64,000 nucleotides of DNA from assembly GCA_014191195.1 (NCBI GenBank), contig BJGZ01000010.1:1-64000 (forward strand). Reading direction: 5' to 3'. How positions within the stretch are numbered: position 1 is the stretch's first letter; the number at the start of each line of letters is the position of its first letter. This document shows positions 1 to 64,000 of this stretch, one piece after another. The translations under genes and the position numbers were made by a program. The notes beneath the pieces are model-generated. The model searched no databases. It had not been told where the DNA came from and worked only from the letters and a program-made list of their open reading frames with translations. Source of the stretch: Chlorobiota bacterium. GTDB lineage: Bacteria; Bacteroidota; Ignavibacteria; Kapaibacteriales; UBA961.

Positions 1-70
1 AGAGAAGTTAAGCCCTGTTGAGCCAATGGTACTGCATGCGTAGGTGTGTGGGAGAGTAGGTAGTTGCCGG
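1..70 (+). rRNA. rrf: 5S ribosomal RNA, 3' part
   Basis: The first 70 bases match the conserved 3' half of bacterial 5S rRNA: the block around 'atggtactgcatg', the 'tgtgggagagtaggt' segment, and a closing 'tgccgg' that would pair with the missing 5' end. The gene begins left of the window, so an rRNA operon probably ends here. The exact 3' end is estimated. Confidence 0.9.
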
Positions 71-86
71 TTTATTCTTTATCATT

Positions 87-125
87 AGCCTATATGCCCG
101 AAACATATAGGCTTTTGTTGTTTTT
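87..125 (+). terminator. Intrinsic terminator after 5S rRNA
   Basis: A perfect 10-bp stem (87-96 with 104-113) and 7-base loop is followed by a T-rich tail. It lies 16 bases after the 5S end and fits termination of the rRNA operon. Confidence 0.85.
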
Positions 126-141
126 ATAGTAAAAATATCCT

Positions 142-534
142 ATGATTAATGTTGCTTGTGCTATAATAAATAAAGAAAATGGAGATATTCTGCTTTGTAA
201 AAGAACCTCGCTTTCATCATTTCCTAATAAATGGGAATTTCCTGGTGGTAAATCAGAAGAAAATGAAGTACCAATACAAACTCTTTATCGCGAGATTTAT
301 GAAGAGCTTTCTATTATTCCATATAATGCTACATTATTCCATTCTGCTACTTATTCTTATCCCAATTCAATAAGTGTTCACCTTTCTTTTTATACAATTA
401 CTTCATGGCAAGGTACATTGCAAAATAATGTATGGTCAGAAATTCAATGGGTTCCAATTAAATCTTTACATTTATATGATATTCTTGCAGGTAATAAAGA
501 AGTAATTTTACTTCTACAACATTTAAATCAGTAA
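142..534 (+). CDS. Nudix hydrolase, MutT-like (NTP pyrophosphatase)
   Basis: A 130-residue protein of typical MutT length. The Nudix box is at about residues 36-58: Gly, five residues, Glu, seven residues, then the REIYEEL core that carries the metal-binding glutamates. The usual Gly near the end of the box is Ser (ELSI). Nearby 'FPNKWEFPGGK' is the classic MutT strand before the box. The likely role is hydrolysis of oxidised or non-canonical nucleoside triphosphates such as 8-oxo-dGTP, but substrate cannot be read from sequence. It follows the 5S terminator, and its stop abuts the stop of the convergent permease gene with no spacer. Confidence 0.85.
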   Translation: MINVACAIINKENGDILLCKRTSLSSFPNKWEFPGGKSEENEVPIQTLYREIYEELSIIPYNATLFHSATYSYPNSISVHLSFYTITSWQGTLQNNVWSEIQWVPIKSLHLYDILAGNKEVILLLQHLNQ

Positions 535-1764
535 TTACTCATATCGTAATGCCTCTATGGGGTCTAAACATGCTGCTTTCCAAGCTGGATAACTTCCAAA
601 TATTAATCCCATTAAAGTACATGTCCCTACGCTAAATAATACCCAAAACAAAGGAATTTGTGTCTCTGCATTTATTAATGTACTTAATCCATTAGCTGCA
701 ATTACTCCAAAAGCAATACCAATAATTCCCCCTAACTGGCACAATGTAATTGCTTCTATGATAAATTGAAATAGTATCCAATTCTTTTTTGCTCCAATTG
801 CTTTTCTTATTCCTATCTCTCTTGTTCTTTCTTTAACAGACACAAGCATAATATTCATTATACCAACGCCTGCAGCTAGTAATGAAATAATACCAGATGC
901 AATCCCAAACATACTTAGATATCCAGTAAAGGAAGCAAATTGATTGCTTATCGTTTCATTTGTTTCGATTTCAAATGAATTATCTTCCCAAGGTTTCACG
1001 TTTCTTAATGAACGCATTGTACCAATTGATTCATCAACTGTCTGCAAGAAGGATTGTTTGGAATAAGCCTGCCCTGTAATATCTACAGATGAACCCCATT
1101 CATCTGTGTGGTATCTCATGAATGTAGATATAGGTATCATTATTTGATTATCTAAACTTTTACCAAACATCGATCCTTGTGATTTTAATATTCCAACAAT
1201 CAAGAACTGTTGATTTTTTAATGTTAGATATTCTCCAATTGCTTTACGACCATTAAATAATTTAAGTACAATATCATTTCCTATGATAGCAGTAGATGTT
1301 GCAGATAATACTTCTTGAGCAGAAAACGATCTTCCTTCAATAATCTGCATATTTTTTATAGTAAAAAAATTCTCATCACAACCAATAAGTGAAATATCTG
1401 GATCGGTAGATAAATTGCCTACTTTCGCTGTATATCCATCCGTTTCATCAGAAATACTTATTAAGTCAGTACTTTCTATATTATTCTTAAATTCTTTTGC
1501 CTGTGCATATGTAATATCTTTTCTATTTCTATATTTTCTCCATGAATTTCCTATATTAATTGTAGGTGTTCTTCTAATCATAAAAGAGTTTTCACCCATT
1601 GCAACTAATTGAGTATTAACCGCAGAATCTAATGTTGCGACAGCCGATCCAGCGCCAATAATAGAAAAAATTCCAATTGATATACTTAATAAGGTTAATA
1701 TCGTTCTTAATGTATTAGAACGAACTGATTCAAATGCTTGTAATATACTTTCAAGAATATTCAT
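535..1764 (-). CDS. MacB/FtsX-type ABC transporter permease (second copy)
   Basis: A 409-residue inner-membrane permease of the MacB type. One N-terminal TM helix (about residues 18-40) is followed by a large periplasmic MacB_PCD-like domain (about 45-270), three C-terminal TM helices, and the cytoplasmic coupling segment 'ERTREIGIRKAIGAK'. It has no ATPase domain, which is supplied by the gene at 3009-3728. It starts 3 bases after the stop of the related permease at 1768-3012. The two proteins are clearly paralogous but diverged, so they probably form a heterodimer or serve alternative pumps. It is the last gene of a five-gene efflux operon. Confidence 0.88.
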   Translation of the reverse strand: MNILESILQAFESVRSNTLRTILTLLSISIGIFSIIGAGSAVATLDSAVNTQLVAMGENSFMIRRTPTINIGNSWRKYRNRKDITYAQAKEFKNNIESTDLISISDETDGYTAKVGNLSTDPDISLIGCDENFFTIKNMQIIEGRSFSAQEVLSATSTAIIGNDIVLKLFNGRKAIGEYLTLKNQQFLIVGILKSQGSMFGKSLDNQIMIPISTFMRYHTDEWGSSVDITGQAYSKQSFLQTVDESIGTMRSLRNVKPWEDNSFEIETNETISNQFASFTGYLSMFGIASGIISLLAAGVGIMNIMLVSVKERTREIGIRKAIGAKKNWILFQFIIEAITLCQLGGIIGIAFGVIAANGLSTLINAETQIPLFWVLFSVGTCTLMGLIFGSYPAWKAACLDPIEALRYE

Positions 1765-1767
1765 TAA

Positions 1768-3012
1768 TTATGACTCATATCGTAATGCTTCTACAGGATC
1801 CATCTTAGAAGCGCGAATTGCAGGAATCATACCAGCAAGGATTCCAACGAATATTGATACCAATGCAGCAATTAACAATAACTGTGGGGGAACATAGGGA
1901 GTTAAAAAATCTGCTTGAGGAATAAACTGCACAATTACAAAAATTAAAGCTGAACAAAAAACAAATGCTATCAAAGCACCTACAAAACATAATGAAGCAG
2001 CTTCTACAAGAAATTGGAATAAAATAGAAGAACTTTTAGCTCCTAGACTTTTTCTAATTCCTATTTCTTTCGTTCTTTCTGTTACAGACACAAACATGAT
2101 ATTCATAATGCCAATGATGCCAACTGTAAAAGAGAGTAATGTTAATCCAATACCTATTCCCCATGTTGACAATCTGAGTGTTTGTACTTCATCTCGAAAT
2201 GTTTGAGTTTCATTTATAGAAAAATCGTCTTCTTCTCCCGGTGCAACATTTCTTATGCCTCGCATTAATCCAGTGGTTTCAGATCTAACCTCATCCATTA
2301 ATTCTGCTTTACCAGCTTTTACTGCTATCGAAACACTTCTGCCAATTGAACCATAAATACCAAAGAAAGTAGAAATTGGAATTATAACTTGATTATCCAC
2401 AAAATCCATCATCATATTTCCACGTTTTATAATAACTCCAACAACTTCGAATGATCTGCCTCCAATTTTAATATTTCTACCAATGGCATCACCATCAGGA
2501 AATAAGGTACTAGCAACATTCCAACCAAGGACTGCGGAATTTGTACTATATTGATCTTCAAACTGAGAAAAAAACCTACCATATGAAATTGTACCAGCTG
2601 GTAAATTTGCATAGGAAAAGGGCACTCCAATTATCGAAATACCTGTTATGTTTTTATTCTTTACTTGGATAGTACCACCCCATTTTCTTGCTTCAGGTAG
2701 GCTTAATTCGGCTGTATTAATCTTTTTGCAGAATTCTAAAGCTTGCTGATATGTGATGTCTTTTCTGGCCATAGTTTTTCGCCAATTTTGTCCACCAGAC
2801 CAACTCCATTTATCAACATACATCACATCAGTACCAAGCAAATTAACTGTAGACTCTAGGGCTGCATCTAAGCCATTTAAGAACCAACCCATTAAAATCA
2901 CAAAAGTAATTCCAATCACTACGCCAAGTGTTGTAAGAAAAGAACGCAATTTATTTGCTTGCAATCCTTCAATAGCAATCCTTGCGGCTTCACCTAATTC
3001 ACTAATTTTCAT
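1768..3012 (-). CDS. MacB/FtsX-type ABC transporter permease (first copy)
   Basis: A 414-residue permease with an N-terminal TM helix (about 25-47), a periplasmic MacB-like domain and three C-terminal TM segments. The coupling motif '[15 protein letters not shown]' comes just after the second TM. Its ATG overlaps the stop of the upstream ATPase gene by 4 bases (3009-3012), a sign of translational coupling. With the ATPase, adaptor and TolC-like genes it should form a tripartite MacAB-TolC-like pump that exports a peptide, lipid-linked compound or drug. The substrate is unknown. Confidence 0.88.
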
Positions 3013-3728
3013 TCCGTACCCTGAGAATACTGTGAAACGGTATTTTTTTCATCGGATTCTACTTTACCATCTCTAATTCTGATGATTCTTTGTGCATATC
3101 TTGCAACATCTTCTTCGTGAGTAACAAGTATGACGGTATTTCCTTTTAACCATAAATCTCTAAATAGCTTCATGATTTCAATACCTGTTTTAGTATCTAA
3201 ATTACCTGTTGGTTCATCGGCTAAAATGATAGATGGATTTGTAACTAAAGCTCTAGCAACAGCTACTCTTTGTCTTTGCCCACCAGATAATTCATTTGGT
3301 TTATGAGTTAATCTTTCTCCTAATCCAACATCTTGTAATACTTTGATTGCTCTAGATTTTCTTTCTGAAGATGAAACTCCACTATATATCAAAGGTAATT
3401 CAATATTTTTAACTGCTGTTGCTCTTGGTAAAAGATTAAATGTTTGAAATACAAATCCAATCTCACGATTTCTGATCTCTGCTAAATCATTATCGCTCAT
3501 TTCATTAACATCTAAACCTTTAAAAGTATAGATACCAGTACTTGGAGTATCCAAACATCCAAGAACATTCATCAATGTTGATTTTCCAGATCCGGATGGT
3601 CCCATTAAAGCAACATATTCATTTGGATATATATCCAATGAAATGTCTCTTAAAGCAAATACTTGCTCGCCACCCATTTCATATACTTTAGAAATATTTT
3701 GGATATGTATTAAAGGATTATCATTCAT
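3009..3728 (-). CDS. MacB/LolD-type ABC transporter ATP-binding protein
   Basis: A 239-residue ABC ATPase. It has Walker [10 protein letters not shown] (residues 43-51), Q-loop Gln95, signature LSGGQ (147-151), Walker B IILADEP (167-173) and a switch His at about 204. Sequence style and context (two FtsX-like permeases, an adaptor and an outer-membrane factor) place it in the LolD/MacB/FtsE group that powers mechanotransmission pumps rather than lipid-bilayer importers. All catalytic motifs are intact. The stop overlaps the next permease gene by 4 bases. Confidence 0.93.
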
Positions 3729-3752
3729 AGTATTTAGGTCAATAAAAAATGT

Positions 3753-5024
3753 TTATTTCTTCATAGAAGAAACCGAAGAAACAGTGTCAATTTTAATAAT
3801 TGAGCCATCTTGTAAAAGTTTATTAATTGCCTGAAAACTACCGCTTATAATTTCTTGTCCAACTTTGAGTCCCTTTTTGATTTCTATAAAGCCATGATCA
3901 CTAAGTCCGGTTTCAACTTTTACCATTTTGGCTTTATCTCCATTTTTTAGAAAAATTACAGAAGGAGGTCTTTTTGAATTTGATTTTTTCTTTTCTTCTT
4001 GTTGTTGAATGCTGCCTGAAGACATTTCAGATTCTGATGCTTGCACAGATCGTACAGTAACTGACTGTAATGGTACAGATAATACATTGGGGTGAGTTTC
4101 GGTGCTTATCTCAACAGAACAGCTCATGCCTGGGCGCAAGCGCATATCTTTATCAATAATTCTTATTCGCACTTCGAAATTTGTTACTTCTTCTTGTGTA
4201 CCAGCAGCAGAAGTTTTTGCTGAATGCCCTATTTCATACACATATCCTATTAATTCTTCATCTGGCATTGCATCTACTCTAATACGGACTGTATCACCAA
4301 TTTTTACAAATACGATATCGTTTTCATCTACATCTACCCATGCATTCATAATATTCAAATCAGCGATGCGCATCATTTCTGTTCCCTGCATTTGTGCAGT
4401 TCCAACTACTTTTTCTCCAGCTTCCACTGAAAGCGAAGTAACTGTACCACTCATAGGAGAATAAAGAGTAGTTCTAGATGCTTGGGACCTCATTTGCTTT
4501 AAAGCTGAAAAAGCCCTAGTATAATCGGAACCTGAAGATCTAAATCGTGATAGAGCTTGTTCCAAAGTAGATTTTGCTCTGTCGAATTCTTCTCTAGATG
4601 CATATTGTTTAGCGTATAAATCACTGATACGTTTAAAATCAGCTTGGGCTCTTTCCATTTCTGCTTTAGTAGCGTCTATCGCAATTTTAGAAGCATCAGC
4701 TGAAGCAGTAAATTGTTCTAATTGTGATTGGACAATATCTGGCTGAATGCGAACTAATAATTGTCCTTTATTTACAGAGTCACCATCTCTAAAACCAAGA
4801 AACATTATTTCTCCACTTGCCTCTGAAGAAATCTTAACTTCAGTTTCTGGCCTAATTTTACCAATTGCACTTACTTTTTGTGTAATTGTTCTCAGTTCAA
4901 CTTTTTCTGTCTTTATCGCAATGCTTTCATCTTTATTCTTTAATAAAAAATAAGACAATACAATTGCAAAAATTGCAACTGAAATAAGCGTGATGTAAAG
5001 GGCTTTTCTAGATTTCTTAGCCAT
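3753..5024 (-). CDS. Periplasmic adaptor subunit (HlyD/MacA family)
   Basis: A 423-residue membrane-fusion protein. A single N-terminal TM anchor (about residues 8-28) is followed by a barrel-sandwich half-motif, a long helical hairpin rich in Ala, Glu and Lys (about 90-185), the second lipoyl half, a beta-barrel and a membrane-proximal domain. A Ser/Gln/Lys-rich linker (about 325-350) interrupts the C-terminal part. It bridges the MacB-type permeases encoded downstream to the TolC-like channel encoded just upstream, with 24 bases to the ATPase gene. Confidence 0.9.
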   Translation of the reverse strand: MAKKSRKALYITLISVAIFAIVLSYFLLKNKDESIAIKTEKVELRTITQKVSAIGKIRPETEVKISSEASGEIMFLGFRDGDSVNKGQLLVRIQPDIVQSQLEQFTASADASKIAIDATKAEMERAQADFKRISDLYAKQYASREEFDRAKSTLEQALSRFRSSGSDYTRAFSALKQMRSQASRTTLYSPMSGTVTSLSVEAGEKVVGTAQMQGTEMMRIADLNIMNAWVDVDENDIVFVKIGDTVRIRVDAMPDEELIGYVYEIGHSAKTSAAGTQEEVTNFEVRIRIIDKDMRLRPGMSCSVEISTETHPNVLSVPLQSVTVRSVQASESEMSSGSIQQQEEKKKSNSKRPPSVIFLKNGDKAKMVKVETGLSDHGFIEIKKGLKVGQEIISGSFQAINKLLQDGSIIKIDTVSSVSSMKK

Positions 5025-5060
5025 AATAATGTATCAATGTTATAAGTAAAAATGTCAGAT

Positions 5061-6407
5061 TTACATAGAGCCGAGTGCAAACTTTACTTGCACTTGTGCA
5101 TCAAAATAATTGTACACAGCATTTACACGATTAATTTTTGCTGTTATCAACTGTGTATTTGCAGTCAAATAATCCACAATAGTAGCTGTTCCAACTTCAA
5201 AGCGTTCTTTGGCGCTTTCAAAATTCTGATTTGCTGCAACTATACTTCTATTTGTTATTTCTAATTGTTTCTCGGCCGAGTATATATTCAATAAACCAGA
5301 TTGTAATTGAATTCTGATTGTTTGTTGTGTCCTTTCTTTTTCTAATTCATTTTGTTTAGACTGGAGTTCGGCATTTTGTATCTGCTGATTTGTTCTAAAG
5401 GCATCAAAAAGAGGGATATCAACATTTAATGCGACAAAAGATCTTCCAAATAAATCAAAATCTTTGACTTCGGAATTAGCCCAACTCCAACCACCTGTAG
5501 CAGAGATACTTGGATAGTATCCACTTTTTGAGGCAATAATTGAAAATTTGGAAGCTTCTATTCTACTTTTAGCTGCAGCAAAATCTGGCCTATTTGCTAA
5601 TGCTTGGGCATAAGCTTCATCAACAGATGAGAATTTTGAGCGAAAATTTGATATTTCTGATTCAGTTATTTCTTTAGGAAAACTATTTTCGGCAAATTCT
5701 GCTTTTTCACCTGGTGAATGTGCCATTGTAGAAAGCAAATTTGCTTTAGCAATACTTACTTGATTTTCTGATTGAACTAGCTCTAATTCTCTATTGCCAT
5801 TATCTGCTTCTTGAGCATAAATGATTGCAATTGGGGCAATACCAGCTTCAAATCTTGCTTTTGCTCTTTCTAATTCTTTTTTACCTAGTAATAGATTTTC
5901 TGATCTTACAGCAACAAGTTTTGCATTTCTAAGAATTGTTAAATATTGTTGTATCACGGCTAATTTTACTTGATTTCTTGTTTGCTCTACTGTTTGTAAA
6001 CTAGCATTGATATTTGTGGTTGCAAGATCTATATTAGCTTCTCTAGAAAAACCATTGAACAAAGTGATATTTGCAAGAGTAGACGCAGAATATTGATCTG
6101 CAGGAGCTCTAAATCCACCAATATTAAATTGCCCACCCCCTAATTGATTAAGCCTTCTAGAATATCCCATAGATGCATTTACTTGTGGTAAATATCCGCC
6201 AAAGGCTGCTTTTTGATTTGCTTGGGCCGCAGGGATTTGCGCCATGGCTAACATCATATCTAGATTTGCTGAATCTGCAATTTTCATACATTCATCTAAA
6301 GAATAAATTTTTATACTTCCAGTTGAAGATGTTTGTGAATATGAACACATATTCTGAAAAAAGAACAAAGGGATAGATACTAATACAAGGTGGACAAGTG
6401 ATTTCAT
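5061..6407 (-). CDS. TolC-family outer membrane efflux protein
   Basis: A 448-residue protein with a signal peptide (first about 25 residues, ending near CSYSQ). It has two repeated OEP halves, each with long coiled helices. Typical TolC-family phrases are seen, such as 'ANRPDFAAAKSRIEASKF' and, near the C-terminus, 'FEVGTATIVDYLTANTQL'. It should trimerise as the outer-membrane channel of the pump encoded downstream, and is the first gene of the five-gene efflux set. A short imperfect stem-loop lies at 6465-6493 between it and the preceding gene. Confidence 0.92.
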   Translation of the reverse strand: MKSLVHLVLVSIPLFFFQNMCSYSQTSSTGSIKIYSLDECMKIADSANLDMMLAMAQIPAAQANQKAAFGGYLPQVNASMGYSRRLNQLGGGQFNIGGFRAPADQYSASTLANITLFNGFSREANIDLATTNINASLQTVEQTRNQVKLAVIQQYLTILRNAKLVAVRSENLLLGKKELERAKARFEAGIAPIAIIYAQEADNGNRELELVQSENQVSIAKANLLSTMAHSPGEKAEFAENSFPKEITESEISNFRSKFSSVDEAYAQALANRPDFAAAKSRIEASKFSIIASKSGYYPSISATGGWSWANSEVKDFDLFGRSFVALNVDIPLFDAFRTNQQIQNAELQSKQNELEKERTQQTIRIQLQSGLLNIYSAEKQLEITNRSIVAANQNFESAKERFEVGTATIVDYLTANTQLITAKINRVNAVYNYFDAQVQVKFALGSM

Positions 6408-6464
6408 AGAAGTAATAAAATAAAAGAATCGATGAAGAAGCGCTAAAATGCATAGATATAAGTA

Positions 6465-6493
6465 CTCATTAGTAAATATATATTACCAATGAG
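6465..6493 (-). other. Imperfect stem-loop between two minus-strand genes
   Basis: 'ctcatt' (6465-6470) pairs with 'aatgag' (6488-6493), and an inner 4-bp helix continues after one mismatch. There is no T-run after it, so it is not a classical terminator. It lies downstream of the 6501-7445 gene and upstream of the TolC-like gene. Confidence 0.3.
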
Positions 6494-6500
6494 ATGAAAA

Positions 6501-7445
6501 TTATCTTGAACGACGATTTTTCTTGAGTTTAGACCCTTTAATAAAGATATCCGAAAACCTAGAACTGACCATCTTTTTTAAAGTAAATTGGGAAGCTATA
6601 AAATGTTTGATCTGCATTTGAGAATTTTTGCCATTGGACATTGATTTAACATTCATTTTTAACTCTGATGTCCCAAAATAATGAATTGGAATATAAAGAG
6701 TAGAGCTTATATCCATAATTCCGAATGCTGCTATTATAGCATTAGACTGAATCGTAGATTTTACTGGTGCAGGTGTTGAAGAAAAAAATCCACCCTGTGC
6801 TGTAACAGTATTTTCTAAACGATTACAGAGCTGTCCTAAAGTGTCGATATTGGGCCTCGCCCGCATAGAACTTATATGCTTTATAATCGGCACTGGAATA
6901 GCATTTTCGGGCACATCGCATGTATCGTCTAATAACCAACCACTATGAACAAGGTGCTTACCATTACCTAAAGGTATAAATAAAAATGGCGCAAATGGGC
7001 CACCAGGCGATACAGCAGAAACTAATGAATCTTCACCCCCAAAATCATAGCGTTTCCCAGTAGAATCCATGGAAAACCAAATTTTTATATTTTTCCAAGG
7101 GGAAAAACTTCTAATTGAAGGTTTGCTAATTCCATCGGATTCTTTAGAAGAAAAATCGATCATTCTTTGGCTTATATACATTATTCCATTAGGTGTTACA
7201 GAATCACATGCTATAAGCAGAACTTCTCTTCGATTTTTAACTATGATCGGACTTCTCATCCCTGTTATAATACTATCTCTAGAAATAACTTCATACAGTA
7301 AAGTGTCGCCTTTTACTAATGAATACCTATAAGAAACTGAATCTGATATAACTGGCTTTGGAAATTCTTGTTGAGAAAAAGCCGATATTGAATGTATTAC
7401 TATCACAACAAGAACTATGAATACATGCTTTAAAATAACTATCAT
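6501..7445 (-). CDS. Unknown secreted protein, 314 residues
   Basis: I do not recognise a named family. The N-terminus is a signal peptide (about 25 residues, hydrophobic VIVIHSISAFSQ end), so it should be exported to the periplasm or outer membrane. The mature part looks beta-rich, with alternating hydrophobic residues and many Ser/Thr. It ends in a strongly basic tail (KGSKLKKNRRSR). It lies one base after the similar-sized secreted protein at 7447-8481 and upstream of the efflux operon, so it may be co-transcribed with them. Whether it belongs to the pump is unknown. Confidence 0.75.
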   Translation of the reverse strand: MIVILKHVFIVLVVIVIHSISAFSQQEFPKPVISDSVSYRYSLVKGDTLLYEVISRDSIITGMRSPIIVKNRREVLLIACDSVTPNGIMYISQRMIDFSSKESDGISKPSIRSFSPWKNIKIWFSMDSTGKRYDFGGEDSLVSAVSPGGPFAPFLFIPLGNGKHLVHSGWLLDDTCDVPENAIPVPIIKHISSMRARPNIDTLGQLCNRLENTVTAQGGFFSSTPAPVKSTIQSNAIIAAFGIMDISSTLYIPIHYFGTSELKMNVKSMSNGKNSQMQIKHFIASQFTLKKMVSSRFSDIFIKGSKLKKNRRSR

Positions 7446-7446
7446 A

Positions 7447-8481
7447 CTATTTTATTTTTTTTGATTGCTTTTCTTTTGGATTAGAATGTAATTGTTGATT
7501 ATTTCCTGAAAATCCTGTTCTCATATATTTTATATCCATATTCATGGTAACAGGAAAAATAGCATTTTCTTGTCCTGTGGCTGCCATTCTTAATTCATAT
7601 TCCATCGATAATTGTGCATCGATAGGAATGCCTGTAAGCAATTCTACATTGTAGATACCTTTTGCAGTTCCTTCTCCATCAATTGTAAGGAATACACCAC
7701 TTTGTTCAGCAGTTCCTTTAATTCCCAGAGAATGAGAGGAACATTGTATTGTTGCGATCCTTGTTCCGTTTTTAACTGAAATATCACTTATTACATAATG
7801 AAGATTTGTATTCATAATAATGCTTGAATTACCTTCAAGAGCGCTTGTATGAATGGTATCAATCTTGGTAATCTTCCATGCAGAATCTTTTTTGATAGGC
7901 TTTGAAGGAAATTCGATAAGGAAATATCGAGCACCTTGTGCTAAAGATTGCAATAATTGTTCAGAGCGAGCTGGAATATGTGCCCCAGAAGGATGAGTAT
8001 GAATCCGTTCTAATACAATACCTTGCTGATTAATCAATTCTTGAGTTTCGGGTAATAAAGAACTATTAGTGGTAAAAGAAGTATCTGGTATGCCTGCCAT
8101 GCTTAATCCATCAAAAGAAACATTTCCCTTATCATATTTATATATTAATAAAAGTTGTTTCTTTACATTTTTATCAATGCTTAACTGCATAGAAGTATGT
8201 GCGGAAGTCCTTGCTTTAAAATCAAACATATCACCTAGTGTTTGCGATACAGAGCTTTCTACGCTAAAATTATATGTATTTCCAGGATTTGGACAATATA
8301 TCAATGGTATAATATCTTCAGATAACAAGGATTCTTTTTTTTCAAGTACTTTTGGGTTAGATTGAGGTGCTTGAGTTTTAAGTAATTTCTTTGATATTTG
8401 AGCTGTAGTATATGTATCATTATTAACAACTAATGATAATATGACAACTGAAATGAGAAAATATATATTCATGGGATGCAA
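7447..8481 (-). CDS. Unknown secreted protein, possibly DUF6263-like
   Basis: A 344-residue protein with an N-terminal signal peptide (about residues 1-27). The mature chain is beta-rich with repeated 'x-T-S-x' strands. The ends of the predicted strands (for example 'DGEGTAKGIYNVELLTGIPIDAQLSMEY' around residues 260-290, quoted only in part) resemble periplasmic DUF6263-like proteins, but this is a weak impression. Length and layout resemble the next gene at 6501-7445, with which it forms a pair separated by one base. No catalytic motif is visible. Confidence 0.72.
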   Translation of the reverse strand: MHPMNIYFLISVVILSLVVNNDTYTTAQISKKLLKTQAPQSNPKVLEKKESLLSEDIIPLIYCPNPGNTYNFSVESSVSQTLGDMFDFKARTSAHTSMQLSIDKNVKKQLLLIYKYDKGNVSFDGLSMAGIPDTSFTTNSSLLPETQELINQQGIVLERIHTHPSGAHIPARSEQLLQSLAQGARYFLIEFPSKPIKKDSAWKITKIDTIHTSALEGNSSIIMNTNLHYVISDISVKNGTRIATIQCSSHSLGIKGTAEQSGVFLTIDGEGTAKGIYNVELLTGIPIDAQLSMEYELRMAATGQENAIFPVTMNMDIKYMRTGFSGNNQQLHSNPKEKQSKKIK

Positions 8482-8660
8482 AAAAATAATTTTATATTAT
8501 TGAATGTATGAGACGTATCATACTTGATTACATTTCTTAATAAAAGAAAGTATATAAATTTTATACAAATTTACCTCTGTAATTGCAGATATCGAATTAA
8601 ATTTGCTGATTCTCTTGAAAGAATATACTCTGAAATCAGAAATACAATAGGAATAATGTA

Positions 8661-9794
8661 ATGTTGCAAAGGCTAAACTTTATTGATATACTAAGGGGAT
8701 TGGCTTGTATTTGGATGATAGAAACACATGTAGTAAATGCATTCCTACCCGATGGATATAAAGATAATCTCATATTTAATCTAATAGATATAAGCAATGG
8801 ATTTGTTGCTGTTTGTTTTATTTTTTGTGCAGGAGCTGGCTTTAGGCTTGCTTTAGAATCAAAATTTAAAGAGTACATAACAATGAGTGCTCCATTACTT
8901 AGTTATGTGAAACGTTTATTATTTATCCTTGCTATTGCATATTGGATTCAAACGCCAGAATTTTCTTTGCAAAAAACACTTCAGTCAAGTTCAGAAGAAT
9001 TTTCAAAATTCTTTATGTGTAATGTATTGCAGCTAATTGTTGCTTCTTCATTACTTTCTCTAGCGCTTCTGATAAGTACCAGATCATTTTTCAGATTTAG
9101 AATAGCATCATATCTAATACTTATTATTTTCTTTTGGTGTACCCCTTTTATATGGTCAATACCTCAAGATCAATTAGGATGGATTCCACTATTTTTGAGA
9201 ATGTATATTGTTACTCAACCAACCTCTTTATTCCCATTGTTTCCATGGGCTGGATATTATTTTGCGGGAATAATAGTAACGGATTTGTTTTTGATTTCAC
9301 AAGACAAAGATTCAATAATAAAAAAAATGATCATAGCTTCTTTGGGAATAACAGCATTTGCTTTTATCAGTAAAGAGTATCTATGGCAATATTATCCTAG
9401 TACACTTAATTGGTGGTATGTTTCACCCGTTCATGCTTTATTTAGAACTGCTGGAGTAATGATATTATTTTCTTTATTCTATATGTTTAAAGATTATTGT
9501 ACGGGTAAGAAATCAGCTTTTATGCAATTACTTGGTAAAGAATCATTGGTAGTATATGTAGGGCAAGGGATGCTAATTTATGGATCTGTTGCTAGTAAAG
9601 GACTTCAGTATTTTCTCCCAATTATCGTAAGTCCATTAGAGGTATTATTGCTTACATCTGGAATTACTGCTTCTATGGGTGCATATGCAAATATGTGGAA
9701 TCACTTTAAAAGGCATTCTCCAGAACAAGCTCAATGGGTTCTCTATGCATTCTGTACTTTATTTGTTATAGCTTTTATGATTATCCCAGTTTAA
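8661..9794 (+). CDS. Multi-TM acyltransferase-like protein (HGSNAT/DUF1624 type)
   Basis: A 377-residue integral membrane protein with about ten hydrophobic segments. The N-terminus 'RLNFIDILRGLACIWMIETH' is the hallmark of the heparan-alpha-glucosaminide N-acetyltransferase/DUF1624 and related acyltransferase-3 group. The His after the first TM is the residue thought to accept the acyl group. It is likely to transfer acetyl or acyl groups across the inner membrane onto a cell-surface saccharide. It is divergently oriented from the secreted gene at 7447-8481 (179-base shared upstream region). The acceptor is unknown. Confidence 0.75.
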   Translation: MLQRLNFIDILRGLACIWMIETHVVNAFLPDGYKDNLIFNLIDISNGFVAVCFIFCAGAGFRLALESKFKEYITMSAPLLSYVKRLLFILAIAYWIQTPEFSLQKTLQSSSEEFSKFFMCNVLQLIVASSLLSLALLISTRSFFRFRIASYLILIIFFWCTPFIWSIPQDQLGWIPLFLRMYIVTQPTSLFPLFPWAGYYFAGIIVTDLFLISQDKDSIIKKMIIASLGITAFAFISKEYLWQYYPSTLNWWYVSPVHALFRTAGVMILFSLFYMFKDYCTGKKSAFMQLLGKESLVVYVGQGMLIYGSVASKGLQYFLPIIVSPLEVLLLTSGITASMGAYANMWNHFKRHSPEQAQWVLYAFCTLFVIAFMIIPV

Positions 9795-10181
9795 ATGTTT
9801 CAAAATAAACAAACCGTGAGAAGAGTAAGATACAGAAAGATTGCAGTATAATGAAAGAAGATGAAGTGAGAAAAACATGTCTATTGATACATGGAATGCT
9901 AAACTTTTGATATGTAAAGAAAATAAAGATAAAAATTTATCATTAGACTATGTACATGCATACATACTTAATGAACAATATGCAACATATTGATATATAT
10001 AGACCTTAGGTGTATTATTAAGCACATTATATTAGATATTGAACAGTAATTATTCTAGGTATTTTAACTATTAATATTGAGTAGTTAATAACAAAGATGA
10101 AAAACAGTTATTCAAACTAAGAAAAAACACTATTTTTGCGCATTCAATTATCACAGTAATCTAATTTTTTGGAATAGTACC
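9795..10181 (+). other. 387-base intergenic region
   Basis: No gene of believable length is present on either strand and no tRNA-like fold was seen. Very A+T-rich. It contains a promoter-like element near its right end (10131-10138). No terminator was found after the gene at 8661-9794. Confidence 0.6.
10131..10138 (+). promoter_or_regulatory. Candidate -7 promoter element (TAnnTTTG)
   Basis: The octamer TATTTTTG matches the Bacteroidota -7 consensus TAnnTTTG and lies 43 bases before the ATG of the CADD-like gene. A clear -33 TTTG partner was not seen, so support is partial. Confidence 0.4.
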
Positions 10182-10871
10182 ATGACAAGTCAAGAATTTC
10201 TTGAAAAACTCGATGCTATTATAAATGATCGTCATTTGCTACAGCATCCTTTCTATCAAATGTGGAATACCGGTGATTTATCACTGCAGATGCTACGTGA
10301 ATATGCTTTTGAATATTATCAACAAGTACATCATTTCCCAACATATGTAAGTGCAACACATTCAAAGTGTGATGATATTGAGATTCGTCAAATGCTTTTA
10401 GAAAATCTAATTGAAGAAGAGCATGGGCCGAATAATCATCCAGAATTATGGCGTAGATTTGGTGATGCACTAGGTATTAGCCGCGAAGAAATGATGTCCC
10501 GTAAATATTTGCCGCATACAAAAAAATCTGTAGAAATATTAAAAGACTTAGCATCTAGGAATAATCCAGCAGAAGGTTTAGCAGCATTATATGCTTATGA
10601 ATCACAAATTCCTGAAGTATGCACTACAAAAATTGAAGGTTTAAAGAATAAATATAATCTTGATAATGAAGATGCATTAGTATTCTTTGAAGTTCACGAG
10701 CATGCTGATGAAATCCACAGAGAAGTTACAAGAGAAGCATTAGTTCGTTTATGTACAACTGATGAAAATAAGCACATTGCTTTAGATGCCGCAAGAGAGG
10801 CTGCAGATGCATTAAATCTATTATTAGATGGTGTATATGAAACCTATTGTGTAGAGCGCATAGCAGCTTAA
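10182..10871 (+). CDS. CADD-family diiron protein, probable self-sacrificing p-aminobenzoate synthase
   Basis: A 229-residue all-helical protein of the TENA/PqqC-like fold, close in length to chlamydial CADD (CT610). Ligand and active-site residues line up at a constant offset of two from the chlamydial numbering I recall: Glu79, His86, Glu140, His172, Asp176 and His179 for the metal pair; Tyr25, Tyr41 and Tyr139; and Lys150. In Chlamydia this enzyme makes p-aminobenzoate for folate by cleaving its own tyrosine side chain, with a lysine proposed as the amino donor. No folate genes flank it. It is a single transcription unit with its own promoter-like element and a strong terminator. Confidence 0.85.
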   Translation: MTSQEFLEKLDAIINDRHLLQHPFYQMWNTGDLSLQMLREYAFEYYQQVHHFPTYVSATHSKCDDIEIRQMLLENLIEEEHGPNNHPELWRRFGDALGISREEMMSRKYLPHTKKSVEILKDLASRNNPAEGLAALYAYESQIPEVCTTKIEGLKNKYNLDNEDALVFFEVHEHADEIHREVTREALVRLCTTDENKHIALDAAREAADALNLLLDGVYETYCVERIAA

Positions 10872-10890
10872 TGATAGAATAGAGAAAGAT

Positions 10891-10926
10891 ATCCGCTTTG
10901 GGAAAACTCGCAAAGCGGATTTTTTT
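10891..10926 (+). terminator. Intrinsic terminator after the CADD-like gene
   Basis: A perfect 10-bp stem (10891-10900 with 10911-10920) and 10-base loop, followed directly by six or more T. It lies 20 bases after the stop codon. Confidence 0.92.
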
Positions 10927-11052
10927 GTGATTTGGTTATTTGTGGATAACGTTGATTGCTAATAGCTATAATTGAGCTGAATGGAGTAGCATGGGCGTTG
11001 GTGAAGTGTCTTAGCTTTCGTATTTTAAGCATCTATTTACATTAAGTATATT

Positions 11053-11952
11053 ATGTGTCGTTTTGTTGCATATATCGGTACGCCAGTTTTGGCAAACGAT
11101 CTTTTATATAGGCCTAAATACTCCTTGATTGCAGCTCAGAGCATGAATGCAGGCGAAATGAGTGTTCAGGTTAATGGAGATGGTTTTGGTATTGGATGGT
11201 ATGCGCCTGATTTAGACAATGAGCCTTGTGTATTTAGAAGTATTAAACCCGCCTGGAGCGATCAAAATTTACGTCATTTAGCAAGAAAGATTTATTCTCC
11301 TGTCATTTTTGCTCATATTCGAGCAGCTTCCCAAGGGATGTCTGTTGAAGAGTATAATTCACATCCATTTTCATATGGAAAATTAACATTCATGCATAAT
11401 GGTGTTATAGGTGGATTTAAAGAAATTCGCAGAAAGCTTCTAAGAAGATTAAGAGATACTGCTTATGATGCAATTTTAGGTTCTACGGATTCTGAGCATT
11501 TATTTGGATTATTTCTTAATCATATAGCAGATCCTATGGGTAATGTTACATGTGATGAGATGGTTGAAGCAATTCAGAAAGCTCTTTTTGATTTAAGTGA
11601 ATTACTTATTGAATGTAATGTAAAACATCATTCTTATATCAATGTTTGCATAACAAATGGTGTCAGTTTAATTGCAGTTCGATACACAACAAATCAGAGT
11701 GTTCAGCCGGCATCATTATATTATATGTATGGCAAAGAATATCATTGCAGAGCAGAGCATTGTACTATGGAACCAGATAATGGAAAGCCATCTGCAATTG
11801 TTATTGCATCCGAGCCATTCACATATAAAAGATCTGAATGGATGAAAGTAGAGAGAAATTCATTGTTTATCGTTGATGAGACAATGAAGCTGAGTTTTAA
11901 AAATGTAGACCTTCCAATAGAGCATGCATTATTTGAAAATCAGATATTATAA
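11053..11952 (+). CDS. Class II glutamine amidotransferase (EgtC/YafJ-like)
   Basis: A 299-residue Ntn-type amidotransferase. The start MCRFVAY puts Cys2 as the N-terminal nucleophile after Met removal. Family motifs follow: NGDGFGIGWY (about 42-51), FAHIRAAS (about 89-96), NSHPF and FMHNG (about 108-122). The protein stands alone rather than fused to a synthase domain. The physiological substrate (gamma-glutamyl amide or peptide) is not predictable. It sits 51 bases before nuoL on the same strand, so it may be co-transcribed with the complex I block, although a functional link is unknown. Confidence 0.85.
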   Translation: MCRFVAYIGTPVLANDLLYRPKYSLIAAQSMNAGEMSVQVNGDGFGIGWYAPDLDNEPCVFRSIKPAWSDQNLRHLARKIYSPVIFAHIRAASQGMSVEEYNSHPFSYGKLTFMHNGVIGGFKEIRRKLLRRLRDTAYDAILGSTDSEHLFGLFLNHIADPMGNVTCDEMVEAIQKALFDLSELLIECNVKHHSYINVCITNGVSLIAVRYTTNQSVQPASLYYMYGKEYHCRAEHCTMEPDNGKPSAIVIASEPFTYKRSEWMKVERNSLFIVDETMKLSFKNVDLPIEHALFENQIL

Positions 11953-12003
11953 TGTATTACAATATTATGCTGAATTAACTTTTTACAGTAAGCGAATACG
12001 CAT

Positions 12004-13968
12004 ATGGTTGAATTGATTTACTTAGTACCACTTTTGCCTTTAATTGGTTTTTTAATTATTGGCTTTTTTGGAAAAAAACTCAACAATGAAAAACTTGTTG
12101 GTGCAATTGCTAGTATTGCTGTTGGCGGTGCTTTTTTGGTTGCACTCGGCGCTTTTTTACAATTAACTGGTGAATCTTCCGAAGCAAGAACCGAGCATAT
12201 TGTCCGATTATTTACTTGGATTCAAGCAGGTTCTTTTCATATTGATATAGCATATCAAGTAGACCAACTATCAATACTGTATACCTTGATTATCACTGGT
12301 ATTGGCACTTTGATACACATTTATTCAATTGGATACATGCATGGAGATAAGAGCTTTCCACGTTTTTTTGCTTATCTGAATTTATTTGTATTCATGATGT
12401 TAAACCTTGTACTAGCCAATAACTTTGTTCTTACATTTCTTGGCTGGGAAGGTGTAGGATTATGTTCATATCTTCTTATTGGATTTTGGTATGACAGAAA
12501 ATTCGAAGGTTCTCATATAGTTTGGACAGGTGATGCAGCAAAAAAGGCATTTATTGTTAATCGAATTGGTGATTTTGGAGTATTGATTGCAATGTGCCTG
12601 ATCTATATGCGATTTGGTTCTCTGGAATATACAACAGTGAATATGGCTGCTGCCTCTGGAGGAATTGATGCAGGATTAATTACTGCAATTACTTTGCTTT
12701 TATTCTTAGGTTGCACAGGGAAGTCTGCTCAAATTCCATTAGGTATTTGGTTGCCTGATGCGATGGCAGGTCCAACACCAGTATCTGCTTTGATCCATGC
12801 TGCAACTATGGTAACAGCCGGTATATTCCTTATAGCTCGTAACTCAACATTATTTGCTTTATCTGATACAACAATGGCAATTATTACAGGTGTTGGTATT
12901 ACAACAGCCTTAATAGCCGCTACAATTGGTATAGTTCAAAATGATATCAAAAAAGTATTAGCATATTCTACCGTAAGTCAATTAGGTTTTATGTTTATGG
13001 CTTTAGGAGTTGGAGCCTATACAGCTGCAGTGTTTCATGTGATGACGCATGCCTTTTTTAAAGCATTATTATTCCTAGGATCTGGATCTGTAATACACGG
13101 AATGCATGAAGAACAAGACATACAAAAAATGGGTGGATTAAAGAAGTATATGCCTCAGACCTATATTACATTCTTATTAGGAACCATTGCAATTTCAGGA
13201 ATTTTCCCATTTTCAGGTTTCTTCTCTAAAGATGAAATATTATGGAATGCATATGCAAATGGAAGTCCAATATTATGGGGTGCTGGTGTTTTAGCAGCAT
13301 TTTGTACAGCATTTTATATGTTCAGACTATTATATCTAACATTTTACGGAGAGGAAAGATTTGACCATCATCATGTTCATCCTCATGAATCTCCGGTGAC
13401 AATGACATTGCCCTTATGGATTTTAGCTATTCTGTCTGTTTTTGGTGGCTTATTAGGAATACCTAAAGCATTGTCAGGTGGTGCCGATATCAATATTCTT
13501 GAACATTGGTTAGAGCCAATCTTTGCAAATGCCAATAGCATTTTAGCTAGCCATCATACTAATGCACATCATCATTCATTGGCCTTAGAATGGGGTTTAA
13601 TGGCAGCATCATTAGCTATCGCTATAATTGGAATACTATATGCAGCATCTTTGTATAAAAAATCTTCAAGTAAACCAGCTGAAATGGCAGCAAAGAATAA
13701 AGGACTCTATAATATTCTTTGGAATAAATATTTTGTTGATGAGATTTATCACAATGTATTCGTAGCTCCGATGTATAAGATATCTTTAGATTTTCTTTGG
13801 AAGATAGTAGATGTGCAAATAATAGATGGTATCGTAAATGGCAGTGCTAGAGCAATTGCAGTAAGCGCAGAAAATCTCAGAAAGATACAATCTGGTATTG
13901 CTCAAAACTATGCTTTAATGATGTTATTTGGCATTGTTGCTATTATTGCTTGGATGGTGTTTGCATAA
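12004..13968 (+). CDS. nuoL: NADH-quinone oxidoreductase subunit L
   Basis: A 654-residue polytopic antiporter-like subunit of complex I. The conserved stretches 'GWEGVGLCSYLLIGFW' with the key Glu, 'GKSAQIPLGIWLPDAM', 'GPTPVSALIHAATMVTAG' and 'KKVLAYSTVSQLGFM' with charged residues in the membrane are all present. The C-terminal part carries the lateral helix region and a last TM. Length is normal. It pumps protons together with the NuoM and NuoN subunits encoded next to it. The usual neighbours nuoJ and nuoK are not in front of it, where an amidotransferase gene lies instead. Confidence 0.97.
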   Translation: MVELIYLVPLLPLIGFLIIGFFGKKLNNEKLVGAIASIAVGGAFLVALGAFLQLTGESSEARTEHIVRLFTWIQAGSFHIDIAYQVDQLSILYTLIITGIGTLIHIYSIGYMHGDKSFPRFFAYLNLFVFMMLNLVLANNFVLTFLGWEGVGLCSYLLIGFWYDRKFEGSHIVWTGDAAKKAFIVNRIGDFGVLIAMCLIYMRFGSLEYTTVNMAAASGGIDAGLITAITLLLFLGCTGKSAQIPLGIWLPDAMAGPTPVSALIHAATMVTAGIFLIARNSTLFALSDTTMAIITGVGITTALIAATIGIVQNDIKKVLAYSTVSQLGFMFMALGVGAYTAAVFHVMTHAFFKALLFLGSGSVIHGMHEEQDIQKMGGLKKYMPQTYITFLLGTIAISGIFPFSGFFSKDEILWNAYANGSPILWGAGVLAAFCTAFYMFRLLYLTFYGEERFDHHHVHPHESPVTMTLPLWILAILSVFGGLLGIPKALSGGADINILEHWLEPIFANANSILASHHTNAHHHSLALEWGLMAASLAIAIIGILYAASLYKKSSSKPAEMAAKNKGLYNILWNKYFVDEIYHNVFVAPMYKISLDFLWKIVDVQIIDGIVNGSARAIAVSAENLRKIQSGIAQNYALMMLFGIVAIIAWMVFA

Positions 13969-13994
13969 GACATATCAACATAAGACATTTAAAT

Positions 13995-14570
13995 ATGAAT
14001 AATACACATCCGAATAATCAAGATATCGTGCAATCGATGAATGAATCATCATTATCAGTATTAGTATATTCACTTACGATAGTAGTGGTATTATTAGTAT
14101 CATTTATGCTTTACTTTCCACAGGCATTAGCAATTGGATCATTAGATGTTTCTAGTTTGCCAAAGCTTAATGCATTCCTGAATGGATCTTGTTGTGTATT
14201 ATTAATGCTTGGTGTTTATTTTATTAAGAATAAAAAAAGACAAGCACATAAGACAGTAATGCTCAGTGCATTTACATTATCAGTGTTGTTCTTATTGTCT
14301 TATGTATTATATCATTCACAAGCACCGGCTACGCATTATGGTGGTGAAGGTATAATCAAGATAATATACTTTTTCATATTGATAACACATATAATATTGG
14401 CTGCTTGTATAGTTCCTTTAGCTTTATTTACATTGCTCCGGGCATGGAGAAGTGAGTTTGTAAGGCATAAGGCAATTGCAAAGTGGACATTTCCCATATG
14501 GTTATATGTAACGATAACAGGCGTAATCGTATATTTTATGATTTCGCCATATTATCAAGTTAAGCCTTAA
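13995..14570 (+). CDS. DUF420 multi-TM protein (heme-copper oxidase associated family)
   Basis: A 191-residue membrane protein with about five TM helices. I chose the ATG at 13995; an upstream in-frame ATG (13950) would overlap nuoL by 19 bases and adds a non-hydrophobic leader. The pattern 'LPKLNAFLNG', a His after the second TM, 'SYVLYHSQ', 'HYGGEG', 'ITHIILA' and 'PIWLYVTITGVIVYFM' fits DUF420, often found beside heme-copper oxidase genes. Conserved His residues in and near helices could bind heme or copper; this is inference. It is inserted between nuoL (26 bases away) and nuoM (81 bases away). Confidence 0.8.
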   Translation: MNNTHPNNQDIVQSMNESSLSVLVYSLTIVVVLLVSFMLYFPQALAIGSLDVSSLPKLNAFLNGSCCVLLMLGVYFIKNKKRQAHKTVMLSAFTLSVLFLLSYVLYHSQAPATHYGGEGIIKIIYFFILITHIILAACIVPLALFTLLRAWRSEFVRHKAIAKWTFPIWLYVTITGVIVYFMISPYYQVKP

Positions 14571-14651
14571 GCATATTAATATGCATATATAATTTAGAGT
14601 AAAAGCCGCAAGGCATTTTGATATCATTTGTCAGTTCCTAAGCGTGACACA

Positions 14652-16253
14652 ATGCCACATACCGAATCAGCTGGAATGTTATTATTAACATTACTATTAC
14701 CATTATTTGGATTTATAGCCGTGCTATTTATAGATAAAGCACAAGAAAAGGCTATACGTTTTACTACAATGATGATATCCTTGCTAACCTTTGGGTTTTC
14801 ACTTCCCTTATGGTTTTCTTTCAATAGTTCTATTGATGGATTTCAGTTCTACACAAATATTCCTTGGATATCTTCTACAGATTCAGGGTTTAGAATTGGC
14901 ATTGATGGGATGTCTTTATTATTAGTATTGCTAACAACATTCATTATGCCAATAGCATTGCTTTCATCCTTTGAACCAATTAAGAAAAGAGTAAAAGAAT
15001 ATTATGCAATGATGCTTCTTCTAGAATTGGGGATGCTGGGTGTTTTTATATCATTAGATACGATGGTATTTTATGTTTTTTGGGAATTAATCTTAATACC
15101 CATGTATTTCTTAATCGGAATATGGGGTGGCAAAGATAGAATCTATGCAGCTGTTAAGTTCTTCCTCTATACTTTAGTTGGCTCATTGTTAATGCTATTA
15201 GCTATAGTATGGTTGGGATTATATGCAAAAGGTTTACCGGGTGGGCATTTTACAACAGACTTCTTAGTATTAAGAGAAATTGCCCCTTCGATCCCAATGG
15301 ATATCCAAATATGGCTATTCTTGGCATTTGCACTTTCATTTTGTATAAAAGTGCCATTAATGCCATTCCATACATGGTTGCCTGATGCCCATGTGCAAGC
15401 ACCAACAGCAGGATCTGTTATACTTGCCGGTGTACTTCTTAAGATGGGTACATATGGATTAATACGATTTAATGTAGAATTGTTCCCAATGGCCATGCAT
15501 CAATTTGCCGTCCCAATTGCTTGGTTATCAGTTGCGGGAATTATTTATGGTGCATTAGTAGCTATGGTTCAAACTGATATTAAGAAACTTGTTGCATATT
15601 CTTCGGTGAGTCATCTAGGTTTTGTGGTTTTGGGTATTGCATCTATGACACCAGAGGGACTTCAAGGAGCAATAATACAAATGGTTAATCATGGATTATC
15701 CACAGGTATGTTGTTTTTATGTGTTGGTGCATTATATGAAAGACGCCATACCAGAGAAATATCTGAATTTGGTGGAATAACCAAAGTAATGCCAAAATTT
15801 GCTGTCTTTTTTGTCATTGCAATACTTGCCTCAGTTGGATTACCAGGCCTTAATGGTTTTATTGGTGAATTTCTAACATTATTTGGAGCATTCCAATCTC
15901 CATTTTTGAATAATCCATGGTTTAGCATTTTAAGTTCTACAGGAGTAATTTTTTCTGCTGTGTATTTATTGTGGATGTTCCAAAGAGTAATGTTTGGAAC
16001 AAATGATAATCCATCCAATCATTCATTGAAAGATTTGCATAGAAGTGAATATTGGCAATTAGTACCAATGGTCATATTTATCGTTTGGATTGGTATATAT
16101 CCATCTACCTTTATGTCCAAATCTGAACTGTATGTTCAAACATTAATTGGTAAAGTTGAAAAAAAGATATTTGGAACAACAAAATATCCTTTAATAAAAG
16201 CAGCAACATCTGTAGAACCCGGAACTTCGAATGAAGTTCATGGCGGACATTAA
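14652..16253 (+). CDS. nuoM: NADH-quinone oxidoreductase subunit M
   Basis: A 533-residue antiporter-like subunit with about 14 TM helices. An in-frame TTG at 14628 is possible, but the ATG at 14652 is preferred. Diagnostic segments are 'FWELILIPMYFLIGIWGG' with the essential Glu, 'PLMPFHTWLPDAHVQAPT', 'KKLVAYSSVSHLGFV' and 'MVNHGLSTGMLFL'. Function is proton pumping in complex I. It is placed between the DUF420 gene and a small unknown ORF, followed by nuoN. Confidence 0.97.
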   Translation: MPHTESAGMLLLTLLLPLFGFIAVLFIDKAQEKAIRFTTMMISLLTFGFSLPLWFSFNSSIDGFQFYTNIPWISSTDSGFRIGIDGMSLLLVLLTTFIMPIALLSSFEPIKKRVKEYYAMMLLLELGMLGVFISLDTMVFYVFWELILIPMYFLIGIWGGKDRIYAAVKFFLYTLVGSLLMLLAIVWLGLYAKGLPGGHFTTDFLVLREIAPSIPMDIQIWLFLAFALSFCIKVPLMPFHTWLPDAHVQAPTAGSVILAGVLLKMGTYGLIRFNVELFPMAMHQFAVPIAWLSVAGIIYGALVAMVQTDIKKLVAYSSVSHLGFVVLGIASMTPEGLQGAIIQMVNHGLSTGMLFLCVGALYERRHTREISEFGGITKVMPKFAVFFVIAILASVGLPGLNGFIGEFLTLFGAFQSPFLNNPWFSILSSTGVIFSAVYLLWMFQRVMFGTNDNPSNHSLKDLHRSEYWQLVPMVIFIVWIGIYPSTFMSKSELYVQTLIGKVEKKIFGTTKYPLIKAATSVEPGTSNEVHGGH

Positions 16254-16282
16254 TAATGAATTTCAGTGAAGGATACATCTAA

Positions 16283-16543
16283 GTGGCTAATCTATTAAGA
16301 AAAATCTTCGAAAAACCTTATGACTGGAAAAAAAACGGTCATGATATCACAAATCAATGGAAATCTCTTAAAGTTGGTGATACTGTTGAATTTGCTATGA
16401 CGGTTACCGAAGATATAGTATATACAATAGAACATATCTATGCCGATTCAGCAGAAGCTTCTATTAGAGTACAATCTAAAGATGGAAGTGCCGCCCAGGC
16501 ATATCGCGTTGGTTTGGTAATGTTACGACCATGTTCAAAATAA
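16283..16543 (+). CDS. Unknown 86-residue protein between nuoM and nuoN
   Basis: I do not recognise a family. It is soluble in appearance: a basic N-terminal segment (about 1-25) then alternating beta-type sequence (about 30-83). The start is GTG at 16283; a Shine-Dalgarno-like GAAGGA lies at 16268-16273, 9 bases before it, and no ATG is available until residue 39. It is 29 bases after nuoM and 40 bases before nuoN on the same strand, so probably translated with complex I subunits. It may be an accessory or assembly protein; there is no direct evidence. Confidence 0.7.
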   Translation: MANLLRKIFEKPYDWKKNGHDITNQWKSLKVGDTVEFAMTVTEDIVYTIEHIYADSAEASIRVQSKDGSAAQAYRVGLVMLRPCSK

Positions 16544-16583
16544 GACCAGAAAACAAAAGAGAATTTAATCAAGGAATATATTG

Positions 16584-18017
16584 ATGGTACAAGATTTACT
16601 TTTTACAGCACCCTTTACCTTTTTATCTGTTATGGCAATTATTGCTATGGTATTGGATGCTTTAATTGTTAACAGTTCCAGAATTACATTTATTTTTAGT
16701 GCTATTACACTTCTTTTTAGTGGTATCCTTGGTATATCAACTTTTGGACTACATGGCATTGGATTTAATGGAATGGTTACAGGCGGTGGATTTGCTGCAT
16801 ATTTTGATATTCTTTTTTCTATTGGCGGATTATTAACAATACTTACTTCAAGACAATATTTGCAAAGAGAAAATATAGAGCATGATGAATTTTATTCATT
16901 AGTCTTATTTGCAGTTGCTGGAATGATGCTAATTGCACATTCAAATCATTTATTAATCCTATTTATAGGCATTGAAGTGATGTCGGTTTCATTCTATATC
17001 CTTTCAGGATATATGCGCAATAATGCAAAATCAGTAGAATCTTCATTGAAATACTTTCTTTTAGGAGCATTTGCAACAGGGTTTTTGGTGTATGGAATAG
17101 CACTAATTTATGGCTCTACTGGAAGTATGGATTATAATCAAATAGCATTAAATATCAATAATAATGCACTTAATTTTCCAGCTTTATTGCCTGTTGGTGT
17201 AGCTTTAATAGTTATTGGGCTTAGTTTCAAGGCGGCGGCATTCCCATTCCATCAATGGGCTCCTGATGTATATCAAGGTGCGCCAACTATTGTTACAGCT
17301 TTTATGAGTACAGCAGGTAAAGCAGCTGCTTTTGCTGCATTTATTCCTATTGTTACTGTTTTAATGCCATCAGCCCCAGTGAAATTACAAATGATCTTTG
17401 CTGTGATGTCTGCAGCAACAATGTTGATTGGTAATATCAGTGCATTAGCTCAAACTAATATCAAAAGAATGCTTGCATTTTCATCTGTTGCACATGCTGG
17501 CTATATTATGATGGGCCTTGTGTCTGGATCACAATATGGTTATAGTGGCATAGTATTCTACTTAACTGCGTATATGTTTATGCAAATAGGTTCTTTTATT
17601 ATAGTTGCGATACTAGAAAGAAATGGCGAAAAATATTTAGAATTATCTGATTATGCTGGACTAAGCAAAAGGCATCCAGTATTAGCGGCATTTATGACAA
17701 TATTTATGTTTTCATTAGCTGGAATACCTCCATTTGCTGGATTCTTTGGCAAATATTTCTTGTTTACTGCTGCAATTGATGCTGGATTTTTATGGCTTAC
17801 ATTAGTTGGTGTTTTATCTTCAATAATCTCAGTCTATTTTTATATTGGACTCATCGTCAAAATGTATTTTACAGAACCTGAAGGCCAAAGAGAAGATAAT
17901 GAAGTTGGAATGTCTGGTCTATCACTTATCATAACAATTGCTGGAGTAATTGTACTTGGTATTTTACCTTCTGGTATTTTATCGATTGCCTCCAATTTGT
18001 TTAATAGTACACATTAA
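16584..18017 (+). CDS. nuoN: NADH-quinone oxidoreductase subunit N
   Basis: A 477-residue polytopic subunit. The ATG at 16584 is preceded by AAGGA at 16571-16575; a TTG one codon earlier is less likely. Conserved parts are 'FIGIEVMSVSFYILSGY', 'SLKYFLLGAFATGFLVYG', 'KAAAFPFHQWAPDVYQGAPT' and 'KRMLAFSSVAHAGYI'. It is the third antiporter-like subunit of complex I and ends the nuoL-M-N set. The aminotransferase gene follows after 32 bases. Confidence 0.97.
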   Translation: MVQDLLFTAPFTFLSVMAIIAMVLDALIVNSSRITFIFSAITLLFSGILGISTFGLHGIGFNGMVTGGGFAAYFDILFSIGGLLTILTSRQYLQRENIEHDEFYSLVLFAVAGMMLIAHSNHLLILFIGIEVMSVSFYILSGYMRNNAKSVESSLKYFLLGAFATGFLVYGIALIYGSTGSMDYNQIALNINNNALNFPALLPVGVALIVIGLSFKAAAFPFHQWAPDVYQGAPTIVTAFMSTAGKAAAFAAFIPIVTVLMPSAPVKLQMIFAVMSAATMLIGNISALAQTNIKRMLAFSSVAHAGYIMMGLVSGSQYGYSGIVFYLTAYMFMQIGSFIIVAILERNGEKYLELSDYAGLSKRHPVLAAFMTIFMFSLAGIPPFAGFFGKYFLFTAAIDAGFLWLTLVGVLSSIISVYFYIGLIVKMYFTEPEGQREDNEVGMSGLSLIITIAGVIVLGILPSGILSIASNLFNSTH

Positions 18018-18049
18018 TTTATTATCTATATTTTCTCGACCATAATAAT

Positions 18050-19231
18050 ATGATGCATATAGCAGAAAGAATCACCAGATTAGGTACCGAAACCGCATTC
18101 GAAGTTCTTGTTAAAGCAAGGGCACTTGAAGCAACAGGTAAAAGCATAGTCCACTTAGAAATTGGAGAGCCAGATTTTGATACACCTCAAAATATTATAG
18201 ATGCAGCCAAGAATGCTCTTGATAATGGTTTCACTCATTATGGACCTTCTGCTGGTTTACCTGAAGCCAGGCAAGCAATTGCTGATTATATTAAAAGGAC
18301 AAGAGGGACAGAGTATTCTGCTTCTGAGATAGTTGTTACACCGGGAGCCAAGCCAATATTATTCTATGGAATAATGGCAGTAGTAGATAAAGGGGATGAA
18401 GTTATCTATCCTAATCCTGGATTCCCAATTTATGAATCTGTTATTAATTTTTTAGAAGCAGTACCAATTCCACTTCCATTAAAAGAAGAAAAAGAATTTA
18501 GATTCGATTTAGCAGATTTAGAAGCTAGAATAACACCCAAAACAAGAATGGTTATTATTAATACCCCGCAAAATCCTACAGGTGGTATTTTAACTCATGA
18601 TGATTTAAAGAGAATTGCAGAATTAGCTGTGCAACATGATTTTATCGTTTTATCCGATGAAATTTATTCTCAAATAACTTACGATGGTTTCGTTCATGAA
18701 AGTATAACACAATTCCCTGGAATGAAAGAAAGAACTATACTTCTTGATGGCTTCTCTAAAACATTTGCTATGACAGGTTGGAGAATGGGCTATGGAGCAT
18801 TCCCAGAGCATGTGGCCCAAGTAGTTGCAAAACTTCAAACAAATTGTACAAGTTGTACCGCATCCTTTAATCAAATTGCTGGTATTGAAGCATTATCAGA
18901 AAGAACGGATCCTATAGCAGCAGATTTTGTATCTGAATTTAAGAGAAGAAGAGATACTATTGTTAATGCTTTAAATGCAATGCCGGGAATGAGATGTCAT
19001 TCACCGAAAGGGGCATTTTATGTATTTCCAAATATAGAAGCTACTGGAATGACCTCCCAAGAATTTGCTGATTTTTCATTATATGAAGCAGGCGTTGCTT
19101 GTTTAAGCGGGACAGCATTTGGTTCTTATGGAGAAGGTTTTGCACGATTCTCTTATGCGAATTCAGTAGAAAATATTGAGGAAGCAATGAGAAGATTATC
19201 CGCTGCCTTAGAATCTAGAAGTAAAAAATAG
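18050..19231 (+). CDS. PLP-dependent aminotransferase, class I (aspartate aminotransferase-like)
   Basis: A 393-residue fold-type I aminotransferase. The PLP lysine is Lys237 in 'DGFSKTFAMTGWRMGYG'. Also present are NTPQNPTGG (171-179), the ring-stacking Asp203 in LSDEIYS, and the C-terminal carboxylate-binding Arg in 'GFARFSYANS'. It resembles the prokaryotic aspartate/aromatic aminotransferase I-gamma group, but specificity cannot be fixed. Either of the two leading Met codons could start it. A strong terminator follows, so it may be the end of the nuoL-M-N transcript. Confidence 0.93.
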   Translation: MMHIAERITRLGTETAFEVLVKARALEATGKSIVHLEIGEPDFDTPQNIIDAAKNALDNGFTHYGPSAGLPEARQAIADYIKRTRGTEYSASEIVVTPGAKPILFYGIMAVVDKGDEVIYPNPGFPIYESVINFLEAVPIPLPLKEEKEFRFDLADLEARITPKTRMVIINTPQNPTGGILTHDDLKRIAELAVQHDFIVLSDEIYSQITYDGFVHESITQFPGMKERTILLDGFSKTFAMTGWRMGYGAFPEHVAQVVAKLQTNCTSCTASFNQIAGIEALSERTDPIAADFVSEFKRRRDTIVNALNAMPGMRCHSPKGAFYVFPNIEATGMTSQEFADFSLYEAGVACLSGTAFGSYGEGFARFSYANSVENIEEAMRRLSAALESRSKK

Positions 19232-19248
19232 TATTAGTGTAAACATAT

Positions 19249-19277
19249 AAAAGGCGTCATGAAAAGACGCCTTTTTC
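19249..19277 (+). terminator. Intrinsic terminator after the aminotransferase
   Basis: A perfect 10-bp stem (19249-19258 with 19266-19275) and 7-base loop with a T-rich 3' side. It sits 17 bases after the stop of the aminotransferase and overlaps the first possible ATG of the next reading frame, which argues for the downstream start. Confidence 0.9.
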
Positions 19278-19288
19278 TGTATATATAT

Positions 19289-19924
19289 ATGAATAAACAT
19301 TCTAAAGAAATATCTTTGATAGATTGTAGAAGTGCTGAAAGAGCAGAGAAAATCAAAAAAGTTGTTAATAAAAGACAGCCTACTTTGACGATTGTTCTTG
19401 AAAATGTACATGACCCCCATAATGTATCAGCCGTCATACGTTCCTGCGATGCTGTTGGTATTTTAGATATACATTTTGTCTATCACAGTGGACAATCTTT
19501 CCCTGTATTAGCAGAAAAAAGTTCAGCTTCAGCAAGAAAATGGGTATTCACACATAGGCATGATTCCATAGAAGATTGTTTCAAGTTATTGAGACAGCAA
19601 GGTAAATCAATTTTTACTACAGCTATGAGCGTGGATTCTATATCATTATTTGAAATGAATCTTACGCAACCTATAGCTTTAGTATTTGGTAATGAACATA
19701 ACGGTGTCTCTGAAACAGCATTGCAATTAGCAGATGGTAACTTTTTAATTCCTCAAGTAGGAATGATTCAAAGTTTGAATATTTCAGTAGCATGCTCTGT
19801 AACAATCTACGAAGCATTTCGCCAAAGAATGATTGCTGGAATGTATAATGAAAATCAGCTAAAAGATACTGAATTACAACAGTATGTTAATATGTTTAGT
19901 GATAATTCAAGAACTTATAAATAA
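19289..19924 (+). CDS. TrmH/SpoU-family RNA 2'-O-methyltransferase
   Basis: A 211-residue SPOUT methyltransferase. SPOUT motif 1 is 'LENVHDPHNVSAVIRSCDA', motif 2 'ALVFGNEHNGVS' and motif 3 'IPQVGMIQSLNISVACSV', which form the deep trefoil knot for S-adenosylmethionine. Length and the motif 1 form fit TrmH (tRNA Gm18 methyltransferase) rather than the longer rRNA-modifying RlmB. I start it at the ATG at 19289 because the upstream ATG (19259) lies in the terminator loop of the previous gene. Confidence 0.88.
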   Translation: MNKHSKEISLIDCRSAERAEKIKKVVNKRQPTLTIVLENVHDPHNVSAVIRSCDAVGILDIHFVYHSGQSFPVLAEKSSASARKWVFTHRHDSIEDCFKLLRQQGKSIFTTAMSVDSISLFEMNLTQPIALVFGNEHNGVSETALQLADGNFLIPQVGMIQSLNISVACSVTIYEAFRQRMIAGMYNENQLKDTELQQYVNMFSDNSRTYK

Positions 19925-19934
19925 AAGGTGTATT

Positions 19935-20411
19935 ATGGAATATGAAGAGCTTACTTTATCTAATCCTTGGAAGAGAATAGGAGCATATCTTATAGATAGT
20001 TCTCTGGTGAGTATTGTGGTTTTTATCGTTTTGTTCTTGATAGGTAAAGGTGATGATTTAATGCAGATTAGCCAAACAATTGATATTGCGAATATAGAAC
20101 AATATCTTAATAGCTTTTCATCACTATTTTCAACAATGTTTATAATTCAAACACTATTAGGGATTTTATATTTCGGCTTTTATCAAGCGATGTCCAATGG
20201 ACAGACTTTAGGAAAAAAACTATTACATATTAAAATAGTTATGACAAATGGAGAGGAGTTTACTGCTCTTGTTGCGATCTTTAGATTTATTATTAATAGT
20301 ATTCTACTTAATGTATGCGGGCCGCTTGGTATAATTCCTTTTTTTACTGCAAACAAACAAGGTTTACATGATTTTATCGTTAAAACTGTTGTTGTTGATG
20401 AATCTGAATAG
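19935..20411 (+). CDS. RDD-family membrane protein
   Basis: A 158-residue protein with three to four TM helices. The RDD signature is present as 'PWKRIGAYLIDSS' (Arg and Asp in the first TM) and the later 'NGQTLGKKLLHIKIV'. The ATG at 19935 is used; the open frame extends upstream but overlaps the methyltransferase. RDD proteins are linked to ion or small-molecule transport, with no specific role known here. It is followed 12 bases later by the DUF2752 gene. Confidence 0.85.
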   Translation: MEYEELTLSNPWKRIGAYLIDSSLVSIVVFIVLFLIGKGDDLMQISQTIDIANIEQYLNSFSSLFSTMFIIQTLLGILYFGFYQAMSNGQTLGKKLLHIKIVMTNGEEFTALVAIFRFIINSILLNVCGPLGIIPFFTANKQGLHDFIVKTVVVDESE

Positions 20412-20423
20412 TAATCAGAATAT

Positions 20424-20831
20424 ATGCTATCTTCTTTTTCGAAACAGATAATACTTTTAGCGATAATTACAATTGCAGGTATTGTTATAATTACATATTA
20501 TCCACCAACTTCACATCAATATATACCTTGTATATTTAATGTTGTAACTGGTTTGCATTGTGCAGGATGTGGTACAACCAGAGCAATCTATTCTTTATTG
20601 CAAGGGAATATTTTTGAAGCATCTAGAAATAATCTTCCATTATTTATATGGGGTCCCTATTGTATATATATGCTTTTCAAAAAAATATTGTCTGAATATT
20701 TTGATATGTCATATACAGTATGGCAACCAGGCAAAAAGACAGCTCATGTTTTAATAGCCATCCTCATTATATATACAGTCTTAAGAAACCTACCTTTCGA
20801 ACAGATACAATCTTTATTATCACCAATTTAA
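20424..20831 (+). CDS. DUF2752 small membrane protein
   Basis: A 135-residue protein with three predicted TM segments. The DUF2752 signature Cys-x2-Cys-Gly-x-Thr-Arg is present (residues 45-52, CAGCGTTR). Family function is unknown. It forms a two-gene unit with the RDD protein, a common pairing in this group. Its TAA stop shares the palindrome TTAA (20828-20831) with the stop of the convergent gene on the other strand. Confidence 0.85.
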   Translation: MLSSFSKQIILLAIITIAGIVIITYYPPTSHQYIPCIFNVVTGLHCAGCGTTRAIYSLLQGNIFEASRNNLPLFIWGPYCIYMLFKKILSEYFDMSYTVWQPGKKTAHVLIAILIIYTVLRNLPFEQIQSLLSPI

Positions 20832-21307
20832 AGCTCTGGCCATGAGCAATTGTCAATCAATATAGAACATAAATGTTGTAATACTATCGCATCTTGTTCG
20901 GTAAATCTTGCAAGCTTTGAACTATCGATATCGAGTACTCCCAATAATCTTCCTTTATATTCTAAAGGAATAACAATTTCGGATCTAGAATCAACATCAC
21001 ATGCAATATGCCCAGGGAATTCATTGACATCATCTACAATTATAGTTTTTCTAGAATAAGCAGCAGTTCCACAAACACCTTTTTGCATCGGTATTCTAAT
21101 ACAAGCAGGTTTACCTTGAAATGGGCCCAGAACTAATTCATCACCATCTAGAATATAAAATCCACACCAATTAATATCTTTTAAGGCATAAAATAATAAT
21201 GAAGAAAAATTGGAACAATTTGCAATCCAATTGGTTTCTCCATCTAACAAAGACCTCATCTCTTTTGGTAAAGAATCGTTAGAAATGATAGTTGATTGTA
21301 TATACAT
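20828..21307 (-). CDS. msrC: Free methionine-(R)-sulfoxide reductase (GAF domain)
   Basis: A 159-residue single GAF-domain enzyme. The three conserved cysteines are Cys69 (GKPACIRI), Cys79 (GVCGTAA) and Cys103 (GHIACD), followed by SRSEIVIPL. This is the full signature of fRMsr, which reduces free methionine-R-sulfoxide with thioredoxin as electron donor in the cytosol. It is a single gene on the minus strand, convergent with the DUF2752 gene and divergent from the RlpA-like gene. Confidence 0.92.
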   Translation of the reverse strand: MYIQSTIISNDSLPKEMRSLLDGETNWIANCSNFSSLLFYALKDINWCGFYILDGDELVLGPFQGKPACIRIPMQKGVCGTAAYSRKTIIVDDVNEFPGHIACDVDSRSEIVIPLEYKGRLLGVLDIDSSKLARFTEQDAIVLQHLCSILIDNCSWPEL

Positions 21308-21489
21308 AATTGAATTTTAAAAGGTTTAAAAATGACTTATGAGAAAAATGAAGATAAATTAAGACAAAATTAATTGGTAGTCTGACATAAATTTAGCTTT
21401 TTTGTAACTGTGCATGTAAAAGAATTAAACTGAAAGCATAAAGAGTATTGATGTGATTTCCATCAAAATAGAAATCTCAGTAATTTTTT

Positions 21490-21564
21490 TCAGCATTAAC
21501 TGAATGCTCGGCTGACTCTGGGGGGAGGCAGTTTGGGATTATTCATTATCAAAAGGAGGCCCCT
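21490..21564 (+). promoter_or_regulatory. Structured, G-rich leader of the RlpA-like gene
   Basis: Upstream of the GTG start there is a 6-bp hairpin ('agcatt' with 'aatgct', 21492-21508), a run of six G (21520-21525) in an otherwise A+T-rich intergenic region, and a perfect Shine-Dalgarno AAAAGGAGG (21551-21559). A run of four C (21560-21563) lies just before the start and could pair with the G run, putting the ribosome site in a loop. GGAGGC occurs twice (21524-21529 and 21555-21560). Function is inferred only. Confidence 0.4.
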
Positions 21565-22332
21565 GTGCAACAAACGACAATAGTGCATAGACAAACCCTC
21601 TCTATAGTAAAGCCATTATTTATATTGGCAATGATTTCGGCAATTGTGTGTTCTTTTTTAATTGATACCATGAATGCAGCTTCTAAAAAAGCATTCATTC
21701 CGCGCATTGATTCAGTTAATTATATTGGATTTACTGTTAAAGTTCCAAGGCAAATTGGTCCTGGTTCTTGGTATGGTAAGCAATTCCACAATCGCAAAAC
21801 AGCAAGTGGGCAACTATTCGATATGTATGGTTATACTGCAGCTCATCGTACTTTACCTTTAGGATCGATTGCAAAAGTAACCAGTGAAAAAACAGGCAAG
21901 TCCGTTTTGGTTTGCATAAATGATCGAGGGCCTTATGTATATCATAGAATAATTGATTTATCGTTTCATGCTGCTGGGCAAATTGGAAATAGATTAGACA
22001 AGTTAGCTGTAGAGTATTTTACGCCTTCTCAGATATCAATGCTTGGGCCTTTAACATTTAATACAGCAAAATACTTTGGTTTTACATCGAATCATCAACC
22101 AATGATTATTCCATTGTATGCATGCACAAACTTAGAAGTATTTAAAGACTTTTCAGATGCAATTAAGCGTCAACAAGAAAGACAAAATGTAGAGTCCAAA
22201 TCAGGTGCAGAATCTGTAATTATGATTGTTCCTGATAATTCGAGTAAAAAATCTAGAATGCCTAAGTATACTTTTTTAGTAAGTTCTATAACTTCCGAAT
22301 TAGCATTTGGTGTTTTACCTGCTCATGAATAA
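21565..22332 (+). CDS. rlpA: RlpA-like septal/cell-wall protein (double-psi beta-barrel)
   Basis: A 255-residue protein. The GTG start is set by a perfect Shine-Dalgarno 5 bases before it and gives an N-terminal hydrophobic signal or anchor (about residues 16-33). The DPBB domain (about 55-150) has 'GSWYG', 'TASGQLFD', 'TAAHRTLPLG', 'INDRGPYVYHRIIDLS' with the catalytic-type Asp and His region. RlpA proteins bind or cut denuded glycan strands at the septum. There is no SPOR domain at the C-terminus; instead about 100 residues of unassigned sequence. It is a single gene ended by a terminator. Confidence 0.85.
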   Translation: MQQTTIVHRQTLSIVKPLFILAMISAIVCSFLIDTMNAASKKAFIPRIDSVNYIGFTVKVPRQIGPGSWYGKQFHNRKTASGQLFDMYGYTAAHRTLPLGSIAKVTSEKTGKSVLVCINDRGPYVYHRIIDLSFHAAGQIGNRLDKLAVEYFTPSQISMLGPLTFNTAKYFGFTSNHQPMIIPLYACTNLEVFKDFSDAIKRQQERQNVESKSGAESVIMIVPDNSSKKSRMPKYTFLVSSITSELAFGVLPAHE

Positions 22333-22354
22333 ATAAGTGTGCATATAACAAATT

Positions 22355-22395
22355 ATCCCTTGTATGAGATCTCTTATACAGGGGATTTTATTTTT
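22355..22395 (+). terminator. Terminator after the RlpA-like gene
   Basis: A long near-palindrome (22355-22386), pairing 'atccc-tgtat' with 'atac-ggggat' with small mismatches, is followed by a T-rich run. Confidence 0.75.
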
Positions 22396-22469
22396 TATGC
22401 GCAAATTTTTTGCAGGCCAATGTCTATTTCGTATTTTCGAATATCAAATCTTAAGAAGGTAAAAATATT

Positions 22470-23978
22470 ATGAAATCTATGCCTAAATATCTGATTATCG
22501 CTGGAATTCTTGTATCAATGATATTCCAGAGCTTCCAATGTGCTTCACCAGAATTTACGGGAGCAAAATTGGCATATAATCAAAAAGATTATAAAAAAGC
22601 TGCTGATGGATATGAAAAAGAAATTGCTAAAAACTCATCAAATGTTGAAGCGTGGTATTATTTAGCAGATTGCAATATCAAGCTAGCTAATTTTACTAAA
22701 GCTGCTGAATATGCCTTAGAAGCTCAAAAAAGGGCAACAAAACCTGAACAAAAAGCTAAGTCCTCTGAACAAATCTTCTATATCTGGGCAGAATCATATA
22801 ATAAAGGTTCTATGCTTTATAATAGTTTTTTAGCATCAGATAAAAGTTCAGATATCAAACCAATGTTAGAATTCTTAAATCTGGCTGCATCATTGAAGCC
22901 AGAAAATACCGAACCTTTGTTCTTAATGGGTAATGCTTATGAGATAAAGGGCGATACAGTGAATGCTATTAACACTTATGAACGATGCTTAAATTATATG
23001 TTGATGTATTTTGACATCATGAAAGAACAAAATATTGTTATCGGGATGCCAAGAGAAGAAGCCTTGTCCAAGCTAGGAAAGCCAATAAGCACAAAAGCAA
23101 TGATGGATAATGAAGGTGATTCATTAATAGTAGATAAGTTGGCAATAAATTCAAAAGATGTGTACTTGTGTTCCTTTAAGAAATCGGGTGGCAGAGGAAT
23201 AATTGATGGTTTAAGATCCAATTTACCAGATTCATGGTCAACTCAAGAAAAGGAAAGATATTTTTCAATCAACCTAAAACCATTGGTCAATCTTGCATAT
23301 CTTTATTATGGAAATAAAAATTACAATAAGTGTTTGCAGATAATAGAAGCGGCATTATCTGTAAATCCTAGTGATGATGAACTTTCTAGTTTAAAAATCC
23401 AAGTTTATGAAGATCAAGGAAAAACTGATCAAGTATTGAAATCTTTAGAAGTATCAATTAATAAAAGTCCTAATAATAAAATTTATCTAGAACAATATGC
23501 AAGATTATTAGCAAGACAAAAGAACTATGATCAAGCTATTACTTATTATGAAAAGGCATTAGGAATAGATCCTAAATTTGATATAGCTATATTTAATATT
23601 GGTGCTTGTTATGTAAATAAAGCTGCTGAAGTTATTGATCAAGAACAGAAAAAAGCGGACGCTAATTCAAAGTATAAAACCGATGAGTCTAAATGCTATC
23701 CATTCTTAAATAAAGCCGCAGATTATTTCACACAGTACAGATTAAATCCTGTAAATAAAGATAATTTAGGTGTCATTCAGCAATTGTCTGATATCTATAT
23801 TATCACGAGACAAAATGATAGATTTAAGGCTACAGTAACGGAATTAGAAGCATTAGAAGTAGCAAATCTTACAAATCCGATGTACTATGAATATATGGGT
23901 AAAGTATATGCTAAACTTGGACAAAAAGATAAAGCAGATAAAGCATTTGGTATGTCTGATATGTTAAGAAAAAAATAA
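22470..23978 (+). CDS. TPR protein with BamE/SmpA-like insert, probable lipoprotein
   Basis: A 502-residue exported protein. The hydrophobic N-terminus ends at Cys24 (SFQC), an atypical lipobox, so lipidation is likely but not certain. TPR-like helices occur at about residues 30-180 and again at 275-400. Between them, at about 188-250, is a segment starting 'IGMPREEALSKLGKP' that matches the start of the SmpA/OmlA (BamE) fold. An envelope assembly role is possible. It is preceded by AGAAGG at 22453-22458. The DUF3467 gene follows 37 bases later. Confidence 0.75.
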   Translation: MKSMPKYLIIAGILVSMIFQSFQCASPEFTGAKLAYNQKDYKKAADGYEKEIAKNSSNVEAWYYLADCNIKLANFTKAAEYALEAQKRATKPEQKAKSSEQIFYIWAESYNKGSMLYNSFLASDKSSDIKPMLEFLNLAASLKPENTEPLFLMGNAYEIKGDTVNAINTYERCLNYMLMYFDIMKEQNIVIGMPREEALSKLGKPISTKAMMDNEGDSLIVDKLAINSKDVYLCSFKKSGGRGIIDGLRSNLPDSWSTQEKERYFSINLKPLVNLAYLYYGNKNYNKCLQIIEAALSVNPSDDELSSLKIQVYEDQGKTDQVLKSLEVSINKSPNNKIYLEQYARLLARQKNYDQAITYYEKALGIDPKFDIAIFNIGACYVNKAAEVIDQEQKKADANSKYKTDESKCYPFLNKAADYFTQYRLNPVNKDNLGVIQQLSDIYIITRQNDRFKATVTELEALEVANLTNPMYYEYMGKVYAKLGQKDKADKAFGMSDMLRKK

Positions 23979-23980
23979 TT

Positions 23981-23995
23981 ATATCATTAATTTGG
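23981..23995 (+). promoter_or_regulatory. Promoter-like 15-mer, shared with 45273-45287
   Basis: 'atatcattaatttgg' ends 20 bases before the DUF3467 ATG. The same 15 bases occur before the ABC ATPase gene. It resembles a spaced variant of the TAnnTTTG element. Confidence 0.3.
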
Positions 23996-24015
23996 CAATT
24001 TGGAGCTTATTATCC

Positions 24016-24315
24016 ATGGCAGAAAAAGAAGAACAGGCGCAGCATATAAGTATAGAATTAGGTGAGAAAGAAGCTGAAGGAATCTATTCAAATTTGGCGA
24101 TAATTCGTCATTCTCCAGCAGAATTTGTTATAGATTTTACTCGAATATTGCCCGATGTACCCAAGGCAAGAGTTCATGCAAGAATTATTATGACTCCCCA
24201 GCATGCTAAAATGTTATTACATGCATTAACCGACAATTTGCTTCGATTCGAAGAAGATAATGGCGAAATATCTGTTGATGGTCAATCTCCATTTGACACA
24301 AAACATGTTCACTAA
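24016..24315 (+). CDS. DUF3467 protein
   Basis: A 99-residue small soluble protein. The pattern 'AEGIYSNLAIIRHSPAEFVIDF', 'DVPKARVHARIIMTPQHAKMLL' and the C-terminal 'LTDNLLRFEE' is the full DUF3467 domain, quoted here in parts; its function is unknown. I use the ATG at 24016 rather than a TTG at 23992, which would sit inside the promoter-like 15-mer. It is followed by a strong terminator. Confidence 0.9.
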   Translation: MAEKEEQAQHISIELGEKEAEGIYSNLAIIRHSPAEFVIDFTRILPDVPKARVHARIIMTPQHAKMLLHALTDNLLRFEEDNGEISVDGQSPFDTKHVH

Positions 24316-24342
24316 TATATATGTGAAATATATAGATCATAT

Positions 24343-24374
24343 AAACCACGCTCTATTAAGGCGTGGTTTTTTAT
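24343..24374 (+). terminator. Intrinsic terminator after DUF3467
   Basis: A perfect 9-bp stem (24343-24351 with 24361-24369), a 9-base loop and a T-rich tail. It lies 27 bases past the stop codon. Confidence 0.92.
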
Positions 24375-24387
24375 TTAAGGCAGTATA

Positions 24388-26061
24388 ATGAAACATCCTG
24401 GTAAAGTAATTATCAATCTTCATACACATTTACCATATGTATTGCATCATGGCGATTGGCCTCATGGATCTGATTGGCTATGTGAAGCTGTGGCCGAATG
24501 CTATCTACCACTTCTTACGATGTGTCATGAACTACTTGCCGATGGAATTACACCAAACCTATCTTTTGATATATCACCTATTCTTTGCGAACAACTTGAA
24601 CATCCGGATTTCGCCCCAATATTTATAGAATATTGTAATACTAAGATGGCACTGGGATTAAAAGATGCAGAAAAATTTATTGCGATGAAAGCTGACCCAC
24701 ATCAAGTCTATTTAGCTCATTATTGGCATGAATGGTACTTAAAAAGGAAACATGAATTTGAACATTCATATAATTATTCTATCATCGCAAGCTTTAAAAA
24801 GCTTCAAGATGTGAATGCCATAGAAATTCTTACTTGTGCTGCAACTCATGGATATCTGCCATTGCTAGCTGAAGATAAAAGTGTTGCACTTCAAATAAGG
24901 GCTGCCAAAGATAATTATGTAAAACATTTTGGTATTTCTCCCAAAGGAACATGGATTCCTGAATGTGCATATCGGCCTTCCTATGAATGGAAAACATTAT
25001 TAGAACATGATACATATTCTGTTCCTACAAAAAGAAAAGGAATAGAAGAAATCCTTGGTCAAGAAGATTTGAATTACTTTTTCGTAGATCAACAATTATT
25101 TACGAATGCTCAGATTGCTGATAAATTTCCAATGCATTCTTTACCAGAAGAATATCATTCATTAAGAACATTTAGAGTGCAATCTAAAGAAGCCCAAACT
25201 GATAATATGCCTATAGCTTTTGCTAGACATCAAAATATTGCCTTAAAAGTTTGGAGTGGGGAAGATGGTTATCCAGGAGATGGAAATTATTTAGATTTTC
25301 ATAAAAAACATGAACAATCTGCGATGAGATATTGGAGAGTAACCGATAATAAAACGGATATGCAATATAAAATGCTTTATAAACCTGATTGGGTTCATGA
25401 AAAAGTATCATTGCATGCTTATCATTTTATAAAATCAATAGAATCATTGATTAATAAATATCAGCATGCCACTGATAAACAAGCAATATTATGTTTGCCT
25501 TTTGATACAGAATTATTTGGACATTGGTGGTTTGAAGGTCCTCGATTCTTAAATGCCCTAATAAGGGGTATATATCATTCTCCTTATATTTCTTTAGAAA
25601 AGTGTTCTACTATCATTAATGACAATCATCAATCGGACATAGCATCATTGCCAGAAGGTTCATGGGGAGAGCATGGTAATCATGATGTATGGATAAATCC
25701 ACAGACGATGTGGACATGGGAAAAAATATATGATGCTGAGTGTACTTTTTCTCAGTTAATGGATACATATCACAAAGATAATAGAAGTAAAATTCAAGAA
25801 CGATTATTATTACAAGCAATGCGTGAATTAATGCTTCTGCAATCATCGGATTGGCAATTTTTAATAACAAATGTTTCTGCTAAGGATTATGCAGAAATGA
25901 GATTTTCAAATCATTATTCTGATTTTAACATATTAGCTAATCTTATTGTTACATATGGAAAATCTAAACGTTTGCTTGCAGCAGATGCAAAAATAATTCA
26001 GCAAATCGAAGTGAGAAATGCGGTATTTCCAGAACTTAGATTGGATATGTGGTCTGATTAA
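24388..26061 (+). CDS. Glycoside hydrolase family 57 (1,4-alpha-glucan branching-type)
   Basis: A 557-residue GH57 enzyme with a C-terminal DUF1957-like helical part. The N-terminal motif 'LHTHLPYV' (residues 11-18), nucleophile Glu192 in 'GTWIPECAYRP', and acid/base Asp373 in 'LPFDTELFGHWWFEGPRF' match GH57 glucan branching enzymes. It should create alpha-1,6 branches in glycogen or act on related alpha-glucans in the cytosol. No other glycogen genes are adjacent. It ends tail-to-tail with the amidohydrolase gene, sharing TTAA at 26058-26061. Confidence 0.9.
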   Translation: MKHPGKVIINLHTHLPYVLHHGDWPHGSDWLCEAVAECYLPLLTMCHELLADGITPNLSFDISPILCEQLEHPDFAPIFIEYCNTKMALGLKDAEKFIAMKADPHQVYLAHYWHEWYLKRKHEFEHSYNYSIIASFKKLQDVNAIEILTCAATHGYLPLLAEDKSVALQIRAAKDNYVKHFGISPKGTWIPECAYRPSYEWKTLLEHDTYSVPTKRKGIEEILGQEDLNYFFVDQQLFTNAQIADKFPMHSLPEEYHSLRTFRVQSKEAQTDNMPIAFARHQNIALKVWSGEDGYPGDGNYLDFHKKHEQSAMRYWRVTDNKTDMQYKMLYKPDWVHEKVSLHAYHFIKSIESLINKYQHATDKQAILCLPFDTELFGHWWFEGPRFLNALIRGIYHSPYISLEKCSTIINDNHQSDIASLPEGSWGEHGNHDVWINPQTMWTWEKIYDAECTFSQLMDTYHKDNRSKIQERLLLQAMRELMLLQSSDWQFLITNVSAKDYAEMRFSNHYSDFNILANLIVTYGKSKRLLAADAKIIQQIEVRNAVFPELRLDMWSD

Positions 26062-27590
26062 TTATTGTGCGAAAATCTTCTTATACCTGCAGTGTATGTG
26101 GCTAATACTTGAATAGATTCTAATTCATCATTATGACATGTTTCTATATTCTTATCAATAATCGTGAAATCTGCATCAAACTTATGATGTAATTTTCCTC
26201 TCCTATAATCCATTCCACTTGATTCATGCGCCCATTGTGTATAAGATAAGATGGCTTGTTTTCGATGAATAATTTGTTCACTATGCCAAGCATGATTAGA
26301 GAGAAACGGAATTCTATTGCAAAAAGCAGAAATACCACTAAATGGATTTCCAGATTCTATTGGAAAATCCGATCCACCAGCAGGATGTAAACCTGCATCT
26401 ATAAGAGTTTTCCAAGGATATGCATAGGAAGTTCTTTCTCCTAATCTACTGTCTGCCATTGATGCATCACTTATACAATGAATTGGTTGAATAGCTGTTT
26501 TAATTGAATGAAGGGAAATTCTGTGTATATCATTAGGATGAACAATTTGTGCATGTTCGATTCTAAGAATATCATCTTGGGAAGCATAGCCTTGTTGTCT
26601 TAAGCGTTCATACACATTAATGACCATTCTATTGGCAGCATCACCAATGGCATGTGTACTTATATTCCATCCAAATTCAAGCCCTTTTACTGCTTTTTCG
26701 AATAATTGCTCTTCTTGAAGTAAAAAAAGACCTTTCGTATCTGCATCTGAGTATTGTTCTAATAATGCTGCGCCTCTGGATCCTAGAGCACCATCAGCAA
26801 AGAATTTAAGCCCTACTAGACGCATAAATTCTCCTCCGGCAGGCAAATATCCAAAAGTGCTCCATTCATCGTTTTGGGCTTTAATATATGATTGTATTCT
26901 AATTGGTAATGAACCAGATTCTGCCATTTCTAGATAATAAGGTAATAATGTTGGATGAACATCCATATCATGAACTTCTGTCAAACCAAGAGAGCTACAA
27001 TGATGTATAGCAGCTACAATATCTTTTTTAATTTGCTCGGGAGTTGACTCTGGAATACAATCTGCAACTAAGTTCATTGCATTATCAATTAAGATTCCAG
27101 TAGGGGATGAATCTTCCATAAGAATTGAGCCACCCAGTGGATGTGGAGTGTCTATGGTTATCCCTGCTATTTCTAATGCTTTTGAATTCACCCATGCGGC
27201 ATGCCCATCGGCTCTACGTAAATATACTGGTTGATCTGGAAAAGCTATATCAAGAAATTCTTTATGTGGAAAATGATTGTGATCCCACAATTCTTGATTC
27301 CATCCATTACCAATTATCCAGCCTTGTGAATTATGTGCATATTGAAGGGCTTGTTGAACACATTCTTGGGCAGATATGGCAGAGTATAAAGATAATCCTG
27401 TTAAAGTATTACCTAATCCATAAAGATGACAATGAGAATCTACTAATCCTGATAAGATCCATGCATGAGGGTAAAAATGAGTGCCTTGTTCAGAGATAAT
27501 TTCAACACCATGAGGGTTAGGATATATCGCAGCAATTCGTCCTCTTTCTACCAAAATAGTTGCTTGAATAGCATGCATAAGGTTGTACAC
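26058..27590 (-). CDS. Amidohydrolase family 3 (YtcJ-like)
   Basis: A 510-residue metal-dependent amidohydrolase. The strand-1 His pair is His53 and His55 in 'LVDSHCHL'. Further metal or substrate ligands are 'LTEVHDMDVH', 'STHAIGDAANR', 'RIEHAQIVH' and 'GGSDFPIESGNP' with the catalytic Asp. It is typical in length for the YtcJ group, whose substrates are mostly unknown N-acyl compounds. There is no signal peptide. It lies downstream of the ferredoxin gene but is separated by a terminator-like hairpin. Confidence 0.87.
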   Translation of the reverse strand: MYNLMHAIQATILVERGRIAAIYPNPHGVEIISEQGTHFYPHAWILSGLVDSHCHLYGLGNTLTGLSLYSAISAQECVQQALQYAHNSQGWIIGNGWNQELWDHNHFPHKEFLDIAFPDQPVYLRRADGHAAWVNSKALEIAGITIDTPHPLGGSILMEDSSPTGILIDNAMNLVADCIPESTPEQIKKDIVAAIHHCSSLGLTEVHDMDVHPTLLPYYLEMAESGSLPIRIQSYIKAQNDEWSTFGYLPAGGEFMRLVGLKFFADGALGSRGAALLEQYSDADTKGLFLLQEEQLFEKAVKGLEFGWNISTHAIGDAANRMVINVYERLRQQGYASQDDILRIEHAQIVHPNDIHRISLHSIKTAIQPIHCISDASMADSRLGERTSYAYPWKTLIDAGLHPAGGSDFPIESGNPFSGISAFCNRIPFLSNHAWHSEQIIHRKQAILSYTQWAHESSGMDYRRGKLHHKFDADFTIIDKNIETCHNDELESIQVLATYTAGIRRFSHNN

Positions 27591-27595
27591 ATAAG

Positions 27596-27650
27596 AAAAA
27601 CCGATAATAATGTAAGTAGCAAATGCTGAGAATACATTGATTATCGGTTT
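27596..27650 (-). terminator. Terminator downstream of the ferredoxin gene
   Basis: A long stem (27598-27614 with 27633-27650, one mismatch) reads on the minus strand and is followed by a short T run (27600-27596). It separates the ferredoxin and the amidohydrolase. Confidence 0.7.
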
Positions 27651-27666
27651 ATAAATAGATCAGATA

Positions 27667-28017
27667 TTAATTTCTTCTACGATTAGGATCGATAGTATCA
27701 AGGTATGATACTTTGCTAATAAGTTGCTCTTCTGTTTCAACATTATTTGCATCAGGTAAACAACAATCTACAGGGCACACTGCAGCGCATTGTGGTTCAT
27801 CATGAAATGTTTTGCATTCTGTGCATTTATCTGGAACGATATAATAATAATCAGCTTGCCAAAAATCACCTTTGAAATTTCCTGGCGATTGAGATTCTTC
27901 ATACTTAGTATCACCTAGGCTCCATACTGTACCACCTTCATAAATAGCGGTATTTGGACACTCTGGTTCACATGCACCACAATTAATGCAATCATCTGCA
28001 TTTATATAGATAGCCAT
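27667..28017 (-). CDS. Ferredoxin with two [4Fe-4S] clusters
   Basis: A 116-residue ferredoxin. The first cluster motif is Cys10, Cys13, Cys16, Cys20 ([12 protein letters not shown]); the second is Cys65, Cys68, Cys77, Cys81 with an eight-residue spacer (KCTECKT...QCAAVCP). This wide second loop is typical of Alvin-type ferredoxins. A 30-residue acidic/aromatic insert separates the clusters. It is a soluble low-potential electron carrier; its partner is not shown by the context. It lies 39 bases after the DUF3127 gene on the minus strand. Confidence 0.93.
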
Positions 28018-28056
28018 AACAATAGTTTCCTTTAATTTTCAGAAAGTAAAAAAGCA

Positions 28057-28413
28057 TTAAAATGGAACATCATCATAATCAGATGTAGGAGGAATAGGTT
28101 CATTGTAACTGGTACTACCCATTGATTCACCACCTAATTTTTCAATTTTCCATGCATTGATATTTGTAATGTATACTTGACGTCCATCTTTGGTATTTAC
28201 AAGTTTACCACGCAAATCAAATGCCACTTTAATTGTATCGCCTTTTCTCATTGTATCTAATAGTTCACACTTATCTTGAACGGCTTGTAATTTTATATAT
28301 TCATTATACATGCCGCTACTTGTTTCTACTACAAATTCTCTTTTTTTGAATTTGTCTGTAACTTGTTGAGAATCAAATACCTCAAACAAAGTACCCTGTA
28401 ATTCATAAGCCAT
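28057..28413 (-). CDS. DUF3127 protein
   Basis: A 118-residue small protein of the DUF3127 family, an OB-fold-like domain ('KFKKREFVVET', 'IKLQAVQDKCELLD', 'VAFDLRGK', 'VYITNINAWKIEKL'). The tail 'PPTSDYDDVPF' looks like the acidic C-terminal tip of single-stranded-DNA-binding proteins, so a DNA-binding role is possible. This is inference; the family is uncharacterised. It lies between the coiled-coil lipoprotein and the ferredoxin. Confidence 0.88.
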   Translation of the reverse strand: MAYELQGTLFEVFDSQQVTDKFKKREFVVETSSGMYNEYIKLQAVQDKCELLDTMRKGDTIKVAFDLRGKLVNTKDGRQVYITNINAWKIEKLGGESMGSTSYNEPIPPTSDYDDVPF

Positions 28414-28430
28414 AATTAACCTTTGTATAT

Positions 28431-29312
28431 TTATCGTTTATCAATAATGATCAAAAATTTCGATGTCCAAAAACGTATAGGATCTGTTATAGACATCGAA
28501 TTATTTCCTGAATTTTTTTCTAATAATTTGGGATTATGAGAAGAAATAATCTGAAACTTGTCTGGAATAGGTAAGCTTCTAGTAGAACGAATATCTACAC
28601 GAATAAAATCCTGTTCATTTAAATTTTTTGATGGAACATATGTTCCACCAATTCCAAGAAAACCAGTTCCTTCTTCTTCAATAATACCTTTTGTTTCTAA
28701 ATCATTGGTTTTTTCAATGATATAATAGAAGGTATTCTTTTCATTCTCAATTCTATTTTTTTCTAAAGCTTCATTTTCTGCTGTTGATTTATAAGAATCT
28801 CTATCATTTTGTAATTGTTGAGTTTCTTGTTTTAATGCAGAAATTTCACTTTCCTTAGATCCAATTTGGTCTTGCATATCTGTAATCAACTTCTCTAAAG
28901 TACCTACTTGATTTGATAATTCTGAATTTTGATTATGAAGGGAATTAAGACGTTTGGTACTTTTTTTTAGATTGCTTTTTGATTCTTCTAATGATAATGA
29001 CAGCTGTTTGATTTTAGCAAGGATATCCGCTTTCTGATCACCAGATTCAGTGATTTTTACTTGTTCAAGGGCCGTGAAAAGTTCTGTAATATATTGGGTA
29101 GTATGCAGAAGCTCTGTCATGAGACGGTCTTTTTCTGCTACTAATTCTTTCATCTGAGCAAAATCTTCTAATAATTGTTCTTTTGATTTTGCTTTATCTT
29201 CTTCCAATGGCTCTGGTTTATCTTTATCAGAACATGAAGTAATGAAAACACTGCAAAAAAAACATAGTATTACAAGTATACCTGAAACTTTTACTATATG
29301 TATTCTCTTCAT
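28431..29312 (-). CDS. Coiled-coil lipoprotein
   Basis: A 293-residue lipoprotein. The signal peptide ends in a good lipobox (ITSC, Cys27). A long coiled coil follows at about residues 45-195, with heptad Leu/Ile and many Glu, Lys and Gln. The C-terminal 100 residues form a small beta-like domain without a recognised family. It could be a periplasmic tether or cell-shape protein. A TAnnTTTG element (29374-29381, minus strand) lies about 60 bases upstream of the start. Confidence 0.8.
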   Translation of the reverse strand: MKRIHIVKVSGILVILCFFCSVFITSCSDKDKPEPLEEDKAKSKEQLLEDFAQMKELVAEKDRLMTELLHTTQYITELFTALEQVKITESGDQKADILAKIKQLSLSLEESKSNLKKSTKRLNSLHNQNSELSNQVGTLEKLITDMQDQIGSKESEISALKQETQQLQNDRDSYKSTAENEALEKNRIENEKNTFYYIIEKTNDLETKGIIEEEGTGFLGIGGTYVPSKNLNEQDFIRVDIRSTRSLPIPDKFQIISSHNPKLLEKNSGNNSMSITDPIRFWTSKFLIIIDKR

Positions 29313-29373
29313 TTTTACTTTTCCAATGGTATAAACATTAAAAAACGGAGTATAAGCATTGTATATATTTGTG

Positions 29374-29381
29374 CAAATCTA
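29374..29381 (-). promoter_or_regulatory. Candidate -7 promoter element for the lipoprotein gene
   Basis: On the minus strand the octamer reads TAGATTTG, a match to TAnnTTTG, 61 bases before the ATG at 29312. A -33 partner was not confirmed. Confidence 0.3.
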
Positions 29382-29416
29382 ATGATTTAATATCTATGAA
29401 TATCCATATGAAATAC

Positions 29417-31963
29417 TCAGCTTTTTTGTATTATCAGTTCTAGGCTACCTAAAACTTCATCTAATTTATGAATATCCTTTGCTCCAGCAGTTGCCATATG
29501 TGGTTTGCCACCACCACCACCACCTAGTTTCTTTGCAATATCTCCAATTATTCTTCCAGCAGGATATTCTTTTGTTAAGTCATCTGTAACAATGCATACT
29601 AAATTAATTTTATCCTCTATGATTGAAGATAAAACGCCGATCCCAGATTTGCCTAATAAAGTTCTCATATTGTCACCTAGCATTTTCAATTCATCCATTG
29701 ATAGCCTATCTGCTTTTACAGGTATTAGTTTGATAGACGTATGAGGTAAAAAGTGTGCTTGGTGAATAAGTTCTGATAGTTTAGATGATACTTCTTGGAC
29801 TTTTACGATTGATAATTCTTTCTCCAATGCTTTTAGAGACTCTTGTAATGAATCAATCGTGTGTTTTTCTGTTTCAATCGCAAGATGGAGATCAGCTATA
29901 TACTGTACTATTCCAAATGATGTTATTGCTTCGATTCTTCGAATTCCAGATGCAATTGCGGACTCATTCAAAATGTGGAAATACCCTATATCAGATGAAT
30001 TTTGTACATGAGTACCCCCGCAAAACTCAGAAGAAAAGTGATCATCTATTGTTACTACTCTAACTGTATCACCATATTTATCACCAAAAAACATCTTTAC
30101 ATGAGGAATTTCTTTTGCTTGATCAATGGGTAATTCTCTAGTCACTACTTCGATTCGCTCGCGAATTTTATCATTAACAAGTGCTTGAACTTCTTTTATT
30201 TCAGAATGAGATACTTTCTGAATATGCGAAAAATCAAAACGTAGATATTCTGCAGAAACCAAAGAGCCAGATTGTTGAACATGATTACCTAAAACTCTTC
30301 TTAATGCTTCGTGCAATAAATGAGTTGCAGAGTGATTCTTTTGAATATCCCATCTTCTATTGAAATCAACAGATAGAGTTGCTATAGGTTGATGTGGAGT
30401 GAGTATTTCTCTATCTGCAATATGAATAATTGCATTGCCTTGCTTTTGGACATTTCTAATTGAATATATTTCTTGGTCAATTGTTATCGTGCCAAAATCT
30501 GATTGTTGTCCACCCATTTCTGCATAAAAAGGAGTAGTTTCTGTTATGATATGATTATCAGCATAATGAATAATATTACTGTGTGATTGCAAAGAAGTCC
30601 AACCATCAAAGATCGTTTTAGAATCTGTAATATTACCTTCTACTTGTTGCAGAATTTGTTTTCTGGCATTTCTAGACCTTTCTTTTTGTTGGTCCATTAA
30701 TTCTTTAAAGCCTGCTAAATCTAAAGAAAAACCTCTTTCTTTAGCAATTAATTCGGTTAAATCTGCAGGAAAACCAAATGAATCATAGAGTAAAAAGATA
30801 TCTGATCCATGAATTAATGTTTCTGAAGCATTTTTCAAGGAAATTTCAATTTCTTCAAATCTGTCTAAACCTCTGTCTAATGTTTGAAGAAAACTTTCTT
30901 CTTCTGCTTTAATTACTCTTTTAATATGCTCTACATTCTGAGGAACTTCTGGGAATATATCACCCATTGTTTCTGAAATAATAGACGTTAACTTATAGAG
31001 AATAGGTTCTCTAAATCCTAAATTTCTGGCATATCTACAAGCTCTTCTTAATATGCGCCTTAATACATAGCTACGCCCTTCATTACCAGGCATTGCTCCA
31101 TCAGCAATAGAGAATACTAAGGTTCTTATATGATCAGAGATTACTCTCATAGCAATACCAACTTTACTGTCTAAAGACTTAGAATATTGTTCACCAGACA
31201 ACTGTTCTATTTTTTTTATGATAGGCATAAAAACATCTGTATCGTAATTGGAATCAACATGTTGCATAATGGCACATATGCGCTCAAAGCCCATTCCTGT
31301 ATCAACATGTTTTAACAATAAATCTTCTAAGGAACCATCGGGTTTTCGATTATATTGTATAAAAACAAGATTCCATACTTCGATTACTTCTGGCACGCCC
31401 ATATTAACTAATGGTCCACCAGATTTGTCGGGAGTTCTATCAAAATGTATTTCTGTACATGGACCACATGGTCCTGTTTCTCCCATTTCCCAAAAATTAT
31501 CTTTTTCATCACATCGATGAATATGTTCAATTGGTAGATATTCTTTCCATAATTCAAATGACTCATCATCTGTTCTGAACACAGTGGCATGTATTCTGTC
31601 TTTAGGTAATTTCCAAATGCTTGTTAATAACTCCCATGCAAAGGCAATTGCTTCTTTTTTATAATAATCTCCAAAACTCCAATTGCCAAGCATTTCAAAC
31701 AAAGTATGATGATAAGTATCATAACCAACTTCTTCTAAATCATTGTGCTTGCCAGAAACTCTAATGCATTTTTGTGTATCAGCACATCTAGTATAATCTC
31801 TAGCACCTGTTCCTAGAAAAACATCTTTAAACTGGTTCATACCAGCATTTGTGAATAGAAGGGTTGGGTCGCCATGGGGGACAACAGGTGCACTTTGGAC
31901 AATTTTATGTCCTTTAGAAGCAAAGAAATCTAAAAATGATTGACGTATTTGTCTGGAATTCAT
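29417..31963 (-). CDS. alaS: Alanyl-tRNA synthetase
   Basis: An 848-residue class II synthetase. The N-terminal 'RQIRQSFLDFFASKGHKIV' catalytic core, the editing-domain metal motif His-x3-His ('HSATHLLHE') with 'CGGTHV', and the C-terminal DHHA1 domain with the Gly run GGGGGG then KPHMA are all present. Length is near the usual 870. It charges tRNA-Ala and clears mischarged Ser/Gly. The 91 bases upstream hold no other gene. The C-terminal coiled-coil and DHHA1 parts are intact. Confidence 0.97.
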   Translation of the reverse strand: MNSRQIRQSFLDFFASKGHKIVQSAPVVPHGDPTLLFTNAGMNQFKDVFLGTGARDYTRCADTQKCIRVSGKHNDLEEVGYDTYHHTLFEMLGNWSFGDYYKKEAIAFAWELLTSIWKLPKDRIHATVFRTDDESFELWKEYLPIEHIHRCDEKDNFWEMGETGPCGPCTEIHFDRTPDKSGGPLVNMGVPEVIEVWNLVFIQYNRKPDGSLEDLLLKHVDTGMGFERICAIMQHVDSNYDTDVFMPIIKKIEQLSGEQYSKSLDSKVGIAMRVISDHIRTLVFSIADGAMPGNEGRSYVLRRILRRACRYARNLGFREPILYKLTSIISETMGDIFPEVPQNVEHIKRVIKAEEESFLQTLDRGLDRFEEIEISLKNASETLIHGSDIFLLYDSFGFPADLTELIAKERGFSLDLAGFKELMDQQKERSRNARKQILQQVEGNITDSKTIFDGWTSLQSHSNIIHYADNHIITETTPFYAEMGGQQSDFGTITIDQEIYSIRNVQKQGNAIIHIADREILTPHQPIATLSVDFNRRWDIQKNHSATHLLHEALRRVLGNHVQQSGSLVSAEYLRFDFSHIQKVSHSEIKEVQALVNDKIRERIEVVTRELPIDQAKEIPHVKMFFGDKYGDTVRVVTIDDHFSSEFCGGTHVQNSSDIGYFHILNESAIASGIRRIEAITSFGIVQYIADLHLAIETEKHTIDSLQESLKALEKELSIVKVQEVSSKLSELIHQAHFLPHTSIKLIPVKADRLSMDELKMLGDNMRTLLGKSGIGVLSSIIEDKINLVCIVTDDLTKEYPAGRIIGDIAKKLGGGGGGKPHMATAGAKDIHKLDEVLGSLELIIQKS

Positions 31964-32036
31964 ATGAAGTATTGATATTAAGAGTGAATACTGTAAAAAT
32001 ACTGAATTTGCTGGAAAGGTATAGAGCTTGATTGAC

Positions 32037-33071
32037 TTAAATATTTTGCAGTGAAATTGGGGTTTTTATCATCGTTCTTATTAAAGTAGATTGCAATGCT
32101 GGGGCATAAAAATACTCTGAAATGCCATTATTACTTTCAATCTCTATTCCTTGTATAGTAGCTGTACATTGTGAATAATAACGCATATAGAATGGTCCGG
32201 ATTCAATACATTTTTGATGTGAAATTATTGCTGTACATTTTTGATGATGATATGTAGCTTCTACCGAGATTATGCTTCCTGGATGGAGACCAAACATATT
32301 GTATTTTTGTTTTGAGATAGTAATGCGTGTATCATGAATCATTTCTAAAGTTTGTAATGTTCTATCTTCTATACACATACATGTAAATGCAGGAGTGTCT
32401 TGATAGCTTGGATAATGATAATACACTAGTGTAAATTGATCATTTAGATGTATTCTTCCCCAATACCAATCTTTATATGAATCATATAGCGGAATATGAC
32501 CATGATTGCAATCATGATAACCCATCGAAGAAATAGATTCAGTATATATATCTTCGTCATATTCTGATAATGTTATTATGCCAGATACTGTGCAGGTTGG
32601 CGCAATTAGTCGCCATTCATGGTCTGCATTCTGTTTAGAAATATGAGTATGATTATATATGGATGGAGAAAAAAGTAGAGATCCAGATATTGCTTTTGCC
32701 AGATCTTGTCCATGTGTATCGATTGTTATTGTATAGAGGCCATCTTTGTGGCGAATAAATCCAGAATTATTTACATAAACAGAAATTTCACCTTGATCAT
32801 TGCTAGTATATTCTAATTGATTGGTATGATGAATGCATCCAGCAATTTTTTTATCATTTTTATAGACAGAAATAGAAAATCCGCAATAATTATCTGGCAA
32901 TCCATGAGGTAATGATTCGATATAATAGGGTGACATCGGCATTCCCCTAAAAAAAATGACGGTACAAGCAAAATCTTGTTGTTTGACATCAAAATACCAC
33001 CATTCATAGCCTCCAGAAGAATCTACATGTGATGTATAATCTCCATCTGTTCCAAAGCGTATATTCATCAT
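32037..33071 (-). CDS. CrtC-like lipocalin-type hydratase (carotenoid 1,2-hydratase family)
   Basis: A 344-residue protein. 'GGYEWWYFDV' (about residues 20-29) and 'GYHDCNHGHIP...DWYWGRIH' (about 183-210) are the two hallmark segments of the CrtC/AttH-like family, whose carotenoid members hydrate terminal double bonds. In CrtC the second segment normally reads GYHDHNWG; here the second His and the Trp are Cys and His. No carotenoid genes are adjacent. No signal peptide was seen. It starts 17 bases after the sensor kinase gene ends. Confidence 0.7.
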   Translation of the reverse strand: MMNIRFGTDGDYTSHVDSSGGYEWWYFDVKQQDFACTVIFFRGMPMSPYYIESLPHGLPDNYCGFSISVYKNDKKIAGCIHHTNQLEYTSNDQGEISVYVNNSGFIRHKDGLYTITIDTHGQDLAKAISGSLLFSPSIYNHTHISKQNADHEWRLIAPTCTVSGIITLSEYDEDIYTESISSMGYHDCNHGHIPLYDSYKDWYWGRIHLNDQFTLVYYHYPSYQDTPAFTCMCIEDRTLQTLEMIHDTRITISKQKYNMFGLHPGSIISVEATYHHQKCTAIISHQKCIESGPFYMRYYSQCTATIQGIEIESNNGISEYFYAPALQSTLIRTMIKTPISLQNI

Positions 33072-33088
33072 AAAAGCATATTCATTAA

Positions 33089-34645
33089 TTAAAAAGGATT
33101 ACCATTATGATCTGTATATAGGGGAAGTATAATTGTAATCATTGTACCTTTTCCAATTGTACTTTCTGCTGTGATTATCCCTTGATGAGCTTCAATAATC
33201 CATTTTACGATTGATAATCCAAGGCCATTTCCTTGAATATCTTTAGACCTAGCCTGATCAGCCCTGAAGAATCTGTCAAAAATATGAGGTAAATGCTCTT
33301 CAGAAATGCCAACACCGGTATCGCTTAACCGTAAAACAACATCATTACCCTGTTTAACCAATCGAATCAGAATATCACCACCAATATTGGTGTATTTTAC
33401 TGAATTATCCACAATATTTAGCAATGCTTGATGAAGCCTTATATCGTCACCTTCCACAAATAAACCAGGCTCTATCATTTTTCCAACTGTAATACTTTTT
33501 TCTTCGGCTAATATTTCGGCATCTTCGCTAATCTCTTCTAACATCAAGCTTAAATTTACACGTTTTTGTTCTATATGAACTTGTCCGGTTTCAGCCCTAG
33601 AAATATCTAATAAAGTTCTTACTACAGTAGAAAGTCTTTCTACTTCTTCTAAACAGCTTATTATTAATACCTGATATTCTCTAGTAGATTTTTCACTTTT
33701 AAGAGCAACTTCTAATTCTCCGGTAAGGATTGCTAAGGGTGTTCTAAGTTCATGAGAAACATCTGCAGTAAACTGTTTTATTTGATAGAATGACCCTTCT
33801 AATCGTGTAATCATTTCATTGAGTGTATGGGTTAGCCTTGCAACTTCATCGTTAGTTTTAGGCTCGGGAAGTCTATTACTTAGATTGCTAGCTGTGATTT
33901 CTCTTGCTGAAGTAGCTAAATCATCAATAGGTTTTAGAGATACTCTTGCTAGGATAAAACCGCCAATTGTTGAAATAAGAAGTACAACTGGAAATCCTAT
34001 TAAAAGGGAAATAAACAATTCATACAAAGTAGTATCTATTTCTTCTAATGAATATCCAACCGAAATATATGCTTGTTTCGTTCTGATTCTTAATAATCTA
34101 AGATTATGGCTTTTACCTGTAAGGATATGAGTAGATGAGATAATAGGCTCGAAACCATTGGTATTTTGTAAGGGTACAGTTGCCAAAGAATTTGTATCAA
34201 GATTTTCGGAACGCCAAACTATTTGTCCTTTAAGATCTGATATTTGGATATAGAAATTTTTAGGATTAAATAGGATATGTTCATACACAGCAGACCAAAC
34301 GGGGTCTTCGCCTACTCCATTACTATCATTTCTAAATGCTATTGAAGTATCCGAAAGAACTATTTTATCTCTGAAAAATGCAAAGGAATCAGCTGCAATT
34401 TCTTTTTGTTGTTGATAATATTTTTTTCTTCTTGGAGCAGGTTTTAAAGGCTGCATTGTTTCTCTTTGTTTCTTTTGAATAATATAATCCAAAGAATGAG
34501 AAACTCTTTCTAATGATGTATCTAAATTTTGATATAAATCGCTAGAAACAGTTATATATGCTGCTATTCCAAAGGTTAATAAAGTACCTGAAACGATAGC
34601 ACTATACCAGAACACAAGGCGAAAACGCAAAGAAATATTTTTCAT
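33089..34645 (-). CDS. Sensor histidine kinase (orphan)
   Basis: A 518-residue kinase. TM1 (about 11-33), periplasmic domain (about 34-210), TM2 (about 211-235), HAMP (about 236-287), and the HisKA dimerisation domain with phospho-acceptor His298 in 'FTADVSHELRTPL' are seen. The HATPase_c domain has the N box 'ALLNIVDNSVKYT', G1 'LSDTGVGI' and G2 'GNGLGLSI'. The layout is that of CusS/EnvZ-type kinases. No response regulator is adjacent: the neighbours are the FG-GAP gene and the CrtC-like gene. It senses a periplasmic signal, unidentified. Confidence 0.92.
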   Translation of the reverse strand: MKNISLRFRLVFWYSAIVSGTLLTFGIAAYITVSSDLYQNLDTSLERVSHSLDYIIQKKQRETMQPLKPAPRRKKYYQQQKEIAADSFAFFRDKIVLSDTSIAFRNDSNGVGEDPVWSAVYEHILFNPKNFYIQISDLKGQIVWRSENLDTNSLATVPLQNTNGFEPIISSTHILTGKSHNLRLLRIRTKQAYISVGYSLEEIDTTLYELFISLLIGFPVVLLISTIGGFILARVSLKPIDDLATSAREITASNLSNRLPEPKTNDEVARLTHTLNEMITRLEGSFYQIKQFTADVSHELRTPLAILTGELEVALKSEKSTREYQVLIISCLEEVERLSTVVRTLLDISRAETGQVHIEQKRVNLSLMLEEISEDAEILAEEKSITVGKMIEPGLFVEGDDIRLHQALLNIVDNSVKYTNIGGDILIRLVKQGNDVVLRLSDTGVGISEEHLPHIFDRFFRADQARSKDIQGNGLGLSIVKWIIEAHQGIITAESTIGKGTMITIILPLYTDHNGNPF

Positions 34646-34680
34646 AAATAGGTTTTCTTATGAGAAAGCCAGATTGATAT

Positions 34681-34716
34681 AATAAAAAAAATGGGTACAG
34701 TTTTTATGCTGTACCC
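34681..34716 (-). terminator. Terminator after the FG-GAP gene
   Basis: On the minus strand an 8-bp stem (34693-34700 with 34709-34716) is followed by an eight-base T run (A run at 34683-34690 on the plus strand). It lies 20 bases after the stop of the giant gene and before the sensor kinase gene. Confidence 0.88.
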
Positions 34717-34736
34717 AATATACTGTATTCATTACA

Positions 34737-37700
34737 TTATTTAAGGCTAATAACTTCTGTCCATTCTAAATTACCAGACTTCAATCTTACATAATATATG
34801 CCGGTTGGAAGGCTAGACAGATTAAGTTGATGCTTATATATTCCATTGTCATTTGTAGCAAAAGGTATAGATATCATATTCTGTCCTAATACGGATGTAA
34901 TTGAAAGTATACCTTGTACAGAAGTATAATGCTGTAATGATAAGGTTATAAAATCAGAAGCTGGATTTGGATATATAACAAATGACTTTTTTGTTGTCCA
35001 ATCTTGTAAAGACGTTGCTACTCTAAAGCCAAAAGATTGATTTTTGCATGAATTTATATCTCCAATTTCAACAACATAGTTTCCAGTGCCATTTCTTTGG
35101 GTATATGTTAATGTTCTTGATGTAGCTCCTTGTATCAGAACACTGTCTTTGTACCATTGATATGTAATGGCATCAGTAATACATGTTAAAGTAGAATCAT
35201 TTATTTTATCTATAATTGGCTGATAGGGGCGTTTATTGACTTTTACTGTAATTGAATCATATATAGCACATTGCAATGCATCTTTTATTTCAATTTTGAA
35301 TAAAGTAGTTGCATTAGGGCGCGCAATTGGAACTTGTTCGATTAAACTGCTCAAGCCACCACTGCTTGGTGTCCACTTATATTTATAAGGTGGTGTGCCA
35401 CCTTTAATAATAAGCGGTAATTGAATAGAATCACCTTCACAAATTATAAATGAATCTGGTAATTCAGTGCTTAATGCTGGATTGACAATTACATTAATCG
35501 TATCTTTTACTACACAAAAACTTCCATCAATTACTGTGCATATATACCTAGTTGTTTTTGCTGGATTTGCTAATGGCCTTGCAATAGAAACCGAACTTAA
35601 TCCTGTAACTGGTTCCCATGAATATTGATATGGTGGAAGGCCTCCAGAGACAATATTCCCAATTTCTTTTCCTGAAGACTCACATAAAACTATATCGGGT
35701 GCATAACCAAATTTAGTATTACAAGCCGCACCGGTTCTAAAATCTATTTCACCAGGAGTATTATAATTATTGCAGAACCAACGGCTAAAGTGTTGTGTAT
35801 TACCTTCGGCTAATTTATATTCAAATCTCATTCTCCATTTATAGGAAGAATTTACGGTAAGTGCGCTAATATTCTGAACGATATCTTTTAGGCCTTGGAT
35901 ATCTGTCCAAGTTGATGAAGTAACTGTATTCTTATTATTAAATGCTTGATTTAATGGTTTAACTTCTATAATTGGACGTATAAATGTTCTTCCAGTGAAA
36001 GGAAAATATGATGCACCAATATCAACAGAGCTTGAATTCTCGACTCGTAATGAAATAGTAATAGGAGAGTTAGTTCCTTTTTTATACTGCAATGTGCTAC
36101 CTTTAGACCCAGTATTTCCATTGCCATAAAATATAGCAACCATGCCATTTTTGGGGTTAAAGCCGGAATCGTATGATCTTGTAGAAACAGCTAAATCAGG
36201 GTAACCATCGCCATTTATATCTGCAATTGGAGCAATGCATGCGCCAGCGGTTTCTTGTATACCAGATGATTTATATGTCCAAACCGGTAAAGCAGATAGA
36301 CCATTCGAAGATCCAAGATACAGGCGTGATCTATGTGCATTTGCATTTGATGAATATAAGCCCGAACCCACAACGATATCCCCATATCCATCATTATTGA
36401 TATCACCAATAGACCCAGCAGACTTTCCAAATTCTAATGCTGTGATGTCTCCCTCGGCTGTCCATATTGATTGCTTCGATGCACCTTTTGCAGACCCTAA
36501 AAATAGCTGGATTATTCCTTCATTTGTTTGGCCTTTATCATATAAAGTAGATGCAATTAATACATCTGAAAATCCATCATTATTGATATCTCCAGCGGAT
36601 GCTACATTAGCGCCAAATAATGCTTTATATTGATTCCCAGAGACAATCCATCCTGCAGAATCTGCTATTCCATTAGGAATGCCATAATGAATATAAACGC
36701 GCCCTTGATCATCTTGAGCAGTATTAACATCATAAGATGGAGCTCCAATGATAATGTCATTTATGCCATCTCCATTGATATCACCTGCCGAAGCAACTGA
36801 TGCACCAAATTCTGATCCTGTTTGTGGGCCAATTTTAGACCAATAATTATTAGTATTCAAACCGTATTCGCTTCCAAACATAACATTCGCTTTACCTGCA
36901 TTTTCTATAGTAGAAGAAAATCCTGGTTCACCTAAAACAATATCTGAATATCCATCTAGATTGATATCACCTGAATAGCATAAAGAAAATCCAAATTTCC
37001 CACCAGCTTGTGAACCTGAGAACACAGTTTTTGCTTTTAGATCTAAACCTGTCTTAGAGCCATAATAGACATAAATTCTTCCAATATCTTGCTGTGAAGA
37101 ATTTGCATCATCAAAAAATGGAGCACTTACTATTAAGTCAGCATATCCATCTCCATTAAGATCTCCATTAGCTGCTATTGCATATCCAAAACCCGCTCCA
37201 TTTTGATTTGGCCCAATCAATTCATTCTTTGCCACAATATCTATTCCAGATGCACTACCATAATGAATGGTTACTCTTCCTTGATCTGCAGATATACCAT
37301 CATAAAATGGTGATCCAACTGCAAAATCACCAAATCCATCACCATTAAAATCTGCTCTGCCGGAAACTGTCCATCCATATTCTTCATTATCTTGTGCTGC
37401 TTCTATTACTTGATTAGGGCTTATTGCAAAAAAGATTTGTTTGCCATAAGAAACGGTGATAGCACCTTCTTGTAATTGACCATTTTTATAGTATGGTGCA
37501 CCGGCACATATATCTGATATTCCGTCTCCATTAATATCGCCACATATACCAATTGAAGTCCCAAGTTTGGCTCCAGCCTGATCACTTTCAGAAAATAATT
37601 TGCCAGTGCTAAGTCCTGTTTGAGAACCATAATATGTGAACACAGCACCTTCTTGATTTTGCCCTGATGAAAATCCTGGGCATCCAGCAATCATATCTGA

Positions 37701-40700
37701 TATACCATCTGCATTAAAATCTCCATAACCTGATAGAGATGTACCAAGTTTACTTCCATTAGTATTACTTTCGGTATACCAAGATGGTATACGGCTTAAG
37801 CCCAGTGTATTGCCATAAAATACATTGATAACACCTTCATTATTTTGTCCATTTGAAAAACTGGGTGCTCCAATTGCAATATCGGTGAAACCATCCATGT
37901 TTACATCGCCAATATTTGCTATTGCATAACCTAATTCACTATTATCATTAGAGATTGAATATCGCCAATTAACAGTATCAGATGGTTTAGATTTTCTTCC
38001 AAAATAGCAGAAAACGCCACCTTCTGGGGCTAAATCTGAATCACTATTATACGATGGAGCGCCAATAAATATATCATTGTATGTATCAGCATTTATATCT
38101 GCAGAGGCAATAGTAGCACCAAATCTGCATCCAGAATTAGGGCCATAAGAAGTCCATAAAATAGAATCTGGGCCAATAGGATTGCCTGAAAAAAGCATCA
38201 CCATACCAACATTACCATTACTATTTGATGCACCAGGAGCACCAACAAGAATATCAGAAAAACCATCATTATTGATATCTCCGGCACTTGCAACGCTTGC
38301 ACCAAGATTTGCTGCAATTTGATTTGATTCATATTGCCAAAAAGGAGAAGATGAGCTAATCCCTTGGGCACTACCCAAGAAAATCATCAGTTTTCCTTCG
38401 GCATTTTGTCCATTAGAATAACCTGGGGCTCCAACAAGAATATCAGAATACCCATCGCCATTAATATCACCTGCACTAGCTACAGAAGCACCCATTCTGG
38501 CATTCATAGAATTGCTTTCATATATCCATGAAGGGGTAGAGCTAAAACCTGATGCACTACCAAGATAGACTTGTATTCGCCCTTCGGATTGCTCACCGTT
38601 TTCATAATCAGGAGACCCCGCAATCATATCATCATAACCGTCGCCGTTGATATCGCCTGCAGGAGCTAATGAAGTACCTAATTGCGCTAATGGAATATCA
38701 GTTTCTAAAACCTTATCTGATGAACTTAAAGAAGAGCTTATTCCATAATAAATGGAAACTTGACCTTCTTCTCTGAGATCATCATCATAGTATGGAGCTC
38801 CAATGCCAAAATCAGACTTTGTATCAAAATTAATATCACCTAGTCCAGAAACTGAAGTACCAAATTGAGCATCTGCTTGATTGCCTTCTGATGTCCACCC
38901 AGCATTTTGGCTGATAGACACAGTATTTCCGAAATAGAGATATGCTTTACCTTCATCCAATTGTCCATTATCATAGAGTGGCGCGCCAATAATGAAGTCT
39001 GCATTGCCATCATTATTTATATCACCAGTACAGGCAACACTTTGGCCATATCGTGCATTAGCTTGATTGCTTTCATTTGTCCAAGCCGGATTAGTACTTA
39101 AACCATTAGATGTTCCATAAAAACAATATGCTCTACCTTCACTTTGTTCTCCATTTGAATAAAATGGAGCACCAATAAGAACATCATTAAAACCGTCGCC
39201 ATTCAGATCACTACATAAGGCAACAGAAGTTCCACATTCTGCATTAGCTTGATTAGATTCAAATTGCCATGCAGCATTTGTGGAAAGTCCATTTGTAGAT
39301 GAAAAATACACTCTAACGCATCCCTCATTTATATGCCCATTGTCATAAAAGGGGATTCCAATAAGTAAATCTGATTTTGAATCTCCATTAATGTCCATAC
39401 CACCTGAGATAGAAATACCCATTCTTGCATCAATCTGATTACTTTCTACCATCCATGGTGAAGTATTTGCAAGAGATCCATTTCCACCAAAATAAACAAA
39501 GACAGCTCCTTCATCTAATGATCCATTATCATAATAAGGGGCAGAGATTGCGATGTCTAAAGTATCATCATTATTGGCTTTTCCTGCAGAACTTATGGCA
39601 TATCCAAACCGCGCATTTGCTTGATTTGATTCTTTCATTATTGCTGGAGTACTAATGATTCCAGAAGAACTTCCTAAATATAAGAATGCTGCACCTTCAT
39701 CTAATTGGCCATTATCATAACGAGGTGCACCAACCATGATATCATCATAACCATCTTTATTGATATCTCCAATTCCTGCAACAGAAAACCCAAACTCGGA
39801 ATTAGCTTGTCCTGAAGATAGAACAATTTGAGGTTGTTTTTCTGGTCCATTTACTGATCCTAAAAAAACAAAAACTGCTCCTTCATCATTTTTTGTAATA
39901 TCATATTTTGGCATACCTGCTGCAAAGTCACCGATATCATCACCATTTATATCGCCTAAAGGAGTTAAAACATAACCAAAGAAAGCTTCAAATTGATTAC
40001 CATCCATACTCCAATCTGGTGTAGCTGATAATGGATCTATCGTTATAGGATATACTGCTTGTTTATCATCAATATGCAAAGCAATAGTGTTATTGTGCAA
40101 AGAAAATGATGCATCTAGTAATGTATTGTTGGCATCCCATACTTTTAAATCTTTATAGGTGATAACGATTTCAGAACTATGTTTATCTATGAAGGCAATA
40201 CCATCATTATTCATTAATAAAGGCTTTAATTCATCACTTTGTGTTTTAAGCTCAACAGTTAATGTTGAATCTCCCATTGGTTGAGAATGCACAATAAAGT
40301 TTTGTCTTAAACCTTGTTTTGAATTTATATATTCGATAGTAAAATGTTCATTGCTGATATTCATCAAAGAGTCATTGATATTTACATGTGGATTATCAGA
40401 GATCTTTAGGCTAATAGCACCTTTATGAATGCTTTGTAATTCTATGGTGTTTTTCCAAGTATTCTTGTCTAAACTTTGCAATGAAAATGAATAATCACAA
40501 AATTCAATTGCTACATGTTGAGTAGGATTCTTAGAAGTATAGGTATAAGAACTGGATTCGATTCCAAATTCAGAATGATTGTTTTGGCTATATACAATGG
40601 ATTTTTTTGATACAGTATCCATCAAATAACAAAAATCTATATCTAAAAAAGTTAAAGCTGAAACAGCGATAATGAGAGATAAAAACAATCCCTTATAAAC

Positions 40701-40718
40701 AGTGCCTTTAAAGCCCAT
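34737..40718 (-). CDS. Giant secreted FG-GAP beta-propeller protein with T9SS sorting domain
   Basis: A 1993-residue exported protein. I use the ATG at 40718, preceded by GGAG 9 bases upstream, which places a signal peptide (residues 10-30) at the N-terminus; an in-frame ATG at 40772 adds 18 residues. After an N-terminal region (30-235) come 21 integrin-like FG-GAP repeats (about 235-1535, roughly 62 residues each), nearly all with a Ca-binding Asp-x-Asn-x-Asp loop. Then come two Ig/PKD-like domains with 'GGLPPYQYSW' and 'GGTPPYKYKW' and a type A T9SS domain (last 80 residues). It is likely a cell-surface adhesin or binding protein. Confidence 0.92.
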   Translation of the reverse strand: MGFKGTVYKGLFLSLIIAVSALTFLDIDFCYLMDTVSKKSIVYSQNNHSEFGIESSSYTYTSKNPTQHVAIEFCDYSFSLQSLDKNTWKNTIELQSIHKGAISLKISDNPHVNINDSLMNISNEHFTIEYINSKQGLRQNFIVHSQPMGDSTLTVELKTQSDELKPLLMNNDGIAFIDKHSSEIVITYKDLKVWDANNTLLDASFSLHNNTIALHIDDKQAVYPITIDPLSATPDWSMDGNQFEAFFGYVLTPLGDINGDDIGDFAAGMPKYDITKNDEGAVFVFLGSVNGPEKQPQIVLSSGQANSEFGFSVAGIGDINKDGYDDIMVGAPRYDNGQLDEGAAFLYLGSSSGIISTPAIMKESNQANARFGYAISSAGKANNDDTLDIAISAPYYDNGSLDEGAVFVYFGGNGSLANTSPWMVESNQIDARMGISISGGMDINGDSKSDLLIGIPFYDNGHINEGCVRVYFSSTNGLSTNAAWQFESNQANAECGTSVALCSDLNGDGFNDVLIGAPFYSNGEQSEGRAYCFYGTSNGLSTNPAWTNESNQANARYGQSVACTGDINNDGNADFIIGAPLYDNGQLDEGKAYLYFGNTVSISQNAGWTSEGNQADAQFGTSVSGLGDINFDTKSDFGIGAPYYDDDLREEGQVSIYYGISSSLSSSDKVLETDIPLAQLGTSLAPAGDINGDGYDDMIAGSPDYENGEQSEGRIQVYLGSASGFSSTPSWIYESNSMNARMGASVASAGDINGDGYSDILVGAPGYSNGQNAEGKLMIFLGSAQGISSSSPFWQYESNQIAANLGASVASAGDINNDGFSDILVGAPGASNSNGNVGMVMLFSGNPIGPDSILWTSYGPNSGCRFGATIASADINADTYNDIFIGAPSYNSDSDLAPEGGVFCYFGRKSKPSDTVNWRYSISNDNSELGYAIANIGDVNMDGFTDIAIGAPSFSNGQNNEGVINVFYGNTLGLSRIPSWYTESNTNGSKLGTSLSGYGDFNADGISDMIAGCPGFSSGQNQEGAVFTYYGSQTGLSTGKLFSESDQAGAKLGTSIGICGDINGDGISDICAGAPYYKNGQLQEGAITVSYGKQIFFAISPNQVIEAAQDNEEYGWTVSGRADFNGDGFGDFAVGSPFYDGISADQGRVTIHYGSASGIDIVAKNELIGPNQNGAGFGYAIAANGDLNGDGYADLIVSAPFFDDANSSQQDIGRIYVYYGSKTGLDLKAKTVFSGSQAGGKFGFSLCYSGDINLDGYSDIVLGEPGFSSTIENAGKANVMFGSEYGLNTNNYWSKIGPQTGSEFGASVASAGDINGDGINDIIIGAPSYDVNTAQDDQGRVYIHYGIPNGIADSAGWIVSGNQYKALFGANVASAGDINNDGFSDVLIASTLYDKGQTNEGIIQLFLGSAKGASKQSIWTAEGDITALEFGKSAGSIGDINNDGYGDIVVGSGLYSSNANAHRSRLYLGSSNGLSALPVWTYKSSGIQETAGACIAPIADINGDGYPDLAVSTRSYDSGFNPKNGMVAIFYGNGNTGSKGSTLQYKKGTNSPITISLRVENSSSVDIGASYFPFTGRTFIRPIIEVKPLNQAFNNKNTVTSSTWTDIQGLKDIVQNISALTVNSSYKWRMRFEYKLAEGNTQHFSRWFCNNYNTPGEIDFRTGAACNTKFGYAPDIVLCESSGKEIGNIVSGGLPPYQYSWEPVTGLSSVSIARPLANPAKTTRYICTVIDGSFCVVKDTINVIVNPALSTELPDSFIICEGDSIQLPLIIKGGTPPYKYKWTPSSGGLSSLIEQVPIARPNATTLFKIEIKDALQCAIYDSITVKVNKRPYQPIIDKINDSTLTCITDAITYQWYKDSVLIQGATSRTLTYTQRNGTGNYVVEIGDINSCKNQSFGFRVATSLQDWTTKKSFVIYPNPASDFITLSLQHYTSVQGILSITSVLGQNMISIPFATNDNGIYKHQLNLSSLPTGIYYVRLKSGNLEWTEVISLK
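36120..40016 (-). repeat. 21 tandem FG-GAP coding repeats
   Basis: An array of about 185-base coding units inside the giant gene. Each has the core 'GDINGDG.SD' followed by 'GAP.Y.NGQ..EG' and a strand ending 'YFGS'. I counted 21 units by eye. Unit 3 has a degraded calcium loop (KANNDDTLD). Units 8 to 10 and 18-19 are the most alike. Confidence 0.85.
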
Positions 40719-40784
40719 TTGTAGAGTCTCCGCATGAAAATGATAAATACTAAGAATAATGCTACTCTTCAATGCAAAATTACC

Positions 40785-41417
40785 TTATTTCAAGATAATA
40801 CCTGTCTCTATACTCCAAAATAATAAGTCCATCTCTTCCATTGGAATATGAATCTGTGAACAATAAAGCAACCATAATTGTTCGATGTGAACATAATGCT
40901 TCGAACTTTTAATAATTGTTCCTTGCTCAATCACATTACATTCTGCTAGATGCTTAAGGATATGTCTATCTAATATTGTTGGACCAAATATTCCGATATT
41001 TCTCATAAAATGAGCAGATTCTTTCAATCCAAAACCTTTAATACGTGAACATAACATGTCTCTTAAGTCAAATGGAAAGTCTTTATAAGTATCAATTATT
41101 GACTCTATTTCAGAAAAGTGATTTCTAAGTGACTGCAAATTCTTGCTTTTCTGATTATGAAATCGAATATAATGCTCAGGATTTCCTAAAATTGATGCTG
41201 TATTATATCCAGTAAGAAAAAAATCTTCTTTTTTTAGAATTGAACACACAATATCAGCATGAATTGCTTTGGATTGCGGTGTTAAAATGCAATAACATGC
41301 TTCATAAAACCATTCGCTTTTTTCAATCTTTTTAAAATCAGATAATCTCTTTTGTATTGCAGATAATCGCTCTGAATATAACTGCTTATAATATGCAGGA
41401 AATTCCATGTTGTTCAT
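40785..41417 (-). CDS. N-glycosylase/DNA lyase (Ogg2-type 8-oxoguanine glycosylase)
   Basis: A 210-residue HhH-GPD glycosylase. The catalytic Lys132 lies in 'KGFGLKESAHFMRNIG' and Asp150 in 'TILDRHILKHL', the pair needed for bifunctional base removal and beta-lyase action. There is no iron-sulfur cluster, as in Ogg2. The protein is short and starts with 'EWFYEACYCILTPQSKA', typical of the family. It repairs oxidised guanine. The gene is divergent from polA, with a 115-base shared upstream region, and lies before the FG-GAP gene on the minus strand. Confidence 0.9.
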   Translation of the reverse strand: MNNMEFPAYYKQLYSERLSAIQKRLSDFKKIEKSEWFYEACYCILTPQSKAIHADIVCSILKKEDFFLTGYNTASILGNPEHYIRFHNQKSKNLQSLRNHFSEIESIIDTYKDFPFDLRDMLCSRIKGFGLKESAHFMRNIGIFGPTILDRHILKHLAECNVIEQGTIIKSSKHYVHIEQLWLLYCSQIHIPMEEMDLLFWSIETGIILK

Positions 41418-41532
41418 ATCGATAAAACACTATTAATATTGTGTATAAGCTATCTTTTCTGTTTTGATTCGTAATTTGCATGAAACATATTTCATAAGCT
41501 AAAGAAACATTACTATTTGGATTATTTTTATT

Positions 41533-44355
41533 ATGTCAACAGCAATTTTTATTGATTCTATGGGTATTGTTTTCAGGGCTTATCATGCCATGTCTAAAAG
41601 TGGCTTTAAAGCTCCAAATGGGGAACCCACAGGTGCTGTATTCGGTTTTATTAATATTATTACTGCTTTATTAGAAAAAGAAAATCCTACATATATAGCT
41701 GCTGTTTTTGATACATCTGCGCCTACTTTTAGGCATGAAAAATATGAATTATACAAGGCCAATCGACAAGAATTCCCAGAAGAATTAATTCCTCAAATGC
41801 CAAGAATCAAAGAATTTTTACAAGCGATTGGCATCCCAATTTTAGAATTGCCTGGATTCGAAGCTGATGATATTATTGGAACACTTGCTCATCATGCATC
41901 ACAAAAAGGTTATGAAGTACGTTGTTTAACATCTGACAAAGACTATTTTCAATTGGTAAATGATCATGTCAAAATAATGCGTCCAGGAAAAGATAGCAGT
42001 GAATATGACATTTATGGCAAGCAAGAAGTAAAAGACAAAATGGGTGTCTATCCACATCAAATAATCGATTTACTTGCTTTAATTGGGGATGCTTCGGATA
42101 ATATTCCAGGTGTAAAAGGTATTGGAGAAAAAACTGCGCAACCGCTTATTGAAGCATATGGATCTGTAGAAGGAATCTATGAAAATTTACATGCTATCAC
42201 CCGAGATACTGTCCGTAATAAATTGGCTGATGGTCGTGATTTGGCATTTTTATCCAAAGAACTGGTAACAATTCATACAGAAGTTCCTTTACTTACTCAT
42301 TTAGAAGACTGCAAACCTATCATGGCCGATGCTGTAAAAGTTGATCAATTATTATCATTGCTCAATTTTAATACACTGAGAAGAAAATGGGCAATGAAAA
42401 CCTCCGGTACTGTAAATGCTCATTCAATTGATACAATGCAAGAACTAGCTCCAGCACTTTTTGATACCGTTAAGAATAGGAAGCATGATTATGTATTGGT
42501 AAAAGACACATTTTCTTTACAATTAATGATTCATGAAATAAAGAATGCACCTTCTATTTGTTTTGATTTAGAAACTACATCCTTAGATACAATGAATTGC
42601 TCTATTGTAGGTTTTGCTTTAAGTTCAAAAGTATCAAAAGCATTTTTTGTGCTTACTAAAGATGAAGACATGAACAGTGAAAACAATACTTTTTCTGAAT
42701 CTTTATTTGATGAACCCAAAGATTCTTGTAATTATCAGCATATTCATGATCAAACTTCTTTAACAGCAATAGAAGTTGCCGAAGCATTAAAACCAATATT
42801 AGAAGATCCTTCAAAAAAGAAGATTGCGCAAAACGGCAAATTTGACGCTTTAATTTTAAAAAGATATGGTGTGAAAGTACATCCTTTGTCTTTCGACCCA
42901 ATGTTAGCAAGTTATGTCTTGAATCCAGACAATCTTCATGGAATGAATGCCTTATCTAAACAATGGTTGAGTTACGAATCAATACCAATAACTGCATTGA
43001 TTGGAGATAAAAAGAATGGATCTATGAGGGATGTAGAACCATTGAAATTAACCGAATATGCTGCAGAAGACGCTGATATTACTCTTGAATTAGCCCATAA
43101 ACTAGAACAAAAATTAGATGAACAAGGCCTTTTAGATTTTGCTATTAATGTAGAATTTCCTTTAAGTGAAGTATTAGTAGATATGGAATTCAATGGAATT
43201 GCAATTGATACAAAAGGATTAGCAGATATTTCTTTACATATCAAAACAGAAGTACAAATCTTAAAAGAGAAGATTTATCATGAAGCTGGTATTTCTGATT
43301 TTAATATTGATTCTCCTAAACAAGTAGGAGAAATTTTATTTGACAAATTACAGCTACCCAAACCTAAAAAGATAAAAAATGGGTATAGCACTGATGTAAA
43401 TGTGTTAACTGAATTATCTGAATCATATCCAATTGCTGGCTATATTCTTGAACACCGTCAATTGCAAAAATTACAAAATACATATGTTGAATCTCTTCCA
43501 CGAATGGTTAATTCCAGAACAGGAAGAATTCATACAACGTTTAATCAAACAATTGCAGGAACTGGAAGATTATCATCAGTAGAGCCCAATCTTCAAAATA
43601 TACCAATTAGATCTGCCTTAGGACGCTCTATCAGAAAAGCATTTGTACCTGCAAAAGGTAATTCTATGTTGTCTGCAGATTATTCTCAAGTGGAGTTAAG
43701 GGTTATGGCTCATGTATCAGGAGATGAAACCCTTATTCAAGCTTTTCAGCAAGGATTAGATATACATTCCGCCACCGCTGCCGCACTATTTAATGTAGCA
43801 TTGCAGGATGTTCAAAGTGATAAAAGAAGAATTGCTAAAACTGTCAATTTTGGTATTATGTATGGGCAGGGAAGTTTTGGTTTAGCAAGACAACTGGGTA
43901 TTTCTAGGCATGAATCTAAACAGATTATTGAGCAATATTTTGAACGCTATCCAAAAATAAAAGCATATATGGATCAAACAATTCTGCATGCAAAAACTAA
44001 AGGATATGTTGAAACTTTAATGGGAAGAAGACGATATTTCCCTTTAATAGAAAGCAATAATCATAATATTCGCCAAGGTGCAGAAAGAGCAGCTATTAAT
44101 ATGCCTATTCAAGGTGCTGCTGCAGATATGATGAAATTAGCAATGATTGCAATTCATAAAGAAATGAAAAAACAACATTTTTCTTCTTTAATGATGCTGC
44201 AAATTCATGATGAATTACTTTTTGATGTTGTACCTGGCGAAGAAGAAGATTTAAAAAATCTGGTAAAACATATTATGGAACATGCTATGTCTTTAGGAAA
44301 TGTACCAATATTAGTAGAAACAGGTTTTGGATCAAATTGGGAAGAGGCTCATTAA
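41533..44355 (+). CDS. polA: DNA polymerase I
   Basis: A 940-residue enzyme. The N-terminal 5' nuclease (about 1-300) has 'FEADDIIGT'. The 3'-5' exonuclease (about 320-540) keeps the acidic residues 'CFDLETTSLD', 'NGKFDAL' and 'YAAEDAD', so proofreading is probably active, unlike many Gram-positive homologues. Family A polymerase motifs A 'DYSQVELRVMAH', B 'RRIAKTVNFGIMYG' (Phe at the dideoxy-discriminating position) and C 'QIHDELLFDV' are intact. The stop overlaps that of the convergent DUF2279 gene in a shared TTAA (44352-44355). Confidence 0.97.
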   Translation: MSTAIFIDSMGIVFRAYHAMSKSGFKAPNGEPTGAVFGFINIITALLEKENPTYIAAVFDTSAPTFRHEKYELYKANRQEFPEELIPQMPRIKEFLQAIGIPILELPGFEADDIIGTLAHHASQKGYEVRCLTSDKDYFQLVNDHVKIMRPGKDSSEYDIYGKQEVKDKMGVYPHQIIDLLALIGDASDNIPGVKGIGEKTAQPLIEAYGSVEGIYENLHAITRDTVRNKLADGRDLAFLSKELVTIHTEVPLLTHLEDCKPIMADAVKVDQLLSLLNFNTLRRKWAMKTSGTVNAHSIDTMQELAPALFDTVKNRKHDYVLVKDTFSLQLMIHEIKNAPSICFDLETTSLDTMNCSIVGFALSSKVSKAFFVLTKDEDMNSENNTFSESLFDEPKDSCNYQHIHDQTSLTAIEVAEALKPILEDPSKKKIAQNGKFDALILKRYGVKVHPLSFDPMLASYVLNPDNLHGMNALSKQWLSYESIPITALIGDKKNGSMRDVEPLKLTEYAAEDADITLELAHKLEQKLDEQGLLDFAINVEFPLSEVLVDMEFNGIAIDTKGLADISLHIKTEVQILKEKIYHEAGISDFNIDSPKQVGEILFDKLQLPKPKKIKNGYSTDVNVLTELSESYPIAGYILEHRQLQKLQNTYVESLPRMVNSRTGRIHTTFNQTIAGTGRLSSVEPNLQNIPIRSALGRSIRKAFVPAKGNSMLSADYSQVELRVMAHVSGDETLIQAFQQGLDIHSATAAALFNVALQDVQSDKRRIAKTVNFGIMYGQGSFGLARQLGISRHESKQIIEQYFERYPKIKAYMDQTILHAKTKGYVETLMGRRRYFPLIESNNHNIRQGAERAAINMPIQGAAADMMKLAMIAIHKEMKKQHFSSLMMLQIHDELLFDVVPGEEEDLKNLVKHIMEHAMSLGNVPILVETGFGSNWEEAH

Positions 44356-45221
44356 AGTCTTATTCCATACCAAACTACTGTTGGCAAAATTCTGATACAA
44401 GGCATAGGAAGTTTTATCATTTGAAGAGTTGTTTTAACCATTTTAGCAAAATCTGAATTTCCTGGCAATGCCTCTACATTTAAGTCTAAAGAAAGCCATA
44501 ATTCATGATTACCTGCCCCAGCTCTATCTATATTTTTCACGCTATGTCCAATCGCTAAAGCTAGATATGGTGTCCAAGAAGTTTGTAAATCTTTTGATAA
44601 TAAAGGATGTACATGTATACTTAGCCAATGATATGTACTTGTATAATCATTTAGTAGAGAATTATATGTATCAGTAGAATAATCCTTTGAGCGTTTGAAA
44701 CTAAATTTTAATCTGAACATGTCTAAAGAAGGATAATATGTTTGCAAAACAGGTAAACCTGCACCGATTATATTGCCAATCATATCTCCGCGACTAAAAC
44801 CTAAATATGGTTCTCCTGTAGAAAATCCATCCTGAATTTCTACAATGGTTTGATGCAATAAAGAAATGCCACTACCCAATAATTGAGCTTCTTTTGGCTG
44901 CATTCCTGCGCATGTATACGATTCTTTGATTATTCTTGAATATCCATAAGCAAATGACATATGGCCTGCCTTATCAGCATACAATGCATCATCTCTTTCC
45001 ATTGATAGGCTCATTATTGAAAAAGAGGATGGCCTGCTCCAATAATCTTTCTGTTGCTTTGCAAAAGATGCTGAGAGAATCCCAGCATGTGCTAAGGAAA
45101 CTCCCCAAAAAGCATAATTACTTGATATGCTAGAATCATTATCGAATACTACTTTTGCTTGAAGCCCAGTAGAAGAGTTATGAATAATCAGGCACAAAAT
45201 TACTATCAATAAAAAATTCAT
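44352..45221 (-). CDS. DUF2279-family exported protein
   Basis: A 289-residue protein with a short signal peptide (about residues 1-20). The DUF2279 signature is seen: a Trp/Tyr-rich segment, then 'ADKAGHMSFAYGYSR' followed by 'EIQDGFSTGEPYLGFSRGDMIGNIIGA' (quoted in part). Family members are exported or outer-membrane-associated and of unknown role. Convergent with polA and divergent from the ABC ATPase gene. Confidence 0.75.
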   Translation of the reverse strand: MNFLLIVILCLIIHNSSTGLQAKVVFDNDSSISSNYAFWGVSLAHAGILSASFAKQQKDYWSRPSSFSIMSLSMERDDALYADKAGHMSFAYGYSRIIKESYTCAGMQPKEAQLLGSGISLLHQTIVEIQDGFSTGEPYLGFSRGDMIGNIIGAGLPVLQTYYPSLDMFRLKFSFKRSKDYSTDTYNSLLNDYTSTYHWLSIHVHPLLSKDLQTSWTPYLALAIGHSVKNIDRAGAGNHELWLSLDLNVEALPGNSDFAKMVKTTLQMIKLPMPCIRILPTVVWYGIRL

Positions 45222-45272
45222 ACTGTATGCTTATGAAGTCTATATAATGTGTACTTATTGAATGCGTATAAA

Positions 45273-45287
45273 ATATCATTAATTTGG
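45273..45287 (+). promoter_or_regulatory. Promoter-like 15-mer, shared with 23981-23995
   Basis: 'atatcattaatttgg' ends 34 bases before the ATG of the ABC ATPase gene and is identical to the 15-mer before the DUF3467 gene. It is a possible promoter for this divergent region. Confidence 0.3.
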
Positions 45288-45321
45288 GAAAAATGACTGC
45301 AAACAATATATGACATAGCCA

Positions 45322-46299
45322 ATGATACATGTACAAAATTTAACAAAGGTATTCAAAAGTCATAAAAAAGAACCTGGAATTAAGGGGTCTATTACTTCAT
45401 TATTTAAAAGAACATATACTGAATATTTAGCTGCTGATTCAATCTCTTTCGACATTCAAGAAGGAGAATTAGTTGGTATGTTGGGATCTAATGGAGCGGG
45501 CAAAACAACTACTCTAAAAATGCTTTCAGGATTATTGCATCCAACCCGTGGACATGCAGAAGTGATGGGTTATGTTCCGTGGAAAAGGGATAATGAATTT
45601 AGAAGAAATTTCTCTTTGGTTATGGGACAAAGAAGTCAACTTTGGTGGGATTTACCAGCAGCAGATTCTTATTTGCTTAATAAAGAAATGTATTCTATTG
45701 CTAGTTTTGATTATGCTAGTCGATTGAAGTATTTATCCGAAACATTAGGAATAGCCGATAAATTAACAGTTCAAGTAAGAAAATTATCCTTAGGCGAAAG
45801 GATGAAATGCGAACTTATCGGAGCGCTGCTCCATTATCCAAAAGTTGTGTATCTGGATGAACCAACTATTGGATTAGATATAGTAGCACAGCATGCATTA
45901 AGAGAATTTATTTCAGATTTTAATAAAAATAATGCCACGACTATTATTCTAACTAGCCATTATATGGATGATATAAAGGCACTTTGTAAAAGGGTATTAC
46001 TTATTGATCAGGGTAAGCTAATATATGATGGTGAGTTAAGTGGCCTTACTGATTCTTTTTCTGCATCTAAGATACTACGCATTACTTTTGAAGAAAATGT
46101 TGAGTATCAACAGCTAATGATTTTAGGAACAATTATAGAACATAAAGATGATTATGCTACAATACAAGTTGCAAAAGAAGATTTATCTGCATGCGCTACA
46201 CATATTTTTACAAATTTTCAGGTTAGAGATATCACAATTGAAGATATTCCTGTTGACGAAATTATTAGGATGATTTTTTCAGGCAAAACAGAAATCTAA
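45322..46299 (+). CDS. ABC-2-type transporter ATP-binding protein
   Basis: A 325-residue ATPase. Walker A GSNGAGKTT (55-63), signature 'LSLGERMKCEL', Walker B 'VVYLDEPTIGLD' and a switch His in 'LTSHYMDD' are intact. The N-terminus 'FKSHKKEPGIKGSITSLFKR' and a C-terminal extension of about 80 residues place it near NatA-like exporters that normally pair with DUF990/ABC-2 permeases. No permease gene follows. A short hydrophobic open stretch and a T9SS-type gene come next, so its partner must be elsewhere or lost. Confidence 0.9.
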   Translation: MIHVQNLTKVFKSHKKEPGIKGSITSLFKRTYTEYLAADSISFDIQEGELVGMLGSNGAGKTTTLKMLSGLLHPTRGHAEVMGYVPWKRDNEFRRNFSLVMGQRSQLWWDLPAADSYLLNKEMYSIASFDYASRLKYLSETLGIADKLTVQVRKLSLGERMKCELIGALLHYPKVVYLDEPTIGLDIVAQHALREFISDFNKNNATTIILTSHYMDDIKALCKRVLLIDQGKLIYDGELSGLTDSFSASKILRITFEENVEYQQLMILGTIIEHKDDYATIQVAKEDLSACATHIFTNFQVRDITIEDIPVDEIIRMIFSGKTEI

Positions 46300-46309
46300 T
46301 TATATGTGA

Positions 46310-46459
46310 GTATTATCTGCTCTTGAAAAAATAGGTTGGCTATGGCCTTCTCTTTGGCTATTTTACGCAACAATTTCTTCTCTGACTTATTTATCTTTTT
46401 TTGAAATCATAATATCTATTGGACTATATTTATGCTTCTTAAAACAAGGCTATTTATGA
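46310..46459 (+). other. Hydrophobic open stretch without a usable start, possible gene relic
   Basis: A 49-codon open stretch encodes a very hydrophobic peptide (starting VLSALEKIGWLWPS, with two likely TM helices) and ends in TGA that overlaps the ATG at 46456 as ATGA. An ATG (46304-46306) lies directly before it but is followed at once by TGA. This may be a small membrane protein broken by one stop, a permease fragment, or chance. Confidence 0.25.
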
Positions 46460-48762
46460 AATATTTTGTATCTATATTATTATGTGTTTTTACTATCAAT
46501 CTAGCTTTGGGACAGGGTGCAAGTAAAAGGCTTGTAGTAATCGAGGAATTTACTAGTGCAACTTGCGGTCCATGTGTAGATGCTGATAAAGTACTTAAAA
46601 CCGTAGTTAATATTGATAGTGGTATTATAGCGCTTAAATATCATTTGAATGTGCCATCACCTGGTGATCCATTTTACAAAGCTAATCCAACTCATAATGA
46701 TAAGAGAGGGTCTTTATATTCAGTACCTGCATTACCAGCAGCCAGAGTGAATGGTTATCGAAATGTAGACCCACGAGATGGGGCTGCAATGATTGCTGCT
46801 TCCAAAAATGATCAATCAATTCCTTATCCAATCTCGATGAAAGTTACCAATACTTCTGTTTCTGGTAATGAAATGAAAGCAATTATCGAGATTGAATCTG
46901 ATATTGAGATTAATAATTTTATTCTTCATGCTGCAGTGTATGCAGAGGATGTAAAGCTGCCAGATTTACCCAAAACATTAGCAAATTCTAATGGACAATC
47001 TGAATTTTCTTCTGCATTGTTATTGCTTTTGCCAAATGAAAATGGAACTGTTTGGAATAGCATAGCAAAAGAAAAGAAAATTGTAGAATTTATGTATACA
47101 AAAGGCACAAGTGAAGTGTGGCAAGGCAATTCACACATTATTGCTTTTCTTCAAAATGCGAGTACTTTAGAAATCATTCAAGCTGCAATAAGCTTGCCTA
47201 AACAGCCTGGGACAATGGTTTCTACTGGTATTACATATCCTCCAACAATAGCTCCTACTTTTTCTGTGATAGATCCAGATCAAATCGTAGAAGTTAAAGC
47301 TGTTATTTCTAATCTATCTGCTTCAACTATTAATTATACCAATCTTCAAATAGTTAAAAGTGCAAGAACGCCAGCAGATTGGATATTATCTGTTAATGGG
47401 GCAAGCCCTAGTTTTACTTTATTGGCCGGCCAGACAAAAGAATTTACTGTAAAATTACAAAGAACTGTAACTACAGGTATTGGCGAAGCTGTTCTGTCTT
47501 TTGGCGAAGCTGGTAATAGCAAAACCTATGTTTCTACACCAATTACTATTGTTTCTAAAGAATCTGAAGCTTTCTTAATTCAGGACAATAATAGCGGTTC
47601 TTCGGCACCATTCGAACAGGCAATTTCAAAGGTTGGTGTCAAAAAGTTTATTCCTCTATCAACAAAAGAATTCATACAAAACATTACTCGTTTTACATCT
47701 TTAAAAAGGGTGTTATGGCATTGTGCTGATAGCGGCAAGATTGATAGGTCTGAGTCTGATTTTATCCTTGGATTGATGAATCGTGGTATTTCTTTTTTAA
47801 TTAGTGGACATCTTCTTACAAATAATATGTTTTTTGATGGTGTTGCTTTATTAGATACAATCGGAGTTTCTTATGCTGGATTTCAGCTTAAGAATACTGA
47901 TTTTACAATTACTGGTATGAATGCTGATACTATAAGCGATGGATTTAAAGAGGATTGCATTAAAAGAAATTATGCCTTATTCCCCATGAAGTTTAATACG
48001 AAAACAGCTTTTGGAACTATACCTTTATTACGATATGGAAATGGGCCAGCAGATACATTGGTTGGTGTAAGAACACAAAAAATGAGAAATAGAATTGTTT
48101 ATTTTGGATTTAATCCCTTAGTTATCCAAAATGAAATAAGCAGAAATGCACTTGTCAATAAATCTCTTACCTGGATTGAAAATTTTACATATACTCCCCA
48201 AGCGAGTGTAAAAGCTAGCGCAACTTCTTTAGCTTTTGGTACTTTAACAACAGTTGATACAAAAACTAGTTCTTTCAGTGTAAAGAATATTGGGGATGCA
48301 TCATGCACTATTGAATCAGCAGAGATTAGCGGAAATGATAAATCTGATTTTTCTGTAATATCAAAGAAAATACCTTTAAATGCTGGTGATTCTACAATTA
48401 TATCTGTTGATTTTGCTCCTAAAATCGCTGGAGACAAATCTGCTACACTTACTATTACATTTAATAAAGGGTTGAATCCAATAGTAGTTTCTTTGTCCGG
48501 TAATTTTATACCTAGTTCTATTCAAGAAATGTATGAACAACTAGGAATTAAACTTAGTGTGATTGGAAATTCAATTGAAATTGTGAATCAAAATCAACAT
48601 ATCTATAAAGTTGTACTATCTGATATTCATGGCAATGCAATACACACATTAGATTGTCCTCAGGGCAATTTATTGATTAACAATATAGTGAATGGATTTT
48701 ATGTGGTTTCTATTATGAACTCAGATACTATCTATTCTATACCATTAATTATTACTTATTAA
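46456..48762 (+). CDS. Secreted thioredoxin-fold protein with anchor-D domain (Omp28-like)
   Basis: A 768-residue exported protein (ATG at 46456 chosen; ATG at 46432 adds eight residues). The signal peptide of about 20 residues ends LALGQ. The thioredoxin-like N-domain carries a redox CGPC at Cys37-Cys40 in 'EFTSATCGPCV', like Omp28 proteins. An abnormal-spindle/choice-of-anchor-D-like beta domain lies at about 580-690. The last 75 residues resemble a weak T9SS sorting domain. It may act on disulfides at the surface. The PNGase F-like gene follows 20 bases later. Confidence 0.75.
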   Translation: MKYFVSILLCVFTINLALGQGASKRLVVIEEFTSATCGPCVDADKVLKTVVNIDSGIIALKYHLNVPSPGDPFYKANPTHNDKRGSLYSVPALPAARVNGYRNVDPRDGAAMIAASKNDQSIPYPISMKVTNTSVSGNEMKAIIEIESDIEINNFILHAAVYAEDVKLPDLPKTLANSNGQSEFSSALLLLLPNENGTVWNSIAKEKKIVEFMYTKGTSEVWQGNSHIIAFLQNASTLEIIQAAISLPKQPGTMVSTGITYPPTIAPTFSVIDPDQIVEVKAVISNLSASTINYTNLQIVKSARTPADWILSVNGASPSFTLLAGQTKEFTVKLQRTVTTGIGEAVLSFGEAGNSKTYVSTPITIVSKESEAFLIQDNNSGSSAPFEQAISKVGVKKFIPLSTKEFIQNITRFTSLKRVLWHCADSGKIDRSESDFILGLMNRGISFLISGHLLTNNMFFDGVALLDTIGVSYAGFQLKNTDFTITGMNADTISDGFKEDCIKRNYALFPMKFNTKTAFGTIPLLRYGNGPADTLVGVRTQKMRNRIVYFGFNPLVIQNEISRNALVNKSLTWIENFTYTPQASVKASATSLAFGTLTTVDTKTSSFSVKNIGDASCTIESAEISGNDKSDFSVISKKIPLNAGDSTIISVDFAPKIAGDKSATLTITFNKGLNPIVVSLSGNFIPSSIQEMYEQLGIKLSVIGNSIEIVNQNQHIYKVVLSDIHGNAIHTLDCPQGNLLINNIVNGFYVVSIMNSDTIYSIPLIITY

Positions 48763-48781
48763 ATAGTTCTGGATTATACCA

Positions 48782-51088
48782 ATGAAAAAACTGTTCCTGT
48801 TTTTCTTTATTTCCCTAATGATAATATCATCTATAATGCATAGCCCTAAAATATATGCTAAAAGAGGGGATACAAATTCAGTAAAATTATTTGATAAGTA
48901 TTTATGGACTTATTATGGTAGCCAGAGTAGATGGGGAGTGTTCCCAAGTGCAGATAAGAAATTTGAACGCATCATGATGCATTTTATTCTTACATGCCCT
49001 ACTGGTGGATGCGGTGAATGGGATTATACAATGAAAGTAATGGCTAGAAATCATACAGGGAAATTAGACTCAAATCTTGTAGATGCTCCGTCATTCACAA
49101 TTGGTGGTGGTGCCAGAGATACCTTGAAAGTTAGTAGCATGCAAACATTTAAGACAAAGTTTAATGCTACAGTTAAAAAAACTGATACAATCTTAAATTC
49201 GCCAATTACAATTTCATTCTATAAAAATAATGCTAGCCCATTTACTGTTTCTGATACACAACAAGTGTATGAAGCTGAATATTGGAATTATTACTATTCT
49301 TCAACAGGCGTAAAATCAGATTCACTATTTGTAAAGTCTGATTTACTATTTACAAAAGGGAATAGAAAAGCATATAAGCCTTTCGAAATAGTGCTCGAGA
49401 CAGAGATAGCTCGATTTATTACTCCTTATGGTAAATGGTTTCCAAAAGATTGGTCGTATTCATGGGATTATGACATTACAGATTATGCACATATGCTAAC
49501 CGATTCTACTGAAATACGAGTAATATATGATGGATATTCTCAAGGATCATTATTTACGCTTACTTTTGATATGATAGAAGGAATACCAGCAAGAGAAACC
49601 TATAAAAGCCAAGTGCTTTGGTCTGGAAATCCTACATATGGTGATCCTAATAATCCAATAAGCAATTTTTTAACTCCTAAAACTATGCCTTCATTAAACA
49701 AAGAAGATATGGTTACATTGCGCTTAATGACAACTGGTCATGGATTTGGTGGGACAGAAAATGCAGCCGAATTTTCTGAAAAAACACATATGATTGCAAT
49801 CAATGGACAAGACTTGTATGAACAGCATTTATGGCGTCCAGATTGCGGGCAAAATCCTGTTTATCCACAAGCAGGTACTTGGTATTTTCAAAGGGGTGGC
49901 TGGTGCCCAGGCGATGCAGTTCAATATTGGGATTATAATATAACAGAGCATTTTTCAAAAAGTGATTCAGTACAGATTGGCTATAATATGGTAGAATACA
50001 CAAATGATGATCTTGGAAAAAGAGCTAGCTATATTCTAGAAGGACAAATCCTCTATTCTAAAGCTAATTATATAAATAATGCTTCTTTGGAAGAAATTAA
50101 AACTCCTAATAATGCATATAAGTATCGGAGAATGAATCCAATTTGTAGGGGACAACAGCCTTTAATAGTTGTTAAAAACAATGGAAAATCAGATTTAACT
50201 TCACTAGTTATACGTTATAAAGTAGATAATGAAGCTGAAAATGTATTTAATTGGAAAGGCACTATACCTTATATGAATACTGCAGAGATTTTATTGCCAG
50301 CTTTAGAGTTTCCTAAAGTAGGCGATCATAAGTTTACTGTTGGTGTCTATGAACCAAACGGTAAAGCAGATGAATCTACTATTGGTGATATGATGACGGT
50401 GAATTTTACAAATGGAAAAACTGTCAATAATTCCAAAATTATTCTTACAATCACATTGGATTATGTGCAAGGATATAATAATTCTATTCGTTATCAAATA
50501 GTAGATAATGAAGGCTATATAATTAAAGAAAAAGATGGATTTGTAGACAAATCAACAATCAGAGATACCACCACATTAGAGGATGGATGTTATAGATTTA
50601 TCATCTATGAAGAAGGTATTGGAGATGGTTTATATCCTATTTATTCAGGTTCAACCAGAGGATCTTTTAGTTTGAAAGATAGTAAGAATACTATGATATA
50701 CAATACTGCATCTTCTCTTTTTGGTCAACCAGCTGGTGTATATGCTAGTTTTGGTGATAGAGAAATTATAACATTTCAAGTAAATACAGCTGCTGCTTCT
50801 ACTGAAGAAGAACTTTTATCTACTATTGTTCCTGAACTTAGAGTATCGCCAAATCCATTGGTAAATGGCAATGGCTTCTTAACTGTTAAAGGCCTTCAAC
50901 ATTCTAGTTCTGTTAATGTAAAAATACTATCTCCACTTGGAAGAGAGCTTTATTCACAGATTATCACAGCTGGTGAAGCGGAGCATTTTCCATTAGATTT
51001 GCATGGCTTTGCTTCAGGAAGTTATCAAGTGCAAATATCTCAAGGATCCTTTGTATTAACAGAATCTTTGGTCCATTTAGCACAATAA
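48782..51088 (+). CDS. Secreted PNGase F-like protein with T9SS sorting domain
   Basis: A 768-residue protein with a signal peptide (1-26). Residues about 30-420 match the two-domain peptide-N-glycosidase F fold: Cys72/Cys77 and Asp81 in 'TCPTGGCGEWD' (aligning with the catalytic Asp60 region), Glu330 in 'TENAAEFSEKTHMIAIN' (aligning with Glu206), and 'GGWCPGDAV'. The residue aligning with Glu118 is Asp250 or Gly251. An insert of about 100 residues splits the first domain. A T9SS type A domain ends the protein ('VSPNPLVNGNG'). It may cleave N-glycans or bind glycoproteins. Confidence 0.8.
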   Translation: MKKLFLFFFISLMIISSIMHSPKIYAKRGDTNSVKLFDKYLWTYYGSQSRWGVFPSADKKFERIMMHFILTCPTGGCGEWDYTMKVMARNHTGKLDSNLVDAPSFTIGGGARDTLKVSSMQTFKTKFNATVKKTDTILNSPITISFYKNNASPFTVSDTQQVYEAEYWNYYYSSTGVKSDSLFVKSDLLFTKGNRKAYKPFEIVLETEIARFITPYGKWFPKDWSYSWDYDITDYAHMLTDSTEIRVIYDGYSQGSLFTLTFDMIEGIPARETYKSQVLWSGNPTYGDPNNPISNFLTPKTMPSLNKEDMVTLRLMTTGHGFGGTENAAEFSEKTHMIAINGQDLYEQHLWRPDCGQNPVYPQAGTWYFQRGGWCPGDAVQYWDYNITEHFSKSDSVQIGYNMVEYTNDDLGKRASYILEGQILYSKANYINNASLEEIKTPNNAYKYRRMNPICRGQQPLIVVKNNGKSDLTSLVIRYKVDNEAENVFNWKGTIPYMNTAEILLPALEFPKVGDHKFTVGVYEPNGKADESTIGDMMTVNFTNGKTVNNSKIILTITLDYVQGYNNSIRYQIVDNEGYIIKEKDGFVDKSTIRDTTTLEDGCYRFIIYEEGIGDGLYPIYSGSTRGSFSLKDSKNTMIYNTASSLFGQPAGVYASFGDREIITFQVNTAAASTEEELLSTIVPELRVSPNPLVNGNGFLTVKGLQHSSSVNVKILSPLGRELYSQIITAGEAEHFPLDLHGFASGSYQVQISQGSFVLTESLVHLAQ

Positions 51089-51123
51089 ATAAATAATCAT
51101 TATTCATCACAATTGGTATTTCA

Positions 51124-52605
51124 ATGAAAATTTCAATATTAAATACTGGGCTTTCATCTCAAAAAGCAGATGTGGTTGCGGTATTTAGCTATGAAGATGA
51201 AAAACTTCTAGCTTCCGTAAAAAAAGACCTTACTAGTCAATTTCCTTCGGCTTCTGCAACTCTTCAAAGTGAAGATTTTAATGGTAAAGCTAAATCTGCA
51301 ATAACATTATATACTGGTATTAAATCAATGCCAAGAATCATGCTTATTGGTTTAGGAAAAAAAGATTCATTAACAATTGAATCACTTAGAAAAGCTGGTG
51401 CAGTAGCTGCAAAAAGAGCAGCAGCTTGTAAAGCAGAAACATTATCAATTCATGCAATGGATTGTGATGGAATTTCAGCTGCAGATAGTTCGCTTGCATT
51501 GATAGAAGGTGCAATGTTAACTAATTATCGTTTTGATAAATATATAACAACTGATAAAGAAAAGAAGAAGCTATCAACATTCACTTTATTTACTGAGTCT
51601 AAAAAAACAGCTGCAGCTGCAAAAGGCATCGTCAATTATGCATCCGCTATGTATGAGGGTGTTACATTGGCTAGAAATCTTGCAAATGCACCTAATAATG
51701 AAATTTATCCTGAAACATTAGCTAAAACTGCTTTGTCTGTGGGTAAATCTGCTGATATTAAAGTTACAATTCTCGATAAAAAGAAAATTCAAAGCTTAAA
51801 AATGGGTGGTTTATTAGCTGTAAATCAAGGTAGTGTAAGGCCTCCAGTCTTTATTGTCATGGAATATAAAGGTGGTAAATCAACCGATAAGCCATTCGTA
51901 ATTGTTGGCAAAGGCATTACATTCGATACAGGTGGAATTTCTATAAAACCAGCTGGTGGAATGGGTGATATGAAAATGGATATGCACGGTGCTGCAAGTG
52001 CAATTGGTGCTATTGTAGCAATTGCAAAAGCGAAACTTCCCATTAATGTAACTACTCTGGTGCCTTCTACAGAGAATATGCCTAGTGGTTCAGCTTATGT
52101 GCCTGGAGATATCATTACATTTATGAATGGTAAAACAGCGGAAATTGATAATACTGATGCCGAAGGAAGACTTATTCTTGCAGATGCATTGACATATGCA
52201 TCTAAATTCAATCCGGAAGCAGTAATTGATTTAGCAACGTTAACTGGTGCTTGTGTTGTTGCTCTTGGTGGAGTTACAACTGGTTTAATGGGTACCGATG
52301 AATTGTTAAAGTCTAGAATTAAGAAAGCAGCTGAACGTACGAATGAATATGTATGCGAATTACCGCTATATGAAGAATATGAAGAGTTAATTAAGAGTGA
52401 TGTTGCAGATGTAAAGAATTCTGGTGGACGTGGCGCTGGAACGATTACAGCAGCCTTATTCTTAAAACACTTTATCGGCGATTATCCATGGGCCCATTTA
52501 GATATAGCAGGAACTGGTATGTCTACTAAAGATACTGATTATATGCCAAAAGGCGGAACAGGTGTCGGTGTAAGACTTCTTTTAGATATTGCAAAAAATT
52601 GGTAA
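51124..52605 (+). CDS. pepA: Leucyl aminopeptidase (M17)
   Basis: A 493-residue M17 peptidase. Metal and catalytic residues are all present: Lys263, Asp268, Lys275, Asp286, Asp345, Glu347 and Arg349, in 'GKGITFDTGGISIKP' and 'NTDAEGRL'. It is a cytosolic hexamer that removes N-terminal residues from peptides. It follows the PNGase F-like gene by 35 bases and ends with a strong bidirectional terminator. No signal peptide is seen. Confidence 0.95.
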   Translation: MKISILNTGLSSQKADVVAVFSYEDEKLLASVKKDLTSQFPSASATLQSEDFNGKAKSAITLYTGIKSMPRIMLIGLGKKDSLTIESLRKAGAVAAKRAAACKAETLSIHAMDCDGISAADSSLALIEGAMLTNYRFDKYITTDKEKKKLSTFTLFTESKKTAAAAKGIVNYASAMYEGVTLARNLANAPNNEIYPETLAKTALSVGKSADIKVTILDKKKIQSLKMGGLLAVNQGSVRPPVFIVMEYKGGKSTDKPFVIVGKGITFDTGGISIKPAGGMGDMKMDMHGAASAIGAIVAIAKAKLPINVTTLVPSTENMPSGSAYVPGDIITFMNGKTAEIDNTDAEGRLILADALTYASKFNPEAVIDLATLTGACVVALGGVTTGLMGTDELLKSRIKKAAERTNEYVCELPLYEEYEELIKSDVADVKNSGGRGAGTITAALFLKHFIGDYPWAHLDIAGTGMSTKDTDYMPKGGTGVGVRLLLDIAKNW

Positions 52606-52637
52606 TGGGTTTGTATCCCGAATTACATTGTAGTAAT

Positions 52638-52670
52638 AAAAAAACCATCCAAAAATTGGATGGTTTTTTT
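52638..52670. terminator. Bidirectional terminator between pepA and the beta-barrel gene
   Basis: A perfect 15-bp stem (52638-52652 with 52656-52670) with a 3-base loop has an A run on its left and a T run on its right, so it can end transcription from both convergent genes. Confidence 0.95.
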
Positions 52671-52694
52671 ATTACGAATATATATTATTAGCGA

Positions 52695-53579
52695 TTATAG
52701 AGAGAATCTTAAATCAGCACCAATTTGAAGAGCACTAACTGTCCAATTATCACCGGTATTCACTTTAGTTAATCCTAAATTATAATATACAGCAGGTACA
52801 AACAATAAAGAACCAGCTAGGATTTCATATTGAGCACCAAATTTTAAACCCAAACGGAATGGGCTTTTGTCAATAATATCGCCTGAATATAGACGTATTG
52901 AAGTTTTTGTATCATCAGCATATTCTGGCTTATAACCATTCTTACCTGCAATAGAATTATCAGATAATTGTAATGAACCAGGAAGTGTTGGTGCAACAAA
53001 TTGAACTGGATTTGCTGGGTCAAAAGCTAATTCGAATCGTTGTTCTTGCGTGCCACCCATTGGAATACCAAATTGTGGGCCAGCTGTTAATCCAAGCATT
53101 GTACCAGGTAAGTTAAAACGATACATCACTTCCATATTTACAAGTGAATATTTAACTACTGTAACATGGTTAACTGAGGATTCTACAACTTGACTAGATG
53201 TAGAAGAACCTAATAATTTTGATGGATATTTATCACCATCTACAGAAAAACTTGCAGGCTGATAATCATATACTACTCTTGCAATGATTGAAGAATTTGC
53301 ATTCTTAGGATCACCTAATAAGTATTCACCGGAAAAACCAAAATAATATCCATTATCTGTTCCGGTTTCGAAAGTAGGACATTGCACATCGCCAACGATA
53401 GAAGCAAAGCCACCTGTATGCATAGACTTATTGTAACCAAAAACAGGCCCAACAAGGATAGGAGATTTTTTACCACTTGGCTTACGAGGGTCAGCTGCTT
53501 GTGAAAAAACATCCGTTGAAAAGAAAAAAGTGAGAGCCACTAGGGCAATAAACAGTCGCTGAAGATGCATGAGGTTCAC
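52695..53579 (-). CDS. Outer membrane beta-barrel protein
   Basis: A 294-residue protein with a signal peptide (cleavage near FSQA, residue 27). The mature part has alternating aromatic/hydrophobic strands, Gly-rich turns and a C-terminal 'ALQIGADLRFSL' ending in a hydrophobic residue, typical of outer-membrane barrels. It resembles PorT/OmpA-like barrels of this group without a specific function. Upstream on the minus strand is a promoter-like 'ttatttgg'. It converges with pepA. Confidence 0.75.
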   Translation of the reverse strand: MNLMHLQRLFIALVALTFFFSTDVFSQAADPRKPSGKKSPILVGPVFGYNKSMHTGGFASIVGDVQCPTFETGTDNGYYFGFSGEYLLGDPKNANSSIIARVVYDYQPASFSVDGDKYPSKLLGSSTSSQVVESSVNHVTVVKYSLVNMEVMYRFNLPGTMLGLTAGPQFGIPMGGTQEQRFELAFDPANPVQFVAPTLPGSLQLSDNSIAGKNGYKPEYADDTKTSIRLYSGDIIDKSPFRLGLKFGAQYEILAGSLLFVPAVYYNLGLTKVNTGDNWTVSALQIGADLRFSL

Positions 53580-53852
53580 CTTTTCACCAAATAATAAATA
53601 TAAATCACTTCATTTCGAGAGTTAAAAGGGCTATTTCGATTTAAAAAAAACACATTAAGTCTTACTTAATATCTAAACAATGAACTAATTCTTATCTAAA
53701 TAATGTTCAAATATTTTGTCATTTAAAGAATAAAGCTCATATAAAACAAAACAACCTTAGTTCAATTTAATAGAAGTTTTTCCATTAGACAAGAATAAAA
53801 TGCATATCGGGAAAACTTTTCTTTCAACATATCAAATATGATTGTAATGAAA

Positions 53853-56800
53853 TCAATCAAAATTAATTAAAGATTGTGTGAAAGATTTTCCAAGTGCTTG
53901 AAATATAATAATATAACTTCCGGGCAACAATGATGATTTATCAATTTGTACTTGATGTAACCCTTTGCTCCCTTTAGCAGAATAATGCATTTTTTCATTA
54001 CCTAATATGTCTAATAATTGAATGGAATATTCACATTCTTTTGATAACAGGAAAGAAACAGTAGAATTATAATCTAATGGATGTGGTCCAACACCTAATA
54101 ATCCAAAACCTGAATTTGCTGCTCCTATTATTCTCATATCATAAGCACATACTTTTTCCATCATTATTGGATAAGAAGTAGTATCAACAGTAAAACAGTC
54201 ATTACTAGGATTGATTAAACGAATTGATATCGTTCCTACACTGTCAGTTAAATATGTATCAAAGTCTAATTCGGTATGCCAAGTGCCGCTTCCATCTAAA
54301 ATTAACTCTGTACCTGATTCTATTAATACTGTTGATTGACTTACAGGAATAATGTCAGCAGGTAATTTTATTTCTCCTGAAATACCATTGAAGTATAAAA
54401 TTGAAGATTTATTGATACATGTTACAGCTTTCGCTGGATATTCAAGGAGTAATTTGGGCTTAAATTGTACAGATGAAGTTACGGGGGCATCATAAGATCC
54501 AGTGATGCTTAGTTTCATCTGCTCGCCAGGAAAATACGATATAGGCTGAATTGACTTATTAGTAAATGAAATCTTATTTTCTATAGATAGTAAAGAAACA
54601 TTTGTTTTAAGCTGCATTGAATCATTGACAATAGCTGTAAACTGAATGATATCACTTCCAATTTTAGTAAAAGTAACATTGAAAAAATAGGTTAAAAATC
54701 CATTGTTGGCTGGAATAGTTAATGGGAATTGCTGATTAACTCTTTTAATTACAGAAATACTATCTTTTAATGATTGAAAATCTATACTTTTTACATAAAC
54801 ATCACGATTGCCTTTATTCATGATGGTTATGCCAATAACTCTTTCTGTGCACACTCTTGTTCTTACTGAACCAGTATTGGATATATCTACTTTTATGGTG
54901 TCTATTGATACAGCATTACCCCAAATCTCTACTATGCTCATAGTTTTCTTATAAGCTGGCAGGGCATCATGATAGATTGCTAGTTTGACGCTATGTTTAC
55001 CAATTCTTTTTGGATTAAATGCTATCGGAATAGAATATGCTGTCCCATAATTAATTATCTGATTTTTTAAATATGTTGGGTCGATACTAAAAGAAGAAAT
55101 ATCTCCGCTTACTATTATGATTGAATCGACAGAAAGTGATTCATTACCATATGTTTTAAACAAAACACAATTTGAATCTTTAGTTTGACCTTCTACTATT
55201 GTGCCTAGATATGTATCATATACACGTATAAAAGGTTGTGTACCTATTCCATGTAATTCAATCGTTTGTTTCCCTGTAACAAATCCATTAGTAAACTGTA
55301 TAGCTCCAAAGCCCGAATAAGCAATAGTATCTAGTGGAATAAATGCTAAAGAAATTAATATAGAGTCATATGGATTTACATTAATAGATGGTACATTATT
55401 AGGTAATTCAACGTGAAAAATATTTTGATCAAATCCGGAGCTGTCTATAGATATAATTGCTGTATCTGATCCTGTATTATATATAGACATACTGGTATTA
55501 TGCACTGTTTGAGTTCTTTTCTTATTCCAATCGTAGATTATCCCTGTTATACGTGGTGTAATTCCTTTACCGAGGACAAATGCTTGATTATCTATATTCT
55601 GAGTGTTGATTACGGTAACACTTTCCTGATAGTTAACTGTATCTGAAGGATAAAAATGACATGGTAATATCAGTGAATCGTTAGGAGTAAGAGAATAAGG
55701 AAATATAGTAGATGTATCTATTACAAATGTACCGTTATATTTTTGTGTATAATTCAATTGTAACAGTTGTACAGATTTTTTACCTGTATTTATAATTGTA
55801 ATATTACCTTTTCTACTACTATCTTTAACACTTACTTTCCCAAAATCATGTCCTTCAATCAAGAGAGATTGTTTATATATCGATCCCTTAATTGGAATAG
55901 TAATCATGGTTTTACATTGTGTCTCTAGATAGAGAAAAGCTGATACATCAGATGTATCAGGATTTGCTTTGAAACATATAGTGATTGTCCTGGTATTACC
56001 TGGAGCAATACATTCATCAAAAAGAGGTAATCCTTTTTCTGCAAATGATAATCTGTTGTCTCCCATCATTGAAGCTTGAAGAAAACATACAGTATCTAAT
56101 CCAAAATTTTTAATTGTATAATCAATACAAATAGAATCGCCACTTGCTATTTCTTTGAACTGAATGGTATCAGACATAATAAGAGATAAGGCAGAATATG
56201 TATGAACATATATCATTTTATTCCCAGCATTATCTATAGCTTCTAATGTAATTTTTGCATTTCTTTTGGCATCAATTGGGTTCGCTGTAAAACTACCTGA
56301 CATAGAATTGTCAAAAATTCGAGAAATATTCCAATTATAATTATATGTGCTATCTTCAATGATATTGATATCATATAATCCAGAATAATCGTTAAGTAAT
56401 ACTTCTTCTATTTCACCTTGTAATTTGCCACATTCTTCTTTTATGTTAATTCGTGGAGATAATGTGTCAATCCCTTTTGACAATGCAAATCCCAAAGGAT
56501 ATCCGTAGGCATCATCAGAACCCAGACCATAAAGAGAACAAGCAAAATTACCTTCACTAGAAGATAGTTTGTGAGTTCCGGGTGAAACAGGTAAAGCTAC
56601 ATAAAATAGGGTAGTACCAGAAATTCTTTGTTGTTTTAATTCAGTAGTTATGGAGTTAATATAATTGTTGTCTAACATGATATAATCAACGGCATCTTCG
56701 CTACAAATTACATTGATAAAATGTCTATTAAATTGATTTGGATTTGTAGGAGGATTATACATCACATGGAAAAGTGCCTCTTTGACAAATGATTCTAACG

Positions 56801-57905
56801 AAGGCAAGATAATCATGCATGGGTCATATGTTTGGGAATTTGGGTCTGATGAATAGCTTGTACTCATATATTGAGCCACGCTGATTGGTTTATCAGCTTG
56901 GATTAATAAAGGTTCTCTGATAAAATTGAGTGTAGTAAAATTTCCAGGATTATTTAGCGTATACGAATTAGTACCACCAGAGCCTTTCGCTTGCACAGTG
57001 GTATTAGATTGTAGGCACATAATTCTGAAAAAGTCTCCATTGCTACCATTTTTAAATGGCATCGTAGGGTATTGCTTACCCCATATTGATGTAGGTTGGA
57101 GCATTTCTATTAAATGATTTTTGCTGTCAAAATCATTTAATCCTATAGGTATTGCTGTTCTTACATGTCCGCCAAAAACTCCTATTGGCTTGTCTGAACG
57201 AATAATTGTACCGCTTAAATCTCCTTGTCCTTTAGGAAGTGTATCAGATTTTACTAAGTAGCAATCTCCTTTATTAAGAAGAATATACGTAGAGATATCT
57301 TTTCCAATACCATTCCAAGTAGCAGATTTTGGAGCAAATTCTATTGTAGTTTGATCTTCTGATGCTATAATCATGAATTCACTTGTTCTGGGAACTTTAG
57401 CATCAATAGGATGAGGGGTCATATAGATATCATTCGGCCAAGAATGCACTATATATTCAAGGCCCCATTTATGAACAGGTATTGCTGAATATCCATCTGT
57501 TGTTAAAGATTGACTACTTAATCCGCTTACTGTGATTGGCTCATCAGAAATTATCTCAACTGCCTGCCTTAATGCAATTTCAGATCTAATCATTTCTATT
57601 GATGGAAAATACAATGGAAATTGTATAACTGAATCTGCAGGAATTTTGATTGTTGTTCTGGCAGTGCCATAAGGAGAAGCAATAGATACGGTAGCATTTT
57701 TATGTGAAGAAATAAATAAGTTAAGTGCTACGCCACCAGGAGCTAAATAGATTTCATTTTGCATAAAACCCAATAAGAAATACCTTCCTCCCAAACCAGA
57801 TTGTTTAGATTGTATTTCATTATATCTATCATTACTATGTGCACTAAACACATTGCTAAGCATTACTGCAATCAAACAGATAAAGATATGTATAGTGGTC
57901 TTCAA
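53853..57905 (-). CDS. Large T9SS-secreted protein with IgGFc-binding and anchor-D-like domains
   Basis: A 1350-residue exported protein. A signal peptide (1-24) is followed by an IgGFc-binding-type N-terminal region (about 35-465; 'GRYFLLGFMQNEI' start). Several HYDIN/choice-of-anchor-D-like Ig modules follow (about 575-1015), each with 'GSD/NTG' turns. A beta-rich stretch precedes a C-terminal T9SS-like domain (about 1270-1350, 'GSYIIIFQA'). It is likely a surface-anchored adhesin. A 272-base intergenic region separates it from the beta-barrel gene; I see nothing else in that gap. Confidence 0.8.
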   Translation of the reverse strand: MKTTIHIFICLIAVMLSNVFSAHSNDRYNEIQSKQSGLGGRYFLLGFMQNEIYLAPGGVALNLFISSHKNATVSIASPYGTARTTIKIPADSVIQFPLYFPSIEMIRSEIALRQAVEIISDEPITVSGLSSQSLTTDGYSAIPVHKWGLEYIVHSWPNDIYMTPHPIDAKVPRTSEFMIIASEDQTTIEFAPKSATWNGIGKDISTYILLNKGDCYLVKSDTLPKGQGDLSGTIIRSDKPIGVFGGHVRTAIPIGLNDFDSKNHLIEMLQPTSIWGKQYPTMPFKNGSNGDFFRIMCLQSNTTVQAKGSGGTNSYTLNNPGNFTTLNFIREPLLIQADKPISVAQYMSTSYSSDPNSQTYDPCMIILPSLESFVKEALFHVMYNPPTNPNQFNRHFINVICSEDAVDYIMLDNNYINSITTELKQQRISGTTLFYVALPVSPGTHKLSSSEGNFACSLYGLGSDDAYGYPLGFALSKGIDTLSPRINIKEECGKLQGEIEEVLLNDYSGLYDINIIEDSTYNYNWNISRIFDNSMSGSFTANPIDAKRNAKITLEAIDNAGNKMIYVHTYSALSLIMSDTIQFKEIASGDSICIDYTIKNFGLDTVCFLQASMMGDNRLSFAEKGLPLFDECIAPGNTRTITICFKANPDTSDVSAFLYLETQCKTMITIPIKGSIYKQSLLIEGHDFGKVSVKDSSRKGNITIINTGKKSVQLLQLNYTQKYNGTFVIDTSTIFPYSLTPNDSLILPCHFYPSDTVNYQESVTVINTQNIDNQAFVLGKGITPRITGIIYDWNKKRTQTVHNTSMSIYNTGSDTAIISIDSSGFDQNIFHVELPNNVPSINVNPYDSILISLAFIPLDTIAYSGFGAIQFTNGFVTGKQTIELHGIGTQPFIRVYDTYLGTIVEGQTKDSNCVLFKTYGNESLSVDSIIIVSGDISSFSIDPTYLKNQIINYGTAYSIPIAFNPKRIGKHSVKLAIYHDALPAYKKTMSIVEIWGNAVSIDTIKVDISNTGSVRTRVCTERVIGITIMNKGNRDVYVKSIDFQSLKDSISVIKRVNQQFPLTIPANNGFLTYFFNVTFTKIGSDIIQFTAIVNDSMQLKTNVSLLSIENKISFTNKSIQPISYFPGEQMKLSITGSYDAPVTSSVQFKPKLLLEYPAKAVTCINKSSILYFNGISGEIKLPADIIPVSQSTVLIESGTELILDGSGTWHTELDFDTYLTDSVGTISIRLINPSNDCFTVDTTSYPIMMEKVCAYDMRIIGAANSGFGLLGVGPHPLDYNSTVSFLLSKECEYSIQLLDILGNEKMHYSAKGSKGLHQVQIDKSSLLPGSYIIIFQALGKSFTQSLINFD

Positions 57906-57939
57906 TGGGATTTATTGTATAAGTACATTTGACAGTAAG

Positions 57940-57947
57940 TAATTTTG
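57940..57947 (+). promoter_or_regulatory. Candidate -7 promoter element (TAATTTTG) before the DnaJ gene
   Basis: TAATTTTG matches TAnnTTTG. It lies about 148 bases before the chosen DnaJ start. A TTTG sits too close (57928-57931) to be its -33 partner, so support is weak. Confidence 0.25.
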
Positions 57948-58094
57948 CGATGATCCTTGTTAAATACGATAATTTTTATGAATAAACCAATCAAAATATA
58001 CCTTAAAATTGGTTGATTACAACAAAAACATCAAGACCTCGTTCATGCAATGCAAAAGAGCTTAATCTATTATAACCGCTTCGAAATATTTATT

Positions 58095-59003
58095 ATGGAC
58101 TTCAAAGATTATTATTCAATCCTAGGATTACAAAAAACTGCTAGTCAGGATGAAATTAAAAAAGCATATAGAAAGCTTGCTCAGCAGTATCATCCAGATA
58201 AAAATCCAGGAGTTGCATCTGCAGAAGCAAAGTTTAAAGAAATTAACGAAGCTAATCAAGTATTGAGTGATCCTCAAAATAGGGCAAAGTATGATAAACT
58301 TGGTTCTAGTTGGAATAGCTACAGACAAAATCCCGGTACAAATCCTCAAGATTTTAATTGGCAGGCTTGGCAACAACAATCAAGACAAGGCAATGGGGCT
58401 CAACAAGATTTTTCATCGATGTTTGGTGGCTCTCAAGGCGGATTCTCTGATTTTTTTGAGTCCATTTTTAATGCTAATTCTACTAAGAAAAAAACAACTG
58501 GCACTGCACCAAAAGCACGCAAAAATATTACAACTGCAGAAGTATCAATTACTTTAGAACAAGCTTATAAAGGATGCTCCTTGAATGTAAATACTCAAGG
58601 AATGAATAGAGAAGTTAAATTAAAGCCAGGTATTAAGCATGGACAAAAACTTAATATTCCATCAAAACAAGGATCTGATCTGCATGTAACAGTTTTTATA
58701 AAACAAGATGAACGATTTACTATCAATGATACTAATCTAGAGGCAAATATTTCTGTAGATTTATACACAGCAATTCTTGGTGGGGAAGTGAATGTTCAAA
58801 CATTAAAAGGAACAGTATCAGTAAAAATACCGTATGAGTCTCAGCAAGGAAGTAAATTGCGCCTAAAAAATCTGGGAATGCCCGTTCATGGTTCAGAAAA
58901 TTCTTTTGGTGATTTGATTCTATCATTACAAATCATTCTTCCACAACATTTATCTGAACAAGAAAAAGATTTATTTCGCTCATTAGCCGAATACAAAAAA
59001 TAA
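58095..59003 (+). CDS. DnaJ-class co-chaperone, CbpA-like
   Basis: A 302-residue protein from the ATG at 58095 (an upstream in-frame ATG at 58050 adds an unlikely 15-residue leader). The J domain (1-65) has His33-Pro34-Asp35. A Gly/Gln/Asn-rich linker follows (about 75-145), then two C-terminal substrate-binding domains ('[12 protein letters not shown]', '[10 protein letters not shown]'). The zinc-finger Cys-x2-Cys-x-Gly-x-Gly repeats of DnaJ are absent, so it is a class II (CbpA) protein and works with DnaK. The surE gene begins one base after its stop. Confidence 0.9.
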
Positions 59004-59004
59004 T

Positions 59005-59763
59005 ATGAATATTCTTATTACAAATGATGATGGTATTGACTCTCCTGGTATCGCTGCACTTGCACATGCATTAAAAAGAATTGGTAATGTGATTGTCATT
59101 GCTCCGGATAGACAGCAAAGTGCTGTAGGGCATGCCTTAACTGTAAGTGCTCCTTTAAGGGCTGTACCATTCCACAGAGATGGTGATATGTTTGGTTATG
59201 CAGTTAATGGAACCCCTGCTGATTGCGTTAAATTAGGTGTCTCAACTTTACTTGATTATACTCCAGATATCGTTGTTTCTGGAATTAATCATGGCTCAAA
59301 TACATCTGTTAATGTAATGTATTCAGGTACAGTTTCAGCAGCAACCGAAGCAATGATGATAGGCATTCCATCTATGGCTGTATCCTTAACTTCATTTGAT
59401 CTAGCTTCAGATATGAGCGTAGCTGCAGATTATGCTGCTTTAATAGCAGAAAAGCTTTTACATATGAATGTACCAAAAGACACTGTCTTAAATGTAAATA
59501 TTCCAACTTTATCTGCAGATGAAATAAAAGGGATAAAAATTACTAGACTAAGTAATTCTTATTGGAATGATAGTTATGATACGAGAAAAGACCCAATGGG
59601 CAGAGACTACTATTGGATTGTAGGCACTTTTATTGCCCCTGAAGCCGATGATATCGAAACTGATGATGGTGCAGTAAGGAATGGATATGTATCAATCACC
59701 CCGATACATTATGATTTAACTAATAGAAAATATCTGCAAGAAATGAAAGATCTGTTTGGATAA
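59005..59763 (+). CDS. surE: 5'/3'-nucleotidase SurE
   Basis: A 252-residue phosphatase. The SurE signature is present: 'NDDGIDSPGI' with the metal-binding Asp8-Asp9, 'DRQQSAVGHALT', 'NGTPADCVKLG', and 'VSGINHGSNTS' with metal-binding Asn. It removes 5' or 3' phosphates from nucleotides, and acts in stationary phase or stress. The gene starts one base after the DnaJ gene stop. A stem (59758-59790) overlaps its stop codon but lacks a T run. Confidence 0.95.
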   Translation: MNILITNDDGIDSPGIAALAHALKRIGNVIVIAPDRQQSAVGHALTVSAPLRAVPFHRDGDMFGYAVNGTPADCVKLGVSTLLDYTPDIVVSGINHGSNTSVNVMYSGTVSAATEAMMIGIPSMAVSLTSFDLASDMSVAADYAALIAEKLLHMNVPKDTVLNVNIPTLSADEIKGIKITRLSNSYWNDSYDTRKDPMGRDYYWIVGTFIAPEADDIETDDGAVRNGYVSITPIHYDLTNRKYLQEMKDLFG

Positions 59764-59790
59764 AAGGCAAGCATAACCTACCTTTTATCC
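59758..59790. other. Stem-loop at the surE stop
   Basis: A perfect 10-bp inverted repeat (59758-59767 with 59781-59790) spans the stop codon in a convergent gap of 44 bases. There is no T run on either strand, so it is not a typical terminator. Confidence 0.35.
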
Positions 59791-59807
59791 AATTTCAGAT
59801 TATGAAT

Positions 59808-61865
59808 TTATTCAGGTTTAAACTCTGAATCGTTGATTTCAGTATTTATTTGATATGAAAAATCATCCATTGTTATAACAACAGGTCCTTGTTCAATAAC
59901 TACTTTTGTAGGCATTTTAACCCCACCAAAATCTTGATATCCAGAATAATACTGATTAACCTCTACTTTACCTTGTGGGCCAGCATCTTTAGTTCCAGAG
60001 ATACTCTTTATCAAAAAAGTATTTGCATCAAAATACATGGTTTCCTTTTCGCCAGATGGATCGGTTGATTCTGCAATAATAGAATTACCTTCTTGTCCTT
60101 TAAGCTCAATCTTATAGCCTAATTCAAGTAATCTAGCAGTTTTCATAATATGTGCATCTAGAATACGGCCTTGCTTCTTATCATCTGTAATTTCTTTGGA
60201 TTGTCCATTCATTACAATCCATGCAGAAGTTCCATCTGTAATCATCGTTTGCTTAAACATTTGCATATCAACTGTAGAAATTTCTTTGCCTGGAGCCTTT
60301 TGTTTTCTTGTCATTGTTCCAGACATTTGTTGTCCACCCATATCAAATGCAGCTTTAGCATTAGCTATAACAGAAGTAATTGTGCTAATCTTATCTATTC
60401 CACCAAGTGCTTTCTTATGATTTTCCATTAATTGTTCAGCAGTCAATGAAACTTTTTTGGATTCCTCTTTTTTGGGCTCTAAATCTGAAGTATATTCATA
60501 AACAGTTCCAAATTGACGAAGCTTTTCGAGGACATCAGGGCTTCCTACAACTATCACAGATGTTTTACTGATATGCTTTGCAACAGCATTCATCACTTGA
60601 TTTGCATTAATTGCAGAAAATCTTTCGGGGAATTCTTTTACTTTGCTAATTGGTTGATTATTATAATCTGAAATCAATAATAGATTTGCTAAATAATCTG
60701 AATTTTCAAAATTCATTTTATGTTGTCCGACAACATATCTTTTTATTAATTCAATTTCTTCTAGTTTACTTGGTTCTGTTGATAATTTGCGCATTTCATT
60801 TTGCATTACGGTAATTGCAGAATCAGTTACCGGATTGCGAACATCAGCACCACATGTAAATCGATTTGCTTCTTTTGCAGAACTTATCATTGCATATGGT
60901 GTATAAGTATAAGAATATGTTTCTCTCAGTGTTTTAAAAAGCCTGCCTGCAAATCCAGCACCCATAATATTTGATGCTAAACGTAATGGTTCATAATCTG
61001 GATGGCTTTGTGCTACAGCTGCAGAAGTTAAAGCGGTTGCAGATTGTACAGATCCTGGCCTTGCAATAAAATACACGCCTTGGGGCATCGGTTTAGCTTT
61101 TGGAATTTCAATTGCATTTACATCACCGGATTTCCAATCTGATAATACTTTTTCTAGCATTGACTTGATTTCAGCAGGTTTTACATCACCAACTACTGCC
61201 ATTGTTGCATTATTTGGACGGAAATACAGAGAATAGAATTCTTTTATTGCTTCAAGATTGATGGCTTTATACGTTGCTTCTGTTTTATATCGAGCACTTG
61301 GATGATCTTGTCCATAACTTACTTTTCTTGCCAAGGCTTGAAGTAATGTAGCTGGACGAGCTTTTTCTAATTTAACTTCTGATAATTTTTGTGTCTTTAC
61401 TTTTTCAAATTCATCTTGAGGAAAAAGTGGGTTTTTGATAATATCTGAATAAATGCCTAATACAGTTGGCAAATGTTTTATGATACATTCGGCATTGATA
61501 TAGGTTAAATCTCCCATACTAGAGGCAGTTATGCTAGCACCAATTCCGTCAAGATCCTGAGCAATAGTTAAGGCATCTCTTTTTCCAGCCCCTTTAGAAA
61601 ACATATCTGAAGTTAGTGATGCAGTTCCAGCAATTTTTTCGGAGATTTCGCCACCTTTTATCTGAAGGCGCATTGTAACTGTTGGTTGTTCATGATCTTC
61701 GATAACATATACTTTTAAACCATTTGATAAATAGATTTCAGAATATGTAGGGAACACAAATGCTTTTGCTGGTAATGGGTCGGGTTTAGACCCAAGTTGT
61801 ATTCCTTGAGCATATATATTCATGCTGGCAAAGAATAATGTACATATAATTGAAAGGGTTTTCAT
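59808..61865 (-). CDS. M16-type peptidase-like subunit (non-catalytic) fused to a LolA/LolB-like domain
   Basis: A 685-residue exported protein with a signal peptide (1-19). Residues about 35-455 have the two-lobed M16 fold, but the zinc motif His-x2-Glu-His is absent: the matching region reads AGTASLTSDMF, so it should not cut peptides by itself. Residues about 475-685 resemble an outer-membrane lipoprotein-sorting (LolA/LolB/DUF4292) beta-barrel half. It pairs with the catalytic M16 gene 32 bases upstream, as in heterodimeric processing peptidases. Confidence 0.85.
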   Translation of the reverse strand: MKTLSIICTLFFASMNIYAQGIQLGSKPDPLPAKAFVFPTYSEIYLSNGLKVYVIEDHEQPTVTMRLQIKGGEISEKIAGTASLTSDMFSKGAGKRDALTIAQDLDGIGASITASSMGDLTYINAECIIKHLPTVLGIYSDIIKNPLFPQDEFEKVKTQKLSEVKLEKARPATLLQALARKVSYGQDHPSARYKTEATYKAINLEAIKEFYSLYFRPNNATMAVVGDVKPAEIKSMLEKVLSDWKSGDVNAIEIPKAKPMPQGVYFIARPGSVQSATALTSAAVAQSHPDYEPLRLASNIMGAGFAGRLFKTLRETYSYTYTPYAMISSAKEANRFTCGADVRNPVTDSAITVMQNEMRKLSTEPSKLEEIELIKRYVVGQHKMNFENSDYLANLLLISDYNNQPISKVKEFPERFSAINANQVMNAVAKHISKTSVIVVGSPDVLEKLRQFGTVYEYTSDLEPKKEESKKVSLTAEQLMENHKKALGGIDKISTITSVIANAKAAFDMGGQQMSGTMTRKQKAPGKEISTVDMQMFKQTMITDGTSAWIVMNGQSKEITDDKKQGRILDAHIMKTARLLELGYKIELKGQEGNSIIAESTDPSGEKETMYFDANTFLIKSISGTKDAGPQGKVEVNQYYSGYQDFGGVKMPTKVVIEQGPVVITMDDFSYQINTEINDSEFKPE

Positions 61866-61897
61866 AGTTACTATTGAATTGTTCTAAAATGTAGTGA

Positions 61898-63271
61898 TTA
61901 CTTAGTTTGCTTTGGCATATATGTCAAAATTGCTCTTTGATTCTGATTAAGATACTTTTGAGCTACACGCTTTAGATCATCTTTGGTAATTGACATAAAA
62001 TCTTTGATCTCGGTGTTTATCATACTTGCTTTACCAAAATACGTATGATACTTGGCTAATGATCTAGCTTTCTCTAGGGCATTTTTCTTACCTTCGATAA
62101 ATCGTACCTCGGCAATATTTTTTGCTTTGATAAATTCAGCATCGGTAACACCGTCTTTAATCACTTTTTCCACTTCTTCATCTACAGCTTTCTTGACATC
62201 ATCAACTGATTTACCAGGAGCAACGATACCAACTAAATAGATCATTCCTGCATTCTGAAGGCTTTGAAATCCACCACTTGCCTGAACTGCTATTTGATCT
62301 TTATCTACTAGCCTTTGATATAATCGTGAACTTTCGCCAGCATTTACAATATCCATCAACATCGATAAAGCATAAGCATCTTTTTCACCAATTTTAGCAC
62401 CTCTATAGCCAATAAAAACACCAGGTAATTGAGCTTTATTATCTTCAACTGTTTCTGTATACAATTTTGCCGGTGAATCTTTTAAAGCTACATTAGAACG
62501 TACTGGTTGATTTCCCTTAGGAAGTTTACCAAAATATTCTTGAACAAATCCTTTTACTTGTTTAGCTTCAATATCACCCGAAATAACCAAGGTTGCATTA
62601 TTTGGCTGATAAAAATTATTATAGAATTGTTTGAATTCATCGATAGTAGCAATATCAATATGTTGAGCCGAGCCAATTGGTGTCCAACTATACATTCCGC
62701 TTGAAAACAAGTTTTTAAACATGAGTTCAAACCAATTTCCATAAGGGCTATTATCATATCTGCCTTTTCTTTCTTCTTTTACAACTCCTCTTTGTGTCTC
62801 AACTCCTATCGTGTCAACATGAAGAGTTCTCATTCTAGATGCTTCAATCCATAGTGGTAATCGAATCTCATTAGATGGAACTTCAAAATGATAGACTGTT
62901 TCATCGAATGAGGTATAAGCATTAAGCTCTCCACCTGCGCTTTGAATATATTTATCCAAAGAAGCTCTTTGATAAGAATCTGTTGCTTCGAACATTAAAT
63001 GTTCAAAAAAGTGAGCAAATCCAGTTCTGGCTGGATCTTCGTCGCGGGCTCCAACTCTGTAATGTACCACTACAGCTACATTAGGCGCAGATTGATCTTT
63101 ATGTAAGATTACATGCAAACCATTTGGTAAATCATATTCTTCAAACTTGATGGGATTTATCTGAGCTATAGTATTAAATCCGCTTAAAAGCATTATTGAA
63201 ATACATAATGCTGATTGTAGAAAAGCAATTGCTTTTATCATACTTTTTATAAAATTGTGAAAAAAATACAT
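61898..63271 (-). CDS. M16 zinc peptidase, catalytic subunit
   Basis: A 457-residue exported peptidase with a hydrophobic N-terminus (about residues 12-36). The zinc motif His87-x2-Glu90-His91 (HFFEH) is followed about 75 residues on by a third Glu. The C-terminal lobe has 'LVISGDIEAKQVKGFVQEYFG'. Fold and length match the mitochondrial-processing-peptidase-like half. Its ATG directly follows the stop of the small gene at 63272-63526; a second Met at 63241 is an alternative start. It should form a heterodimer with the next gene. Confidence 0.92.
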   Translation of the reverse strand: MYFFHNFIKSMIKAIAFLQSALCISIMLLSGFNTIAQINPIKFEEYDLPNGLHVILHKDQSAPNVAVVVHYRVGARDEDPARTGFAHFFEHLMFEATDSYQRASLDKYIQSAGGELNAYTSFDETVYHFEVPSNEIRLPLWIEASRMRTLHVDTIGVETQRGVVKEERKGRYDNSPYGNWFELMFKNLFSSGMYSWTPIGSAQHIDIATIDEFKQFYNNFYQPNNATLVISGDIEAKQVKGFVQEYFGKLPKGNQPVRSNVALKDSPAKLYTETVEDNKAQLPGVFIGYRGAKIGEKDAYALSMLMDIVNAGESSRLYQRLVDKDQIAVQASGGFQSLQNAGMIYLVGIVAPGKSVDDVKKAVDEEVEKVIKDGVTDAEFIKAKNIAEVRFIEGKKNALEKARSLAKYHTYFGKASMINTEIKDFMSITKDDLKRVAQKYLNQNQRAILTYMPKQTK

Positions 63272-63526
63272 TCAATTAGACATCTTGCCATAGCCTTTGT
63301 ATTTATCATACTTTGCGCTATAGATTACTATATTCATAGAACTATCTCTTAGGGTGCCACCAGATGGAGATAGATAAAAGTCTTCAATGTGTTCAGTTTT
63401 ATGTTTTGATGGAATACCAGGAGCTTCGATATAAAATCGTACTTTGTGATAGCCAAGTTCTAATAAAGAATCAGCAACCTGTTGCATCAAATGATCATGA
63501 GAAAAAATAAATAAATCGTCATCCAT
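63272..63526 (-). CDS. Unknown 84-residue protein
   Basis: I do not recognise a family. The protein is soluble-looking with a helical N-terminal half (rich in Leu, Asp, His) and a Tyr/Lys-rich C-terminus ('YSAKYDKYKGYGK'). It ends one base before the M16 start, so co-translation is likely. The 139 bases upstream hold a terminator for nuoI, so it probably starts its own transcript. It may be spurious. Confidence 0.45.
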   Translation of the reverse strand: MDDDLFIFSHDHLMQQVADSLLELGYHKVRFYIEAPGIPSKHKTEHIEDFYLSPSGGTLRDSSMNIVIYSAKYDKYKGYGKMSN

Positions 63527-63607
63527 AATGTATCATCTTTGTATGAAAATCAATGTGATAGGTATATGTAAATGCTATGTTCTTACAAGTAGATTGATAT
63601 ACTTAAT

Positions 63608-63644
63608 AAAAAAGCAAGCCACATATTTCATGTGAACTTGCTTT
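63608..63644 (-). terminator. Intrinsic terminator after nuoI
   Basis: On the minus strand a hairpin (63611-63618 with 63637-63644, extended by inner pairs) is followed by a T run. It lies 22 bases after the nuoI stop, so this transcript ends here. Confidence 0.85.
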
Positions 63645-63665
63645 AACATATTTCAAAAACATTTT

Positions 63666-64000
63666 TTATTTGTACTGACGTAAAAATTCTAATCTATCTT
63701 GAAGTTGAGCAATTGGTATTAGTAACTTATCTTTTCCCAAAATAGCTTCTTCTTGACTTGTAAAAACTAATTCATAATCTTTACTCATAATTATTGCTTC
63801 TTCCGGACACACTTCCTCGCAAAAGCCACAATAGATACATCGTAACATATTGATTTCAAATTTTGCTGGATAACGCTCTTTAACGTTATCTGTTTCTCCA
63901 GCCTGAACTTCAATAGCAAGGGCTGGGCAAACCCTAGAACATAAACCACATGCTACACAACGTTCTCCATCTTCTTCTAATACCAAAACCGGGCGTCCAC
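63666..64000 (-). CDS. nuoI: NADH-quinone oxidoreductase subunit I, C-terminal part
   Basis: The reading frame runs to the window edge, so the N-terminus is missing. The visible 111 residues hold two [4Fe-4S] motifs: '[12 protein letters not shown]' and '[15 protein letters not shown]', followed by the typical acidic C-terminus. The leading '[13 protein letters not shown]' fits the peptide before the first cluster. It carries electrons to the N2 cluster in complex I. It is on the opposite strand and about 46 kb from nuoL-M-N. Confidence 0.95.

Follow-up and report, generated by a model that had tools for sequence, protein, structure and literature searches.

How a bacterium can supply the p-aminobenzoate (pABA) moiety of its folate when chorismate appears to be lacking is the question raised by one gene in the stretch of DNA analysed here, a 64-kb segment (the window) from a relative of Kapabacteria. 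The open reading frame begins with ATG and comprises 229 codons, and a sequence-only reading had assigned it to the CADD-type self-sacrificing pABA synthases, outside Chlamydiae. That assignment holds for the gene but is no longer news, as the Nitrosomonas enzyme NePabS has been published, and CADD has been mentioned in Wolbachia, Rickettsia, Chloroflexi, Sphingomonas and Nitrosomonas (PMC11965152). In the open-access literature, no work joining Kapabacteria with CADD or folate was found. The protein itself is an ordinary member of its family, and the noteworthy part is its intact, chorismate-free setting together with a hybrid active site.

Membership in the CADD family is indicated by a profile search, in which the window protein scores 285.4 bits against TIGR04305 (cut-off 200; E 2.6e-85). 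PqqC, BesC and TenA were considered as alternative families and rejected, all scores lying far under their own cut-offs (64.2 versus 240 bits for PqqC, TIGR02111; 20.4 versus 130 bits for TenA thiaminase II, TIGR04306). The nearest solved sequences are 4-aminobenzoate synthases: the best PDB matches are 9pj4 (E 6.9e-52), which carries the label '4-aminobenzoate synthase' and which we take to be NePabS, and 1rcw, the chlamydial CT610/CADD (E 1.1e-47). Identity to chlamydial CADD is 37-38%. An AlphaFold2 model built on an alignment of the window protein with 24 relatives (mean pLDDT 95.1) adopts the CADD fold; its top Foldseek match is 1rcw (E 1.0e-15, 1.4 A), and VIA-align superposes it on the same structure with a Z of 32.1 over 214 residues at 1.2 A, compared with 28.1 for the best PqqC. 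Judged by family, fold and residues, the gene is real and encodes a full-length CADD/PabS-type pABA synthase (Table 1).

Table 1. Features of the CADD-type locus, in window coordinates
Feature	Position	Strand	Basis
CADD/PabS-type self-sacrificing pABA synthase, 229 aa	10182..10871	+	profile, PDB alignment, multiple alignment, model
Product of this gene (predicted): 3-His/3-carboxylate dimetal site; Tyr25 and Lys150 as substrates; Tyr139/Phe168 pair	10182..10871		
Tyr25 codon, predicted to supply the pABA ring	10254..10256	+	homology to NePabS Tyr25 / CtCADD Tyr27
Lys150 codon, predicted amino donor	10629..10631	+	homology to NePabS Lys159 / CtCADD Lys152
Phe168 codon; counterpart of CtCADD Tyr170 / NePabS Phe177, metal-choice residue	10683..10685	+	alignment
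Rho-independent terminator, 12-pair hairpin followed by a U run	10891..10926	+	RNA fold, inverted repeat

The six ligands of the dimetal site (Glu79, His86, Glu140, His172, Asp176 and His179) are all present, as are Tyr25, Tyr41, Tyr45, Trp90, Tyr139 and Lys150. In the alignment with 1rcw, residue 5 of the query corresponds to residue 7 of the chain, an offset of two that is kept past the last ligand, and the structural alignment also starts by pairing 5 with 7. The ten positions named in the sequence-only reading, and the offset of two from chlamydial CADD that it gave, are all correct; it omitted the position of chlamydial Tyr170, which is Phe168 in the window protein. Its proposal of the same chemistry as CADD stands with respect to family, fold and the residues of published role, and does not extend to an identical active site, given Phe168.

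Conservation of these residues was examined in an alignment of 111 rows (the window protein, 80 loci, 29 sequences from a survey of 395 genomes, and 9pj4), which are not independent cases, some being near-identical and L005-L034 partly repeating the genomes of L035-L114; the row of L103 contains an internal stop. In 108 of the 111 rows there is no change at Tyr25, Tyr41, Tyr45, Trp90, Lys150 or any of the six ligands, the three deviating rows being low-scoring compact relatives, and the Tyr25/Lys150 pair is invariant in every row, across several phyla. Positions 139 and 168 are Tyr/Phe in 104 rows, Tyr/Tyr in three, Phe/Phe in one (9pj4) and Val/Tyr or Phe/Tyr in the three compact relatives (L032-L034), a distribution that sampling tilts towards the window's own Tyr/Phe pattern, as relatives were picked for their resemblance to this protein and its kin.

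Metal choice in this family is reported to be set by two near-metal residues, with Tyr/Tyr CADD using Mn/Fe and Phe/Phe NePabS using Fe/Fe (PMC11965152). The window protein fits neither subtype: CtCADD has Tyr at 141 and 170 and NePabS has Phe at 148 and 177, whereas here Tyr139 is paired with Phe168. By alignment, the active site is a hybrid, with Tyr139 as in chlamydial CADD and Phe168 as in Nitrosomonas PabS. The NePabS variant F148Y was about equally active with Fe/Fe and Mn/Fe, and F177Y switched to Mn/Fe (PMC11965152). Since Tyr139/Phe168 reproduces the F148Y pattern, dual use is predicted, and the window enzyme may be able to work with either Fe/Fe or Mn/Fe. A pABA synthase bound strictly to one of the two metal pairs has only slightly less than an even chance: Fe/Fe in NePabS depends on two Phe and Mn/Fe in CtCADD on two Tyr, and the metal switch is clearest at the F177Y site, where the Phe of the window protein argues for Fe/Fe (PMC11965152), but the near-equal activity of F148Y, which has the same Tyr/Phe pair, points back to dual use.

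Self-sacrificing chemistry would follow the published relatives. In NePabS, the ring derives from Tyr25 and the amino group from Lys159; both residues are indispensable, as is Tyr41, and Tyr45 and Trp99 are important (PMC11965152). The window protein would be a heme-oxygenase-like dimetal oxygenase whose six-ligand site activates O2, with the oxidising equivalent predicted to pass along the aromatic residues Tyr139, Trp90 and Tyr45/Tyr41 to Tyr25. The side chain of Tyr25 would be cut off, leaving Gly behind; O2 would provide two O atoms for the oxidation of this side chain, and Lys150 would aminate the cleaved ring to give pABA. Each protein chain would yield at most one pABA in a single turnover, destined for FolP.

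The genome carrying the window (2.41 Mb; draft of 29 contigs, completeness 100%) contains no protein with PF00425 (the domain responsible for catalysis in PabB, TrpE and MenF), which was found in 14 of 14 control genomes. The two shikimate enzymes covered by the search, chorismate synthase (PF01264; 14 of 14 controls positive) and dehydroquinate synthase (PF01761; 11 of 14), are likewise absent from it. Its sole aminotransferase-IV protein (PF01063) is IlvE (TIGR01122, 418 versus 245.6 bits); as a hidden PabC it was rejected, the best aminodeoxychorismate lyase model giving 130 bits against a cut-off of 308 and other models scoring lower. FolP (TIGR01496, 302 versus 162.6 bits) and FolK are present. 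The only TENA-family (PF03070) protein is the product of the CADD gene, and a check for further CADD homologues with PF03070 and TIGR04305, suggested in the sequence-only reading, gave no second one. That reading had also made the gene the sole route to folate should pabABC be lacking, and the genome agrees, with no PabB-type protein and IlvE as its only aminotransferase-IV. The absence of chorismate synthase altogether, which was not raised there, is the stronger point. With no PF00425 protein, chorismate synthase or dehydroquinate synthase, canonical pABA synthesis looks impossible. Without chorismate, tyrosine has to come from outside, or via imported phenylalanine, so that protein synthesis would be the path by which a scavenged ring reaches pABA. 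Genome content and the published relatives suggest that CADD is the sole endogenous pABA source, its ring derived from tyrosine that the cell must acquire. It is highly improbable that the missing genes are an assembly artefact, with canonical synthesis intact and CADD a second, redundant source: the 29 contigs of the draft leave some room for gaps, but its completeness speaks against them, and PF00425, PF01264 and PF01761 are all absent in each of 22 CADD genomes, among which are two entries given as a single contig (G043 and G059) and one given as two contigs (G267).

Those 22 genomes come from an even draw of 395 genomes of the phylum, in which genomes outside the lists of positives count as negatives. 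TIGR04305 matched above its cut-off in 27 genomes and more weakly in 5, while PF00425 was found in 363 and PF01264 in 361. PF00425 is absent from 24 of the 27 CADD genomes versus 8 of the 368 others, PF01264 from 22 versus 12, and both from 22 versus 5 (Fisher p 1.8e-28, 5.8e-23 and 9.3e-27, values that overstate the evidence, as genomes are treated as independent and most cases belong to one order). Among 49 genomes examined further, FolP was over its cut-off in 43 and PF01761 was found in 21; FolP is present and PF01761 missing in every one of the 22 double-negative CADD genomes. A second group is formed by G267 and G302 (family f19), whose proteins branch apart from the Kapabacteria clade in the tree. 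Exceptions are G271, G280 and G294, which combine CADD with PF00425, and G164 and G204, which have CADD and PF01264 without PF00425. G271 (L025, L071), from the same order, encodes CADD, chorismate synthase, a TrpE-like protein and an isochorismate synthase, with no FolP over the cut-off.

Two further genomes of the order, G326 and G353, possess FolP and gave no match to PF00425, PF01264, PF01761 or CADD; as they have no detectable pABA route, the lineage must be able to import pABA, unless a homologue was missed. Such genomes, the CADD without FolP in G271 and the many functions of the fold superfamily (PMC13108848) lend some weight to a CADD-fold oxygenase with another job, acting on a different substrate or in signalling, in cells that import pABA from the environment. 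This alternative is nevertheless improbable, since CADD presence tracks PF00425 absence and since the Tyr25/Lys150 pair never varies in the alignment, whereas the PqqC of 5vrc has His and Arg at these positions. The pattern is read here as folate synthesis without chorismate, fed by scavenged tyrosine, in bacteria that are not parasites. Overall, the locus very probably encodes a self-sacrificing CADD/PabS pABA synthase, which would be the sole endogenous source of pABA and would be able to use Fe/Fe or Mn/Fe.

Among named records, Candidatus Kapaibacterium sp. MYJ.27 (L035) comes nearest, with 98% identity over 229 aa. In a tree computed without L005-L024, L032-L034, L083, L085 and L103, the window protein belongs to a 45-row clade (support 96/97) given the label Kapabacteria, which was assigned from record titles and identity although some of these records carry other names, and this clade lies beside 24 cyanobacterial rows. 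CADD occurs in the filamentous cyanobacteria Okeania, Trichodesmium, Planktothrix and Spirulina (L076-L105; genomes G406-G420). Beyond the phylum survey, PF00425 was sought in the genomes of 35 of the 80 loci, whose completeness is not given, and was present in 20; the 15 without it comprise 10 of 11 Kapabacteria-like genomes, that of L097, one of Myxococcales, two of Neomarinimicrobiota and one of Pyrinomonadaceae. Classification covered 19 of 38 PF00425 matches (L133 not counted) and gave 15 isochorismate synthases above the TIGR00543 cut-off, two TrpE above the TIGR00564 cut-off, one TrpE-like protein below it and one salicylate synthase; none of the 19 passes a PabB cut-off. One cyanobacterial PF00425 protein is an isochorismate synthase in 11 of 13 genomes, and the other, stronger match, classified in one genome only (L118), is TrpE. 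Judging from these 19 of 38 matches, CADD in filamentous cyanobacteria probably also stands in for PabB.

Compact, divergent CADD-like proteins of 185-212 aa were observed at L032:1486-2124, L033:1492-2049 and L034:1492-2049. They score 75-151 bits, below the TIGR04305 cut-off, and keep Tyr25, Tyr41, Tyr45, Trp90 and Lys150; L032 lies between accB-like and accC-like genes. Among the weak-match genomes, G109 (L034), G160 and G365 (L032) have no PF00425 and G361 (L033) has one such protein; G109 and G365 have a weak CADD match only and so count against the co-occurrence.

The window gene had been described as solitary with its own terminator, which is borne out by a distance of 387 bp to the upstream gene and by the downstream hairpin (-18.1 kcal/mol, z -5.0 in RNA folding), detected separately as an inverted repeat. 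A dedicated terminator scan found none, probably because the gap between the perfect arms exceeds the loop of 8 that it allows. No folate gene is adjacent in the window neighbourhood. An upstream folate riboswitch or other RNA was considered and rejected, Rfam yielding one sub-threshold match over 9700-11100, to a CRISPR repeat model (24.5 versus 37 bits), which overlaps the terminator hairpin. A promoter scan returned 9 sites against 8.0 expected from shuffles, and an IMG/VR scan contained no virus-borne CADD relatives.

Directly downstream lies a gene for an EgtC-like class-II glutamine amidotransferase (window 11053-11952; 187 bits, below the TIGR03442 cut-off of 218.65), and just beyond are NuoL- and other proton-antiporter-type complex I genes (12004-18017). 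EgtC-like homologues occur in 27 of 81 CADD neighbourhoods and NuoL-type proteins in 23; functional synteny was rejected, as conservation extends beyond these genes to a wider block, which is taken to be order-level gene order and no pathway. Complex I requires quinone, yet this genome has neither chorismate synthase nor a MenF-type protein. Elsewhere in the window, MacB/FtsX-type permeases, an ABC ATPase, an HlyD-type fusion protein and an outer-membrane efflux protein form one block on the minus strand (535-6407), and two very long open reading frames of 2011 and 1350 aa lie at 34737-40772 and 53853-57905 (minus strand).

NePabS (NE1434, Nitrosomonas europaea) shares with the window protein its family, ligands, Tyr25, Tyr41, Tyr45, the Trp and the sacrificial Lys, and its gene likewise lies outside any folate-synthesis cluster (PMC11965152). 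Its host, a soil bacterium, resembles the window lineage in being no parasite; NePabS differs in having Phe where the window protein has Tyr139 and in carrying an additional loop insertion. CADD of Chlamydia trachomatis (CT610; 1rcw, 8va9) shares the fold, the ligands, the sacrificial Tyr and Lys and the equivalent of Tyr141, but has Tyr170 where the window protein has Phe168. In Chlamydia the gene sits in a cluster with folate genes (PMC1971073; PMC11965152), unlike the window gene, and Chlamydia is a parasite, in contrast to the apparently free-living lineage of the window. frC of Rickettsia is a TIGR04305 protein whose hosts, as here, lack chorismate or PabA/B/C; it has been proposed as a possible pABA path with an unknown precursor (PMC5615194). 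The rickettsial locus is degraded in almost all genomes, with folate synthesis eroding (PMC5615194), whereas the window gene, FolP and FolK are intact. In work on a Kapabacteria relative, the ability to synthesise aromatic amino acids is described as possibly missing from three metagenome bins, and the lineage is predicted to consist of facultatively anaerobic chemoheterotrophs, possibly predatory (PMC6338057).

A joint reading of these results, to which as a whole an even chance is given, is that a self-sacrificing pABA synthase frees folate synthesis from its need for chorismate. The shikimate route and aromatic amino acid synthesis would be gone in most sampled Kapabacteria and, separately, in f19, a family of the same class, with CADD as the gene that made chorismate loss affordable, and each folate ring would cost one protein molecule and one scavenged tyrosine. 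The same reading would have CADD replace PabB in chorismate-making filamentous cyanobacteria (Okeania, Planktothrix), and the Tyr/Phe active site would be the usual state of the family, in which the two enzymes studied so far would be marginal cases. If this is true, non-parasitic bacteria make a vitamin without chorismate, and the lineage offers a strict genetic background that forces pABA to come from CADD, as well as a natural Tyr/Phe enzyme for testing what sets metal choice and radical transfer. It would also give reason to seek CADD wherever pabB is missing, and, with one protein spent per pABA, the cost to the cell should be measurable.

Follow-up and report, generated by a model that had tools for sequence, protein, structure and literature searches.

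The giant gene on the minus strand of the window, by which the whole analysed stretch of 64,000 nucleotides is meant (contig BJGZ01000010.1, positions 1 to 64,000), encodes a protein with 21 FG-GAP repeats; the question raised by the locus is whether these repeats form three consecutive seven-bladed propellers of the integrin type, as the sequence-only reading had proposed. The genome containing the window is 2.41 Mb in size; its close relatives carry the labels Candidatus Kapaibacterium or Ignavibacteria MAG, and the nearest match is 94% identical. An alternative in-frame TTG at 40772 would extend the protein by 18 residues. An Rfam search of the window returned no matches. The features of the locus are collected in Table 1.

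Table 1. Features of the FG-GAP protein gene and its neighbours; positions are those of the window.
Feature	Position	Strand	Residues or length	Remarks
ORF, 21-unit FG-GAP protein	34737..40718	minus	1,993 aa plus stop	ATG at 40718; stop ends at 34737
N-terminal hydrophobic leader and conserved region	40029..40718	minus	~1-230	ends YPITIDPLS
Units 1-7, proposed propeller 1	38721..40019	minus	234-666	D0 velcro strand at start
Units 8-14, proposed propeller 2	37419..38720	minus	667-1100	
Units 15-21, proposed propeller 3	36105..37418	minus	1101-1538	
Unit 3 loop KANNDDTLD	39555..39581	minus		first calcium ligand lost
Conserved segment after array	35703..36086	minus	1545-1672	from alignment
Two PKD/SprB-like modules	35235..35702	minus	~1673-1828	SprB below Pfam cut-off, and alignment
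Ig-like module	35034..35234	minus	~1829-1895	Ig_3 and Ig_7 below cut-off
T9SS C-terminal sorting domain	34767..34976	minus	1915-1984	PF18962
8-oxoguanine DNA glycosylase (Ogg-HhH)	40785..41417	minus		upstream neighbour
Sensor histidine kinase	33089..34645	minus		downstream neighbour

The number of repeats is the same by three routes: the Pfam FG-GAP model (PF01839) finds 21 stretches (E 7e-140, 453.8 bits against a cut-off of 22.1), a loop scan finds 21 loops spaced 60-65 residues apart with the first at residue 256 and the last at residue 1500, and an HMM trained on the units of this family returns 21 as well. The count made from the sequence is thus confirmed, and the HMM check that had been suggested for it gave a multiple of seven. 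The calcium pattern D-x-[DN]-x-D-x-x-x-D, read from the sequence as a predicted calcium site, is intact in 20 of the 21 loops; these 20 would be expected to be occupied by calcium outside the cell. Unit 3 is indeed the sole degraded loop of the protein, with Lys at the first ligand position; K, R or N stands at this position in all eight aligned orthologs, which argues for an old, retained loss rather than recent decay. The first ligand of unit 2 has also been lost in four orthologs.

Orthologs comprise seven sequences from three other genera at 40-43% identity and one partial copy that is 94% identical; all are colinear with the window protein, and by the family HMM every ortholog with a whole array has 21 colinear units. 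The maintenance of 21 units in order at 40-43% identity is not attributable to chance. Wherever contigs are long enough, the giant gene keeps its place between the glycosylase and histidine kinase genes. No full-length match to the giant gene was found in five genomes of the same genus (G008-G011, G013), where the glycosylase and kinase genes lie ~70-75 bases apart and form a clean empty site; since the giant gene is present at the same place in other genera, clean loss in these five genomes is the simplest reading. In one further locus (L035, G012:C265) the C-terminal part of an ortholog is fused in frame to unrelated sequence, which is probably an assembly artefact.

Unit numbers in relatives provide the broadest evidence on ring size. 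The family HMM was applied to ORFs of related loci, and complete arrays with four or more units were counted; the relatives were found by similarity to the window family and are not an unbiased census. Among 80 complete arrays, 17 have 7 units, 45 have 14, 10 have 21 and eight have other numbers, giving 72 multiples of seven (binomial tail 1e-51 for a chance of 1/7); when Dyadobacter and the Kapaibacterium orthologs are each counted once, 41 of 49 arrays are multiples of seven (3e-27, again for a chance of 1/7). Arrays of 21 units outside the Kapaibacterium group occur in an unclassified bacterium (L058) and in Lentisphaerae (L099). Several apparent exceptions come out as multiples of seven on inspection: a Myxococcales array (L094) has 20 units by HMM and 21 by eye; a 14-unit array (L172, G222:C47, 2062-5411, minus strand) appears to be broken into parts of 10 and 4 units by an insertion whose ORFs resemble IS3-type transposases; L114 has 3 and 4 units in two same-frame ORFs with a stop between them; and the divergent arrays L119 and L120 have seven units each by eye. 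The arrays that do not fit are two 13-unit ORFs whose units are almost identical (L170 and L171, both in the draft genome G296), a 6-unit ORF (L115), a 6-unit protein from a viral contig (L133/L134) and the divergent array L104; such leftover numbers might result if near-identical repeats collapsed during short-read assembly. The near-restriction of related arrays to 7, 14 or 21 units in many phyla suggests that the fold may limit the growth of such repeat proteins. As a separate observation on L094, units ~9-14 of its ORF at 7662 are short (46-55 residues) and the flanking units are mostly 59-63 residues; this change of blade type ends at 14|15.

The placement of the outer strand is a further indication of closed rings. 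Among solved structures, integrin alpha propellers come closest in sequence (alpha-V, E 3e-23). An outer D-strand motif (D0) precedes unit 1 and is absent after unit 21; arrays of 7, 14 and 21 units alike have D0 and lack the final D motif, as in the velcro closure of integrins. It is proposed that an N-terminal outer strand closes each ring, such that ring 1 would be closed by the strand before unit 1, and rings 2 and 3 by those ahead of units 8 and 15; in this arrangement the rings would adjoin with almost no linker. An anomalous D strand was considered as a mark of the ring border, as D7 is one residue short and lacks Trp in all 21-unit Kapaibacterium orthologs; it was not used as proof of a border because other D strands lack Trp too.

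The phase of the rings was addressed through conservation, for which the identity of same-index units was compared in 131 pairs from 21 Dyadobacter loci with 14-unit proteins. Units 1-7 of these orthologs have per-unit identities of 0.70-0.74, units 8-14 of 0.45-0.53, and the best conservation split falls at 7|8 in 87 of the 131 pairs. The contrast is weaker in the 21-unit family, where, of 136 splits, the one at 7 and 14 comes second; the first blade of each ring also tends to be the least conserved in this family (p 0.0016). The predicted ring border at 7|8 is supported by this module border in the 14-unit relatives. A comparison of unit similarity within and between the proposed rings gave no clear border.

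Two AlphaFold models of the window sequence were made with 11-row alignments, model A covering units 1-19 and model B units 4-21; confidence is modest (mean pLDDT 66.5 and 65.8, pTM 0.42 and 0.50, respectively). Model A aligns with integrins at a VIA Z of up to 37.3 (rmsd 2.8, 344 residues aligned), and its end (the FG of unit 20) is aligned to residue 406 of integrin alpha-V, giving a ring of about units 14-20. Model B aligns with an integrin propeller at a VIA Z of 26 (rmsd ~4.6-5) over model residues 694-1117, or 1112-1535 of the full-length protein, which corresponds to units 15-21; both registers were read from alignment end points. In each construct the match to integrin-like rings is confined to the C-terminal end; pLDDT is low elsewhere and rings 1 and 2 are not resolved. 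The two offset constructs did not decide the phase, as the ring register moved with the construct end; the models thus back rings of seven and cannot place their borders. Of the structural check put forward with the three-propeller proposal, the part that holds is that the models resemble closed integrin propellers, with no superhelix; three closed rings were not seen directly and their phase was not fixed.

Two other arrangements of the 21 units have to be weighed. Rings of unequal size (e.g. 6+7+8), with 21 equal to 3 x 7 by coincidence, draw on other propeller families in which blade number varies, including a 15-blade WD40 array modelled as 7+8 (PMC9218822), and on the freedom of register that the AlphaFold models leave; such rings are nevertheless improbable, as relatives built from the FG-GAP unit have 7, 14 or 21 copies of it across many phyla and the 7|8 border of the 14-unit relatives is sharp. 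A superhelix that stays open, or a single unbroken array in which no ring closes, would agree with the loop scan, where unit spacing is near-constant across the presumed ring borders and no obvious linkers are seen; however, an integrin propeller is matched by both models (Z 26 and 37), the outer strand sits as for velcro closure, and multiples of seven would have no advantage in an open array, making this arrangement highly improbable. Three consecutive seven-bladed integrin-type rings are considered very likely to form the core of the protein: the proposal of three propellers drawn from the count of 21 is supported by the 7/14/21 counts in relatives, the placement of D0 and the 7|8 border, and seven blades per predicted ring are supported by count and comparison. 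Unit number, colinearity, motifs and the counts in relatives are observed directly; from these we infer that all three rings close.

The regions flanking the array would fit a secreted protein. The N-terminal region (residues ~1-230) has no Pfam match; its pattern is YxDLxVWD, and a conserved N-terminal region ending YP(I/V)T(I/V)DP is also seen ahead of FG-GAP arrays in several other phyla. The segment following the array (residues 1545-1672) also has no Pfam match, and it follows the 6-unit array of L115 as well. What had been described as two PKD/Ig modules is a PKD/Ig-like stalk as far as its type is concerned, and its composition is different: the post-array segment is followed by two PKD/SprB-like modules and one Ig-like module. 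The T9SS domain at the protein end was correctly recognized (PF18962, 43.1 bits with a cut-off of 27; TIGR04183, 35.3 bits with a cut-off of 23). The genome encodes T9SS machinery (SprA and PorV-family proteins, both above cut-off), and a search for the T9SS tail matches it 87 times (E <= 0.001), which makes export of the FG-GAP protein by the type IX secretion system likely, a conclusion held with considerable confidence; the GldM model gave zero matches in the genome and likewise zero in controls, so that its result carries no information. It is hypothesized that the N-terminal leader directs the protein to the periplasm, from which the type IX system would export it; the C-terminal domain would then attach it to the surface, with the PKD/Ig-like modules as a stalk. 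A secreted surface protein of three consecutive integrin-type propellers is, with good confidence, the best explanation of the whole. Elsewhere in the window, the product of 48782-51088 (plus strand) has the C-terminal domain of peptide-N-glycosidase F together with a weak T9SS tail, and that of 53853-57905 (minus strand), 1,350 aa long, combines an IgGFc-binding domain and HYDIN/ASH-like domains with a T9SS tail below threshold.

The role of such a protein is a more evenly balanced matter. A putative function in adhesion or ligand binding is given an even chance; that the three propellers are right and the protein is no adhesin, acting instead as a structural surface or matrix protein or as a carbohydrate binder, is given slightly less than that. 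Sugar binding is common among propellers of the related VCBS supercluster (PMC9218822), and the absence of the gene from the five same-genus genomes indicates that it is dispensable in that genus. Nothing speaks directly against a non-adhesive role, as a surface location and an Ig-like stalk fit both kinds of protein alike; the function may be ordinary surface binding.

How the arrays came to be counted in sevens was approached through similarity between units of one array. Units seven apart are no more alike in the window family, and over 55 arrays similarity at lag 7 exceeds that at neighbouring lags in 28; the highest similarity tends to fall between adjacent units. With no similarity at lag 7, any duplication of whole propellers has left no trace; the arrays may have grown blade by blade with only closing counts surviving, or an older propeller duplication may have been erased by blade-wise homogenization. 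Amplification of single blades, or homogenization blade by blade, with ring closure filtering out other counts, is about as probable as its opposite. If true, closure-filtered growth would be testable on the series of one-, two- and three-ring arrays that nature provides. Quantization by seven together with the conservation borders offers a clean natural test of fold closure constraining repeat-protein growth.

Among known systems, the closest are the bacterial integrin-type propellers described by Chouhan et al. 2011 (PMC3192720), which have 7 or 14 FG-GAP repeats (in tandem as 7+7), a calcium loop in essentially every blade and a strand before the first blade that is predicted to close the ring. 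The window protein shares their ~60-residue FG-GAP unit, calcium loops and leading strand, and differs in its 21 units, T9SS tail, PKD/Ig-like stalk and the conserved loss of the unit 3 loop. The integrin alpha subunits (alpha-V, alpha-IIb, alpha-5) are alike in blade sequence and fold and in the N-terminal velcro strand; however, integrins have one ring. The window protein has the calcium pattern in 20 of its 21 blades, and Pfam finds no other integrin domain in it, leg domains after the propellers included, the PKD/Ig-like modules and T9SS tail standing in that place. In the highly repetitive propellers of Pereira and Lupas 2022 (PMC9218822), blade numbers form a continuum biased to the family median; these resemble the FG-GAP arrays in having many similar blades per chain, with neighbours slightly closer, which fits amplification of single blades, whereas the arrays studied here have almost only 7, 14 or 21 units and the units are more diverged. 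No three-propeller FG-GAP protein, and no report of FG-GAP in Kapabacteria, was found in the open-access literature; with the present family, the bacterial integrin-type propellers of one or two rings would be joined by a conserved form with three.
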